Of a stretch of DNA of 50,107 bases, positions 1-50,107 are shown piece after piece (within the stretch, counting starts at the first letter, position 1; the number at the start of each line of letters is the position of its first letter). Source of the DNA: Candidatus Bathyanammoxibius amoris (lineage in GTDB: Bacteria; Planctomycetota; Brocadiia; Brocadiales; Bathyanammoxibiaceae); NCBI GenBank assembly GCA_024451685.1, contig JAMXCW010000011.1:1-50107 (forward strand), given 5' to 3'. The notes under the pieces are model-generated. The model made no database searches and had not been told where the DNA came from. It was given only the letters and a program-made list of their open reading frames with translations. The position numbers were made by a program, and so were the translations under genes.

Positions 1-17
1 GGCGTCTCTTTCGAAAC

Positions 18-30
18 TGCTCTTTGAAAA
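18..30 (+). promoter_or_regulatory. boxA antitermination site in the rrn leader
   Basis: TGCTCTTTGAAAA matches the bacterial rrn boxA consensus (TGCTCTTTAACAA) and lies about 100 bp before 16S. A second copy is present before 23S at 1981-1993. BoxA binds NusB/S10 and supports antitermination on untranslated rRNA transcripts. The rrn promoter must lie upstream of the window. Confidence 0.7.
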
Positions 31-40
31 AAAGATTGAC

Positions 41-67
41 AGCATAATGTCCGCAGCGAAGAGCCCC
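41..67 (+). other. left arm of the pre-16S processing stem
   Basis: AGCATAAT (41-48) and GAAGAGCCCC (58-67) are complementary to ATTATGCT (1733-1740) and GGGGCTCTTC (1717-1726) on the far side of 16S. The two arms would loop out the 16S precursor, the usual RNase III substrate. The pairing is read directly from the sequence; cleavage is inferred from known rrn operons. Confidence 0.75.
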
Positions 68-119
68 ATAAGTTAAGTTGATTGAACCTTTTCTGCCTTT
101 TGGCAGATAGAAGTATTTT

Positions 120-1706
<1,587 letters not shown>

Positions 1707-1716
1707 CGACGTAAAA

Positions 1717-1740
1717 GGGGCTCTTCCTCGGCATTATGCT
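1717..1740 (+). other. right arm of the pre-16S processing stem
   Basis: GGGGCTCTTC and ATTATGCT pair with 58-67 and 41-48. See the left arm at 41-67. Confidence 0.7.
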
Positions 1741-1766
1741 GTTTAATCTTTGCAGGTGGCTATCGA

Positions 1767-1800
1767 CCCAATTATGAGCCACGGCGCGCACATAATTGGG
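1767..1800 (+). other. hairpin overlapping the 5' end of tRNA-Ile
   Basis: CCCAATTATG (1767-1776) is perfectly complementary to CATAATTGGG (1791-1800), giving a 10-bp stem with a 14-nt loop. The last three G residues of the right arm are also nucleotides 1-3 of tRNA-Ile, so this stem competes with the tRNA acceptor stem. A role in the order of tRNA 5' processing is inference. Confidence 0.6.
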
Positions 1801-1874
1801 CCTATAGCTCAGCTGGTTAGAGCGTTCCCCTGATAAGGGAAAGGTCAGTGGTTCGACTCCACTTAGGCCCACCA
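1798..1874 (+). tRNA. tRNA-Ile (GAT)
   Basis: A 77-nt cloverleaf with acceptor GGGCCTA/TAGGCCC, D-loop AGCTGGTTA, anticodon loop CTGATAA (anticodon GAT), T-loop TTCGACT and an encoded CCA end. It sits in the 16S-23S spacer as in many bacteria and is cut out of the rrn transcript. Confidence 0.97.
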
Positions 1875-1887
1875 GAGCTCCCTTAAA

Positions 1888-1963
1888 GGGGATGTAGCTC
1901 AACTGGGAGAGCGCGGCCCTTGCACGGCCGAGGTTAGCGGTTCGATCCCGCTCATCTCCACCA
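1888..1963 (+). tRNA. tRNA-Ala (TGC)
   Basis: A 76-nt cloverleaf with acceptor GGGGATG/CATCTCC (one G-U pair), anticodon loop TTTGCAC-type carrying TGC, T-loop TTCGATC and an encoded CCA. It follows tRNA-Ile by 13 bp in the rrn spacer. Confidence 0.97.
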
Positions 1964-1980
1964 AGAATTTAGATTATAAT

Positions 1981-1993
1981 TGCTCTTTGACAA
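1981..1993 (+). promoter_or_regulatory. boxA antitermination site before 23S
   Basis: TGCTCTTTGACAA is nearly identical to the leader boxA at 18-30. It lies between tRNA-Ala and 23S, the standard place for the second rrn boxA. Confidence 0.7.
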
Positions 1994-2036
1994 CTTAGAA
2001 TAGCGGAAAAGGTGGCAAGTACACCATATAGCTTTT

Positions 2037-5031
<2,995 letters not shown>

Positions 5032-5093
5032 CGTTTTTTTGCTTGTGGTGTGCCCAGAAACCTTTTCCACTATTCTGTTGTCTTCAAGCTCTT

Positions 5094-5207
5094 TTTCGGT
5101 AGCTATAGCAAGAGTGAAACACCCGTTCCCATTCCGCACACGGCAGTTAAGCCTCTTGCGCCGATGGTACTGGCAGACAAGCCGGGAGAGTAGGTCACTG
5201 CCGAAAT
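5094..5207 (+). rRNA. rrf: 5S ribosomal RNA
   Basis: About 114 nt, with terminal helix TTTCGGTAGC against the CACTGCCGAAA end. It contains the conserved CACCCGTTCCCATTCCG block and the GCCGGGAGAGTAGG block near the 3' end. It is the last rRNA of the operon and is followed 14 bp later by a terminator. Confidence 0.95.
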
Positions 5208-5220
5208 TATCTATATAAGT

Positions 5221-5249
5221 AACCCGTCCGGCAAACGGACGGGTTTTTT
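5221..5249 (+). terminator. rho-independent terminator of the rrn operon
   Basis: AACCCGTCCG (5221-5230), loop GCAAA, CGGACGGGTT (5236-5245), then a T-run: a perfect 10-bp stem. It closes the rRNA operon and isolates it from the Fur-family gene that starts 32 bp later. Confidence 0.95.
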
Positions 5250-5280
5250 ATTACCGAATTCTCATTACCAGAAAACGACC

Positions 5281-5739
5281 GTGACAGACAAGGACACGCA
5301 GGCAGAAGAACAGTTGTTCAAGGAGTACCTCGCCGCTAAAGGCCTTAAATACACCCCCGAAAGACAGACCATCTTCAGGCGGGCGTTCACAACGCACAAA
5401 CACTTTGAGGCGGAGGATCTGTTGCTAAGCCTCAGACAGAACCACCAGCGCGTCTCCAAGGCCACCATCTACCGCACACTCGCCCTGCTTGTAAGAAGCG
5501 GACACCTCCGGGAGGTAATCTTTGGAGAAAAACATTCCCACTACGAACACGTCCACGCAAACGAACACCACGACCACATGATATGCTCCGGCTGCGGCAA
5601 GATAATCGAGTTCACGGATGAAGCACTCGAGCGCCTGCAGGACAAGGTCTGCGTAAGGCACAAGTTCAAGCCTGAATCCCACCGCATGCAAATACACGGC
5701 CTGTGCAAAGACTGCCACAAGGCAAACACAACGTCCTAG
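5281..5739 (+). CDS. Fur-family metal-dependent transcriptional regulator
   Basis: A 152-residue protein of typical Fur length. The N-terminal winged helix (about residues 12-85) carries the recognition region VSKATIYRTLALLVRSGHL. A dimerisation and metal-binding half follows, with an H-rich segment HHDHMICSGCG (residues 96-106) and two CxxC pairs (C102/C105 and C142/C145) that should bind structural zinc. Fur, Zur and PerR share this layout, so the sensed metal cannot be fixed from sequence alone; Fur-like iron sensing is the default guess. It starts with GTG, 32 bp after the rrn terminator, and is alone on its transcript as far as I can see. Confidence 0.9.
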   Translation: MTDKDTQAEEQLFKEYLAAKGLKYTPERQTIFRRAFTTHKHFEAEDLLLSLRQNHQRVSKATIYRTLALLVRSGHLREVIFGEKHSHYEHVHANEHHDHMICSGCGKIIEFTDEALERLQDKVCVRHKFKPESHRMQIHGLCKDCHKANTTS

Positions 5740-5943
5740 CCAGACCCGCCCGAACATTCAACAGAGACAGGCCGGTGTCCAACACAAAAGGGTTGCGGAA
5801 ACACCGGAAACAAAAAAGTCTATAAAAGACGAGATTTTTCCCTTTAAATAAGGCTGCAGAAATAGTAGATATACAGTTTATTTATTGCATTCCCACTGGT
5901 TTGTTTCGTGTTACCTGACCAAAATAGCAGGAGGAAATAAAAG

Positions 5944-6315
5944 TTGCTGGCCTTAGACCTCTTAATGGAAGGAATCTTGTTGCTGGCGTCCATCTTGTCG
6001 TTAATCTTTCTGTCCCGCGCCAGAAAGGCGTTAACGCTGAAGTCCGTCGGCCGTGCACGCTTTTTCCTTCTCCTGTTTATGGGCCTGATATTGGTAGAGA
6101 ATGGGCTCGGTATATATTTCGGCTTCAGACGTGGACACGACACCATTACGCTTGAGGCCCTGATCCTGGCCCTGGCCAGCACGGCCATATTTTATTCGGG
6201 CAAGGCCCGGCATGAACGGCCCAGAGAGAACCTGGGTGTGGCGGTCGTCTGTATAGCCTGGACGGTCATGTCCAACGCGCTCGAAGTCATCCTCGGATTC
6301 TTCTTGAGGGCGTAA
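5944..6315 (+). CDS. small integral membrane protein of unknown function
   Basis: 123 residues starting with TTG; a strong AGGAGG at 5929-5934 fixes the start. There are about four hydrophobic segments (residues 1-22, 37-54, 65-82 and 98-120) separated by short basic loops such as SRARKALTLKSVGRAR and SGKARHERPR, consistent with an inner membrane protein. I do not recognise a family. It lies between a Fur-type regulator and a permease remnant, with no obvious functional link to either. Confidence 0.65.
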   Translation: MLALDLLMEGILLLASILSLIFLSRARKALTLKSVGRARFFLLLFMGLILVENGLGIYFGFRRGHDTITLEALILALASTAIFYSGKARHERPRENLGVAVVCIAWTVMSNALEVILGFFLRA

Positions 6316-6497
6316 GAAGGCTCGCTTTTCTACGGCATATCCCTGCCCTTTGCCAGATACGTTTACCACCTGTTTGTCCCCTTCTCATCGTATTATAAAC
6401 CCTTGTGGTTTATGGGGTTTTCGTTGTAAACACAACAAGACTTCATTCAAGTCGGTGATTACCATGACCCTTTCTATGGGTTTCCAGTACGGAGGGG

Positions 6498-6771
6498 GGG
6501 GTCGGGCACGGCTACCAGGTAGAAGGGGGTAAGTATCTTTACCCCGTTATCGCCCCGGCATTGATAATCATCGGCTGCATGATGCTCGGGGGTGCCAGAA
6601 GGATCGAATGGGACGAATCCAGTGAGGCCATACCGTCTTTTCTTACCATAAGCATAATACCCTACAGTATGAGCATCACCGGGGGAAGGGCTTGAGGTCC
6701 ACTGGGTCTTTCACGTCATCTCAGCGGCCTTCGTAGCGAGATACGTGTTGCTGGGACAACGGTCTCGTTAA
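6498..6771 (+). pseudogene. remnant of an NCS2-family (guanine/hypoxanthine-type) permease
   Basis: Frame 6498-6695 encodes YLYPVIAPALIIIGCMMLGG followed by RRIEWDESSEAIPSFLTISI and PYSMSIT. This matches the late membrane segments of AzgA/GhxP-type nucleobase permeases, where PVIAPALIIVG and the (D/E)AIPAFLT block are hallmarks. A stop at 6693-6695 ends this frame. The C-terminal tail (VHWVFHVISAAFVARYVLL) continues in another frame from 6691 to the stop at 6769-6771. The N-terminal three quarters of the family length are missing and the segment between the two pieces is short. This is a decayed gene with a deletion and a frameshift. The rest of the 6316-6830 gap holds only a weak inverted repeat (6395-6413). 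Confidence 0.75.
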
Positions 6772-6830
6772 CTACTCGCGGCCTACGGCCCATTAACAGT
6801 TAAAACAGACCGTTAAAGCACCTGCGGCCG

Positions 6831-7271
6831 TTATCCCCGTCCCTTCTTAAAATCATGATGACAGGTGTCGCAGGCCTCCCTTACCTTGAAGGATTGCTCC
6901 AGCACGGCGTCAGTATTCCCCTCGTCAGCCGCTTCGCTCAGGGCATGCATCCGGCGGTGCAGGGTCTGTCTCAACCTCTCGAACTCCCGCTGATCTACCT
7001 TTGACAGGGTTGACTGTGAAAGGTCTAGATTACAAATAAAATGTGAGGCCTCGTCCAATTCATGCGTTATCTTGATTGTCGCTGGGATGTCGTCTTTCAG
7101 TACGGCTTCTTCGAGTTCATCCAGGCCCTCCTGCAGGATCTCCATGGTATCCTTGACCTTCTCTTCACTTTTCTTGGATTTGTATATCTCCTCACCAGAT
7201 GCAGGGATGCTTATGCAGAGCGTAGACAAAACAAACACACCGGTTAGGAAAAAAGGATAAAATCTCCCCAT
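6831..7271 (-). CDS. exported monohaem cytochrome c, cytochrome c'-like
   Basis: 146 residues from the ATG at 7271, preceded by GGAGGT; an upstream in-frame ATG at 7301 would place charged residues before the signal peptide and is less likely. A hydrophobic signal peptide (residues 4-25) is followed by a mostly helical, charged protein. The single haem motif C134-DT-C137-H138 lies just before the C-terminus. A late CxxCH in a four-helix protein is the pattern of class II cytochromes (c'/c-556). The expected place is the periplasm (or anammoxosome-type compartment if the lineage call holds). Similar proteins occur at 29443 and 30083. Function in electron transfer or gas binding is inference. 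Confidence 0.85.
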   Translation of the reverse strand: MGRFYPFFLTGVFVLSTLCISIPASGEEIYKSKKSEEKVKDTMEILQEGLDELEEAVLKDDIPATIKITHELDEASHFICNLDLSQSTLSKVDQREFERLRQTLHRRMHALSEAADEGNTDAVLEQSFKVREACDTCHHDFKKGRG

Positions 7272-7335
7272 ATACGACACCTCCATTAATAACTCAGTCA
7301 CTGGTAAATAATCATGTTATAAGACGTATAGTCCC

Positions 7336-7364
7336 ATATTTCCATAATTTGCCTACCCTGTCAA
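7336..7364 (-). promoter_or_regulatory. possible sigma-70 promoter of the cytochrome gene
   Basis: On the minus strand TTGACA (7364-7359) is followed after 17 bp by AAATAT (7341-7336), about 65 bp before the ATG at 7271. The -35 is perfect and the -10 is weak. Confidence 0.35.
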
Positions 7365-7432
7365 CATATTTTAGAAAAACGAAATGCCGCCTTATGTTGC
7401 GCGTCTATACCGCGTCATGGATGGTATTTTTC

Positions 7433-7461
7433 TTGCTAAAATACTGAATTTATAGTACATA
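7433..7461 (+). promoter_or_regulatory. possible sigma-70 promoter of rpmB
   Basis: TTGCTA (7433-7438), 17 bp, TACATA (7456-7461), about 45 bp before the rpmB start. It would drive rpmB and the closely packed genes behind it. Confidence 0.3.
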
Positions 7462-7505
7462 TTAGAAAACAGGTGTTTAAACATTTGCTGGCTTGGAGGT
7501 TCGAG

Positions 7506-7739
7506 ATGTCCAGGGTTTGCAACGTATGTGGAAAAGGCACAACAACCGGCTATGCCTACGCGCGCCGCGGCCTGGCCAAGAAAAAGGGTGGTGTCGGGCG
7601 TAAGATAACAGGCAAAACCAAGAGAACATATCTAGCCAATCTGCAGCCAATCAAGGCTAGACTCAATAACGGAACCATAACCAGGATAAAGATTTGTACC
7701 AGATGCCTCAAGGCGGGAAAGGTGGTCAAGGTGGTCTAG
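7506..7739 (+). CDS. rpmB: 50S ribosomal protein L28
   Basis: 77 residues beginning MSRVCNVCGKG, the usual L28 start. The ATG at 7506 has GGAGG at 7495-7499; an upstream in-frame start at 7473 adds residues not seen in L28. Two CxxC pairs (C5/C8 and the pair in ICTRCLKAGKV) mark the zinc-binding form of L28. The core KTKRTYLANLQ is conserved. It is a large-subunit ribosomal protein and the first gene of a tight run, with the next gene starting 4 bp after its stop. Confidence 0.95.
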   Translation: MSRVCNVCGKGTTTGYAYARRGLAKKKGGVGRKITGKTKRTYLANLQPIKARLNNGTITRIKICTRCLKAGKVVKVV

Positions 7740-7743
7740 CGTA

Positions 7744-8667
7744 ATGAGCCCCTGCCAGACAATAAGGACAGTCTCCCTGCGCACTGCCTGTGGCCAGTTG
7801 ACCAGGTACAGACAGGAGATTATCCAAAGAGCACTTGGTCAGCTGGAAATAACGGGGTTTAAGTATGGCTTAGAGTTCTCTGACTTTGACGTCCTGGTGT
7901 TTCCCGTGGGTTTCGACATCTCTGGGAAACCCAGACCGTTTTACAACCTCAGCCTCCTGTCAGATGACGTCTTTGAACTTGACGATGCACGCCTTGACTG
8001 TCTGCTTTTGCACGAATACCTCCACTGCCTCATTTCCTGGCGGGCCTTCCACAACCCTTACAATGACAACCCTGAAATGTACCGCCTTGTCAGGGAATTC
8101 GTAACCGACTGGAAGACAGAGGACAGGGAACTCAACTTTTCCCTGGAATACATCGACGAGATAAAAAACAGCGTCTATTTCATATTGCGGGACAGGCCCT
8201 GGGCGGCGTGGGGCGTCGGGGGAAGCCGCTGTACCAGAGGCGTAGTTACTCATTCGATAAACAGGTACTGCAGGCTGGCGGCCGAGAAGCTGGACAAGGA
8301 AGGACTTCCATTTTTCCAGCACATGGGGAAGTCTGTCTTCCATGAGAGGGTAGGCTTTTCCACCCTAGACGACGCCAGGCTCTTTATGGCATTCTTGTGT
8401 TTTGAGTATGGAGAATTTCTGGTTGAGGAGCTCAGGGCCGCAAACCGAAACAGATTTGGCCGCGATATCGCCGATTATGAGGAAGGTCTGTGTATATACC
8501 TTTCGACCGCTATGCTGGACATACCGCTGGATGAATTCGTGAGGATATGCCATCAGGACAAGTCTGAACTGATGGCCGCACATGCCCTTGAAGAAAAGTA
8601 CGGCCACGAGTCTCTCGACGTCATAGGCCGGCTTAAGGAAGGCGTCCCGGTGGAAAGCATTTTTTAG
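7744..8667 (+). CDS. HExxH putative zinc metallopeptidase-like protein, function unknown
   Basis: 307 residues. The motif LLLHEYLHCLI (H90-E91-x-x-H94) is a gluzincin/minimal zincin HExxH site in a hydrophobic helix. Acidic residues follow in VREFVTDWKTEDREL (about 115-130) that could supply a third ligand. There is no signal peptide or membrane segment, so it is probably cytosolic. I do not recognise a named family; it may be non-catalytic. It lies 4 bp after rpmB and 13 bp before gatC, so it is probably co-transcribed with translation genes, though a role in translation is not shown. Confidence 0.65.
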   Translation: MSPCQTIRTVSLRTACGQLTRYRQEIIQRALGQLEITGFKYGLEFSDFDVLVFPVGFDISGKPRPFYNLSLLSDDVFELDDARLDCLLLHEYLHCLISWRAFHNPYNDNPEMYRLVREFVTDWKTEDRELNFSLEYIDEIKNSVYFILRDRPWAAWGVGGSRCTRGVVTHSINRYCRLAAEKLDKEGLPFFQHMGKSVFHERVGFSTLDDARLFMAFLCFEYGEFLVEELRAANRNRFGRDIADYEEGLCIYLSTAMLDIPLDEFVRICHQDKSELMAAHALEEKYGHESLDVIGRLKEGVPVESIF

Positions 8668-8680
8668 GAGGAGACTTTCC

Positions 8681-8971
8681 GTGTCCCTTATCGACAAAAA
8701 GACCATTGACCATGTAGCCCTCCTGGCCAGACTGGAACTCAGTGAGGAGGAGAGGGAGATACTTACCACCCAGCTCGAAGACATATTAAAATACATAGAG
8801 AAACTCAAGGAGTTAGACACGTCGCAGGTAGAACCCATGGCCTATGCCGCCACCACAAAGAACGTCTTCCGTGAGGACGAGATAAGACCGTCTATAGATG
8901 TGGAGGATGCCCTGAAAAACGCACCCTCCAGGGCAGAAGATTTTTTTAAGGTGCCAAAGGTGATAGACTGA
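8681..8971 (+). CDS. gatC: Asp-tRNA(Asn)/Glu-tRNA(Gln) amidotransferase subunit C
   Basis: 96 residues, normal for GatC. It starts with GTG after AGGAGGAGAC. The family pattern is clear: [15 protein letters not shown] near the N-terminus, the [19 protein letters not shown] helix, and the C-terminal [19 protein letters not shown]. GatC clamps the GatA and GatB subunits. gatA follows after about 85 bp that contain a hairpin. The full gatCAB set implies that Gln-tRNA and/or Asn-tRNA is made by transamidation. Confidence 0.95.
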
Positions 8972-9021
8972 ACCCTTACATCTTAAAGTTTACCACAAGA
9001 TAAACAGGCCGTATGGAACAG

Positions 9022-9043
9022 GGGGGCACAATAACGTGCCCCC
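9022..9043 (+). other. perfect 8-bp hairpin between gatC and gatA
   Basis: GGGGGCAC (9022-9029), a 6-nt loop, GTGCCCCC (9036-9043), followed by GTTTTC and then the gatA ATG at 9057. The stem is GC-rich, but only four Ts follow, so it is a weak terminator at best. It could set the GatC to GatA ratio by attenuation or mRNA processing (inference). Confidence 0.5.
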
Positions 9044-9056
9044 GTTTTCAAGACAT

Positions 9057-10535
9057 ATGAATACATCGACCATACATGAGCTTACCGCCTTTGAATTAAG
9101 AGAAAAGTTCACCTCTGGCGAGCTTACGTCACAGGAGGCGACAGAAGGGGTCTTCCGCCAGATAGAAGAAAAAGACCCCGTCATAAGCGCCTACCTGAGT
9201 CTTGACAGGGAAGGCGCCGTTGAGAGGGCCAGAGAATTGGATGCCCGGATGCAGAGGGGCGAAAAACCGGGACTTCTCGCGGGAATACCCGTCGCCGTAA
9301 AGGACAACTTATGCACTAAAGGCCTGCGGACCACCTGTGCGTCCAAGATATTGGGCAATTTTGTCCCTCCGTATGATGCCCACGTGACGGAGAGGTTAAA
9401 GGCGGAGGGGGCCGTCATCGTTGGCAAGACAAATCTCGACGAATTTGCCATGGGCTCTTCGACAGAGAATTCCAGTTTTAATCCGACGAAAAACCCCTGG
9501 GACGTGAGCCGCAGTCCGGGAGGCTCCAGTGGCGGCTCGGCCGCGGCCGTCGCCGCCGGAATGGCCTGTATGGCGCTTGGCAGCGACACTGGCGGCTCCG
9601 TAAGGCAGCCCGCGAGCCTCTGCGGTGTGGTAGGCATGAAACCGACCTACGGCAGGGTGTCACGGTACGGCCTGGTAGCCTTCGGGTCGTCACTCGACCA
9701 GATTGGGCCCCTCACAAGAGACGTCAGGGACGCGGCACTGCTGCTACAGGTGATAGCGGGGCACGATGAGAGGGACTCTACCAGCGCTGATATGCCTGTG
9801 CCGGACTATTTGTCAGCCCTTGAAGACCGCATAGACGGCGTCCGCATAGGAATTCCGAAGGAATATTTCGCCGAGGGACTGGACGACGAGGTACGGCAGG
9901 CCGTGGAAGGGGCCGTCAAGACCTACAAGGGCCTTGATGCCAGCGTGATCGAGGTCTCTCTGCCACACACGCCATATGCGGTGGCCGTCTACTACATAAT
10001 CGCCACGGCCGAGGCCAGTTCCAACCTCGCCCGGTACGACGGTGTCCGCTACGGGTACAGGACGGCGTCATCAGACGGAACCATTAGCATGTACAGTCGT
10101 TCCAGGGCCGAGGGTTTTGGCAGTGAGGTAAAGCGCAGGATTATGCTCGGAACGTACGCACTAAGCTCCGGCTATTACGACGCCTACTACCTGAAGGCGT
10201 CTAAGGTGAGAAACCTCATCAGACAAGACTTCCTGTCGGTCTTTGAAAAGGTAGACGTCATTTTATGTCCAACGTCGCCGACGCCCGCATTCAGGCTCGG
10301 GGAACGCCTTGAGAGCCCGCTGGAGATGTATCTCTCCGACGTGTTCACGATCCCGGCAAATCTGGCAGGGATACCCGGGATATCTATACCGTGCGGTTTT
10401 ACGCGAAACAACCTTCCCATCGGGTTACAGCTAATGGGAAAACACTTCGATGAGACAACACTTCTGAGGGTCGCCCGCGCCTTTGAGAGAGAAACCGATT
10501 ACCACCGGAAAAGGGCCGGAAGGGACTGCCTATGA
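9057..10535 (+). CDS. gatA: Asp-tRNA(Asn)/Glu-tRNA(Gln) amidotransferase subunit A
   Basis: 492 residues from the ATG at 9057; an in-frame GTG at 9036 falls inside the hairpin right arm and is less likely. This is an amidase-signature enzyme that releases ammonia from glutamine. The Ser-cisSer-Lys triad is visible: the lysine in [11 protein letters not shown], and the two serines in the glycine/serine-rich block [16 protein letters not shown] and in [16 protein letters not shown]. The C-terminal region [11 protein letters not shown] and [14 protein letters not shown] is typical. The stop overlaps the next start (ATGA at 10532-10535), so the phosphoesterase gene is translationally coupled. Confidence 0.97.
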
Positions 10536-11239
10536 AGATATTGATAATATCTGACATACACGCGAACATCCAGGCGCTATCTGCCGTTCGGGACAACGAA
10601 AAGGGGGTCGACAAGATATTCTGTCTGGGCGACCTGGTGAACTACGGGCCCAACCCTAAGGAGGCCATCGAAACAGTACGAAAAATCTCCGAGAAGATAG
10701 TAAGAGGAAACCACGATGACGCGGTAAGCGGGTTGCGTGACGATTGCTGTTGCCCGCCGGAGTACAGTGAACTGGCCGAGCCGGGAAAGGAGTATACACG
10801 AGGGGTTCTGGATGAAGCAGAAAAGCAGTTCTTGAGAGACCTCCCACTTGTGGAAGAGGTACAGGTAGACGGTTTCAAGTTCCTGCTGGCCCACGGCTCA
10901 CCGGGGGGAAACAACTGCACCTTCCTCCCGCCGGACACGTCCGAGAAGGTCATGGCCAGGGAGCTTGAAGGGGTAGATGCCGACTTTGTGTTTATTGGCC
11001 ATACCCATATGCCGATGCAGATGAAGGTCGGCAAGACGGTCGTCGTTAATCCGGGGAGCGTGGGCTTCCCCAGCGGCAACATCCCCAAGGCCGCTTACGC
11101 AGTATGGGAAGACGGCAACATAGAGTTCAAGAAGGTAGATTACGACATTAGCGAGACCGTCAAGGCCCTTAAGGGGACGGCCTTGCAGTTTCAACATATA
11201 GAGGTCATTTCCGAGAAACTGAAACATGGAAAGTTTTAA
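10532..11239 (+). CDS. calcineurin-like metallophosphoesterase (YfcE/MJ0936-type)
   Basis: 235 residues. All metal-binding motifs are present in order: [41 protein letters not shown] and VNPGSVGFP. The family hydrolyses phosphodiesters or phosphomonoesters with two divalent metals; substrates vary and cannot be told here. It is cytosolic with no signal. The start overlaps the gatA stop by 4 bp, and gatB follows after 77 bp, so it is embedded in the gat operon. That position is suggestive of a tRNA- or nucleotide-related role but does not prove one. Confidence 0.9.
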
Positions 11240-11257
11240 ACTCTCATAAAAATGTAG

Positions 11258-11278
11258 CGTGGCAGCTTGTCTGCCACG
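11258..11278. repeat. interspersed palindrome CGTGGCAG...CTGCCACG
   Basis: Arms CGTGGCAG (11258-11265) and CTGCCACG (11271-11278) with loop CTTGT, between the phosphoesterase gene and gatB. Nearly the same palindrome recurs at 14737-14756 inside a larger element. There is no T-run, so it looks like a REP-type dispersed repeat rather than a terminator. Confidence 0.6.
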
Positions 11279-11316
11279 TGTACTAAATATTTGGGAACTT
11301 CATACTAAACTGATAA

Positions 11317-12756
11317 ATGAAATACGAAATAGTCATCGGCCTTGAGACACACGCAGAGCTGGCGACGGCGTCAAAGCTCTGGTGCGGGTGTTCCACCACC
11401 TTTGGCACGCCGCCCAATACCCAGGTCTGCCCCGTGTGCCTTGGTATGCCCGGCGTCCTCCCCGTACTGAACAAAAAGGCCCTGGAATACAGCCTCAGGG
11501 CCGCCCTGGCGCTTAACTGCGGGATAAACCTCTTCAGCATGTTCGATCGAAAAAACTATTACTACCCCGACCTGCCGAAAAACTATCAGATATCACAAAA
11601 CCATCTCAATCTCGGTCTGAACGGGTTCGTCGATATAAGGACGAATGAAGGGATGAAGAAGATCAGCATCAACAACGTGCACCTGGAAGAAGAGGCCGGT
11701 AAGCTCATCCACCCGGAAGACCCTTCGGCTGATTACAGTCTGGTGGATTTCAACCGTGCCGGAGTTCCACTCCTTGAGATAGTCACCAACCCGGACATGC
11801 GAGACCTTAAAGAGGTCGAGCAGTTCATGCAGACTCTGAGGAATATCCTGCTGTACAACGAGGTCTCCGACTGCAAGATGCAGGAGGGCTCTCTCAGGTT
11901 CGAGGCCTCGATATCACTGAGGCCCGTGGGTCAGGAGAAATTGGGCCGCAGGGTGGAGATGAAGAACCTTAACTCTATGAAGGCCGTGCTGAAGGCCCTG
12001 GAATATGAAACAGGCAGGCAGACAGAAGTCCTGGACTCAGGAAAAGAGGTAGACATGGAGACCCGGCTGTGGGATGAGGTAAAGGGTCGCACCGGGAGGA
12101 TGCGCTCCAAGGAAGAGGCCCACGACTACAGATATTTCCCTGAGCCCGACCTGGTGCCGATGGCCATCGAAGAACGCTGGCTCAATAAGCTAAGGTCCGC
12201 GCTTCCTGAGCTCCCGATAAACAGGAGAAACCGGTTTGTGGAGGAATATTCCCTTTCAGATTATGACGCGGGGGTCCTCACGGAAGACAAGGCGGTGGCA
12301 GATTATTTTGAACGGAGCGTAGGACTCCATGCCACTCCCAAACCCCTGTGTAACTGGATAACAAACGACGTGCTCAGGGAGCTTAAGGAAAGGAAAGTCG
12401 AGATAAAAGACTTTAAGGTCTGTCCCGAGTCTCTGGTAGGACTGGTAAAGATGGTTGAGGAGGGGGCCGTCAGCATGCCCGTTGCCCGGGAAGTATTTGT
12501 AAGTATGGCTGACACGGGCAAGGAAGCCGCCGAGTTGGTAAAGGAGAAAGGGCTCCTCCAGATAAGCGACAAAGGAGAGCTGGAAGAACTCGTTTCAAAG
12601 ATTCTGGATGAAAACCCGGCGGCAGTTAGTGATTTCAAAAAAGGTAAAAAGACGGCACTAGGCTTTCTTGTCGGCCAGATAATGCGCCAGTCCAAGGGCA
12701 AGGCAAACCCCAAAGTCGCTAACGAACTCCTCACGCAAAAACTTAAGGCATACTAA
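11317..12756 (+). CDS. gatB: Asp-tRNA(Asn)/Glu-tRNA(Gln) amidotransferase subunit B
   Basis: 479 residues, full length. The N-terminal block YEIVIGLETHAEL, the zinc-binding cysteines in WCGCSTTFGTPPNTQVCPVC, the kinase-like core (FDRKNYYYPDLPKNYQISQ) and the C-terminal YqeY-like tRNA-binding tail (FLVGQIMRQSKGKANPKVAN) are all in place. GatB phosphorylates the Glu/Asp on the mischarged tRNA, and GatA supplies ammonia. The gene completes gatCAB, although the phosphoesterase gene separates it from gatA. Confidence 0.97.
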   Translation: MKYEIVIGLETHAELATASKLWCGCSTTFGTPPNTQVCPVCLGMPGVLPVLNKKALEYSLRAALALNCGINLFSMFDRKNYYYPDLPKNYQISQNHLNLGLNGFVDIRTNEGMKKISINNVHLEEEAGKLIHPEDPSADYSLVDFNRAGVPLLEIVTNPDMRDLKEVEQFMQTLRNILLYNEVSDCKMQEGSLRFEASISLRPVGQEKLGRRVEMKNLNSMKAVLKALEYETGRQTEVLDSGKEVDMETRLWDEVKGRTGRMRSKEEAHDYRYFPEPDLVPMAIEERWLNKLRSALPELPINRRNRFVEEYSLSDYDAGVLTEDKAVADYFERSVGLHATPKPLCNWITNDVLRELKERKVEIKDFKVCPESLVGLVKMVEEGAVSMPVAREVFVSMADTGKEAAELVKEKGLLQISDKGELEELVSKILDENPAAVSDFKKGKKTALGFLVGQIMRQSKGKANPKVANELLTQKLKAY

Positions 12757-12837
12757 ACCCTGCCTACCAGGACATCACTTCGCACACGCCATAACTAACT
12801 TATAGAAATTGTTTGGGCACAAGACGGGAAACCGGGA

Positions 12838-13032
12838 CTATACGTCACAAGGACCGACGGTCTTTCTCTTGTTCGCCTTCGTCCTTTCGATGGCGCTATC
12901 CAGAAGACATTCAACCTTACAGCTCAGCGCCGCAATCAGTTCCCCGGACGTCATACACCCATTGCTTTTTATATATTCCTTTACCTTGCTGCCTACTACC
13001 AAAATCTCCCCTGAACCACTTTTTTTAGCCAT
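12838..13032 (-). CDS. small histone-fold protein (bacterial histone-like)
   Basis: 64 residues from the ATG at 13032, chosen because AAAGGAGA lies just before it; a longer reading to 13110 adds an unrelated tail. The basic N-terminus MAKKSGSGEILVV is followed by SKVKEYIKSNG (helix 1), TSGELIAALSCKVECLLDSA (start of the long helix 2), ERTKANKRKTV (loop 2) and GPCDV (helix 3). The spacing and the R(K)TV-x-x-x-D(V/L) ending match the archaeal/NF-Y-type histone fold, where this arginine and aspartate form a conserved pair. A DNA-packing role is inferred from the fold. It stands alone between gatB and proB, convergent with gatB. Other readings: a generic small DNA-binding protein. Confidence 0.75.
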   Translation of the reverse strand: MAKKSGSGEILVVGSKVKEYIKSNGCMTSGELIAALSCKVECLLDSAIERTKANKRKTVGPCDV

Positions 13033-13167
13033 TTTCGTCTCCTTTGGGAAGGATAAGTTGAGTTTATAAAAGATAACACTATAATGAATCCGGCAATCAA
13101 TGCCCCACACGATGCTATACAGAGGTTCTGGGCGATAATATCACAAGGTGTTTAAATGTCAATAGGC

Positions 13168-13196
13168 TTGATAGAAAAACTTTCTGACCGTACATT
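13168..13196 (+). promoter_or_regulatory. probable sigma-70 promoter of proB
   Basis: TTGATA (13168-13173), 17 bp, TACATT (13191-13196). Transcription would start near 13203, only about six bases before the proB ATG at 13209, and I see no Shine-Dalgarno there. Confidence 0.45.
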
Positions 13197-13208
13197 ACTT
13201 GGTACTCC

Positions 13209-14339
13209 ATGAACGTAGACCTCAGAAAAGCACTTGTCTCCAGGACTAGACGGCTGGTTGTAAAGGTCGGCACCGGCGTAATTACCACAAAGGACGGACT
13301 TCTGGACACGGCCCAGGTCTCAAGCATATCCAAGCAGATAGTGGGCCTGAAGCGACGCGGCTACGAGGTTGCCCTTGTAAGTTCCGGTGCCGTGGGTGCG
13401 GGGATGGGCGAACTCGGCATGCGCAGGAGACCGTCTACACTGCCGGAACTACAGGCGGCAGCAGCCGTTGGCCAGGGCAAACTGACCGGGGCCTACGACG
13501 ACTGTTTTAAGGCCGAGGGATATCATGCCGCCCAGGTCCTGCTCACCAGAGAAGACCTGGAGGAACGCCACCGGTATTTAAACACCTGTAACACAATCAA
13601 CGCCCTGTTCGGTTTTAAGGTCGTACCCGTAATCAACGAAAACGACACCGTCTCGGTGGAAGAAATCAGCTTTAGCGACAACGACATCCTCTCCGCCCTG
13701 GTGACCAATCTCTTGAGGGCGGAGCTGCTGGTAATGCTCTCATCCGTGGACGGACTCTACAAAAAACCCGGTAAGGGTGCGGAGTTTGTGCCCGTGGTGG
13801 AGGAGATTACCGGCGACGTGGAACGGCTCGCGTCCGGGTCCATGACGCATCTCGGTATGGGCGGCATGGAAAGCAAACTCAAGGCCGCGCGCATAGCGAC
13901 CAATTCCGGAGAGGCCGTTATCATCGCAAACGGCAGGACACCCGACGTCCTGACGAGGATAATCGACGGTGAGGAATTGGGTACACTGTTTCTCCCCGCC
14001 CGCAAGAGGCTCAAGAGCCGCAAACGCTGGATAGGTTTTACGCTGAGGCCCAAGGGTAGGATATACATTGACGAAGGCGCCTTCGCCGCCCTCTCAAAGA
14101 GGGGCAAGAGCCTCCTGGCCTCAGGGATAACCGACGTGGACGGGGGGTTTGACAGGGGAGACGTGGTTTCTATATCCACCGCAGGTGATAAGGCCGAGTT
14201 CGCCAGGGGCCTTACAAATTATTCTTCAACAGAGCTCATGAAGATAAAGGGGCAGTCCAGCTCCTCGATAAAGAAGACCCTGGGCAGCAAACCCTACGAC
14301 GAGGTGGTGCACAGGGACAACATGGTGCTAATCCAGTGA
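13209..14339 (+). CDS. proB: glutamate 5-kinase with C-terminal PUA domain
   Basis: 376 residues. It phosphorylates glutamate with ATP, the first step of proline synthesis. The amino-acid kinase domain (about 1-260) shows RLVVKVGTGVI, LVSSGAVGAGM, LPELQAAAAVGQ, VVPVINENDTV, FSDNDILSALV, SSVDGLY and THLGMGGMESKLKAA. A PUA domain fills the remainder (about 275-365). No proA is visible next to it. It converges with the Gdt1-type gene, with only one base between the two stops. Confidence 0.96.
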   Translation: MNVDLRKALVSRTRRLVVKVGTGVITTKDGLLDTAQVSSISKQIVGLKRRGYEVALVSSGAVGAGMGELGMRRRPSTLPELQAAAAVGQGKLTGAYDDCFKAEGYHAAQVLLTREDLEERHRYLNTCNTINALFGFKVVPVINENDTVSVEEISFSDNDILSALVTNLLRAELLVMLSSVDGLYKKPGKGAEFVPVVEEITGDVERLASGSMTHLGMGGMESKLKAARIATNSGEAVIIANGRTPDVLTRIIDGEELGTLFLPARKRLKSRKRWIGFTLRPKGRIYIDEGAFAALSKRGKSLLASGITDVDGGFDRGDVVSISTAGDKAEFARGLTNYSSTELMKIKGQSSSSIKKTLGSKPYDEVVHRDNMVLIQ

Positions 14340-14340
14340 T

Positions 14341-14619
14341 CTAGAGCTTCCCAAGGAGTATCAGCCCCCCTATGCCTATAAAGATAACGGCGGCGCCGTT
14401 GCGAATATATTTTGTGGGCACTGCCTGCGCGATCTCCGCCCCGATGGTTACGCCTATCAGAGTCACTATCGTCATGGCCAGGACCGCGCCGATGAAGACC
14501 GTCACCGGTTTACCGGTCTGACTGGCCATAAATATTGCCGCTATCTGTGTTTTGTCACCAAATTCCGCGGCGAAAATAGCACCGAACGTGCCGACAAGAA
14601 CCTTCAAATCGATGTCCAT
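14341..14619 (-). CDS. half-size Gdt1/TMEM165 (UPF0016) family cation transporter
   Basis: 92 residues with three hydrophobic helices. The family signature E-x-G-D-K-T is present (E19-F-G21-D22-K23-T24) in FAAEFGDKTQIAAIFMA. Full-size members contain two such repeats in about 200 residues; this one has a single repeat and no partner in the window, so it would have to work as a homo-oligomer. Known members move Mn2+ or Ca2+; this is transferred from the family, not shown here. It is convergent with proB. Confidence 0.85.
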   Translation of the reverse strand: MDIDLKVLVGTFGAIFAAEFGDKTQIAAIFMASQTGKPVTVFIGAVLAMTIVTLIGVTIGAEIAQAVPTKYIRNGAAVIFIGIGGLILLGKL

Positions 14620-14696
14620 TAGCGTTCTCCTTAGCTCATTATCCCGACTTTAATAATTCCAAGAATTTCCCTACATGAAATCAGTCTAATATCATG

Positions 14697-14818
14697 TGTC
14701 ATTCTGAGTTTTTTGAGCGAAGAATCTTGTATGTGGCGTGGCAGCTTGCTGCCACGTTTAACGTTGGAGCAAGCTCCAACGCTACATTCCTTGATTGTTC
14801 TACTCCCTCAGAATGACA
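14697..14818. mobile_element. MITE-like palindromic element with terminal inverted repeats
   Basis: The ends TGTCATTCTGAG (14697-14708) and CTCAGAATGACA (14807-14818) are perfect 12-bp inverted repeats 122 bp apart overall. Inside are two perfect hairpins, CGTGGCAGC-TT-GCTGCCACG (14737-14756) and CGTTGGAGC-AA-GCTCCAACG (14762-14781). There is no coding capacity. GTCATTCTGAG...GAAGAATCT is a motif I recall from dispersed repeats in many bacterial genomes. It sits in the 240-bp gap between the Gdt1-type gene and murJ. Confidence 0.7.
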
Positions 14819-14861
14819 ATTGTAAAAAATCTTTCATAGGGAACACATGATGTATTACCGT

Positions 14862-16490
14862 CTAATCCTCTTTTACTATGGCCTTTTTCACCAGTTCATC
14901 GTACAGATACCGAAGCTCCTCCGAGCCAAGTATATAGGCGGTAACCAGAAACGCCACCACCGAGGCGGAAAGTGGCGCAAAGAGCCGCAACGCCTTTAAC
15001 GAAAAATCCCCGTGGTGTTCAGGCAACATGTCCAACACAATAATACATGCAACCACCATGACGGCTGAGGCAAGCATGGTCCGCCCAACCGACGCCATTA
15101 CCCCCTCCAGACCCTTTATCTTTAGCCTTTTTCTCAGGATAACAAAAAGTACCGTCGCCTGTGTCATGGCGGAAATGGCCGTTGCAAACGCCAGACCCCC
15201 CTCCTTCAAGAACCAGATCAGGGTAAGGTTCAGAGTCAGATTAAGAACCACCATACTGGCCCCCACCTTCACCGGGGTCTTCGTGTCCTGTATCGAATAG
15301 AACGCCCTTATAAGGATGTGAAGGGAGCAAAACGCCCATATCCCTGTTGCATAGAAGAAGACTACTGAGGTCGTACGGAGTGCGGACTCCTCTGTAAAGG
15401 CGTGCCTCACAAAAAAGAGCTCTATGAGCGGCCCGCCCAGCACCATAAGCCCGAGAGACGCCGGTACACTGATAAATATCACTATCTGCAGCACCTTCCG
15501 CAGGGTGGTGGAAAATGCCTCCCAGTCGTTCCTGACCGCATATGTTGAAATGGTGGGAAACATCGCGGTAGCCATGGCAATGCCCACAAGCGCCAGCGGA
15601 AATTCTATTATGCGGTCTCCATAATAGAGCACCGACGCCGCCCCGCTATGAAGGGGGTATTCGTAGACATTTCCCAAGAACGAAAACGTGTCGTGTCCTC
15701 CCGGCGACGAGGAAAATCCGATGGCAATCAGGCTGTCCAACAGGACGTTCACCTGCACAATGGCCAGACCAAAGACCACGGGACCTATCAGCCCTGTAAT
15801 CTTCCTCAGCCCCGGATGAGAGGGCTCAAGGATGGGGCTTACGACGTCCCCCTCCTTTCTGAGCACCAGGAGCTGTACACCGTATTGTAAAACGCCGGCT
15901 ATTAGAATAGCCAGCGCCACACCGAAGATCTTCTCTTCCTGGGTGTCTCCCATCATGGGCGCGAGGAAGAGGAGGCCCGCTATCCAGCATACATTCAGAA
16001 TGACCGGAGAGAGGGCTGGCATGAGGAAGTGCCGGAGGCAATTAAGCACGGCCGATATCAGTGCCGCCAGACAGATAAGCGGCATGTAGGGAAACATTAC
16101 GGCCAACAGCTCAAGCACCAGTTGCCACTTTTCACTGAGAGGTGTGAGCCTTGGGAGTATGTAGAAAACGACCTCTCCCAGGACTACCAGCAGGCCAAGG
16201 AAAAGGCCCAGTACCGTTGCGACGACGCTTACGAGTCTCCAGGACTCACGTTCATCGCGCTTCTCCAGATATTCAGTGAACACCGGCACAAAGGCCGCAG
16301 TCAATGCACCTTCGCCGAAAAGCCTGCGGAACAGGTTCGGCACACGGAAGGCAACGGAAAAGGCGTCCCAGACCATACCCGTACCGAAAACGCTGGCGCA
16401 GAGGATGTCGCGGGTTAAGCCCAGTACACGGCTTAACAATGTACAGAGGCTTATTGTGCTAGCAGACCTTATGAAAGAGTGCTTGGGCAA
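14862..16490 (-). CDS. murJ: lipid II flippase MurJ/MviN
   Basis: 542 residues with about 14 membrane helices. The N-terminal SFIRSASTISLCTLLSRVLG-type start, the R-x-P-N-x-F-R-R segment (FRVPNLFRRLFGEGAL) and AFVPVFTEYL are hallmarks of MurJ. It flips the peptidoglycan precursor lipid II across the inner membrane. Its presence supports a peptidoglycan-making planctomycete. The nearest upstream gene on this strand is thiE, 88 bp away; no murein genes flank it. Confidence 0.95.
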   Translation of the reverse strand: MPKHSFIRSASTISLCTLLSRVLGLTRDILCASVFGTGMVWDAFSVAFRVPNLFRRLFGEGALTAAFVPVFTEYLEKRDERESWRLVSVVATVLGLFLGLLVVLGEVVFYILPRLTPLSEKWQLVLELLAVMFPYMPLICLAALISAVLNCLRHFLMPALSPVILNVCWIAGLLFLAPMMGDTQEEKIFGVALAILIAGVLQYGVQLLVLRKEGDVVSPILEPSHPGLRKITGLIGPVVFGLAIVQVNVLLDSLIAIGFSSSPGGHDTFSFLGNVYEYPLHSGAASVLYYGDRIIEFPLALVGIAMATAMFPTISTYAVRNDWEAFSTTLRKVLQIVIFISVPASLGLMVLGGPLIELFFVRHAFTEESALRTTSVVFFYATGIWAFCSLHILIRAFYSIQDTKTPVKVGASMVVLNLTLNLTLIWFLKEGGLAFATAISAMTQATVLFVILRKRLKIKGLEGVMASVGRTMLASAVMVVACIIVLDMLPEHHGDFSLKALRLFAPLSASVVAFLVTAYILGSEELRYLYDELVKKAIVKED

Positions 16491-16578
16491 TGTTGTCTAC
16501 CGTCTTAAAGGGCTGCCTGAAGGTATTAAGCCGTCACGCATGAGGGATTATACGTTTTAACACCCTGTCTTAGGGGGG

Positions 16579-17232
16579 TCATCGGGTCAGCTCACGTATG
16601 AAGTGTTTCGTAACCGCCAGCACGTCTTCTTGAGCGATTATCGCCGAACAAACCGCCACGCGTGTAGCCCCTGAATCTAAGACCTGCCGGATATTGTTTG
16701 TGTTAATGCCTCCAATGGCGAAAAATGGTATATCTATTTCACTCACGATTTCTTCGATCAGTTGTGTGCCCACGGGTTCCGCCCGCGTCTTGGTGTCCGT
16801 GGGGAAGATGGGGCCAATCCCCAGGTAGTCTGCCCCGTGCGTCTGTGCCTGACGGGCCTGATGAATATTATGGGCTGAAACTCCGATAAGCCTGTCATTG
16901 CCAACCAGACGTCTGGCCTCCTCAACAGGCATGTCTTCCTGACCCAGGTGTAACCCATCCGCCTGAACTTCTATGCCGACCTCGGGGTAGTCATTTACGA
17001 TAAATATAGCGCCAAGTTCCCGGGTCAGCTCCCTTATCTCCGTGGCAGCCTTGAGGATCTCTTTTCGAGGTATGTCCCCGGCCCTCAGCTGGAGGACTTC
17101 AGCGCCTCCGCGTATGGCAAGCCTTGCAGTATCAATGACTGACCCCTTGCACAAACTGGGCGTCAGCAAGACATACAGTCTTGCCTCCTCAATGGCCTTT
17201 CGCAGGTTTTTCCCGTCCTTCGTAACTCGCAA
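16579..17232 (-). CDS. thiE: thiamine-phosphate synthase
   Basis: 217 residues, a TIM-barrel enzyme joining HMP-PP and THZ-P into thiamine phosphate. Family motifs in order: GAEVLQLRAGD, AIFIVNDYPEVGIEVQADGLH, HLGQEDMPVEEAR, GVSAHNIHQA, DYLGIGPIFPTDTK and FFAIGGINTNNI. No other thi genes and no TPP riboswitch are visible upstream (17233-17340). The gene is divergent from purF. Confidence 0.95.
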   Translation of the reverse strand: MRVTKDGKNLRKAIEEARLYVLLTPSLCKGSVIDTARLAIRGGAEVLQLRAGDIPRKEILKAATEIRELTRELGAIFIVNDYPEVGIEVQADGLHLGQEDMPVEEARRLVGNDRLIGVSAHNIHQARQAQTHGADYLGIGPIFPTDTKTRAEPVGTQLIEEIVSEIDIPFFAIGGINTNNIRQVLDSGATRVAVCSAIIAQEDVLAVTKHFIRELTR

Positions 17233-17341
17233 GATTTATCATTATCATAATATAGTCCTGCCTTCAAGGTTTTTATCTAAAGCGTTTATACACCATGTAA
17301 TAGAGAATTATTTCCCGTTTTTACCACCAACACGGAAGCTA

Positions 17342-17369
17342 TTGACTGACAAGGCAAGAATGTTATAAT
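17342..17369 (+). promoter_or_regulatory. sigma-70 promoter of purF
   Basis: TTGACT (17342-17347), 16 bp, TATAAT (17364-17369). This is the clearest housekeeping promoter in the window. It predicts a start near 17376 and a leader of about 70-115 nt, depending on which purF start codon is used. Confidence 0.7.
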
Positions 17370-17447
17370 TGAGTTGTCTATGAAGAGCGCAGGCAAGACC
17401 TTCATGCACAGGGCATACCTGTTTAACCCTATCCTGTTATTGACCGA

Positions 17448-18911
17448 TTGGCGGAGGGGCAGCAATTATTCTCTTTCGGGGATGGCCGTTCAGTGACTGA
17501 GTTAAAACACGAATGTGGACTCTTTGGTGCGTACGGGTGCCTTGACGCCACGGAGAAGGTCTACTTTGGCCTTTATTCCCTCCAACATCGCGGTGAGGAA
17601 AGTGCCGGTATCGCTTCTACCGATGGCCGGAGTATAATCTCACACAGGGGAATGGGGCTGGTCTCTACCGTCTTCACGGCGCAGAAGCTTAAGAGCCTGA
17701 GAAACCCCGCCGCCATCGGACACGTCCGTTACTCCACCATAGGCGGGAGCGAGTTACGTAACGCCCAACCCTTTGTGGCTGAATACTCAAAGGGACAGGT
17801 GGCGATTGCACACAATGGCCAGCTGGTCAATACAAAGGAACTCAGGGCCTCCCTCGAACGAATCGGCGCAGTGTTTCAGACACAGACCACCAGCGATAGC
17901 GAGGTGATTCTCCACCTCATGGCAAAACCAGAATACCGCGACAACCTCTCCGGTCTGCTCAGCGACCTCAAGGGCGCCTTTTCCCTCTTAATTCTTACGC
18001 CCGGTGAGATGATCGCCGCCAGAGACGCGAATGGTTTCAGGCCCCTGTGCATTGGTAAACTGAACGACGGCTACGCCGTGGCCTCAGAGAGTTGTGCCCT
18101 TGAACAGATTGGGGCACAATATCTTAGAGAAGTCTCCCCCGGAGAGGTCATTTATATCGACAAGAATGGTCTGCGGTCAGAGACCTTCGCCCCTGCAAAA
18201 CCGTCCTACTGCATCTTTGAACTGATATACTTTTCCAGACCTGACAGCATGATATACGGAGAAAATGTACACCTCTTCCGCAAGCGCTTGGGTGCCAAGC
18301 TGGCGGAGGAATGCCCCGTGGAGGCCGATATAGTGATACCCGTGCCGGAGGGAGGGAATTCCGCGGCCATGGGCTATTCCCAGGCCTCTGGAATTCCTCT
18401 GGACCGCGGCTTTGTACGTAACCACTACGTGGGACGCACTTTCATCCAGCCACACGTCGAACAGCGACATCAAAAGGTGGAAATCAAGCTTAACGCCATC
18501 TCAAACGTGGTCACGGATAAAAGGGTAATCGTGGTGGACGATTCAATAGTGCGGGGTACTACCTCCAAGAGCCGCTTAGGACTGCTGAGAAAGGCCGGCG
18601 CAAAGGAGATACACGTAAGGATTAGCTGTCCCCCGCACCGCTATCCGTGCTATTACGGGATTGATTTTCAGATCAAAAAGGAACTAATCGCGGCAGTCCG
18701 TCCCCTGGAGGAGATAACAGAGTTCCTGGAAGTGGACAGCCTGGGCTACCTCAGTATCGAGGGCCTTTTGAGCTGCACCTCCTCCCCCAAGGACTACTGT
18801 GTCGCCTGTTTTGCCGGCAAATATCCCGTACCGGCGGAAATTATCAAAAAGGCCCCTGAGGACTCGGAAGAGTGGGAAGAAAAGGCCGGCGAACACATCA
18901 TTGTTGTGTAG
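17448..18911 (+). CDS. purF: amidophosphoribosyltransferase (Fe-S type)
   Basis: 487 residues from a TTG; a GTG at 17493 is an alternative start giving a 7-residue propeptide. The mature enzyme should begin at the cysteine of ECGLFG (C23), the class II glutaminase nucleophile. The glutaminase half shows HRGEESAGIAS and GHVRYSTIG; the PRTase half shows VIVVDDSIVRGTTSK. Cysteines in YCIFE, YPCYYG and DYCVACFAGKYP fit the B. subtilis-type enzyme with a structural 4Fe-4S cluster. It makes phosphoribosylamine, the first purine step. purM follows after 60 bp. Confidence 0.95.
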   Translation: MAEGQQLFSFGDGRSVTELKHECGLFGAYGCLDATEKVYFGLYSLQHRGEESAGIASTDGRSIISHRGMGLVSTVFTAQKLKSLRNPAAIGHVRYSTIGGSELRNAQPFVAEYSKGQVAIAHNGQLVNTKELRASLERIGAVFQTQTTSDSEVILHLMAKPEYRDNLSGLLSDLKGAFSLLILTPGEMIAARDANGFRPLCIGKLNDGYAVASESCALEQIGAQYLREVSPGEVIYIDKNGLRSETFAPAKPSYCIFELIYFSRPDSMIYGENVHLFRKRLGAKLAEECPVEADIVIPVPEGGNSAAMGYSQASGIPLDRGFVRNHYVGRTFIQPHVEQRHQKVEIKLNAISNVVTDKRVIVVDDSIVRGTTSKSRLGLLRKAGAKEIHVRISCPPHRYPCYYGIDFQIKKELIAAVRPLEEITEFLEVDSLGYLSIEGLLSCTSSPKDYCVACFAGKYPVPAEIIKKAPEDSEEWEEKAGEHIIVV

Positions 18912-18971
18912 GCTCTGCTTCGCAACATAACCCTGCTATCTCGCCTCACACACCACCAGCAAGGTCCAGCC

Positions 18972-20030
18972 ATGCCCCCAATATATTATAAAGACGCAGG
19001 GGTAAACATAGCCGCCAAGGAGAAATTCACCGGGGACATACACAAAGACATGCGAAAGACCTTCGGCCCGAGGGTCATTGAAAGCCCCGGCGGCTTTGGC
19101 GGACTCTTCAGCCTGCACTATGAAAACCGCCTGTTCAAAAAATACCGCAACCCCGTACTGGTAGCCTCGACCGACGGTGTCGGCACGAAACTCAAGGTGG
19201 CCTTTATGATGGACAAGCATGACACGGTCGGCATAGACCTGGTGGCTATGTGCGTGAACGACATCCTGACCATGGGCGCAGACCCCCTCTTCTTCCTCGA
19301 CTACGTGGGCGCCGGGAAGGTCGACCCCTCCAGGCTGCATGAGGTCATAAGGGGCATTGTGGCCGGGTGCAGGGAGGCTGATTGCGCCCTGCTCGGGGGC
19401 GAGACGGCCGAGATGCCCGACTTTTATCGTGATGACGAATACGACCTTGCCGGGTTTGCCGTAGGGGTTAAAGAAAAGAAAGACCTCATAATGGGCAAGG
19501 CCATCACACCGGGAGACGTCGTGGTGGGCCTTTATTCAAGCGGGTTACACAGCAACGGGTTCTCACTCGTAAGAAAGGTTTTTTTCCAGAAACACAAATG
19601 GTCCGTCAGCAAGAAGGTCGAAGAACTCGGCGCCACGCTGGGAGAAGAGCTGCTGAGACCCACGAAGATATACGTCAGGGCCATGAAGAAGATACTGGGG
19701 CACTACAAGATAAAACACGTGATAAAAGGGGCCGCTCATATCACAGGTGGGGGTTTTCAGGGAAACATACCGCGCATACTGCCTGCCGGTACCTCCGTCA
19801 GGATAGAAAAGAAACTCTGGACACCCCAACCCATATTCACACTGGTCAAAACACTTGGAGACGTACCGGAAGACGAGATGTTCCGTGTGTTCAATATGGG
19901 CATAGGCATGGTAGTTATCGTGAAGGCTTATTACGAAGACTCGATAATACGTCAGCTCCGTTCGGCCGGGCAGGATGCCGCCGTTATAGGAAAGGTGGTA
20001 AGGGGCAAACGCCGGGTCGAGTTGGTGTAA
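18972..20030 (+). CDS. purM: phosphoribosylformylglycinamidine cyclo-ligase (AIR synthase)
   Basis: 352 residues. It closes FGAM to AIR with ATP, the fifth step of purine synthesis. Motifs: the N-terminal YYKDAGVNIAAK, STDGVGTKLKVA, TVGIDLVAMCVNDILTMGA, LLGGETAEMPDFY, YSSGLHSNGFSLVRK and HITGGGFQGNIPRILP. Both the ATP-grasping N-terminal and the C-terminal PurM domains are complete. It is probably co-transcribed with purF from the promoter at 17342. Confidence 0.96.
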   Translation: MPPIYYKDAGVNIAAKEKFTGDIHKDMRKTFGPRVIESPGGFGGLFSLHYENRLFKKYRNPVLVASTDGVGTKLKVAFMMDKHDTVGIDLVAMCVNDILTMGADPLFFLDYVGAGKVDPSRLHEVIRGIVAGCREADCALLGGETAEMPDFYRDDEYDLAGFAVGVKEKKDLIMGKAITPGDVVVGLYSSGLHSNGFSLVRKVFFQKHKWSVSKKVEELGATLGEELLRPTKIYVRAMKKILGHYKIKHVIKGAAHITGGGFQGNIPRILPAGTSVRIEKKLWTPQPIFTLVKTLGDVPEDEMFRVFNMGIGMVVIVKAYYEDSIIRQLRSAGQDAAVIGKVVRGKRRVELV

Positions 20031-20183
20031 CACAGCGTGTAATAATTGTCAACATGTGGGGTGCGTCTTGACACACAAGCCCGTGTTCCCGCATATTGCA
20101 AGCATCTCGTTAACCAACGATTGAAGTGGAAATTGGACAAAGAAAACCCGAACAATCAGCCGGAATGGCAATAAGGGTATTTA

Positions 20184-21095
20184 CTACTCCGGTCCCTGTT
20201 TAAGATAGGTCCTGACGGCGTCCTCGAACTTCATCGGCTTCAGTTCAAAGTCCCTTTTCATCTCTTTTATGTCACCCACGTTGTCACTCTGCATCATAAT
20301 AAGCTGTTCACGGGTAATCATGGGTTTTTCACTGACTTTTTCCATCAGGTAGGCCATGGGCCACGCACTCTTCAGCGGCAGGTGGAGCTTTTTCTTCCGT
20401 GTACCCATCACCTTGAATATGGTGTCCAGTATCTCATCCATGGTTAACTGTTCCGGCCCGCCCAGCTCATAAGTTTTGTTTACTATTTTTTCACTGGCCG
20501 CGGCCTTCGCAAAGCAGTGTGCCACGTCTTCCACATAGACGGGCTGCATCTTCACCTTCCCCGATCCGATGACGTAAAAGATGGGCAGGTACCGGGTCTG
20601 CCTGACTATCTGGGCGAACATGTTTACAAACTCGTCGTCCTTGCCGCATATTATAGACGGCCGGAATATTACGTACGGTATACCGCTTGAGCGGACGGCC
20701 TCCTCGCCCGACCATTTGGTGGTGTGGTAGCGGCTGGCCGCGTCGGCCCCGGCACCCATTGCACTCATGTGAACAAACTTCTTTACCCCGGCCTTTCTTG
20801 CGGCATTCACCACGTTGGCCGTGCCCTCCACGTGTATCCTCTCAAACGTCACCTCAGGGGGCTTCTCAACGATGATGCCCACAATATGAACGACCTTCTC
20901 CACGCCCTTCATCGCCTTCTCAAGTGTCCCCGGGGACGTTATGTCCCCCTCCACGAATTCTACGCCCAGACCTTTCAGCACTTGCCGGCGTGACTGCTTT
21001 CGTGCCAGACACCTTACCTTTTCCTTCCCTTCTTCGACCAGCTTCCTTACGACATTACGTCCGACAAAGCCCGTACCGCCCGTTACCAATATCAT
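20184..21095 (-). CDS. NAD(P)-binding epimerase-like protein, NDUFA9-type atypical SDR
   Basis: 303 residues from the ATG at 21095, preceded by GGAGGGTGGAAC; a longer in-frame start at 21161 adds a non-conserved tail. The Rossmann motif VTGGTGFVGRNVVRKL opens the protein and a YHTTKW (YxxxK) site follows near residue 125. The C-terminal part (ELGGPEQLTMDEIL) is typical of NDUFA9/complex-I-associated and NmrA-like extended SDRs. The substrate is unknown. It is last in a run with a RidA gene and a GlcF-like gene. Confidence 0.85.
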   Translation of the reverse strand: MILVTGGTGFVGRNVVRKLVEEGKEKVRCLARKQSRRQVLKGLGVEFVEGDITSPGTLEKAMKGVEKVVHIVGIIVEKPPEVTFERIHVEGTANVVNAARKAGVKKFVHMSAMGAGADAASRYHTTKWSGEEAVRSSGIPYVIFRPSIICGKDDEFVNMFAQIVRQTRYLPIFYVIGSGKVKMQPVYVEDVAHCFAKAAASEKIVNKTYELGGPEQLTMDEILDTIFKVMGTRKKKLHLPLKSAWPMAYLMEKVSEKPMITREQLIMMQSDNVGDIKEMKRDFELKPMKFEDAVRTYLKQGPE

Positions 21096-21176
21096 GTTCC
21101 ACCCTCCATATTTGCCACAGCCACAGTAGGTACCGCAGGGTCGTGCCAGAGGCAGGACCACCCTCCGTTATCAGTA

Positions 21177-21578
21177 TTATTTCTTGCTCCTTGCCTCCAC
21201 TATAGCGATGGCCTCAATCTCCACGCCCACATCCTTCGGCAGCCTTGACACCTCAACAGTCGAGCGTGCGGGCCTGGAGTCCTTGAAAAACCCGGCGTAC
21301 ACCTCATTAACCGCGCCATAGTCCTCCTCTATACTCTCCAGGAATATGGTGGTCTTTACTACGTTCTCCAGCGACAAGCCGGCGGCCTCCAGTATTCCCT
21401 TGATGTTTTCCAGCACGCGGCGTGTCTGGGCCCGGATGTCGCCCTCTATAACGTCACCCGTGGCAGGGTCGATGGGTATCTGGCCGGAAACGAACACCAG
21501 TGAGCCCGCACGCACACCCTGAGAATAAGGGCCTATGGCCTGTGGCGCGTCTGTAGTAGAAACCACTTCCTTATCCAT
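21177..21578 (-). CDS. ridA: RidA-family enamine/imine deaminase
   Basis: 133 residues, a typical trimeric YjgF/YER057c/UK114 protein. The N-terminal [20 protein letters not shown], the central [20 protein letters not shown], and [21 protein letters not shown] with the substrate-binding arginine and glutamate are conserved. It hydrolyses reactive 2-aminoacrylate and similar enamines released by PLP enzymes. It lies 33 bp after the GlcF-like gene on the same strand. Confidence 0.95.
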
Positions 21579-21611
21579 GCATGACCACCTCCCCCACTTA
21601 CGGATCGAAGT

Positions 21612-22898
21612 TCAGGCGCCCGCCCCCGCAGCTTTTTCTTTAATCGCGGTATCCTCTTTGACCTGAGCGGACCTGCCGTTTTTCTTAATCGTCCTTTCGA
21701 GGAGTTCTACCACGTGGAGCGTCTCTACGGGTAGATTTCTGCTTGCGACAAGCTCTGAGATCTGAAGCACACACCCGGGGCAAGACGTCACCACCTTTTC
21801 CGCCCCGGACCTTTCTATGGATTTTATCTTGTGCTCACCTATCTTCATAGACAGGTCACGGTATATGATGGCAAAAATACCCCCGCCGCCGCAGCACCTC
21901 TCAGGATACTCCATCTCCTTGAACGTGGCGCACCGTTTAATCACTTCCCTCGGTTCTTTGATAATACCCTGGCCCCAGCGCAGGTGGCAGGGGTCATGAT
22001 AGGTGACCGTAGAGTCCAGGGGCACCGTCTCGTACTCCGTAAATTTTTCCAGGAACACGTTTATATCGTAAATCTTATCATGCATGGGTTTCCATGAATC
22101 GCCCAGCATCTTCAGGTAGTCCCTCTTTATCGTCAGTGTGCAGGTGCCGCAGCCGGATACGATGGCATCAAGGTCCTCCGCCTCAAACACCTTCCTGTTC
22201 TTCTCGGCCAGTTTCCTGGCCGCGACCATATCCCCCAGAGACCTGGCAGGAATGCCGCAGCACACCTGTTCCGGGGGCACAACCACCTCAATGTCCAGCA
22301 TATTGAGCACGTTTATGAGGGAGTCTGCGATATGGGGATTAGCATAGTTTGTCATACAGCCCACAAAGAAGCCCACCCGCATCTTCGGCCTGGTAAGTTT
22401 CTTTGTCTGCCTGTGCTTATTCAGCGCGGTCTGTGCGGCCAGGGCAGGCACCCACTTCCTGCCCATAAAAAACAGCGGCAGGTGTCTCAGCGTTCCCTGC
22501 CGCTCACCGGGGATAAACCTCTGCCCGAAGGCGGCGGCGCGGATTATGAAGTCAAACAACCTCCGTCTGGGAAGGATGTGCCGCAACACAAGACGGGCCA
22601 GGCGTGATATGCCCATATTCTTCTCTATGCCCTCAAGGAGCGCATCTATAATCTCGCTGAAATTCACATCGGAGGGGCATACGGCCTGACACCGCAGACA
22701 CTTCTTGCACGAATATATATAGTCCCTGAGTTCGGGCGTGTAGAATATCTCGCCCTGGAATACGGCCTCTGCAAGGCTTATCCTGCCCCTGGCCACGCGC
22801 GTCTCATCGCCGGTCTCAAGAAACACGGGGCAGACAGAACGGCACTTGCCGCACTTCGCGCATCTTGCAATCTCTCTTTTCGCTTCTTCTATACCCAT
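21612..22898 (-). CDS. GlcF/HdrD-type Fe-S oxidoreductase subunit
   Basis: 428 residues. Two 4Fe-4S ferredoxin motifs lie at the N-terminus (CAKCGKCRSVCP and CKKCLRCQAVCPSD). Two CCG-type cysteine domains follow (CGIPARSLGD preceded by a CC pair, and the CHLRWGQGI ... CCGGGG region). This is the layout of glycolate oxidase subunit GlcF, LutA and HdrD-like proteins, which pass electrons from a flavin dehydrogenase. No GlcD-type flavoprotein is encoded nearby, so the partner and substrate are unknown. It heads a run of three genes on the minus strand (Fe-S protein, RidA, SDR). Confidence 0.85.
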   Translation of the reverse strand: MGIEEAKREIARCAKCGKCRSVCPVFLETGDETRVARGRISLAEAVFQGEIFYTPELRDYIYSCKKCLRCQAVCPSDVNFSEIIDALLEGIEKNMGISRLARLVLRHILPRRRLFDFIIRAAAFGQRFIPGERQGTLRHLPLFFMGRKWVPALAAQTALNKHRQTKKLTRPKMRVGFFVGCMTNYANPHIADSLINVLNMLDIEVVVPPEQVCCGIPARSLGDMVAARKLAEKNRKVFEAEDLDAIVSGCGTCTLTIKRDYLKMLGDSWKPMHDKIYDINVFLEKFTEYETVPLDSTVTYHDPCHLRWGQGIIKEPREVIKRCATFKEMEYPERCCGGGGIFAIIYRDLSMKIGEHKIKSIERSGAEKVVTSCPGCVLQISELVASRNLPVETLHVVELLERTIKKNGRSAQVKEDTAIKEKAAGAGA

Positions 22899-23104
22899 AA
22901 CGGCACCTTAAAACAATTTTAGTTTATACGGCAGACTTAAGCAAATAAATTAGGGCATCTTACACACCTAACCCTACTCGATGTGCGCCCCCTGTAAACC
23001 TCTGTTCCGGACGTTGGTATTGCCTTGATTTTGCGGCCATTATCTGATATTTTCAAAAATCCGGGAATTTCACTAAAGGAAACTGTTTTAAGAAGATAAC
23101 TGAC

Positions 23105-24247
23105 TTGGGAAGCCTGCAGGACATATACAAAAAGGTGGTTGACGGCAAGAGGTTGAGCCGGGAAGACGGACTCCGGCTCTATGAATCTAACGACGTCCTT
23201 CAGGTAGGCCGCATGGCCGACATCATGAAGGAGCGTAAGAACGGTGACAAGACCTTTTACATCGTAAACCGCCACATAAACTATTCCAACATATGTAAGA
23301 ACCAGTGCAAGTTCTGCGCCTTCTCCAAGGAGGAGGGAGACGAAGGCAGCTACGCCATGACCCTGGACGAGGTAATAGAAGAGGCCGAGGGCGTGGTAGA
23401 GCAGGGGGCCACAGAGATACACATAGTGGGCGGGCTGCATCCGAAGCTCGGGTTTGATTACTACCTTGAGATGCTTGGCAGGCTGCACGAACGTTATCCT
23501 CAGGTACACCTCCAGGCCCTTACGGCGGTAGAGATAGCCCATCTGGGCGAGAGGGCGGGCCTTTCGGTAAAGGATACACTTGTCGCCTTGAAGCAGGCGG
23601 GCCTGGGGTCAATACCGGGCGGCGGGGCCGAGGTCTTTTCGTCGAGGGTGAGGAAGGAACTCTGTCCCGACAAGCTGGAGGGAGAGGGCTGGCTGGGCGT
23701 TATGCGCGAGGCGCACCGGCTCGGCCTGAAGAGTAACGCCACCATGCTGTACGGGCACATGGAATCGGCCGGGGAGAGGATAGACCACATGCTCGAACTG
23801 CGCGGGCTCCAGGATGAGACCGGCGGGTTTATGAGCTTCATCCCCCTTGCATTCCATTCCGACAACACCCCCCTCGAGGAACTTCCCCGCACCACCGCCG
23901 CACTGGACCTCAAGACCCTGGCCATCGGCAGATTGATGCTGGACAATTTTCCCCACATAAAGGCCTTCTGGATAATGCTGGGCGTAAAGCTCGCCCAGGT
24001 ATCGCTGAGTTTCGGTGTGGATGACATGGACGGAACGGTGCTGGTGGAGAGAATAACCCACTCGGCGGGGGCGGACACGCCGGAAGAGTTGTCTGTAGGG
24101 GAGATTGTAAAGCTGATAGAAGAGTCAGGGCACAGACCGGTGGAAAGGGACACGCTTTACAGGGAAGTAATAAGGCCGGACAATAAATATGACCACAGAT
24201 GGCATCTTGCAGAGACCCGGAAAGAGGACTGTGTCGAGGTTCATTAA
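23105..24247 (+). CDS. mqnE: aminodeoxyfutalosine synthase (radical SAM)
   Basis: 380 residues from a TTG; no ATG or GTG gives a full N-terminus, and MqnE proteins normally begin close to the IYKKV segment. The radical SAM cysteines are C64-KNQ-C68-KF-C71, followed by AF, as in MqnE. GGLHPKLGFDYYLEML, LQALTAVEIAHL and LGSIPGGGAEVFSSRVRK are strongly MqnE-like and separate it from MqnC. The enzyme joins SAM and 3-[(1-carboxyvinyl)oxy]benzoate, an early step of the futalosine route to menaquinone. A flavoprotein gene follows 15 bp later. Confidence 0.93.
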   Translation: MGSLQDIYKKVVDGKRLSREDGLRLYESNDVLQVGRMADIMKERKNGDKTFYIVNRHINYSNICKNQCKFCAFSKEEGDEGSYAMTLDEVIEEAEGVVEQGATEIHIVGGLHPKLGFDYYLEMLGRLHERYPQVHLQALTAVEIAHLGERAGLSVKDTLVALKQAGLGSIPGGGAEVFSSRVRKELCPDKLEGEGWLGVMREAHRLGLKSNATMLYGHMESAGERIDHMLELRGLQDETGGFMSFIPLAFHSDNTPLEELPRTTAALDLKTLAIGRLMLDNFPHIKAFWIMLGVKLAQVSLSFGVDDMDGTVLVERITHSAGADTPEELSVGEIVKLIEESGHRPVERDTLYREVIRPDNKYDHRWHLAETRKEDCVEVH

Positions 24248-24262
24248 ATTGAAAGGAGAGTC

Positions 24263-26188
24263 ATGGAGTCGTTCCCCACACTTTTTAGCCCCTTCCGCAT
24301 AGGTTCCATGGAGGTAAATAACCGTATCGTATTACCGGCAATGGAGACCCATCTATGCGACGAAGACGGCTTTGTAACCGATGAGGTCATATCCTATTAT
24401 CGCGAGAGGGTAAAGGGTGGCGTCGGGTATGTGACGGTGGAGAACACCTCAGTTGACCCAACCGGCAGGATAAACGACGGCATGCTGTGTATACACGATG
24501 ACAAGTATGTTGACGGGCTGGGTCGTCTCGCAGATGAGATACATAAAATAGATGGAAAGATAGTCATTCAACTGAGCCATGCCGGCAAGGAGGCCCTTAA
24601 ATTCTTCACAGGCGTTGACCCGGTCGCTCCGTCCCCTATCCCCAGTCCGATAACCAGGACAATGCCCAGGGAATTATCTATCGAAGAGATAGGGGAGATT
24701 GTCGGGAAATTCGCCGACGGGGCGGAAAGGGTCGTGCGCGCGGGCGCCGACGGCATTGAGCTGCACATGGCCCATGGTTATCTCGTTAACCAGTTCTTTT
24801 CTCCCGAGACCAACATGCGAGAGGACGGCTATGGCGGCAACACCGAAAACAGGTCGAGATTCGCCCGGGAGATCGTAGAGGCCATCAGAAAGAGGGTGCC
24901 CGGTGACTTCCCCGTCATCTGCAGGATTAGCGCCGACGAATATACCGAGAAGGGACTCAAGCTCGAAGAGAGCAAGGCAATCGCAAAAACACTTGAAACC
25001 GCCGGAGCAAGTGCCCTCCATGTATCGGCGTGCAACAGCTCATCCGCTGTCTATAACATCCCCTGCTACTACCTTGAAGAAGGCTGCTTCATAGAGCTGG
25101 CGGCGGGGCTAAAACCCGTCGTAAGCGTGCCGATAATCACCGTTGGGCGGATTCTAAGGCCGGAGATGGCGGAAAAGGCGCTAGCCGAGAACAAGGCAGA
25201 CCTTGTCAGTATGGGCAGAAGCCTGATTGCAGACCCCCACTTACCCAGAAAGGCGAGGGAGGGGCGTCTCGACGACATAAGACCCTGCATCTCCTGTAAC
25301 CGCTGCATCGAGAGTATCATAGAGGGAAGACTCGTATGCACCACAAATCCCTATATCGGCAGGGAATGGGAAATAGAACGCTTACCCCGGCCCAGACCGA
25401 AACGAGTCCTTGTAGTCGGCGGCGGTCCCGGCGGGCTCAGTGCCGCCACTGCCGCCGGAGAGCGCGGCCATAAGGTATGGCTGTGGGAAAAGGACTCAGA
25501 CCTGGGAGGTAGATACAGGTACGCCATCATGGCCCCCAGGAAGGAGAACATGTCCAAGTTTCTGGACTACCTTATACGCCGCGCAAAGGAGTGTACCGAA
25601 GAGATACAGTGCGGCAAGGAGGCCACCGCCAACGCGATAAAAGAATTTTCGCCGGATGCCGTAATACTGGCCTGCGGGGCCAGGGACGAATTCCCGGATA
25701 TTCCGGGCACGACCGGCAACAACCTGCTGGACATAAAGAAGGCCTTCGACCAGGCCGACGCATTGGGTAAGAACGTAGCCATAGTAGGGGGAGGCCCGGA
25801 AGGTTGTGAGTTGGGAGACTTTCTTTTGACCCGGGGCAAAAAGGTAACTATCATAGAAATGAGAAGGATGCTGGGTATCGGCCTTGTCGCCCATCCGCGT
25901 TTCCACGTCTCCGAAAGGCTGAAAAATGGCGGCGCCAGCATCCTTTTGAGCTCAAAGGTGGTAGAGGTAGGCCCCGGTTTCCTGGTAATTAATAAAAGAC
26001 GCGAAGGCAATCAGAAACTGGAGGGATTTGACGACATCGTTATGGCAAGCATTCACAAGCCTAACATGGAACTTCAGGAGGCCTTAAACGGTAGTATAAA
26101 GGAACTGTACGTAGTCGGCGACGCCTGTGAGGGCCGTACAGCCCTTGAGGCAGTAGCAGAAGGAGCGGAAGCGGCCCTCAAACTCTAA
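24263..26188 (+). CDS. old-yellow-enzyme family Fe-S flavoprotein (FadH/TMADH-like)
   Basis: 641 residues with the three-part layout of 2,4-dienoyl-CoA reductase and trimethylamine dehydrogenase. An FMN TIM barrel (about 1-345) has the HMAHGYLVNQFFSPETN-type substrate loop. A 4Fe-4S cysteine set follows (CISCNRC ... LVC). A dinucleotide-binding half carries VLVVGGGPGGLSAATAAGERG and a second site VAIVGGGPEGCELGDF. It ends with VVGDACEGRTALEAVAEG, a typical FAD-binding tail. It reduces enoates or related electrophiles using NAD(P)H; the substrate is not known. The start has AAAGGAGAG before it, and the 15-bp gap suggests co-expression with mqnE. Confidence 0.9.
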   Translation: MESFPTLFSPFRIGSMEVNNRIVLPAMETHLCDEDGFVTDEVISYYRERVKGGVGYVTVENTSVDPTGRINDGMLCIHDDKYVDGLGRLADEIHKIDGKIVIQLSHAGKEALKFFTGVDPVAPSPIPSPITRTMPRELSIEEIGEIVGKFADGAERVVRAGADGIELHMAHGYLVNQFFSPETNMREDGYGGNTENRSRFAREIVEAIRKRVPGDFPVICRISADEYTEKGLKLEESKAIAKTLETAGASALHVSACNSSSAVYNIPCYYLEEGCFIELAAGLKPVVSVPIITVGRILRPEMAEKALAENKADLVSMGRSLIADPHLPRKAREGRLDDIRPCISCNRCIESIIEGRLVCTTNPYIGREWEIERLPRPRPKRVLVVGGGPGGLSAATAAGERGHKVWLWEKDSDLGGRYRYAIMAPRKENMSKFLDYLIRRAKECTEEIQCGKEATANAIKEFSPDAVILACGARDEFPDIPGTTGNNLLDIKKAFDQADALGKNVAIVGGGPEGCELGDFLLTRGKKVTIIEMRRMLGIGLVAHPRFHVSERLKNGGASILLSSKVVEVGPGFLVINKRREGNQKLEGFDDIVMASIHKPNMELQEALNGSIKELYVVGDACEGRTALEAVAEGAEAALKL

Positions 26189-26216
26189 CCCCCGGTATAA
26201 CCTGTGTTATTGTAGT

Positions 26217-26280
26217 GGCGGAGTCATGCCGTGGGCAGCCTCCAGAGGCGCCCACAACGGGGTCCGCCTAAGGCGTGACT
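26217..26280 (+). ncRNA. candidate structured RNA leader upstream of rsgA
   Basis: GTGGGC-A-GCCT-CCAG-AGGC-GCCCAC (26231-26255) forms a strong hairpin. Two further pairings enclose it and cross each other: GGCGGA (26217-26222) with TCCGCC (26263-26268), and AGTCATGCC (26222-26230) with GGCGTGACT (26272-26280). They could form a pseudoknot or two alternative states. The element lies in the 160-bp gap before rsgA. I do not recognise a known riboswitch class. Confidence 0.4.
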
Positions 26281-26350
26281 TGCTCTGCTTAGTGTTGAGC
26301 AACCACGACCACTAACTCTAATAACCCCAAACATCCCGAGGCCTGGAAAT

Positions 26351-27265
26351 GTGAAGCAAGGCACTGTATTCAAAGTAGCGGGACCTAGTTGTCAGGTTGA
26401 GGCTGACGGCCACACCTACACCTGCAGTATACGAAAAAAACTTAAAACCGCCTCAGACAAGCGGACAAGCCCGGTAGTGGTGGGGGACCAGGTAAGGTTC
26501 AGCGAGACGTCTCCCGACGAAGGAGTAATCGAAGAGATAGGGGAGAGACAAACCAGGCTGTCCCGCGTGGCCCCATGGGCACCCGGTAAAGAACACGTGG
26601 TAGTGGCCAACATGGACCAGGTGCTCATAGTAATGGCCGCAAAAGACCCGCCCGTTAAGGCAGGACTCATTGACCGCTACATAATCGCCTCAGAGAACGG
26701 CGGCCTAAACTCGGTAATCTGTATAAACAAGATAGACCTGGTAGACGAAGAGGAGGTTTCATGGGTCAAGGATTTATACGGCGGCCTGGGGTACCCGGTG
26801 TTGTTTACCAGCGCGGTCGAGGACATGGGTATAGAGGAACTCGCGGGCACTCTTAAGGACAAGAAGACCGTCCTGGCCGGACAGTCGGGTGTAGGTAAAT
26901 CATCTCTTATTAACCGGATTCAGCCCGGTCTCGGCCTCAGGATCCAGGATATAAGGGTGGCCGCAAGAAAGGGGAAACATACCACAAGCTGGGTAACACT
27001 CTTAAAGATGGACATAGGCGGATACGTTGTGGACACGCCGGGGATAAGGGAACTCGGGCTCTGGGACATCAGAGAACCTGACGTTGCCGAGTTTTTCCGG
27101 GATATCTGGGAGATTGGAAAGGGCTGTCATTTTTCGAGGTGCACCCACAGCCATGAACCTCGTTGCGCGGTAAAGGCGGCCGTAGAGCAGGGCACCCTTG
27201 ACGAAAGACGTTATGGCAGCTACCTGAGAATCCTCGCCTCCACAAAGGAAAAACAGACCCGCTAG
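26351..27265 (+). CDS. rsgA: small ribosomal subunit biogenesis GTPase RsgA
   Basis: 304 residues starting with GTG. An OB-fold N-terminus (about 1-75) precedes a circularly permuted GTPase: G4 INKIDLV comes first, then G1 GQSGVGKSSLIN, then G3 DTPGIRELGLW. The C-terminal zinc finger CHFSRCTHSHEPRCAV is intact. RsgA checks late 30S maturation by releasing RbfA and testing the decoding centre. A possible structured leader lies upstream. Confidence 0.96.
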   Translation: MKQGTVFKVAGPSCQVEADGHTYTCSIRKKLKTASDKRTSPVVVGDQVRFSETSPDEGVIEEIGERQTRLSRVAPWAPGKEHVVVANMDQVLIVMAAKDPPVKAGLIDRYIIASENGGLNSVICINKIDLVDEEEVSWVKDLYGGLGYPVLFTSAVEDMGIEELAGTLKDKKTVLAGQSGVGKSSLINRIQPGLGLRIQDIRVAARKGKHTTSWVTLLKMDIGGYVVDTPGIRELGLWDIREPDVAEFFRDIWEIGKGCHFSRCTHSHEPRCAVKAAVEQGTLDERRYGSYLRILASTKEKQTR

Positions 27266-27418
27266 AGATTATCCTACCTGAAAACATTGCAGCAAGCACA
27301 GAAGTGCCTTAACTACCAGACCGGTCATATACGCAACACAATATGACAACGCCCGCCGCGCCACATAAAATAAATCCTTGACGCTTTGTTTACAATATGA
27401 TTAGAATCCCCCGTAGAC

Positions 27419-28210
27419 ATGCCAACCAAATCCACGGTCTCCTCCAAACGCGTCCAACCCAGGGTAACGGTGATAGGCTCCGGTACCGGGGTTCCCTCGT
27501 TATCGCGCGGTTATCCGTCAATCCTTGTCAGGGCGGAGGGCGAGATTATGTTACTCGATACGGGCCCCTGTACCCTGGCAAGACTGCTTCACCGGGGGGT
27601 CACTTACGTTGACATAGACAGGGTCTTTTACACCCATCTGCATCCTGACCACTCCGCGGGTATGACGTCAATGCTCTTTGCCATGAGAAACGCCGAGCCA
27701 AAACGGACAAAACCGCTGCGTGTGTTCGGCCCACCCGGCTTAAAGGGGTTTTACGAGGGTCTGAACCAGTTATACGGGAACGCCCTGACACCAAAGTCGT
27801 ACGAATTAAACCTCACCGAGCTGTCTGAAGAGGAGACAGCGTTTGACGGCTGGAAGGTAAGGACGAGCCCGATGGCACACATGGTCCCGACGATCGGTTA
27901 CCGTCTGGAATTCTCGACAGGCGAAGTACTCGCTTATTCAGGAGATACGGATTACTGTGAGAACATCGTAAACCTGGCAAAAGGGGCGGACGTCCTTGTG
28001 CTGGAATGCTCCTTTCCGGAAGACCTGAGGGTCGAGGGCCACCTTGTGCCCTCCCTTTGCGCCAGGGTCGCACGTGAGTCCGGTTGCAGGAGGCTGGTGC
28101 TCAACCACTTTTATCCGCAGTGGGAGGGGCGTGACATATTAGAGGAGTGCGGGAGATTTTACGACGGCGAGATAATCCTGGCAGAGGATTTTGTAGAACT
28201 GCCACTGTAG
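27419..28210 (+). CDS. MBL-fold metal-dependent hydrolase (RNase Z-like)
   Basis: 263 residues. The metallo-beta-lactamase motif THLHPDHSAGM is followed by AYSGDTDYCEN, EGHLVPS and a late LNHFYP histidine, giving a full two-metal site. The order and the VTVIGSGTGVPSLSRGYPS-type N-terminus resemble RNase Z and its close relatives. The tRNA-binding exosite of true RNase Z is not obvious, so the substrate stays open. It is followed 21 bp later by an isochorismatase-like gene. Confidence 0.85.
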   Translation: MPTKSTVSSKRVQPRVTVIGSGTGVPSLSRGYPSILVRAEGEIMLLDTGPCTLARLLHRGVTYVDIDRVFYTHLHPDHSAGMTSMLFAMRNAEPKRTKPLRVFGPPGLKGFYEGLNQLYGNALTPKSYELNLTELSEEETAFDGWKVRTSPMAHMVPTIGYRLEFSTGEVLAYSGDTDYCENIVNLAKGADVLVLECSFPEDLRVEGHLVPSLCARVARESGCRRLVLNHFYPQWEGRDILEECGRFYDGEIILAEDFVELPL

Positions 28211-28231
28211 AATGAAGCAGGGGGAAAAAAC

Positions 28232-28765
28232 TTGACGGGCAAAAACGTAAAGGCGTTACTAATAATAGATATGCTGAACGACTTCGTCGTAAAGGGGGCG
28301 CCCCTGGAGGTGCCCGGGGCCAAAGGCATAATCGGCAACATCAGAAGACAAATAAACAAGGCCCGGCGCAACGACATCCCAATCATATATTGCTGCGACA
28401 GCCATTTGAAGGATGACCGGGAATTCGAGGTATGGCCACCCCACGCCGTAAGGGGCAGCCGTGGCGCAGAGGTAGTAGACGAACTCAAACCCCGTCCGGA
28501 AGACATTGTAGTATACACAAAAACGTACTCCAGCTTCTACCGCACCACATTGGACAAGACGCTCAAGAGACTGGGGGTGCGACACGTTATTTTAACGGGT
28601 GTAGCGACCAACATCTGTATCCTCTATACCGCTGTCGATGCCTACATGAGGGGTTACGAGGTTAGCGTGCCGGAGGACTGTGTGGCTGCGTTCAGGGCAG
28701 AGGATCACCGGTTTGCCCTGAGACAGATTAACAAGTTACTCAAACCCTACAGGTCTTTCCCGTAA
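28232..28765 (+). CDS. isochorismatase-family cysteine hydrolase (nicotinamidase-like)
   Basis: 177 residues starting with TTG after AGGGGG. The catalytic triad of the family is visible: D13 in LLIIDMLNDF, K97 in VVYTKTYSSFY and C129 in GVATNICI, with the non-proline cis-peptide region V-A-T before it. D56-S-H58 in CCDSHLK could be metal ligands as in nicotinamidases. Candidate substrates are nicotinamide or other amides; pncA identity is possible but not certain. It ends facing a bidirectional terminator. Confidence 0.87.
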   Translation: MTGKNVKALLIIDMLNDFVVKGAPLEVPGAKGIIGNIRRQINKARRNDIPIIYCCDSHLKDDREFEVWPPHAVRGSRGAEVVDELKPRPEDIVVYTKTYSSFYRTTLDKTLKRLGVRHVILTGVATNICILYTAVDAYMRGYEVSVPEDCVAAFRAEDHRFALRQINKLLKPYRSFP

Positions 28766-28937
28766 AAGCCATCCAGGCCAACAGACAATCACACCCTGAC
28801 CTTCATACAGATTAGACGAAAGACACCAGGCCCATGCAGTGTGTCTTGTGGAAGCAAAGCCGGCGGAAATTTTCCCGGTATACCTGGTATACTATCTGAA
28901 GTGTAACATCTTAAGGCGGTGAGAGTGCGGCGATGTT

Positions 28938-28983
28938 AAAAAAAAGGCCCACTTTGCAAGACTTCGCACAGTGGGCCTTTTTT
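28938..28983. terminator. bidirectional rho-independent terminator
   Basis: An A-run (28938-28945), GGCCCAC (28946-28952), a central loop, GTGGGCC (28971-28977) and a T-run (28978-28983). It lies between the convergent isochorismatase-like gene and the cytochrome cluster and can stop both. Confidence 0.85.
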
Positions 28984-28996
28984 GAAGGCAAGGTCT

Positions 28997-29383
28997 TTAC
29001 TTCTTGGCAAAATTTCTAACGACCTGTAGCAACTTCTTCATCATATTCTCTGTCTGTTTACCCCTGTAGCTGGGCATCTTGTCTTTTCCGCCCAGCATGG
29101 TCTCCATGAGCTGTTCGTCCGTCCTGGATCCCTGCCACTCTGCGTCCGTAAAGTCAGGTACACCGGCCTGTTTCCCAAAGGTCGTGCCCACGCCACCGTT
29201 TCCATGGCAGTAGCAGCATGTTTCCTGCGGAGCAAACGAGCCCTGAACCGAACCGCTGCCAAAGATGTAATATACGCTCTTTTCAGGGTTGCCTCCTACG
29301 AGGTCTTCATCTGCGACAGCCAGGGGACAAAAGGCAAGGCAGAAGACCAAAAGGGAGACACCGACTAGAAATGCGCTTTTCAT
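28997..29383 (-). CDS. exported class I-like monohaem cytochrome c
   Basis: 128 residues. A clear signal peptide (residues 1-24, ending LAVADE) is followed by a haem site C56-CY-C59-H60 in CCYCHGNGGVG. A possible distal methionine lies in KDKMPSYRGK, and a C-terminal helix (MMKKLLQVVRNFAKK) follows. This is the CxxCH-early, Met-late order of small class I cytochromes, unlike the two neighbours whose haem is at the C-terminus. It is the last gene of the three-cytochrome group and ends at a bidirectional terminator. Its redox partners are unknown. Confidence 0.9.
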   Translation of the reverse strand: MKSAFLVGVSLLVFCLAFCPLAVADEDLVGGNPEKSVYYIFGSGSVQGSFAPQETCCYCHGNGGVGTTFGKQAGVPDFTDAEWQGSRTDEQLMETMLGGKDKMPSYRGKQTENMMKKLLQVVRNFAKK

Positions 29384-29442
29384 ATCTCAAAACCCTCCTC
29401 TCAAAGGCGCGAATTTTTTTATACTAAAAGGCAGGAATAAGC

Positions 29443-29865
29443 CTAAGGGGCAAGCCCCGCCTCAGTCTGGTATATCTGGTGGCAGCTCCTGCAGGAAAGG
29501 AAGAGGAATCTGTAGGAATGTCCTACGTCTTCTATCAGCCCAACCTTGTCTCCCTTTGCCCTCTCTGCTATATGACCGGCGTGGATTGCTACGCTCTGGC
29601 TCAGTGCCTTCGTGTTAGCGTCAATATTAGCATCTTTGATACGTGCTTCTTCATTTGCCTTTATGTTGGCTCCGGCGCTGCGGATAGTTTCATAGTCCGC
29701 GTCGCTTAACTCTTCCGGGAAGTAACCTTTCAGGCGGTTAATCTTCTGGAATTCCTTGGCCGAAGCCGCACAAAGCTCTTTCGACGTAGCAGCATAGCTA
29801 CTTGCAGCCATGGCACAGACAAAAAGCAAGGCCAGGCTTGCAACGAGAAATCTTTTAATCAGCAT
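29443..29865 (-). CDS. exported cytochrome c'-like monohaem protein
   Basis: 140 residues. The signal peptide MLIKRFLVASLALLFVCAMA ends near SSYAA. A helical, charged middle (residues 30-120) leads to the single haem site C125-RS-C128-H129, eleven residues from the end. A strong AGGAGGAGG precedes the ATG. It has the late-haem layout of class II cytochromes, as do the proteins at 30083 and 6831. It sits between two other cytochrome genes on the same strand. Confidence 0.88.
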   Translation of the reverse strand: MLIKRFLVASLALLFVCAMAASSYAATSKELCAASAKEFQKINRLKGYFPEELSDADYETIRSAGANIKANEEARIKDANIDANTKALSQSVAIHAGHIAERAKGDKVGLIEDVGHSYRFLFLSCRSCHQIYQTEAGLAP

Positions 29866-30082
29866 TTATCCTCCTCCTTCTTAACTGAAGAACCCTCCTC
29901 TTAATTCTATGTCATAGCTCCCGTAATGGTATGAACCAACGCTGTCTCCCCCCCACTTCCCTACTGCGGCAGAGAGAATTGCGAATGAAAGCAAGCGGAG
30001 ATTCGACGCAACACCCTACCATCCCTTAACATGCTAGTCAAGAAAAAATTTGTTGTGAATCCTCTGCGCATACCAACCTTGC

Positions 30083-30604
30083 CTACTTGGGGGGAGACTG
30101 GCCGGGATAAAGATTCGTATATATCTGTATTCCCAAGTGGTTATGACAATTCTTACAGCTGTTGCGAAGCCTGCCGAAGGAGTACTGAATGTCTTCGTAG
30201 GCGCCCACGTATCTCTCATTGGCCGCCTTATAAATCTCGTCGGCCCGCTTTTTCATCTCTTTCGAGAGTTTTAAGTACTCTTTGTCCTCGGGGGGCACAA
30301 ATTTCTTAATAACCTTCTCTGCGCGCTTGGAAATGACCTCCCCTGTCTTAAGCAATATTTCCCAGTCCCTGGCTGAAAGGACGTAATAACCCATCATCTC
30401 CTGGGCGGCCTTGTAATGCTTGTCGATTCCTTCCATCAATTCTTTCAATTCCTTGTTCTTGGGGTATTTCGGCTTTTTCTCCTCGTCGCCCAGGGCCAGG
30501 CCGGTCAAGAACGTTGTGGACGTAAAAAACGTGAACATGGCTAAAAGAATGATTGTATAAAAACCCCTGTTCTTTATACTCATTCCCAGGTCCATAATCG
30601 GCAA
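30083..30604 (-). CDS. exported cytochrome c'-like monohaem protein
   Basis: 173 residues from TTG at 30604; ATG codons at 30595 and 30583 are equally plausible starts, with AGGAGAAC just upstream. An N-terminal hydrophobic segment (residues 15-37, YTIILLAMFTFFTSTTFLTG) is a signal peptide or anchor. A lysine-rich helical region follows. The haem site C150-KN-C153-H154 (NSCKNCHNHLGIQIY) lies close to the C-terminus. It is first of three cytochrome genes on this strand, with gaps of about 60-220 bp, so they are near neighbours but perhaps not one transcript. Confidence 0.87.
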   Translation of the reverse strand: MPIMDLGMSIKNRGFYTIILLAMFTFFTSTTFLTGLALGDEEKKPKYPKNKELKELMEGIDKHYKAAQEMMGYYVLSARDWEILLKTGEVISKRAEKVIKKFVPPEDKEYLKLSKEMKKRADEIYKAANERYVGAYEDIQYSFGRLRNSCKNCHNHLGIQIYTNLYPGQSPPK

Positions 30605-30725
30605 GTTCTCCTGCTGGATTCAATAGCTGCATATACACCCCCGCCAAATGGCCGAGTATACTACTAATTTGCCACCCGCAAATCAACAAAAAAGACGGTC
30701 CTCAGCCGGATACAACTTACCGCAC

Positions 30726-30753
30726 TTGAAAAAAACGCCGAATAGAATATAAT
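30726..30753 (+). promoter_or_regulatory. sigma-70 promoter of proS
   Basis: TTGAAA (30726-30731), 16 bp, perfect TATAAT (30748-30753), about 60 bp before the proS ATG. It probably drives proS and the genes behind it. Confidence 0.6.
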
Positions 30754-30813
30754 GTCGCTAACCCTTTTTATCAGCACAAGAAACAAGAGGCGTTTCTACT
30801 GGAATAAGTACAC

Positions 30814-32517
30814 ATGAAGTGGTCTAAAACCCTTATACCTACGTTAAAAGAAGACCCCTCAGAGGCTGAGATTGCCAGCCATAAGCTCATGATAAGGTCG
30901 GGGGCTATAAGGAAACTCCTTTCAGGCGTCTATTCATACCTGCCCCTGGGGACAAGGGTACTGAATAAGGTGGTAAAGATTATTAGAGAGGAGATGGACA
31001 GGACCGGTGCAGTAGAGGTTTACCTCCCCGCCCTCCAGCCGCTGGAACTGCTGGAAGAAAGCGGCCGGATTGACGTCTTTGGGCAGGACCTCATAAGCTT
31101 CGCGGACCGCCACGGGAGGAAGATAGCCCTTGGCCCAACCCACGAGGAGGTAATCACATATTTAATCCGTAACGAAATAAGCTCATACAGGCAACTGCCA
31201 TTAACACTCTACCAGATACAGATGAAATTCAGGGACGAGGTCCGGCCCCGCTTTGGCGTCCTGAGAAGCAAGGAGTTCCTCATGAAGGACGCTTACAGCT
31301 TTGAGGTAGACGAAGAAGGGCTGGAAGTAAGCTACAGAAAGATGTACGACGCTTACTGCAGGATATTTGACCGGTGCGGGCTGAATTATATAGCCGTAGA
31401 GGCCGACTCCGGGGCGATGGGAGGAGACGTATCCCACGAATTTATGGTGCCTTCCGAGGTGGGAGAGGATTTGTTGGCAAGGTGTGAGGGGTGCGGTTAC
31501 AGCGTCAATAATGAGAGGGCTGAGCCGGCACCCTTACACCCCGAACAGAGCAGGCCGGAGGAGATGAGCAGCGTCTCCACCCCTAACGTGACCACTATAG
31601 AGCAGGTGAGTAAATTCCTGCAAGTGCAACCTGATAAATTGGTTAAGACGCTTATATATAAGGTGGGGGACGAACAGGTCGCCGTCCTGGTCAGGGGAGA
31701 CCACGAAGTAAACGAGGCGCGGCTGGTAAAGGTGCTCGGTCAGGATGGCATCGCTCTGGCCGACGAGGAGACCATCGTCAACATAACGGGAGCGCCCATG
31801 GGTTTTGCCGGGCCGGTAGGACTTGACATACAGATCATTGCGGACCAGGCCGTCTCGGTCCTCAAGAACTGTGTCACCGGGGCGAATAAGGCGGACACTC
31901 ACCTTGTGAACGTAAATCCAGGACGCGATTTCAAGATTAATCGTGTGGATAACCTTAGATACGTCATCGATGGCGACAGGTGTACAAAGTGTGGAGAGAA
32001 ATTAGTAATCTCCCATGGGATAGAGGTCGGCCACGTGTTCAAGCTGGGCACCAAATATAGCAAGGCCTTTGACGCGAAATTCCTTGATTCCAGCGGTGTG
32101 CAAAGGCCCATACTGATGGGCTGCTACGGAATAGGAGTAAACCGCATTATCGCCGCACTTATAGAAAACTCCCACGATAAGGACGGCATCATCTGGCCGC
32201 TTGAGATAGCCCCGTACCAGGTACTTGTGCTGCCGCTGAACGTAAATGATGAGGCGTGCATGAACGCGGCCCTCAGGCTTCATGATGAACTGGAGGCAGC
32301 CGGCGTTGAGGTACTCTTAGACGATAGGGAGCAGCGTCTGGGGGCAAAGTTCAAGGATGCCGACCTCATTGGTATTCCCTACAAACTAGTGCTCGGGAAA
32401 AAATTCCAGGAGGGAGGCGAGGTTGAAATACAGTCCAGAAAGGGTGGAGAGGCCTCGTTTGTACCACTGGAGGCGGCAGTAACGGAGATGAAGAAGCGAT
32501 TGGACCGCTTGACATAA
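30814..32517 (+). CDS. proS: prolyl-tRNA synthetase, bacterial type with editing domain
   Basis: 567 residues. Class II motifs are present: motif 1 region in YLPLGTRVLNKV, motif 2 in MKFRDEVRPRFGVLRSKEF, and motif 3 in GCYGIGVNRIIAAL. The inserted YbaK-like editing domain (about 235-385) includes LVRGDHEVNEARL and NVNPGRDF. The C-terminal anticodon-binding domain ends the protein (YQVLVLPLNVND, LLDDREQRLGAKFKDADLIG). It charges tRNA-Pro and can clear Ala-tRNA-Pro. A small DUF4416 gene follows. Confidence 0.97.
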   Translation: MKWSKTLIPTLKEDPSEAEIASHKLMIRSGAIRKLLSGVYSYLPLGTRVLNKVVKIIREEMDRTGAVEVYLPALQPLELLEESGRIDVFGQDLISFADRHGRKIALGPTHEEVITYLIRNEISSYRQLPLTLYQIQMKFRDEVRPRFGVLRSKEFLMKDAYSFEVDEEGLEVSYRKMYDAYCRIFDRCGLNYIAVEADSGAMGGDVSHEFMVPSEVGEDLLARCEGCGYSVNNERAEPAPLHPEQSRPEEMSSVSTPNVTTIEQVSKFLQVQPDKLVKTLIYKVGDEQVAVLVRGDHEVNEARLVKVLGQDGIALADEETIVNITGAPMGFAGPVGLDIQIIADQAVSVLKNCVTGANKADTHLVNVNPGRDFKINRVDNLRYVIDGDRCTKCGEKLVISHGIEVGHVFKLGTKYSKAFDAKFLDSSGVQRPILMGCYGIGVNRIIAALIENSHDKDGIIWPLEIAPYQVLVLPLNVNDEACMNAALRLHDELEAAGVEVLLDDREQRLGAKFKDADLIGIPYKLVLGKKFQEGGEVEIQSRKGGEASFVPLEAAVTEMKKRLDRLT

Positions 32518-32541
32518 CACTATTTGCAAAGAATTCAATCT

Positions 32542-33090
32542 ATGGGCAGCACACGTCCTGAATTGGCGGTAAATCTCATTATCGGAATGCTTTCCGGAGA
32601 TGAGCACCTGTTCGAGATAGGCGAGACAAGGTTAAAGGATGAATTCGGACCCGTAGACCAGGCGAGCGACATCTTTCCGTTTGATTTCACCGACCACTAT
32701 GAAAAGGAAATGGGCAAGGGCCTTTCGCGCAAATTCATCGGCTTTGAGAAACTGATAAAGCCAAAAAAAATAGCCTCAATCAAGGTCTTCACTAATCAAA
32801 TAGAAAAAGACATCGCCGCAATGCGTCTGCCCGTAAGCCGCCCGGTGAACCTGGACCCCGGCTACATAGGCGGCGGCAAGCTGGTGCTGGCATCCACAAA
32901 GGACCATGCCCATCGCATCTGTCTCGGAAAAGGTGTCTACGCAGAGGTATGCTTGAGATATATTGGAGGACGTTTCGTACCGCTTCCATGGACGTACACC
33001 GATTACAAATCCAGAGAATACCAGGAATTCTTCTCCAGGGTAAGAAAGTCTTATCTGGATAAGCTGGAGAGACAGGCCGTAAAGGCATAA
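32542..33090 (+). CDS. DUF4416 family protein
   Basis: 182 residues from the ATG at 32542; a TTG at 32524 is an alternative and neither has a good ribosome site. The family pattern is clear: FPFDFTDHYEKEMGKGLSRK, an ALIKP-type segment (GFEKLIKPKKIASIK), RPVNLDPGYIGGGKLVLAST, DHAHRICLGKGVYAEV and the C-terminal PWTYTDYKSREYQEFF. No function is established that I know of. It sits 18 bp before ndk and after proS, consistent with a housekeeping cytosolic role. Confidence 0.85.
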   Translation: MGSTRPELAVNLIIGMLSGDEHLFEIGETRLKDEFGPVDQASDIFPFDFTDHYEKEMGKGLSRKFIGFEKLIKPKKIASIKVFTNQIEKDIAAMRLPVSRPVNLDPGYIGGGKLVLASTKDHAHRICLGKGVYAEVCLRYIGGRFVPLPWTYTDYKSREYQEFFSRVRKSYLDKLERQAVKA

Positions 33091-33108
33091 TTACAACAGA
33101 GGATACAG

Positions 33109-33582
33109 ATGATGCAAAAAGTGCTACTACTGCTTAAACCCGACGCCGTCCAGCGTAGACTTATCGGGAAAATTATTACCAGGTTCGAGGAGAAGGGCCT
33201 GCAACTAGTCGGCATAAAATTGGTTAAAATGACCGAGAAACTGGCCAGAGAAAACTACAGACAGCACAAGGGAAGAGATTTCTATGAGCCGCTTATCAGG
33301 TACGTGACCTCAGGTCCCGTTGTAGTAATCGTTCTCAAGGGCAAGGAGGTGGTGGAAATAGCCAGGAAGATGGCAGGTTTCACGTTTGGCTCAAAGGCAG
33401 AACCCGGCACTATACGTGGAGATTACGCCGTCTCAAACCGTTTTAACCTCCTCCATGTATCCGACTCCAAAGAGGCGGCTGAGACCGAAATAGGCATCTT
33501 TTTCGGCGAAGACGAACTGGTGGAGTACGATGCCGCAGACTACTCTTGGGTCTACGATACGTCACAGGGCAAGATAATCTAG
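33109..33582 (+). CDS. ndk: nucleoside diphosphate kinase
   Basis: 157 residues. It moves phosphate between NTPs and NDPs through a phosphohistidine. The N-terminal LLLLKPDAVQRRLIGKIITR and the catalytic H116 in NLLHVSDS are present. The segment before it reads FTFGSKAEPGTIRGDYA rather than the common GATNP form, and the protein has a slightly long C-terminal tail ending in DYSWVYD; both occur in some divergent NDKs. It follows the DUF4416 gene by 18 bp. Confidence 0.95.
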   Translation: MMQKVLLLLKPDAVQRRLIGKIITRFEEKGLQLVGIKLVKMTEKLARENYRQHKGRDFYEPLIRYVTSGPVVVIVLKGKEVVEIARKMAGFTFGSKAEPGTIRGDYAVSNRFNLLHVSDSKEAAETEIGIFFGEDELVEYDAADYSWVYDTSQGKII

Positions 33583-33734
33583 ACAGCCAGGTGCAATGTT
33601 TTTTGTGCACCGAAACCAAAATAATGCAGGTACTTTCGCTGATTAGGAACCACTAACTGTTGCCGTCACAGCACTTAAGGGTGTATCATCTAATTTATGC
33701 AATTGGCATGGAAATTGTATATTAAGTCAAGAGC

Positions 33735-34460
33735 ATGAAAAAGGTACTTCACAGCTTAAAGATGGCCGCACCCAATATTTGTTCAATGGCTAACTTGGGT
33801 TGCGGCTTTGCGGCAATTGTCGCCGTTATCCACGGACGGTATGAAATAGCACCGTGGTTTATAATTATAGCCATGGTGTTTGACGCCTATGACGGCAAAC
33901 TGGCCCGTTATCTTAATGCCACAAGCAAGCTGGGCAGTGAGCTTGATTCCTTCTGTGACCTCGCCACATTTGGCCTGGCACCGGCCCTGCTGGTTGGCGC
34001 TATTCTCAGCAAGAGCCATCCCATACTGGGATGGGTCCTGGGCTTTTTATTCGTTTCGGCCGCGATATACCGGTTGGCAAGGTTTAACGTAATGCAGGCC
34101 GAGAACAATGATGCCCGGGAATTTAACGGCCTGGCAACCACCGGGGCGGCTGGTATGATTGCGGCGCTACTCACCCTTAACCTATACCTGACCGGCAAAT
34201 CTGATATCGGCTGGATAATCGGTGTGCTGCCGGTCATCACGGTTGTTTTGTCATTGTTGATGATATCCAACATAAGATTTCCAAATTCCATGGATTTCGC
34301 CGACAAGCAGTTCAGGTCACCTTTGTATGCCACCATCCTGTCAGGGGCAGTGGTGGTTTTTGCCTGGATACCTCAGGTGGTGCCTAGCGTGCTGTTCACC
34401 CTCTACATTGCCGCGGGATTTCTGGGCATAATAAAAGACAAGGTACACATCAGATTATAG
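33735..34460 (+). CDS. pssA: CDP-diacylglycerol-serine O-phosphatidyltransferase
   Basis: 241 residues with about seven to eight membrane helices. The CDP-alcohol phosphotransferase signature DGx2ARx8Gx3Dx3D is intact (D53-G54, A57-R58, G67, D71, D75) in DAYDGKLARYLNATSKLG and the following ELDSFCDLATFG. N-terminal PNICSMANLGCGFAA is typical of PssA. It makes phosphatidylserine, the precursor of phosphatidylethanolamine. No psd gene is adjacent. Confidence 0.92.
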   Translation: MKKVLHSLKMAAPNICSMANLGCGFAAIVAVIHGRYEIAPWFIIIAMVFDAYDGKLARYLNATSKLGSELDSFCDLATFGLAPALLVGAILSKSHPILGWVLGFLFVSAAIYRLARFNVMQAENNDAREFNGLATTGAAGMIAALLTLNLYLTGKSDIGWIIGVLPVITVVLSLLMISNIRFPNSMDFADKQFRSPLYATILSGAVVVFAWIPQVVPSVLFTLYIAAGFLGIIKDKVHIRL

Positions 34461-34836
34461 CCTCTGGCCTTTTTGCCACCCCCCCGGCCTTGCACCTCCG
34501 ACCTGCCGTTCGCCTCAAAATCTCTCTTAAAGGTACAGTTTTAAACACCGGCCCCGTCATTATTCATTATAGAATCTACCCCCTCCCTCAGGAACGACTC
34601 CAATCAAAGTAGTTTTATTTATTATTTGAAACGTCTGTAAAAACTGCTCTAATATTCTGTGTTTCTCTGGTTGCCAGAACTACGGTAAAAGAGTTGCAAC
34701 ACTGGCCTGGTCTGTCCGGCCCGTCAGACTTGGACTCAGCACGGGGAACCGGGAAGGGACTGAGCTGGTGCGTTCTGTATTGAGCTAAATCTGCAAGAAA
34801 TGTACATTTTGTGTTTTTACTATTGGGGGTTTTGTT
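34461..34836 (+). other. 376-bp intergenic region with a possible promoter
   Basis: No gene, tRNA or strong terminator is seen. Base composition changes from GC-rich to AT-rich here, towards the DUF262 gene. TTGAGC (34780-34785), 17 bp, TACATT (34803-34808) is a plausible promoter for that gene, and GGGGG sits 9-13 bp before its ATG. Confidence 0.35.
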
Positions 34837-36354
34837 ATGAAAATGGAACTACGACCAAAGGCCTTGGACAAACTTTATAAGCGAAGAAACAGAATTGAGA
34901 TACCCGAATATCAACGTAGCGAAGTCTGGTCTAAGGTAAAGAAGCAGAAATTTATTGACACAATTTTCAAGGGGTGGCATGTACCAAAATTATATTTCCG
35001 CAAAATAGATAACGAAACTTTTGAGTGCGTCGATGGACAACAACGATTGAACGCAGTTTTTGACTTTTACGAAAATAAGCTTCCACTTCTTGAGGAGCAA
35101 GCGAAATTGTACAAAGGCGAATACTATAAAGACTTACCAGCTTCGGTAACTGATAGCTTTGATGATTTTCTTCTACAAATAGAAGAAATTGAAGCTGACG
35201 CAGAAGAAGAAATAGACGCTGAAATAGAGGAACTATTCAAAAGACTACAGTTAGGAGTACCACTTAATGCACCAGAAAAGTTAAATGCAATTGGAGGGGG
35301 GCTTCGAGATTTTCTGAAGGAGCTGTCGAAGCATACATTTCTAAAGAATAAGCTTGTAACGAAAGATACACGTTACACATACTTAGATATTTGTTCAAAG
35401 GTTGCGCACCTAGTAATTTACGGTGCTCATCGCAACATGCGCTTTGACGAATTAGAGAAAATGTACCAGGACAACCGTGACTTTTCTAGTAACACGGCAA
35501 TAGCTAAAAAGTTGCTCGCTATCTTTAACTTCCTTGATAAGGCATTTCCCAAAAAAGCGGACGTTTTAAGAAACCGTGCCACGTTAATTTCTATATGTCA
35601 TATCATTTCTGAACTCTCTGAAGCACATTCATTAAAAGGACTAGAATCAAAATTTAGAAAGTTTGTTGAAGAATTTTCAGAGAATCTTCGAAATGAAGTC
35701 GAAAAAGGGTCTAGGGCAACTGACAAGGATCTTCTCGATTACCAAGCAGCTATCAGCCACGGTGTTGCAGACCGAGAGTCTGTAAACAAAAGATTTGATA
35801 TTTTAGCTAGAAAACTTGTCCTGTTCGATCCAGCATTTGCTTTTGTTTTTTCAGGTAGAGGGCAAATTGGAGGAACAGTTGAGAATGGCCTCTCGGAAAT
35901 GGCGGAAAAAATACAGAACTTAGTTTACGAGTGCAATGAAATCTATCGCGCTTCAAATGGAGAAGATTTAATAAAGCAAACAAATAAAGTAACAAAGACT
36001 CTGATTAATTTAGGAAAACCTATTGATAATACACATTCATACGAAGACTTTATAGACGATCTTTACAAGACATTCTACGAAGGCAGCGGAAGTGGCAATA
36101 GATTAGGTAGTAAAAAACCCGAGATTGTTAAAGATCTTAATCTTTTAAGAATGGCTTTACGCCATGATCTTAATCATGGAAAGCTACCGAAAATACGAAC
36201 TAAAGAGAAAAAAGTAGGAGACACGATAAAGAAATATTCGGGGAAAAATAACATTGGACTTCTAGATGAAAATAGACTTAAGGCGATGCAATTAAAAATA
36301 TTAGACTCAGTTAGAAACATGCTAGAGAATGTTAAGATAAAAATCGCCTCCTAG
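34837..36354 (+). CDS. DUF262 (GmrSD/ParB-like) protein with possible C-terminal HEPN motif
   Basis: 505 residues, clearly AT-rich compared with both flanks, so probably acquired. The N-terminal DUF262 domain shows RIEIPEYQRSEVW (about 19-31) and VDGQQRLNAVFDFY (65-78), the nucleotide-binding ParB/sulfiredoxin-like motifs of GmrS and many defence proteins. A helical middle follows. Near the end LRMALRHDLNHGK holds R442-HDL-N-H447, which fits the R-x4-H active site of HEPN ribonucleases. There is no DUF1524 HNH domain. A standalone phage-defence or toxin role is inference. It is inserted between pssA and the tldD gene. Confidence 0.8.
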   Translation: MKMELRPKALDKLYKRRNRIEIPEYQRSEVWSKVKKQKFIDTIFKGWHVPKLYFRKIDNETFECVDGQQRLNAVFDFYENKLPLLEEQAKLYKGEYYKDLPASVTDSFDDFLLQIEEIEADAEEEIDAEIEELFKRLQLGVPLNAPEKLNAIGGGLRDFLKELSKHTFLKNKLVTKDTRYTYLDICSKVAHLVIYGAHRNMRFDELEKMYQDNRDFSSNTAIAKKLLAIFNFLDKAFPKKADVLRNRATLISICHIISELSEAHSLKGLESKFRKFVEEFSENLRNEVEKGSRATDKDLLDYQAAISHGVADRESVNKRFDILARKLVLFDPAFAFVFSGRGQIGGTVENGLSEMAEKIQNLVYECNEIYRASNGEDLIKQTNKVTKTLINLGKPIDNTHSYEDFIDDLYKTFYEGSGSGNRLGSKKPEIVKDLNLLRMALRHDLNHGKLPKIRTKEKKVGDTIKKYSGKNNIGLLDENRLKAMQLKILDSVRNMLENVKIKIAS

Positions 36355-36394
36355 TATTCTCTATAAGTTCTATTTTCTATAAATTACAACAAAG

Positions 36395-37954
36395 ATGACA
36401 AGAGGAAAAACTGCATTAGGCATAGAGGTCCTGGACGCGGCGAGGGAAACGGTTAAGGAGTCGATAGAGTACGCCGGCTCTCTCAAGGGTTGCCGGTATG
36501 CGGACATCCGGCTCGGCCTCGTGGCGTACAAGTCTGCCAGCTCCGAGAACGGCAGCCCTAAGGGCATGGAGGAAGAGGTGAATATTTCCTTCGGTGTCAG
36601 ACTGGCGGCCGGTGAGATGCCGGCATGGGGCTATTATGGCCAGCCGCTCGGAAAGGCCGACATGAGGAGACTCCGTAAGATATTTCGCGCGGGCATAAAA
36701 AAGGCCCACCAGCGGGCCGTGGCTAATTCCAGGAATAAAATCGCGATGAGAGACCTGGCGCCGTCTTTGGCGCCGGTACGGCTCGCGCCGGTCGAAATAT
36801 GTCAGGACGTTATACCAGCCGTCTTTGACGAAGACCCCCGTGACGTTCGACTGAAAGAGGTGCTCGCGCTCAGCGTCAAGACGACAAAGGCGATGCAAGC
36901 CGTCTCACCAGACGTCAAGTATGCCATGATTGGCGTGGCGACGGGGCTTTCAAGGGAACTGTTTTACAGCACGGAGGGGGCCGCTATCGACCAGTCCGCC
37001 GCCCTTACCCAGGCACAGTTTTTTGTAGTGGCCAGGAAGGAAGGTGCGGTGCCTGAGGCATTCGCAGACCATCTGGGCGCGCACGGGGGATGGGAGGTCA
37101 TAAAGGGGAAAAACGTCTACGGCAAGAACCTCGTGGATTTTGCCCTTGAACGCACCGGGGATACGGTCGAACTGGCAGGGGCCGAGTTTCTCCCCTCAAC
37201 GGACGAACCTGTTGTGGTCGTAACAGACCCGCATTTTAACTCCCTGCTGGTACATGAAGTCATCGGACACCCGACCGAGGCCGACAGGGCGCTGAAGATG
37301 GAGACCGCCTACGCGGGCAGGTCGTGGCTGCTGAGAGGTCTTGCGGACGGCGACAACGAACTCGGCAAGCGGATAGGCTCCGAACTCCTGACAGCATTCT
37401 CAGACCCGGACCTGGAAGGTTACGGGCACTACAAATACGACGCCGAGGGCACTCCTGCCAGAAAAATAATACTGATAGACAAGGGCATATTGAAGGGCTT
37501 TATGAACGGCAGGGAGAACGCGGCCATACTGGGTATGGAACCCAACGGTTCGATGAGGGCGACGGAGTGTCAATACATGCCGCTGGTGAGGATGACAAAC
37601 ACCGTAGTCGCCCCGGGCGGCAGGGACCCTCAGGACATCATTGCAGAGGTGAAGGACGGCTACTACGTGGTTAATAACCGCATACCCTCCATCAGCGAAT
37701 CCAGGGAGAATTTCAGGATATCCGCCCAAAAGGTCTATAAGATAGAAAACGGCAAGCTGGTAAAGCTGTACCGGGGCGGAGGGATAAGCGCGGACTCCAG
37801 AGACTTCTTCATGAACATAGACGCCGTCGGCAATGATTTTAAGATGTTCCCCATACCAAACTGCGGCAAAGGACAGCCCATGCAGGTTATGAAGGTGGGC
37901 AACGGCGGCCCCACCCTCAGGAGCAAGGCCCGGATGACCGGAGAGTACAAATGA
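36395..37954 (+). CDS. tldD: TldD-type zinc metalloprotease subunit
   Basis: 519 residues. The family metal motif HExxxH is present as H287-E288-V-I-G-H292, with downstream LEGYGHYKYDAEGTPARK and the C-terminal core ECQYMPLVRMTNTVVAPGG. TldD pairs with TldE to clip peptides and is used, for example, in maturing modified peptides and antitoxins. The TldE-type gene overlaps its stop by 4 bp. Composition returns to GC-rich here. The natural substrate in this organism is unknown and no small peptide substrate gene is seen next to it. Confidence 0.88.
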   Translation: MTRGKTALGIEVLDAARETVKESIEYAGSLKGCRYADIRLGLVAYKSASSENGSPKGMEEEVNISFGVRLAAGEMPAWGYYGQPLGKADMRRLRKIFRAGIKKAHQRAVANSRNKIAMRDLAPSLAPVRLAPVEICQDVIPAVFDEDPRDVRLKEVLALSVKTTKAMQAVSPDVKYAMIGVATGLSRELFYSTEGAAIDQSAALTQAQFFVVARKEGAVPEAFADHLGAHGGWEVIKGKNVYGKNLVDFALERTGDTVELAGAEFLPSTDEPVVVVTDPHFNSLLVHEVIGHPTEADRALKMETAYAGRSWLLRGLADGDNELGKRIGSELLTAFSDPDLEGYGHYKYDAEGTPARKIILIDKGILKGFMNGRENAAILGMEPNGSMRATECQYMPLVRMTNTVVAPGGRDPQDIIAEVKDGYYVVNNRIPSISESRENFRISAQKVYKIENGKLVKLYRGGGISADSRDFFMNIDAVGNDFKMFPIPNCGKGQPMQVMKVGNGGPTLRSKARMTGEYK

Positions 37955-39411
37955 CCGGTACAGGTATAGATGACCTGAGAGACTGCGTGAGCAAGGGACT
38001 TGAGGCCACAAAGAAGGACGGGGTTGAGATTGAGGTCTTTGCGTCATGGAATGAGCTTGTAACCATGCGGATTAATTACACCTCAGACATCCCCTCAATG
38101 GGCCTGCAGGAGCCAAAGTCCAACCAGTCATTTGGCGTGGGCGTGCAGGCGGCCTTCACGGATAAGGGCAAGGTGACGGTTGGTTTCGGGAGTGAGTCCA
38201 ATAACCTTCACCCCAGGGCCGTCAGGGAGGCCTTCCGGAAGGCAAGACGCTGCCGGCTCTCCGACCCGGACTTTCATTCATTGCCCTCTCCCGCGGGGAC
38301 ACCTACACTCTCAGACTACCACGACCCCGCGGCCATGGAGGTGCAAGACGCCGACGTGGTGGAACTGGGATGGAAGGCACTGAAGGGGGCGCTTGAGGCG
38401 TACAAAGAAAGAGGTATCACCAAATCAATAATCGTAGGCGGAGACGTATGCATCCTGAAGGAGAAAATGGCCATAAAGAGCACCATGGGGATAGAGGAAT
38501 TCGACGAGTCAACCATCCTGACCGCCACGATAACCACAATGGTAGAAGACGAAGACGTTAAGGGCACCGGGTGGAGTACCAGTACCCATCTTGAGGGGTT
38601 TGACCCGGAGGCCGCGGGACGTGAGGCCGCGGAGAGTGCGATACGCACCACGGGCGGCGAGAGGATAGAGCCCGGCGCCTACGAAGTGGTTTTTGGCAGG
38701 CAGCCCGTGACCGACCTGGTATCTCACATAATAGCGCCGTCGCTCAGCCTCTCCTATGTAAATGCCTCCAACACCCCTTTCCTCGGAAAACTGGGCAAGG
38801 AAATATGTTCATCAAACCTGTCTATATACGACCACGGGGCCCTGCCGGGGCAAGTCGCCAGTAAGAAGATTACCTGCGAGGGACTGCCCACGGGCAGGAC
38901 TGATCTGGTATCAAACGGCCTGCTCGTAGGATTCCTCGCCAACCACTATCTGAGTCAAAAACTTTCAGGCCCCGCGGCGGCCTTTGAGCCGAGGAACGGC
39001 TTCAGATTCCACGCCGTGGGCAGAAACAACGACATGCGGGCGGCAATATCTCCCACCAATATAGTGGTGGAGGGCAGGGAAGAGGTATCCTCGGAAGAAT
39101 TGCTTTCCGGCATAAGAGAGGGCCTGTACATAGGGAGGATATGGTACACGTACCCGATAAACGGGATGGCCGCCGGAGATTTCACCAGCACCATCATAGC
39201 GGACTCTTTTTTAATAAAAGACGGAAAGTTGTCAACACCCCTCAAACCAAACACCATAAGGATTAACAGCAACATAAGCCACATCCTGAATAACGTCCGT
39301 TCCGTGACCAAAGAGAAAAAAGCCACGCTGGTGTGGGCGGCCGAAGAGGCTGTGATTGCGCCGGAGATAAGGGTGACGGGGGTAAGGCTGGACGGTATTG
39401 CAACCGCTTAA
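37951..39411 (+). CDS. TldE/PmbA-type partner of the TldD-like protease
   Basis: 486 residues; the start overlaps the tldD stop as ATGA. It has the PmbA/TldE fold features (NYTSDIPSMGLQEPKSNQSF, GAYEVVFGRQPVTDLVSHII, NGLLVGFLANHY, FTSTIIADSFLIKDGK) and lacks the HExxxH zinc site, as expected for the non-catalytic subunit. Together the two genes make a heterodimeric protease. They mark the end of the conserved gene block; accessory DNA starts just after the stop. Confidence 0.85.
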   Translation: MTGTGIDDLRDCVSKGLEATKKDGVEIEVFASWNELVTMRINYTSDIPSMGLQEPKSNQSFGVGVQAAFTDKGKVTVGFGSESNNLHPRAVREAFRKARRCRLSDPDFHSLPSPAGTPTLSDYHDPAAMEVQDADVVELGWKALKGALEAYKERGITKSIIVGGDVCILKEKMAIKSTMGIEEFDESTILTATITTMVEDEDVKGTGWSTSTHLEGFDPEAAGREAAESAIRTTGGERIEPGAYEVVFGRQPVTDLVSHIIAPSLSLSYVNASNTPFLGKLGKEICSSNLSIYDHGALPGQVASKKITCEGLPTGRTDLVSNGLLVGFLANHYLSQKLSGPAAAFEPRNGFRFHAVGRNNDMRAAISPTNIVVEGREEVSSEELLSGIREGLYIGRIWYTYPINGMAAGDFTSTIIADSFLIKDGKLSTPLKPNTIRINSNISHILNNVRSVTKEKKATLVWAAEEAVIAPEIRVTGVRLDGIATA

Positions 39412-39417
39412 AAGCCC

Positions 39418-39434
39418 CACCTTTTGCCCGCCTG
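39418..39434 (+). repeat. 17-bp dispersed repeat, copy 1
   Basis: CACCTTTTGCCCGCCTG. An identical copy lies at 42476-42492 and a close one at 42005-42021. The match with the 42476 copy continues imperfectly for about 17 more bases (RGRTTTGKTGTWAGT). These copies bracket the small-cassette region. Confidence 0.6.
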
Positions 39435-39464
39435 AGATTTGGTGTAAGTTAGTTTTTTTTATGT

Positions 39465-39494
39465 TTGACTTTTCTGTAATGTGATAATTATAAT
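39465..39494 (+). promoter_or_regulatory. probable sigma-70 promoter of the 39608 gene
   Basis: TTGACT (39465-39470), 18 bp, TATAAT (39489-39494). It predicts a leader of about 105 nt before the GTG at 39608. Confidence 0.5.
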
Positions 39495-39607
39495 CGTTCT
39501 CAAGGTTTGGAGTTGACGGATGAAGTATCTCCTAACTAATTAAGAATACCGGCAGGCATAGTGGTCGTAGATTGATAAGTCAATAAAGGGGGGGAGAGCT
39601 GGGACTT

Positions 39608-40525
39608 GTGCAATCCATAATAAAGAAGCGACTGGCATTGTTTCTTCTCTTAGTTCTTTTTTTATCAACATCCTTGGGTGAAAGCGTGAGTTTTGGCAAG
39701 TGTCAGAGATATGTAAAAAAGACTGGGGGACGCTTAGAGGTGGACCTTGGGGGAGGCTTTGGCCTCTTCAAAGGGCAAGTCGGTGTAAAGATCGGCCCTG
39801 CTGAAGTAAAGAGACTGGCCGATACCTCCCTACTTAGTCTTGATATCGTCCAGCACTACTATTGCATGCAGGCCGAAGAGGCAAGAAAGCGGGCAAAAAA
39901 GACTAGGGATGAAGGTGAAAAAATAACTTTCACCAAGCGTGCAAACGATATGCAGGAAAAAAGGGATGAAGTCTTTAATACACTTTTAGAACTGAACAAA
40001 AAACTTTCAGAATTCTCACTTAAGCCATCAGATTCTGAAAAGATTACATCAGACCTCGTTGACTCATTTAGAGAACATAAGAAGGAAGTTTTTGAATACG
40101 GGGAGGGAATTTCAGACAAGAATGTGACGACAGCCTTAAAAGAGTTACATCTGGCTTATGATGAGGCAAGCCCTTTTCTAATAAAGATGGAAATAACCGA
40201 CCCTCCCGATGGAGAGAAAGTTGGAATGACTTATATCGTGAAAGGAGAGGTTTCAGATCCGACCTATCAGGTGTATGTATTAGTACACCCCCTCATGACG
40301 GACACTTGGTGGGTACAAACCATTCCAGAGGTCAGCCCTGATGGCACCTGGCGAACACGTTGCTATTTTGGGACAGAAACGGCAGGTATAGGTGAACCTT
40401 TTGAGATAATTGCCCTAGCCGCCACTGAAAAGAATCTATTACATAGCGGACAGACAATACCGGTAGGTAGGCTTCCAGAAACAGCTATTAAATCAAGGAT
40501 TATACAGGTAGAACGTACTCAATAG
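39608..40525 (+). CDS. exported protein with helical and Ig-like parts, unknown function
   Basis: 305 residues starting with GTG after a GGGGGAG stretch. A signal peptide (residues 1-24, KKRLALFLLLVLFLSTSLGE) is followed by a helical, lysine- and glutamate-rich region (about 65-195) likely to form coiled coils. The C-terminal part (about 195-295) reads ITDPPDGEKVGMTYIVKGEV and then VYVLVHPLMTDTWWVQ, which resembles a beta-sandwich domain found in various exported or membrane proteins. It is AT-richer than the tldDE block. No function can be assigned. Confidence 0.7.
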   Translation: MQSIIKKRLALFLLLVLFLSTSLGESVSFGKCQRYVKKTGGRLEVDLGGGFGLFKGQVGVKIGPAEVKRLADTSLLSLDIVQHYYCMQAEEARKRAKKTRDEGEKITFTKRANDMQEKRDEVFNTLLELNKKLSEFSLKPSDSEKITSDLVDSFREHKKEVFEYGEGISDKNVTTALKELHLAYDEASPFLIKMEITDPPDGEKVGMTYIVKGEVSDPTYQVYVLVHPLMTDTWWVQTIPEVSPDGTWRTRCYFGTETAGIGEPFEIIALAATEKNLLHSGQTIPVGRLPETAIKSRIIQVERTQ

Positions 40526-40621
40526 CGAAATAAAGTCGTTTTAATGCCTCCCTACTTATGCTACATCTTCATTGGCGTGCCTTAACTATATAGGGCAAGG
40601 CGGGAGAATAGGGAACTCGTC

Positions 40622-40885
40622 ATGATGGGCAATCTGAGTCCAGCGTTCAAAGATCATGACCTGTTGCTGCGTGAGGCACCTAAGTTCCGGTCTGATCCTT
40701 CCCTTGTGCTGATCTTTGAGAAGTTCCCAAACAGGAATGACCCGTTATGCCTTGACCCCTTGGTCATAGTTCGGCGCTTCCTTCTTGACGTTGGTGGGAG
40801 ACTGCAGGCAGGGACGTTAGGAGAGTTGGCAATCTTGATGACGATGGAAGCATCCGCAAACAACGTGAAGGTTTCATACGTTTGA
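40622..40885 (+). CDS. small hypothetical protein, possible integron cassette gene
   Basis: 87 residues, beginning MMGNLSPAFKDHD. There is no signal, no recognised motif and no good ribosome site. It is listed because its stop lies 17 bp before the attC site at 40903, which is where a cassette gene normally ends. It may be spurious. Confidence 0.3.
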   Translation: MMGNLSPAFKDHDLLLREAPKFRSDPSLVLIFEKFPNRNDPLCLDPLVIVRRFLLDVGGRLQAGTLGELAILMTMEASANNVKVSYV

Positions 40886-40902
40886 ATTTTGGCAAACAGA
40901 CC

Positions 40903-40974
40903 GCCCAACGAGGCGCTGCACCTGACCGCTATTCCGCTGCGCTCCATAGCGGCAGGTGAGCTTTGTCGTTGGGC
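40903..40974. other. integron attC recombination site (59-base element)
   Basis: Inverse core GCCCAAC (40903-40909, RYYYAAC) and core GTTGGGC (40968-40974, GTTRRRY) are part of a perfect 9-bp outer match GCCCAACGA/TCGTTGGGC. The inner arms GCTGCACCTGACCGCTAT (40915-40932) and ATAGCGGCAGGTGAGC (40946-40961) pair fully except for two extra bases, G40918 and A40925. These sit exactly where attC sites have extrahelical bases that orient the integrase. The terminal loop is 13 nt. All sequence rules of an attC site are met; no integrase gene is in the window. Confidence 0.88.
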
Positions 40975-40997
40975 AACAAGAAAAAGGAGGAACCGCA

Positions 40998-41786
40998 ATG
41001 ATCAAGAAGCAAGTGTTCACTATTGCTATAGCCATGATGATGGTATTCCTTATCCTTGGCAGCGATAAGACTATGGCACAAAAGGTTGAGGCATCTGCGA
41101 AAACTTCAGAGAAAGCAACCAAAGCTAATTCAGCAGTTCTTACAGCGGGCGGAACCGCATATGTGCGAGTCAAGCAGTATTTCACATTGTCTGGTGAACC
41201 GACCGTGAGAGACTCTCTTGGAGGGATCGGGTATGTGCTAAAGAATTTGAATCCAGCGGGTGCTGTAGCAATTATCGCAAAGCCGACAGAAAACGACGCC
41301 ACCTTTTCCTTTGGCGATGCAGTAACGCTAATTGAGAAGAAGGACGGTCTTCCCACTATGTGGCTTGTGGCCAAAGCTCAGACAAAGGTTTGGATACCTG
41401 CTTATGTCCTCACAGCTAACAAGGCAGAGATTGATTTTTTGAAGGAGAATAACAGGATTCCAGAAACAATGTCTTACATCTATGATGACGAAGGGCGGAA
41501 AGTGTGGGGTGTTTTCATTGGTGGGTTCGGCAACAGCTTTGTCGTAGATTCTTACGGCATGGTGTTAATGGCTTACGCAGAAGGCACAAGTCCCTTCGCT
41601 ATCAAAGGCAATGCAGTTGTATTTGATGAGTCGGTGATGAAAAAGACATGGGAAAAGCCTCCTGTATTTAATAGCGCAAAAAAGGCATTTAAGCTAACTC
41701 CATCCTGTTTGTATTATTGCGTTTCTGAAGGTGACAAGTCAGCTTTTGAGTGTATAGACTTGGTCGAACTTAAGATCTCTAAGTAA
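40998..41786 (+). CDS. exported protein of unknown function (cassette position)
   Basis: 262 residues from the ATG at 40998, set by AAGGAGG at 40984-40990; a GTG reading from 40956 would run through the attC core. A signal peptide (residues 1-27, TIAIAMMMVFLILGSDKTMA) is followed by a possible SH3-like or beta-rich region (TAYVRVKQYFTLSGEPTVRD, WLVAKAQTKVWIPAYVLT) near residues 50-135. The rest is not recognised. It begins 23 bp after attC, as an inserted cassette gene would, but I find no second attC after it. Confidence 0.7.
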   Translation: MIKKQVFTIAIAMMMVFLILGSDKTMAQKVEASAKTSEKATKANSAVLTAGGTAYVRVKQYFTLSGEPTVRDSLGGIGYVLKNLNPAGAVAIIAKPTENDATFSFGDAVTLIEKKDGLPTMWLVAKAQTKVWIPAYVLTANKAEIDFLKENNRIPETMSYIYDDEGRKVWGVFIGGFGNSFVVDSYGMVLMAYAEGTSPFAIKGNAVVFDESVMKKTWEKPPVFNSAKKAFKLTPSCLYYCVSEGDKSAFECIDLVELKISK

Positions 41787-41876
41787 TATCAATAATGGCC
41801 TTGAGAAATTAAAGGGGACGGAAATTAGGGGTGGTTATGGCATATAGGCTCCAGCCAGATGTGAGCCAGCCTGGTA

Positions 41877-41895
41877 GGGTGGACAGTGTCCACCC
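41877..41895. repeat. perfect palindrome GGGTGGACA-G-TGTCCACCC
   Basis: A 19-bp perfect palindrome with a single central base in the 372-bp gap 41787-42158. It has no T-run and may be a protein-binding site or the end of a small repeat. Confidence 0.5.
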
Positions 41896-41933
41896 TTGTA
41901 CAAAACTAACGCCAAACAAATAGGAGAAAAGTA

Positions 41934-42038
41934 ATGAATCAAGTAGTTAAAGAAACCAAGTTCATCGTGTTGCCAAAGAACCAATTTTGGACAAATTCCG
42001 CCCACACCTTTTGCCCACCCGGCAGATGTTGTCTATAA
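41934..42038 (+). CDS. short ORF with a good ribosome site, probably a truncated gene
   Basis: 34 codons starting MNQVVKETKFIVLPKN with AGGAG at 41922-41926. The dispersed repeat CACCTTTTGCCCACCCG (42005-42021) falls inside its end, so it looks like the 5' end of a gene cut by rearrangement. Confidence 0.35.
   Translation: MNQVVKETKFIVLPKNQFWTNSAHTFCPPGRCCL
42005..42021 (+). repeat. 17-bp dispersed repeat, diverged copy
   Basis: CACCTTTTGCCCACCCG differs at two positions from the copies at 39418 and 42476. Confidence 0.45.
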
Positions 42039-42071
42039 GGGGGTAGCCGTAAGTCTTTGTCAGTAAAGGTT

Positions 42072-42116
42072 CGGCGCGTGGTTCAGCCTGGTTAGAGCGC
42101 GGCGTTCGGGACGCTG
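42072..42116 (+). pseudogene. 5' half of a tRNA-Pro (CGG) gene
   Basis: CGGCGCG (acceptor 5' strand), TG, D-arm GTTC-AGCCTGGTTA-GAGC, then anticodon arm CGGCG-TTCGGGA-CGCTG with anticodon CGG. It closely follows bacterial tRNA-Pro(CGG) up to the anticodon stem. After 42116 there is no T-arm or matching acceptor strand. The break is in the region where tyrosine integrases often use tRNA genes as attachment sites. Confidence 0.75.
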
Positions 42117-42212
42117 ACTTCAACCCTTTTTAGAATCGTTTCCCGGCGTCTGAAAAAACTAGTAACCATATTCCCCCTCTTCCTCCAAGATGACTTCCTT
42201 TCTGTATCGCGA
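42102..42212 (+). repeat. 111-bp direct repeat, left copy
   Basis: It starts in the tRNA-Pro anticodon stem (GCGTTCGGGACGC) and is repeated at 49997-50107 with a single difference (A42135 against G50030) and no gaps. The right copy runs to the window edge, so the repeat may be longer. The copies are 7,895 bp apart and bound the ChrB/ABC-transporter unit. Confidence 0.95.
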
Positions 42213-42296
42213 AACAATGCCGCTCCTGGTCACAATGCCTACAAGTTTCTTCGGGTCTTCCTCGCTTACCACAGGCAGGCAATTGGCATCCAGCAT
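42159..42296 (-). pseudogene. 3' end of a CBS-domain protein gene
   Basis: The minus strand encodes NCLPVVSEEDPKKLVGIVTR followed by SGIVSRYRKEVILEEEGEYG-Y and a stop at 42159. LPVV...LVGIVTRS is the C-terminal half of a CBS domain, as found at the end of ClC-type channels or other regulators. Upstream of about 42296 the frame merges into unrelated DNA, so only about 45 codons survive. The same 3' end begins again at 50054. Confidence 0.75.
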
Positions 42297-42401
42297 TCCG
42301 AACTCCGCGAATACGAAAAACAAATTGATCGGCTCATCTATAAACTCTACGGCCTTACGCCGGAGGAGATTAAACTTGTTGAAAGCTTCTCTAATTCCTG
42401 A
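42276..42401 (+). pseudogene. 3' end of an Eco57I/TaqI-type DNA methyltransferase gene
   Basis: The plus strand reads ELREYEKQIDRLIYKLYGLT followed by PEEIKLVESFSNS and a stop at 42399-42401. I-D-x-L-(V/I)-Y-x-L-Y-G-L-T-x-E-E-I-x-x-V-E is the recurrent C-terminal end of type IIG and Eco57I-like methyltransferase/restriction proteins. Only about 40 codons remain, and the 5' side runs into the CBS-gene fragment on the other strand at about 42276-42300. It is a scar of a lost restriction-modification gene. Confidence 0.65.
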
Positions 42402-42475
42402 CCATGAAAAAAAATTTAGCGAAAAGCGAAAGACATTTAAAAACACTTACGACACGAGAGGCGTCAGAAAGCACC

Positions 42476-42492
42476 CACCTTTTGCCCGCCTG
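42476..42492 (+). repeat. 17-bp dispersed repeat, copy 2
   Basis: CACCTTTTGCCCGCCTG, identical to 39418-39434 and in the same direction, 3,058 bp apart. The 42402-42578 stretch around it contains no gene I can support. Confidence 0.6.
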
Positions 42493-42578
42493 GGGTTTGT
42501 TGTTAGTATGTTCAATTCTCTGCTAAAAGGCAGTAAAGTGGAGTCCAAATGCGTTTATTGTGGGAGCACGGAAACTCA

Positions 42579-43610
42579 CTATGCGTTGCGAGGAATGATT
42601 ACGGTTCCTGCTCCCAGTGAAAAATGTACCTCACTACCCTCAGTCAGCCACTCCTTTGAAAAGGTAGTAAGCTTGATGTTGTCATACTGCAGGACATATT
42701 GATAAGTAGCCCCTATATATGCCCTTTTACGAATCCTCCCCTTATATTTTCCATCCTTGCCAAGCTGGATAGAGTCGGGGCGAAAAAGGAGCAAGACCTT
42801 GCCTCTTGTTAACCCTTTTGTATTACACCTTAATTGACCAAAGGGTGTGTCTACTAAATCCTTGTTAACGGCCTCAGCCTCGAGAATATTAGAGTCTCCA
42901 ACAAACCTTGCTACAAATTCTGTGGAGGGATGCGAATATATCTCCTCAGGAGAGCCTATCTGCTCTATCCTACCATGGTTCATCACGGCAACCTTACTGG
43001 CTAGAATAAAGGCCTCTTGCTGATCATGGGTAACATAAAGTGTGGTTATCTTTAGTTCTTCCTGTAATCGTGGTATCTCTACCCTTAATTCTTCCCGCAG
43101 GTGTACATCCAGATTAGAAAGTGGCTCATCCATAAGCAGCATTCTGGGCTCAGGGGCAATAGCCCTACCTATCGCCACTAACTGCTGCTGACCACCAGAA
43201 AGACTGGAAGGATAGGTACCTCCATATTTTTCTAATTTTAACTTATTGATTACATCCTCAACTCTTTTCTTCCTGGCAAGCCTACGAATACCGACCGCCT
43301 TGAGACCAAACTCTATATTCGCCTGAACCGTCATATGAGGCCATAGGGCCTGGTCCTGAAACACCATGCCTAGATGTCTAGCCGTCGGCGTCATCTTGTT
43401 TCTGCCCTTGGTACTGGCCAGTCTGCCATCAATCCAAATCTCTCCTTCGTCAGGTGTTTCCAATCCCGCTATCATCCGCAAAGTGGTAGTCTTGCCACAA
43501 CCTGTTGGACCCAAGAGTGCCAATGTTTCACCTTCCTCAATACTAAAGGTTATTTTGCTAACTATGGGCACTCCTTTAAATCTCTTGGAAACTCCCTTTA
43601 AAACCAGCAT
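42579..43610 (-). CDS. ABC transporter ATP-binding protein (FbpC/PotA-type)
   Basis: 343 residues. Walker A is GPTGCGKT (34-41), the signature is SLSGGQQQL, Walker B is MLLMDEPLSNLD, and the switch histidine is in LYVTHDQQEA. A C-terminal TOBE-like domain follows (about 240-343). This is the CUT1/Fe(III)/polyamine subclass of importers. The start overlaps the permease stop by 13 bp, so it is translationally coupled and last in the operon. The substrate is inferred from the binding protein. Confidence 0.93.
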   Translation of the reverse strand: MLVLKGVSKRFKGVPIVSKITFSIEEGETLALLGPTGCGKTTTLRMIAGLETPDEGEIWIDGRLASTKGRNKMTPTARHLGMVFQDQALWPHMTVQANIEFGLKAVGIRRLARKKRVEDVINKLKLEKYGGTYPSSLSGGQQQLVAIGRAIAPEPRMLLMDEPLSNLDVHLREELRVEIPRLQEELKITTLYVTHDQQEAFILASKVAVMNHGRIEQIGSPEEIYSHPSTEFVARFVGDSNILEAEAVNKDLVDTPFGQLRCNTKGLTRGKVLLLFRPDSIQLGKDGKYKGRIRKRAYIGATYQYVLQYDNIKLTTFSKEWLTEGSEVHFSLGAGTVIIPRNA

Positions 43611-45211
43611 AGCCGTGTTCTAACCAGATGAATAATGCCTAAGAACATCCCTACCGGCACAAGCACTATAACTACCAACAATACGGAGACGGCAGCTACG
43701 ACATTTGTTGGGCTGTTTGCCATTACAGTAAACAATGCTATGGGAAGTGTCTCCTGACCAGGTGGATATACCAGAATGGTCGTCCCAATCTCTCCTACAC
43801 AAAAGATAAAAGAGAGAAGCCAGGTAATCATAATGCCACTCCCTACAAGGGGTATAAGTATCTTTCCCTTAAGTCTCCACCAGCCTGCCCCCGCGACCTC
43901 AGCGGCATCTACCAAATTATTAGGGACCTGTCTGTAAGAATCTGCCATGGTACGCGCCGCAATAGGGGCAAACCTGGCTACGTAACCTATAATAATTATA
44001 ATAAATGAGCCATACACGAATTGGGAAAATCCATCCGGCCTATTCCACAGTCTTATCAGGCCTACACCAATTACAGTGCCTGGTATGGCAAATAACATTA
44101 CCATGGAGAATTCCATACCCTTACCGATGTAAATCCTAGCCTTTTCAGAAAAATAGCCTATGGCTAGTCCCAATAGTGTGATGAGGCTTGCCCCAACAAC
44201 ACCAAAGACAAGGGTATTCATTATGCTTTGTCTCGTGAGTAAAAAAGCCTTCTTATAGGCATCCAGAGACCATGAATCCATTACCAATGTTACCAGTGGA
44301 AAGACTACCACCACTGCCAATATTAGACAGCAAGCAATGACACACGGTATCTTCCACCGTCCCAGGAGATATTTATATGTTCTAGTATTAGTTCCTCTTC
44401 CCAGGGCCTCAAATGACCTACCCTTTAAATATATCCTCTCGACCACCATAAGTGAGACAGTCACACAGACTAGTGGTATGGAAAGGGCCACCGCAGCTTT
44501 TTCGTTATAAAAGGCGCTAAATTGGGTAAATATCTGGGTAGTGAGTACCTTTATATCAAGTAGGAATGGCACACCAAACTCAGACAGCGTCAAGATAAAC
44601 ACAATAAGCATCCCTGAAAATATACCCGGAGCGGCAAGTGGAAGCAGGACTTTCGTTATAACTCTGCCTCTTCCTTCAAAGATAAGACCGCTTTCCTCCA
44701 TGTGGGTACCCACCCTTGAGAAGCTTCCTTCTGCTATCAACATTATGACGGGAAAGAAGGACAGTCCCAGTACCATAGCCCCACCAAAGGCACTATACAT
44801 AAAGCTGGAAATCATATCTGCCGTCACGAATGGTATGCCTGAAATGAGGTTGTTTAGCAGGCCAGTCTTTCCCAACAGGTCGGCCCAGGCGAGACCGTAA
44901 ATATACGACGGTATAATAAAAGGCACAAGAAAAAGTATTCTGTAAATGCCCTTAAACGGTAAGTCGGTTTTGCCAAAGAGAAAGCCCGTAAATATCCCTA
45001 AGATAGTCGAAAGTGTTGTAGTTAAAAAAGCAAGAAGTAGTGAGTTAAGAAAGAACAGGCCTGTCTTGTAGTCTGTAAACACTTCTTTATAACTTGAGAA
45101 AGAGGGCCTTCTATCTACCACAAAAGAGTCTCCAAACATCCACAGTATAGGCAGAAATACTAGGAAGAAGATGAGTGCCGCGGTAAGACCAAAGATTATC
45201 TTCTTTGTAAT
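43598..45211 (-). CDS. Fe(III)-type ABC permease, two fused halves, apparent AUU start
   Basis: 537 residues if it begins at ATT (45211). The nearest normal start (ATG 45139) would cut off the first membrane helix (KKIIFGLTAALIFFLVFLPI). AGGAGG lies 6 bp before the ATT, and an in-frame TAG lies just upstream, so no ATG, GTG or TTG can serve. Two copies of the permease EAA loop are visible (FEGRGRVITKVLLPLAAPG and AGAGWWRLKGKILIPLVGSG), as in FbpB/SfuB, with about 12 helices in all. It lies 15 bp after the binding-protein gene. Confidence 0.88.
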   Translation of the reverse strand: MTKKIIFGLTAALIFFLVFLPILWMFGDSFVVDRRPSFSSYKEVFTDYKTGLFFLNSLLLAFLTTTLSTILGIFTGFLFGKTDLPFKGIYRILFLVPFIIPSYIYGLAWADLLGKTGLLNNLISGIPFVTADMISSFMYSAFGGAMVLGLSFFPVIMLIAEGSFSRVGTHMEESGLIFEGRGRVITKVLLPLAAPGIFSGMLIVFILTLSEFGVPFLLDIKVLTTQIFTQFSAFYNEKAAVALSIPLVCVTVSLMVVERIYLKGRSFEALGRGTNTRTYKYLLGRWKIPCVIACCLILAVVVVFPLVTLVMDSWSLDAYKKAFLLTRQSIMNTLVFGVVGASLITLLGLAIGYFSEKARIYIGKGMEFSMVMLFAIPGTVIGVGLIRLWNRPDGFSQFVYGSFIIIIIGYVARFAPIAARTMADSYRQVPNNLVDAAEVAGAGWWRLKGKILIPLVGSGIMITWLLSFIFCVGEIGTTILVYPPGQETLPIALFTVMANSPTNVVAAVSVLLVVIVLVPVGMFLGIIHLVRTRLCWF

Positions 45212-45226
45212 GGATGCCTCCTATAC

Positions 45227-46240
45227 TCAATAGCCGGACCACTTTTTTAGATATGGGTATATCTCTTCCAGCTTATTGGCTACTTCTCTGTAATCTACCT
45301 CGGATTCCTCTATATCCCTAATAGTGACTATGTTTTCTGGTCCCGTAACCCAGGGACGGAGGGGTATCTGCACACATTCTGCATGAGCAAGCTTTTCCTC
45401 TACCTCTGCGCTGAGCAGGAAATCTAATAGTCTTTTTGCATTCTCCGGATTTGGCCCATTCTTTATCATGCAGACCATATTGGGCATTAGAAGCGCCCCC
45501 ATACCTTCCTGGTCAGGATAGATCATACCTACGGGAGCGCCTTCCAGCATAGCCACATTGACATCATCTGTATCGGTTATACCTGCCGCCACCTCACCTC
45601 TTGACACTAGCCTCCTCACCTCACCATTAGAGGAAACTATCCTGACATCATTGGCCTTTAACGCCTCAAAAAACTGCGTGGCCTCTTCGTCTCCCAGGAT
45701 CACAAAGAGTGCGGCTGCATGGATGGTTGTGGTACCAAAAAGGGGATTTGCTATAGCCACCCGACCTGACCACCTAGGCTTTAGAAAATCGAATATAGAT
45801 TTTGGTATTTCTTTGGGTTTTACCAAGTTTTTATTATAAATAATTGCTCGTACCCTGGCAGAAAAACCCGTCCAATAACCTTTCTCATCCTTGTATATGT
45901 CAGGTATATCTCTGGCATTAGGAGATTTGTAAGGTTCTAGCATACCCCTTTTCTCCAGGAGTATTGGCCTGACAGGGTCGCCGCTCCAGAATACATCCGC
46001 CTGCGGGTTACTTCTCTCGGCAATGAGGCGGTTGACTATACCGGTACTTTTTGCCTCCTCAGTATCAAAGATTGCTTTTACCTTAATACCACTTTCCCCC
46101 TCAAAGTCTTTAAGGACAGGCCCCGAAAAGAGTCTGTCCACAGAGGTATAGACCACCACTTCCTGACCCACTACTTCTACCTTTGACAAGCTCGAGAAAA
46201 CTGTCAGAAAAATTAGCGTGACAAAATACTTTCCCATCAC
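45227..46240 (-). CDS. periplasmic substrate-binding protein, Fe(III)/AfuA-type
   Basis: 337 residues from GTG (46240); the ATG at 46237 is an alternative. A signal peptide (1-25) is followed by VVVYTSVDRLFSGPVLKDFE, ADVFWSGDP, GYWTGFSARVRAIIYNK, FLKPRWSGRVAIANPLFGTT, GEVAAGITDTDDV and a C-terminal AKRLLDFLLSAEVEE. This is the family of FutA, AfuA and FbpA-like proteins, mostly ferric iron binders, though some relatives take other ligands. The start overlaps the stop of the upstream gene (TGATG). With the permease and ATPase it forms a complete importer. Confidence 0.9.
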   Translation of the reverse strand: MMGKYFVTLIFLTVFSSLSKVEVVGQEVVVYTSVDRLFSGPVLKDFEGESGIKVKAIFDTEEAKSTGIVNRLIAERSNPQADVFWSGDPVRPILLEKRGMLEPYKSPNARDIPDIYKDEKGYWTGFSARVRAIIYNKNLVKPKEIPKSIFDFLKPRWSGRVAIANPLFGTTTIHAAALFVILGDEEATQFFEALKANDVRIVSSNGEVRRLVSRGEVAAGITDTDDVNVAMLEGAPVGMIYPDQEGMGALLMPNMVCMIKNGPNPENAKRLLDFLLSAEVEEKLAHAECVQIPLRPWVTGPENIVTIRDIEESEVDYREVANKLEEIYPYLKKWSGY

Positions 46241-47688
46241 TCTAAAGCCTTCACAACAAGGTTATCAAAATAGGTAATGGAATCGGCCTTTGTCCAGAGG
46301 CCGATTTTGCCTTTCTCAAAAGTGTTATCTTTCACTTCTAAATAAAACCTATCATCGTAACAACACAGAATTTTATCTCCATTATTTATGATCTTAATGG
46401 TATGCCATTCTCCCGGTGTAACTTTTAGATGCGCTGAGTCTAGTTGCTTGCGATTACCATTTACCACTTTGTAAACCCGGAAGTTATTTTCTAAAGGATT
46501 GGCCCGGGCAACATAGTAGTTATCAGGGTCTTGATAACGCCAGATTGGGCCACCCCCTTGGTCTTCATCTCCTGATACAGCCTTGAACTTCACTTCTAGT
46601 TCAAGGTCACCATAATCTGTATTTTCGATCACAGCTAAGTTGAAGTGATAGCCAGAGTTTTCATTTGAGGTCTGTGCTAATACATGAGGCGGGGTAAGGG
46701 CAGTTTCATCCTCAATTATTTCCCAACAGCCAAGATTTCCCATACCAGTTACCTGATTTGAAAATCCTTTAGGTAACTTCCCAACGCTTTCTTTATCAAA
46801 ACTCCATAATGGGTCTTCAGTTCCACCAACAAATCGTAAAGTAATTGCCTCCGGGGAGACCGAGTGTTCCCAGTAGAGTTCGTCGTCGAGAACAGCAATA
46901 GCGCAGATGTTATCTTTGGTTGAATCAATTACAGCGTCATCATTGTGACCTGTATTGAACTTGCGCGACAACTCCAGTGTCCATTTCTTTCCGTCATGCG
47001 TTCCTTTACCGAGAACATCCGCCAGGCTGCCGGTAGGCTGACGATGTTCAAAGGAATCTACTAACTTACCCTTAAAGGCTATTGGTTTGGATTTCAAGTG
47101 GTAGGAAGACGTTCCCCCATCCAGAATACGTGCGATATAGACCTTTCCATGTCCACCCATTGAGTATTCGTGCCCACCACGGATTGGTTTCTGACTGATA
47201 ATGTGTCGCTTATCGTCCACCCAACCCACGGGGTTACCACGTCCAGCCTTCCAGTGCCATACATCTGCAGTGTACTCGTGAACCAATGTCAACATAGAAA
47301 CGACGAAGTCCCCTGTCATGGGAAATTCTATGGCAAACTGATCATCAGGGTTCGATGGCCGTTCATAGTCTTTCTTCTCGTCGTTCCAGACATACGGATC
47401 CCGCAAGTCATCCCTGGTGTCATCAGGCCATTGAGCCATTACATAAAAGGCATCATTGGTATGAAGGGCACGAAGGACTACCGGTTTTGGGTCACCACCT
47501 CCTATAGCTTCCCTCACCATAACAGTGAGGGGGTTAGCTTTTTCCCAAATCTCATCCATCTTCCCGTCTATAATTGGTGGCGTCTTTGTATAAGAGGACT
47601 CCAAAACGGGAGGCGTAATCTCAGCGCTCCATCCATATTGAAAACACAGGTGTGAAAGAACAACTACTGATATTACAAATTTTATCAT
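46237..47688 (-). CDS. exported ethylbenzene-dehydrogenase-type haem-domain protein with LamG-like tail
   Basis: 483 residues. A signal peptide (1-22) is followed by an N-terminal domain of the EB_dh/CBM9-like type (about 25-275): PPIIDGKMDEIWEKANPLTV, DAFYVMAQWPDDT, DQFAIEFPMTGDF and KKWTLELSRKFNTG. Relatives bind haem b (ethylbenzene dehydrogenase gamma subunit). The second half (about 290-483) is a concanavalin/DUF1080-like sandwich with YHFNLAVIENTDYGDLELEV and GEWHTIKIINNGDKILCCYD. A fusion of these two domains next to an iron importer is unusual. AAAGGAGG precedes the start. A redox or metal-handling role is inference. Confidence 0.78.
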   Translation of the reverse strand: MIKFVISVVVLSHLCFQYGWSAEITPPVLESSYTKTPPIIDGKMDEIWEKANPLTVMVREAIGGGDPKPVVLRALHTNDAFYVMAQWPDDTRDDLRDPYVWNDEKKDYERPSNPDDQFAIEFPMTGDFVVSMLTLVHEYTADVWHWKAGRGNPVGWVDDKRHIISQKPIRGGHEYSMGGHGKVYIARILDGGTSSYHLKSKPIAFKGKLVDSFEHRQPTGSLADVLGKGTHDGKKWTLELSRKFNTGHNDDAVIDSTKDNICAIAVLDDELYWEHSVSPEAITLRFVGGTEDPLWSFDKESVGKLPKGFSNQVTGMGNLGCWEIIEDETALTPPHVLAQTSNENSGYHFNLAVIENTDYGDLELEVKFKAVSGDEDQGGGPIWRYQDPDNYYVARANPLENNFRVYKVVNGNRKQLDSAHLKVTPGEWHTIKIINNGDKILCCYDDRFYLEVKDNTFEKGKIGLWTKADSITYFDNLVVKALE

Positions 47689-47919
47689 ACTATGGCTCTT
47701 CCTCCTTTATTAGACTTGTTAGTATCAAGTATGGGCCTGCTGAAAATCTGTGTAGGTACAGATCGTGCCGGAGGCATCCCTCCTACATTTTTTGGCCCAT
47801 TTTGGTGGTTCGGCAACAGCCTCATTTAACACACACATTTAAACCTGTTAAAACCCCATTTGCCATACCGATTCTAACCCCTTGGAAGTTGGTATTGGAA
47901 CCCCTGGGTGCTTCAAGGT

Positions 47920-48150
47920 TTAACCTCCCATCTTCTCCTCCGGGCTGGCCTTCTCCCTGCAGTCTTGTTCCCCTATCATGTTATCCACCACCGCCTGCCA
48001 ATCGGTGGCAATGTATTCTGTTTTCTCTAAAACCCTTTCCAACGGATGGCATAGAGAACATTTGTCCTTGAAGAGCAAAACACGTTCTTTCGCTTTCTCC
48101 TCTAGGGCAACAACGGTAAACAACAAGCCTGTTAAAAAGTGTACCCTCAT
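47920..48150 (-). CDS. small exported monohaem cytochrome c
   Basis: 76 residues. A short hydrophobic N-terminus (MRVHFLTGLLFTVVALE) is followed by the haem site C31-SL-C34-H35 in KDKCSLCHPLERVLEKTEYI and a helix WQAVVDNMIGE. The start overlaps the ChrB stop as ATGA, so it is coupled to that gene. It probably donates or accepts electrons for the EB_dh-type protein encoded next (inference). The 231 bp between this gene and 47688 hold no gene I can support. Confidence 0.8.
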   Translation of the reverse strand: MRVHFLTGLLFTVVALEEKAKERVLLFKDKCSLCHPLERVLEKTEYIATDWQAVVDNMIGEQDCREKASPEEKMGG

Positions 48151-49106
48151 GCCCTTTTCAGACCTTTATACAGGTATTCAAAAAATTGGATACCTTCCTC
48201 TAGCAGGATGTTATCCTCGTCATATATATCCATTATCCCCTTTAACAGGAGAATAACCGCCTTCGCCTCCTCCTTCCCATACTTACCATCCTTGAGGTCG
48301 GCATCGTGGACAATCCTAGAAATTTCCCATGCGGCAGGGTCTTTGATGCCAAACCTCTTTAGCATGGTCTCTATAGTGCAATCATCCCCATGATGACTGA
48401 ATTCGACCCCCACCATGTCAAAAGGTATAAACCCGCCAGGCAGTGGGTCTCCTGCCTTTTGAAAAGAGAAATTGGCCTTGGGGTCAATAAACCTCCTTAT
48501 AAACCAGGCAGTAGCTAACCTGTCCACATGAGGTCTTTTGCGCGTTATCCACCTTTTCTTCCGAAAATCCTCCTTCCTCAGTGGGGTCAACACACCGGGA
48601 TGCTTTCTTTGTCTTTTAGCCTCTACAGCCTTTGTGCAACGGAGGAAGAGCTTCTTAGTCTCTTTAGCGAGCGGAGCACTGAAAAAGTCTATCTCCGCCA
48701 AAGTCTTTAGTTTTTTTTCTATAGGAGTTAGCTCCTTATTCAAAACATCTCCCTCGGCAGCTGTTTTTTCCTTCCCTCGAGTAATCTTTTTGAGGAGGGA
48801 TTCACATGCCGTTATTATTCCCCGATAGTCCGCATCTCTTGCGGTATTAAAGAGCCCGATAATGTCTTGATCCTCTAGGTTCTCTATGCCGTTTGTCTTC
48901 ACCAGGGTGGCCTCTCCCCCCACGGACTGAATCTCCTGGCCTAGCCATTGGAAGTTCTCGTAAGTCCTCTCAGTTAAAGGGAGGATATAAACGGAATTCT
49001 TCAGGGAAACTGCCCCAAGTTGCCTGAATTTCCGCCACAGCCTCATCCTTTCCTTAGAGGCCTTCACGGGTAGGCTGTACATCAACAAGATCCACTGTAG
49101 TGTCAT
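48147..49106 (-). CDS. chrB: ChrB-like chromate-resistance family protein
   Basis: 319 residues from the ATG at 49106; a longer in-frame reading to 49178 adds an unlikely tail. The N-terminal domain (LLMYSLPVKASKERMRLWRK, LGAVSLKNSVYILPLTERT) matches the ChrB N-terminal family. The C-terminal domain (WITRKRPHVDRLATAWFIRR, FDMVGVEFSHHGDDCTIETM) matches the chromate-resistance C-terminal family with its conserved H, D, E and H residues. Known ChrB proteins regulate or support chromate efflux, but no chrA is present. It is the first gene of the six-gene operon that runs to 42579. Confidence 0.87.
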   Translation of the reverse strand: MTLQWILLMYSLPVKASKERMRLWRKFRQLGAVSLKNSVYILPLTERTYENFQWLGQEIQSVGGEATLVKTNGIENLEDQDIIGLFNTARDADYRGIITACESLLKKITRGKEKTAAEGDVLNKELTPIEKKLKTLAEIDFFSAPLAKETKKLFLRCTKAVEAKRQRKHPGVLTPLRKEDFRKKRWITRKRPHVDRLATAWFIRRFIDPKANFSFQKAGDPLPGGFIPFDMVGVEFSHHGDDCTIETMLKRFGIKDPAAWEISRIVHDADLKDGKYGKEEAKAVILLLKGIMDIYDEDNILLEEGIQFFEYLYKGLKRA

Positions 49107-49141
49107 GTTATACGTATACCATATGTAATAGATAATACAAT

Positions 49142-49169
49142 ATTTTAGTTGAATTCCACACAATGTCAA
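49142..49169 (-). promoter_or_regulatory. sigma-70 promoter of the chrB/ABC operon
   Basis: On the minus strand TTGACA (49169-49164), 16 bp, TAAAAT (49147-49142), about 36 bp before the chrB ATG. It is the only good promoter seen upstream of the six-gene run. Confidence 0.55.
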
Positions 49170-49185
49170 GTATAACACTTACATT

Positions 49186-49201
49186 GTTACTAAGTTACTA
49201 A
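49186..49201 (+). promoter_or_regulatory. tandem GTTACTAA repeat in the divergent promoter region
   Basis: Two perfect head-to-tail copies of GTTACTAA lie between the chrB promoter and the 49228 gene. They could be an operator controlling both directions (inference). Confidence 0.35.
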
Positions 49202-49227
49202 ACAGGTTGTATAAGGGGGAACCAAAA

Positions 49228-49800
49228 ATGAGATGGGCCATATTCTTAATATTGACGCTTTTGCCATCCCTTTCCTTTGCACAGGGGGAATGGGGTGGGC
49301 CTCTGCAGTCCTTATCTCAACAGGAAAGGGTGGAAATGGTAACTCTCATATTTAAGATGCACGTATATGACCTTGACCAAGCAAAGCACAAGAAGTTCTG
49401 GGAAATAGCAGATTCCCATAAATGGTCCGAAAAAGAGTTGCCGGAGTTGTTTGATAGGCTTTTCGGCAGAGGTACTGTGCGCCAGCGGTATATGCTACGG
49501 GCGGTCCTTAGTGCGTATGAAAAGAAGAAGGATACAAAGAGTACTGAATTCCAGGAGTATGAGGCCAAATTAGTCAAGTTGGAAGTAATCGCCCCGGAGG
49601 AAATAAAGGAGTCCGATGAATTTATTTATAAAGTAGCTCACGGAGAACCCGTGGTAATTGAGGGCCTTTGGGGAGACCCTTGGGCAGAGCCCATATTCAA
49701 CGATCATTGGGCAGAAAATTACCGCGCCAATCTTGACATCATAGATAAGTACCACAAACAATCCCTGCAACTTTTTGATAGGAACTGGAAGGGTGAGTAG
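49228..49800 (+). CDS. exported protein of unknown function
   Basis: 190 residues from the ATG at 49228, with AAGGGGGAA before it. A signal peptide (MRWAIFLILTLLPSLSFAQG) is followed by a helical domain (about 30-105, LSQQERVEMVTLIFKMHVYD) and a charged C-terminal part (KVAHGEPVVIEGLWGDPWAE). I do not recognise the family and there is no CxxCH. It is divergent from the chrB operon and shares its control region, so it may belong to the same system. Confidence 0.7.
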   Translation: MRWAIFLILTLLPSLSFAQGEWGGPLQSLSQQERVEMVTLIFKMHVYDLDQAKHKKFWEIADSHKWSEKELPELFDRLFGRGTVRQRYMLRAVLSAYEKKKDTKSTEFQEYEAKLVKLEVIAPEEIKESDEFIYKVAHGEPVVIEGLWGDPWAEPIFNDHWAENYRANLDIIDKYHKQSLQLFDRNWKGE

Positions 49801-49996
49801 AAAGTAATTCTTAATTGTTCCTACGGAAACATACTGAATTCATCGTCTACAAATTAAGCCGCTAAATTTCTCGCTAAATATTGGGCTAATTGGTTTCATA
49901 ATTTTGTGCTTCCCTATTTCTTCTTCCAATATTACCTAAAATCTTGTATTTCTAGTTATTTACCTTATTCTTGAGAGTAAGCTCACAACAGTTAAT

Positions 49997-50107
49997 GCGT
50001 TCGGGACGCTGACTTCAACCCTTTTTAGAGTCGTTTCCCGGCGTCTGAAAAAACTAGTAACCATATTCCCCCTCTTCCTCCAAGATGACTTCCTTTCTGT
50101 ATCGCGA
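49997..50107 (+). repeat. 111-bp direct repeat, right copy (runs to the window edge)
   Basis: Matches 42102-42212 at 110 of 111 positions. The DNA before it (49801-49996) is AT-rich, holds no gene I can support, and does not resemble the tRNA half found before the left copy. Confidence 0.95.
50054..50107 (-). CDS. 3' end of a CBS-domain protein gene, cut by the window edge
   Basis: The last 17 codons and stop of the same C-terminus seen at 42159 (ending VILEEEGEYGY). This copy may be the intact gene, because its upstream part lies beyond the window. Not decidable from here. Confidence 0.55.
   Translation of the reverse strand, partial: SRYRKEVILEEEGEYGY

Follow-up and report, generated by a model that had tools for sequence, protein, structure and literature searches.

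In an integron, the integrase IntI binds the hairpin that the bottom strand of an attC site forms on folding, in which some bases stay extrahelical. Strands are exchanged at the G/TT of the R′ box, and a pair of such points encloses the DNA that is mobilized as a cassette. Lone sites have a name of their own: a single attC site lacking an integron-integrase is a SALIN, of which 115 examples are described in Shewanella (PMC9229058), and single-attC CALINs are treated in IntegronFinder (PMC9024848). Cassette insertion at attG sites, outside integrons, is attributed to Loot et al. (2024) in two papers that cite that work (PMC12444791, PMC12901181). For planctomycetes, attC sites have been modelled before (Ghaly et al., 2021; PMC8352920), and an intI of the anammox bacterium Kuenenia has been reported (PMC3607928). 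Integrons in planctomycetes, including an anammox bacterium, lone attC sites and insertion outside integrons are all already known. Our literature search found no report of a lone attC in an integrase-free anammox family or of its tie to the attC type described below, and nothing relevant on integrons together with Brocadia.

The window analyzed here is the whole stretch of 50,107 nucleotides at positions 1 to 50,107 of contig JAMXCW010000011.1 (GCA_024451685.1, Candidatus Bathyanammoxibius amoris). Sequence, folding, covariance models and covariation place a 72-bp attC site on the forward strand at 40903–40974, oriented with the cassette on its left. The R″ box GCCCAAC (RYYYAAC; 40903–40909, from sequence and alignment) is complementary to the R′ box GTTGGGC (GTTRRRY; 40968–40974, from sequence), and the total length lies within the 55–150 bp allowed for attC. 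From the position established for attC sites, crossover presumably falls between G40968 and T40969, and the bottom strand of 40903–40974 would be the expected recombination substrate. The pattern GCCCAACN{40,66}GTTGGGC matches the window once, at this site, with a chance expectation of 0.02. Folded as single-stranded DNA, the site reaches -24.1 kcal/mol on the bottom strand and -23.8 kcal/mol on the top (z about -5; 0 of 200 shuffles equally stable on either strand), and it is the only one of the three 72-mers with perfect 7-bp ends in the window to fold below -15 kcal/mol.

The fold is an imperfect hairpin with a perfect 9-bp outer stem, inner arms GCT/AGC, CACCTG/CAGGTG and CCGCTAT/ATAGCGG, two extrahelical bases, and an unpaired central spacer with unequal sides (GGC/TTTG). 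The first extrahelical base is a G on the top strand at 40918, supported by folding, covariation and comparison with the cmlA5 cassette attC; the second, at 40925, is an A on the top strand and a T on the bottom strand, supported by folding and covariation. A previous reading of this DNA, made from the sequence only, had given the cores, the outer stem, the inner arms and the two unpaired bases correctly and left the spacer unmentioned. An assembly artefact at 40903–40974 is unlikely, because the window contains no N and the same contig carries genes of known order in relatives. Rfam returned no match at these positions. Scanning the host's genome with RYYYAACN{30,55}GTTRRRY, whose gap limit excludes a 72-bp site, gave only unrelated matches, fewer than the reversed control. 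A 20-bp imperfect inverted pair with core-like letters (39437–39456 and 41902–41921) was weighed as a candidate for further attC remnants and discarded because none of the models gave it a score.

Covariance models differed in their reach. A narrow model (R1), built from 13 resistance-cassette attC sites of clinical plasmid records with the loops trimmed, did not find the window site at E 10; it did detect several siblings of the site. A general attC model (R3) was built from 47 sites, 16 from resistance-cassette plasmids and 31 from relatives; these were R1 matches in plasmid integrons and relatives, and the window site was excluded. A further model (R2) was built from 24 related sites. Since both R2 and R3 include siblings of the site, their scores test family membership, and R3 is not fully independent: R3 gives the window site 57.5 bits (E = 6.9e-12) against 10.5 bits for the next-best match in the window, and R2 gives it 93.7 bits. 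Over the 2.07-Mb genome it is the sole R3 match and the single full-length R2 match, the only further R2 match being a 32-bp fragment at 27 bits. The sequence-only reading had offered two observations that would speak against it, a low covariance score and recurrence as a non-integron repeat. Neither was made: the R3 score is high, the sequence is single-copy in its own genome, and its copies in relatives are integron sites. No second attC was found with R2 or R3 near the site or elsewhere in the window and genome, and a CALIN takes at least two; nor did R3 find a decayed attC near the site in the window.

That the family consists of attC sites is indicated by its intI-headed arrays, the loss of conservation after GTT, covariation of the arms, likeness to the cmlA5 site, and adjacency to group II introns. 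A search of 39 genomes returned many matches, confined to the attC stretch itself. Sites of the R2 type occur in 51 of the 62 genomes of the order, with a maximum of 17 per genome; the window site has the second-best R2 score among all of them and lies near the family consensus, GCCTAACAAGGCGCTGCACCTGACCGCTATTCCGCTGCGCTCCATAGCGGCAGGTGAGCTTTGTCGTTAGGC. These sites end cassettes in integrons of other anammox families and are also found on some plasmids. At one such locus (L040, on G027:C79), the minus strand encodes an IntI of 473 aa (373 bits). Behind it, the plus strand carries at least eight attC sites, two of them window-type, which separate a TIR-domain gene, a toxin-antitoxin-like gene pair and orphan ORFs. 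This is a canonical integron, and L091 has the same layout.

Conservation across 26 related sites is high through GTT and gone 3–4 bases further on, as would follow if the adjoining DNA, whatever it is, supplied the R′ tail; because R′ tails vary, a strict-core structural scan missed most of the relatives' sites. The inner arms covary (31 double-sided changes vs. 14 in shuffles), with 94.6% of inner-arm cells paired and, as expected, 68% in the outer R″/R′ helix. The first extrahelical base falls at the same place in the window site and the cmlA5 cassette attC. Group II intron domains adjoin homologous sites on plasmid pLNU-11 and in genome G030, and attC sites are an established target of group IIC introns (see also PMC7923331). 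Plasmid pLNU-11 (L025, Citrobacter freundii) carries several group II intron pieces, two adjoining attC sites; at the end of the intron sequence, the attC at 5997 lacks an R″ box. The R3 score, the homologues beside intI in canonical integrons and the covariation support the attC reading originally proposed, and we take 40903–40974 to be a genuine integron attC.

Hydrazine synthase alpha (PF18582), present in 40 of the 62 genomes of the order, is encoded in the host's genome at C12:59251; the host is an anammox planctomycete, in keeping with its earlier attribution to the planctomycetes, and presumably belongs to the order Brocadiales. Integron integrases were sought with profile TIGR02249, for which the curated cut-off is 265 bits. 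At E 1e-60, 30 of the 62 genomes of the order have a match (26 above the curated cut-off), compared with none of 14 control genomes. The best match in the 95%-complete genome of the host reaches 77.3 bits, the level of XerC/D proteins that all 14 controls also reach. The sequence-only reading had seen no integrase on the contig, and none is present there or in the rest of the genome by this profile. Without an intI gene there is no complete integron in this genome. Of the two possibilities raised before, a lone site or an integrase-free cluster, the former holds: with one full attC match and zero intI in the whole genome, the site is a SALIN. The integrases of the order fall into two size classes, one of about 320 aa and one of 410–503 aa (L040, L101, L102, L103, L104, L105, L107); those of the longer class have an N-terminal extension of 100–190 residues that looks like an additional core-binding (SAM-like) domain, which Pfam does not name.

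Like SALINs and single-attC CALINs, the locus has one attC, no integrase nearby, small orphan ORFs on its flanks, and a chromosomal location. It differs from the Shewanella SALINs in that Shewanella has integron integrases, whereas none was found in any of the nine genomes of the host's family (f1). The attC at L040:9997–10068 is about 92% identical over 67 bp, with the same arms and loop, but stands in the eight-attC array headed by intI while the window site stands alone. The attC sites of the cmlA5 and estX cassettes are similar in length (70–71 bp), in their R and L boxes and in the placement of the first extrahelical base; their stem and loop sequences differ, and they come from clinical mobile integrons. 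Insertion at attG sites, as the citing papers describe it, would likewise leave solitary cassettes dispersed over chromosomes; it may apply to the window site, whose left junction could not be identified.

By integron logic, an attC closes the cassette on its left, and it is the DNA to the right that contributes the TTGGGC completing R′. An 87-aa orphan ORF on the left (40622–40885, forward strand) stops 17 bp before the attC and is most likely the cassette gene that it closes. On the right, a 262-aa orphan ORF (40998–41786, forward strand) would be the next cassette or flanking DNA. Its start 23 bp after the site, as first read, stands: there is an ATG at 40998 with a GGAGG ribosome-binding site, and a same-frame GTG lies within the attC at 40956. 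An N-terminal hydrophobic stretch suggests that the product is probably exported. For neither ORF did searches of plasmids and of 294 genomes from the phylum give a homologue, and one 40-residue match appeared in a Clostridia genome; cassette genes are commonly without homologues. Further left, a 305-aa ORF with no function assigned (39608–40525, forward strand) has a distant relative in genome G007 of the same family (38% over 146 residues). No TTRRRY core that could form a left cassette end lies between the 305-aa and 87-aa ORFs (40525 to 40622), and R3 finds no attC in the window 3′ of the 262-aa ORF, so that any limits drawn for the cassette are tentative.

About 10.6 kb of low-GC DNA (39412 to about 49996; GC 0.45 vs. 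0.52–0.57) surround the attC and separate TldD from a chloride-channel/CBS gene. This stretch is recognized by comparison with genomes G004 and G001, in which TldD is followed within about 0.1–0.2 kb by the convergent chloride-channel/CBS gene. The chloride-channel gene has its 3′ end duplicated as a 213-bp direct repeat that borders 42316–49996 on both sides, with one copy at 42102–42315 of the window and the other at 49998–50310 of contig C11, interrupted by a 100-N scaffold gap (50108–50207). The repeat begins in tRNA-Pro anticodon stem-loop sequence. At 42069–42117 the window carries a tRNA-Pro(CGG) gene reduced to its 5′ half, with 85% likeness to the intact counterpart in G001 (L124:5212–5288). 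ARAGORN called no tRNA at 42069–42117; the fragment could be the trace of an integration. Three direct copies of CCCACCTTTTGCCCGCCTG... lie at 39416–39454, 42003–42041 and 42474–42512, and the first copy with the following 145 bp is 94% identical to a contig end of genome G002, in another context. The segment 42579–46240 holds genes for the ATPase, permease and solute-binding protein of a ferric-iron type ABC transporter.

We consider it reasonably probable that this true attC, now a SALIN, belongs to a cassette that came from another bacterium's integron and was fixed at a non-integron site by an integrase acting in trans. This account builds on the sequence and structure of the site, its homologues in intI-headed arrays, a genome with neither intI nor another attC, and the absence of the stretch in relatives, and it is favored further by the orphan ORFs on both flanks and the low GC of the surrounding DNA. 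A cassette closed by the attC, probably that of the 87-aa ORF, would have left the integron of its donor; we infer an integrase-driven insertion in the host genome, after which the site would be mobile only given a foreign IntI. Against this stand the failure of R1 to find the site and the missing TTRRRY between the 305-aa and 87-aa ORFs; the complete R′ (TTGGGC) on the right also fits a remnant of an array or attI and is unneeded at a random genomic site. Moreover, the site sits within a larger island, so that a separate insertion is not required. The attC may instead have arrived embedded in that island (39412 to about 49996) by some other form of transfer, no integrase ever having acted at the locus, which we regard as rather unlikely, though far from negligible. 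The whole stretch is missing where G004 and G001 have the same two genes, its GC is low throughout, it contains the tRNA-Pro fragment and direct repeats, and its left end recurs in a different context in G002. However, the 213-bp duplication splits the part with the attC from the right part with the iron-type transporter, so these may be separate events, and the match to G002 is uninformative, being limited to the left 145 bp up to the contig end.

A resident integron of which this site is the last remnant, its intI and other attC sites lost, seems improbable. The sister families in which intI is widespread would favor such a loss, as would the proposal that CALIN-type elements are degraded integrons (PMC9024848), but no intI was found in the nine genomes of the host's family, no decayed attC lies near the site, the locus is empty in G004 and G001, and a sequence so near the family consensus, second-best in the order, suggests recent arrival. 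Least credible of all, to the point of being nearly dismissible, is the idea that the site is no attC and that a terminator or some other repeat happens to fold alike. The hairpin is strong and similar sequences are dispersed in relatives, yet there is a single copy in the host's own genome, the full hairpin has no T-tract after it, and the sole terminator-like match, a partial stem of 5 bp, occurs at the frequency expected by chance. The R and L boxes and extrahelical bases match those of resistance-cassette attC sites, and the homologues that separate cassettes beside intI refute this idea in the main.

Sites of this type also accompany traffic beyond the order. Plasmid pGSUB1 of Geoalkalibacter subterraneus and genome G027 share a DNA methyltransferase gene with a window-type attC at 94.7% identity over 1,089 bp (L024:4976–6063 and L053:9651–10739, minus strand); the identity ends on the right inside the attC and on the left just before the gene, with no core there. 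By one route or another, DNA with a window-type attC has thus crossed phyla. Integrase-free anammox families might share a pool of cassettes, which other anammox bacteria supply through their integrases and other phyla through their plasmids, and gain chromosomal cassettes from it, a view that we put forward tentatively. The window site brings an integrase-free anammox lineage into the range of integron cassette exchange and connects the attC type of that lineage with the intI-headed arrays of other anammox families. The single site matters less than this wider picture of intI in about half of the order, the attC type in most of it, and a gene and attC that a Geoalkalibacter plasmid has in common with an anammox bacterium. 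Within the host's nine-genome family, genome G008 has one attC and a weaker second match on an 8.4-kb contig. This attC (L132, G008:C43, 7589–7646), likewise in an integrase-free genome, closes a 103-aa ORF, and the contig also carries acetolactate synthase genes.

What the first reader, a model, noticed from the sequence alone, without database searches (positions are those of the whole stretch)
42072..50107. 7.9-kb unit between 111-bp direct repeats that begin in a tRNA-Pro anticodon arm
The left copy (42102-42212) starts inside the anticodon stem of a half tRNA-Pro(CGG) gene. The right copy (49997-50107) has the same sequence after unrelated AT-rich DNA. Simple integration would restore a tRNA half at each end. 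Instead, both cores are followed by the same element end, which fits two or more islands stacked at one tRNA site. The unit carries a complete operon but no integrase, so it would be mobilised in trans or by homologous recombination. The single mismatch argues against a pure assembly overlap.
Basis: partly seen in the sequence, partly recalled or inferred. Interest (0 to 1): 0.75.

Follow-up and report, generated by a model that had tools for sequence, protein, structure and literature searches.

The report
Inserted operon flanked by gene-end copies
A transporter operon sits next to a chloride-channel gene in an uncultured planctomycete, and the repeat at its two ends is a copy of that gene's tail plus a scrap of a tRNA gene; this looks like an ordinary chromosomal insertion rather than a new kind of mobile element.

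Summary
The repeat is real, but it is not an island end. It runs past the window, across a 100-N scaffold gap (50108-50207), and is 214 bp long with 207 matches. It consists of 13 bp of a tRNA-Pro anticodon arm, 44 bp downstream of clc, and the last 157 bp of clc, a CLC/CBS chloride-channel gene. The right copy leads into the complete resident clc; the left copy is a truncated fragment. In two relatives clc lies 0.13-0.3 kb from the same TldD/PmbA gene pair, so about 10.5 kb of lower-GC DNA separates them only in the window's genome. Most of the operon occurs in the same order in three other genomes of the family. No integrase lies on the scaffold. The half tRNA-Pro is genuine, but no tRNA 3' half follows it. 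'Stacked islands with the same element end' is therefore not supported. Most likely, incoming DNA carrying its own clc tail recombined with the resident tail by one crossover. The copies share an 80-bp exact tract at the scaffold break, so another connection (a 7.9-kb circle) cannot be excluded without reads.

The parts
36395..39411 (+). Two TldD/PmbA-family genes (36395-37954, 37951-39411): conserved left neighbour of the insertion
   Evidence: PmbA_TldD_3rd; 78-84% identical to G001 and G004, where clc follows directly
39412..42038 (.). Outer block of the insertion, 44.8% GC, with two ORFs of unknown family (39608-40525, 40956-41786)
   Evidence: no Pfam or NCBIfam match; the protein of 40956 found in 1 of 59 genomes, its own; that of 39608 not searched in relatives
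42039..42117 (+). 5' half of a tRNA-Pro(CGG) gene (from 42071) with upstream DNA like that of the G001 and G003 tRNA-Pro genes
   Evidence: 5' half 69 against at most 29 in shuffles
42102..42315 (-). Left copy of the repeat: 13 bp of tRNA arm, 44 bp, and the last 157 bp of clc (stop codon at 42159-42161), truncated
   Evidence: 207 of 214 identical to the right copy; tblastn match
42300..42401 (+). Remnant resembling the C-terminal tail of an Eco57I/TaqI_C-type DNA methyltransferase; its border with the clc fragment is uncertain (about 42292-42315)
   Evidence: 14 of 24 residues identical to a G048 protein; DNA matches
42579..49178 (-). Operon: ChrB-like (48147-49178), small CxxCH protein (47920-48150), EB_dh plus 3-keto-disaccharide-hydrolase-like protein (46237-47688), solute-binding protein (45227-46240), permease (43598-45139), ATPase (42579-43610)
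   Evidence: relatives; CxxCH read by eye
49207..49800 (+). Divergent gene of unknown family beside the operon
   Evidence: no Pfam, PHROGs or NCBIfam match; 35% over 99 residues at the edge of the G006 operon contig
49801..49996 (.). AT-rich DNA (30.6% GC) left of the right copy
49997..50107 (-). Right copy of the repeat (window part): 13 bp of tRNA arm and the 3' end of the complete resident clc, which continues past a 100-N gap to 51983 of the scaffold
   Evidence: clc reads in frame across the gap if the gap is 0 bp
39411..39449 (+). Short repeat around CCACCTTTTGCCCGCCTG at the left border of the insertion; related copies at 42000-42032 and 42471-42507

Best explanation
This is an insertion of about 10.5 kb, so far seen only in the window's genome, between a TldD/PmbA gene pair and clc. 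Shown: the two relatives that have this gene order lack it; its GC is lower than that of its flanks; its operon is a gene cluster that other members of the family carry; and its inner 7.7 kb lies between a truncated and a complete copy of the end of clc. Inferred: an earlier event joined a tRNA-Pro 5' half to the DNA downstream of clc. Later, DNA carrying the operon and its own version of this junction and clc tail recombined with the resident tail by one crossover (Campbell-type, RecA-dependent). This left clc complete on one side and a dead clc fragment on the other. No site-specific recombinase is needed. The repeat has no function of its own, although it could let the unit be lost again by recombination.
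For: In G004 and G001 the clc match lies about 0.3 and 0.13 kb from the same TldD/PmbA gene, against about 10.8 kb of scaffold here. GC is 44.5% for the unit and 44.8% for the outer block, against 51.6 and 53.0% in the flanks and 55.2% in clc. The repeat is the clc 3' end, 207/214. The copies are equally far from relatives (left and right: 53 and 54 of 200 sites from G004, 64 and 64 from G001), and changes fall on both. That fits two alleles better than an old copy decaying on the left. 5 of 6 coding differences are synonymous. None of the six integrase matches lies on C11. Most of the operon lies in the same order in G005, G006 and G007, all of it in G022.
Against: The two-allele argument rests on seven differences, of which one is unclear, one lies in a poorly alignable noncoding stretch, and one may belong to the methyltransferase remnant. 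How incoming DNA came to carry a clc tail is not shown. The lower GC is not strong proof of foreign origin: a 10-kb piece of C1 is 50.1% and the G006 operon contig 44.4%. The 80-bp exact tract (42136-42215) and the scaffold gap leave the connections unproven. The right border of homology falls in a tRNA anticodon arm, a classic place for tyrosine integrases (recalled). No donor was found in IMG/VR (25-mer only), plasmids or phages.
Confidence: 0.5

Rival explanations
1. Site-specific integration in trans: a tRNA-Pro tyrosine integrase, absent from this scaffold, inserted the unit at the anticodon-arm core GCGTTCGGGACGC; the element's attachment site had captured the clc tail from an earlier host.
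For: The border of homology of the right copy falls in the anticodon arm. In the same-genus genome G001 an integrase overlaps tRNA-Pro(CGG), and in G010 one lies beside it. A tRNA gene lies in 13 of the 15 loci fetched for this integrase family, G001 included (no baseline was run).
Against: No tRNA 3' half after the core. Homology runs 200 bp past the core into a chromosomal gene. None of six integrase matches is on C11, and the only one in the genome passing E 1e-20 against the G001 enzyme is 33% identical, on C4.
Confidence: 0.18
2. Break repair: a foreign or relocated piece was joined into a break at the clc tail by short matches, and repair copied the 214-bp target to both sides.
For: The left clc fragment abuts a methyltransferase remnant with no clean border, and the site carries several gene scraps. 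A long target duplication would give exactly these direct copies.
Against: The match to methyltransferase DNA within the overlap is weak (12 of 18 by eye). A dead left copy should have changed faster than the working gene, but the copies are equally distant from relatives. A 214-bp duplication is long for such repair (recalled).
Confidence: 0.17
3. Assembly choice: across the 80-bp exact tract the assembler joined the wrong partners. In truth the tRNA half runs into complete clc, and the operon unit is a 7,895-bp circle or belongs to another strain.
For: The scaffold gap lies 3 bases before the end of the 80-bp exact tract; both ways of joining give the same local sequences.
Against: The scaffolder placed the unit next to clc, presumably from read pairs (inference); no replication gene was recognised among the ORFs scanned; both scaffold halves match the gene order of relatives, although this fits either reading.
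Confidence: 0.12
4. One reading: two or more islands stacked at one tRNA-Pro site and sharing the same element end.
For: Half tRNA-Pro at one core and a core piece at the other.
Against: The 'element end' is the resident clc tail, in conserved gene order; no tRNA 3' half; no integrase on C11.
Confidence: 0.03

Closest known systems
tRNA-gene genomic islands (Islander type; PMC4383910, abstract read)
   Same: Extra DNA bounded by repeats that include part of a tRNA gene
   Different: No integrase on the scaffold; no restored tRNA with a displaced fragment; homology continues 200 bp into a protein-coding gene
Elements that insert in the 3' end of a protein-coding gene, such as e14 in icd of Escherichia coli (recalled; one search gave a search listing only)
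   Same: A complete target gene on one side and a displaced 3' fragment of about 200 bp on the other
   Different: No integrase or phage gene recognised; the repeat also holds 13 bp of a tRNA arm; the left fragment is followed by a gene scrap
Single-crossover (Campbell-type) homologous insertion
   Same: Direct copies of a homologous stretch flank the inserted DNA and no recombinase of its own is needed
   Different: The donor and its circular form were not seen

Membership tests
tRNA-gene genomic island | Encodes an integrase | tested here: not met
   PF00589 search: 6 matches in the genome (5 over cut-off), none on C11
tRNA-gene genomic island | Restored complete tRNA gene at one end | tested here: not met
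   ARAGORN finds no tRNA at either copy
tRNA-gene genomic island | Displaced tRNA fragment at the other end | tested here: inconclusive
   Only 13 bp of anticodon arm at 49997-50009; no 3' half
Element in the 3' end of a protein-coding gene (e14 type) | Complete target gene on one side, displaced 3' fragment on the other | tested here: met
   Complete clc to 51983, fragment at 42159-42315
Element in the 3' end of a protein-coding gene (e14 type) | Integrase and other mobile genes | tested here: not met
   (10 sequences by Pfam and 4 of the window's proteins by PHROGs; not every ORF)
Campbell-type homologous insertion | Direct copies of a homologous stretch flank the insert | tested here: met
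   214 bp, 207 identical
Campbell-type homologous insertion | Circular donor carrying the homologous stretch | not testable with these tools
   No reads; no match in plasmids or phages, none of a 25-mer in IMG/VR

The most novel reading that the evidence does not exclude
The 7.9-kb unit is an integrase-free passenger whose composite attachment site (tRNA-Pro anticodon arm fused to the tail of clc) is recognised in trans by the tRNA-side integrase family found in its relatives, so that an ordinary transport operon moves between genomes and still cycles as a 7,895-bp circle.
Probability: 0.06. Interest if true: 0.5.

Novelty: new member of a known kind. Interest (0 to 1): 0.2.

Why it matters
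It shows how a gene cluster of one bacterial family can sit at a new chromosomal place without any recognised mobile gene of its own, and it gives a caution: a repeat that stops at a scaffold gap can look like an island end when it is the tail of a resident gene. Otherwise it is a modest, ordinary case of local insertion and scarring.

Tried and rejected
Stacked islands: rejected because the shared 'element end' is resident clc. tRNA 3' half after the core: local alignment score 10, reached by 60% of shuffles. Rfam on 41000-50107: no match up to E 5. Terminator role for the shared downstream DNA: folding no better than shuffles (z -0.18). Mobile or phage genes in the insert: none recognised among the sequences scanned by Pfam (10), PHROGs (4 of the window) and NCBIfam (8 of the insert); no separate transposase search was made. 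The 25-mer of core plus downstream DNA in IMG/VR: none. 42060-42420 in plasmids and phages: none. Literature: searches were seen as search listings; one abstract was read (PMC4383910); I make no claim about what is or is not in print.

Full report
WHAT IS THERE. The 111-bp repeat at 42102-42212 and 49997-50107 is real. The window is positions 1-50107 of a 63,737-base scaffold, C11, in a 2.07-Mb genome of 26 contigs, 95% complete. Positions 50108-50207 are 100 N, so the window ends at a scaffold gap, not at the end of the repeat. Past the gap the match goes on at 94% (50208-50310 against 42213-42315). Together the repeat is 214 bp with 207 matches. The longest exact tract is 80 bp, 42136-42215, and the gap falls 3 bases before its end. 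That is what a short-read assembler would be expected to do at such a repeat (inference). With a gap of zero bases clc reads through in frame, so the 100 N are probably a placeholder.

THE REPEAT IS A GENE TAIL. On the minus strand the right copy is the 3' end of a complete CLC chloride-channel gene with CBS domains. Its stop codon would lie at 50054-50056 if the gap is zero, and it starts at 51983. The orthologue in G004 matches Voltage_CLC and CBS; identity is 76% to G004 and 74% to G001. The left copy is a fragment of the same gene with its stop codon at 42159-42161. So the sequence that follows both tRNA cores is the resident clc tail, not an element end.

THE TRNA PIECE. 42071-42117 matches the 5' half of a tRNA-Pro(CGG) gene, 91% identical to the intact gene on contig C1. 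It and its upstream DNA match the tRNA-Pro genes of G001 (85% over 42039-42117) and G003 (83% over 42042-42117), while the match to the C1 gene starts only at 42071. After the anticodon arm no tRNA 3' half can be seen. The 13 bases GCGTTCGGGACGC open both copies of the repeat and occur nowhere else on C11, on either strand. The joint between the tRNA half and the DNA downstream of clc therefore existed before the repeat was doubled (inference).

THE INSERTION. In G004 and G001 the second TldD/PmbA-family gene and clc are neighbours, with about 0.3 and 0.13 kb between the matched parts; here about 10.5 kb more lies between them. That the order is Brocadiales is recalled, from no call. No clc match was reported in the other six genomes of the family searched (G002, G003, G005-G008), so only two relatives inform the empty site. 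GC is 44.5% for the unit and 44.8% for the outer block, against 51.6% and 53.0% in the flanks and 55.2% in clc; a 10-kb piece of C1 is 50.1%.

THE OPERON. It reads ChrB-like, a small protein, an EB_dh plus 3-keto-disaccharide-hydrolase-like protein (the second domain just under its Pfam cut-off), solute-binding protein, permease, ATPase. In G006 and G007 of the same family ChrB, the second domain, solute-binding protein, permease and ATPase lie in the same order. In G005 the contig ends in the permease, so the ATPase is not seen. G022, of another family, has the whole order with EB_dh as a separate stretch. The EB_dh part was not matched beside the operon in G005-G007. Solute-binding proteins are 70 (G005), 66 (G006), 68 (G007) and 48% (G022) identical. 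Neither of the two operon proteins searched was found in G001 or G004, which are 90 and 89% complete. The ORF at 40956-41786 was found in 1 of 59 genomes, its own. So the unit looks like a family gene cluster at another place, not a package of mobile genes. None of the six integrase matches of the genome lies on C11.

JOINTS. The inner end of the left clc fragment runs into the remnant of a DNA methyltransferase tail: 14 of 24 residues identical to a G048 protein that matches Eco57I and TaqI_C. DNA matches in relatives start at 42292 or 42298, inside the clc fragment that ends at 42315, but the match there is weak (12 of 18 by eye), so the border is uncertain. A short repeat around CCACCTTTTGCCCGCCTG stands at 39417, 42004 (one mismatch) and 42475, next to block borders. 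At up to one mismatch the genome shows only these three; three more sites have two mismatches, and the reversed control gave three at that level. In one search (59 genomes with its own, one mismatch, stricter pattern) the own genome gave two sites with one control hit, and G056 gave one. Its role is unexplained.

HOW IT AROSE. Of the seven differences between the copies, six are coding and five of those synonymous. Against G004 and G001, three are changes on the left (42309, 42297, 42221), three on the right (42293, 42216, and 42135 in poorly alignable noncoding DNA), and one (42240) is unclear. Left and right differ from G004 at 53 and 54 of 200 sites and from G001 at 64 and 64. A dead copy left by an old duplication should have changed faster than the working gene. 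Equal distances fit two alleles, one brought in with the insert, but the numbers are small. I therefore favour a single crossover between the resident clc tail and incoming DNA that carried its own (0.5).

INTEGRASES AT TRNA GENES. The tRNA reading is not baseless. In G001 a tyrosine integrase gene, cut by the contig end, overlaps tRNA-Pro(CGG): gene 5223-6086, tRNA 5212-5288. Its last 21 codons read as the antisense of the tRNA (by eye). In G010 an integrase of the family lies beside tRNA-Pro(CGG). A tRNA gene lies in 13 of the 15 loci fetched with the best matches of this family; no baseline was run. In the window's genome only one match passes E 1e-20, 33% identical, on C4.

VERDICT. Real repeat, real insertion, wrong reading of what the repeat is. 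It is an ordinary kind of chromosomal insertion with a gene-tail duplication, in an assembly that cannot prove its own joints here.

Noticed in passing
L047 (G001:C250) 5212-6086: A tyrosine integrase whose last 21 codons are the antisense of an intact tRNA-Pro(CGG) gene; 13 of 15 fetched loci of this integrase family hold a tRNA gene, of several kinds.
   Followed up: partly
L051 (G003:C359) 14957-14994: A decayed second tRNA-Pro copy 9.4 kb from the intact gene, possibly an old island scar.
   Followed up: partly
window 39417, 42004, 42475: Short repeat around CCACCTTTTGCCCGCCTG at three block borders of the insertion and nowhere else in the genome at 0-1 mismatch; unexplained.
   Followed up: partly
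window 46237-47688: One ORF joins an EB_dh domain and a 3-keto-disaccharide-hydrolase-like domain that match two separate stretches in G022.
   Followed up: no
L107, L108, L109 (G059, G052, G048): Scraps like methyltransferase tails, with similar upstream sequence and stop codons close by, look like a dispersed repeat in a related family.
   Followed up: no
L075 (G000:C12) 3-170: Contig C12 starts inside what looks like the C-terminal end of an integrase gene (below the Pfam cut-off).
   Followed up: no
L005 (G000:C1) and L050 (G004:C30): The intact tRNA-Pro(CGG) of the window's genome shares its neighbouring genes with that of G004, but no match to these genes was found beside the tRNA-Pro of G001, G003 or G006 in the stretches compared.
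   Followed up: no
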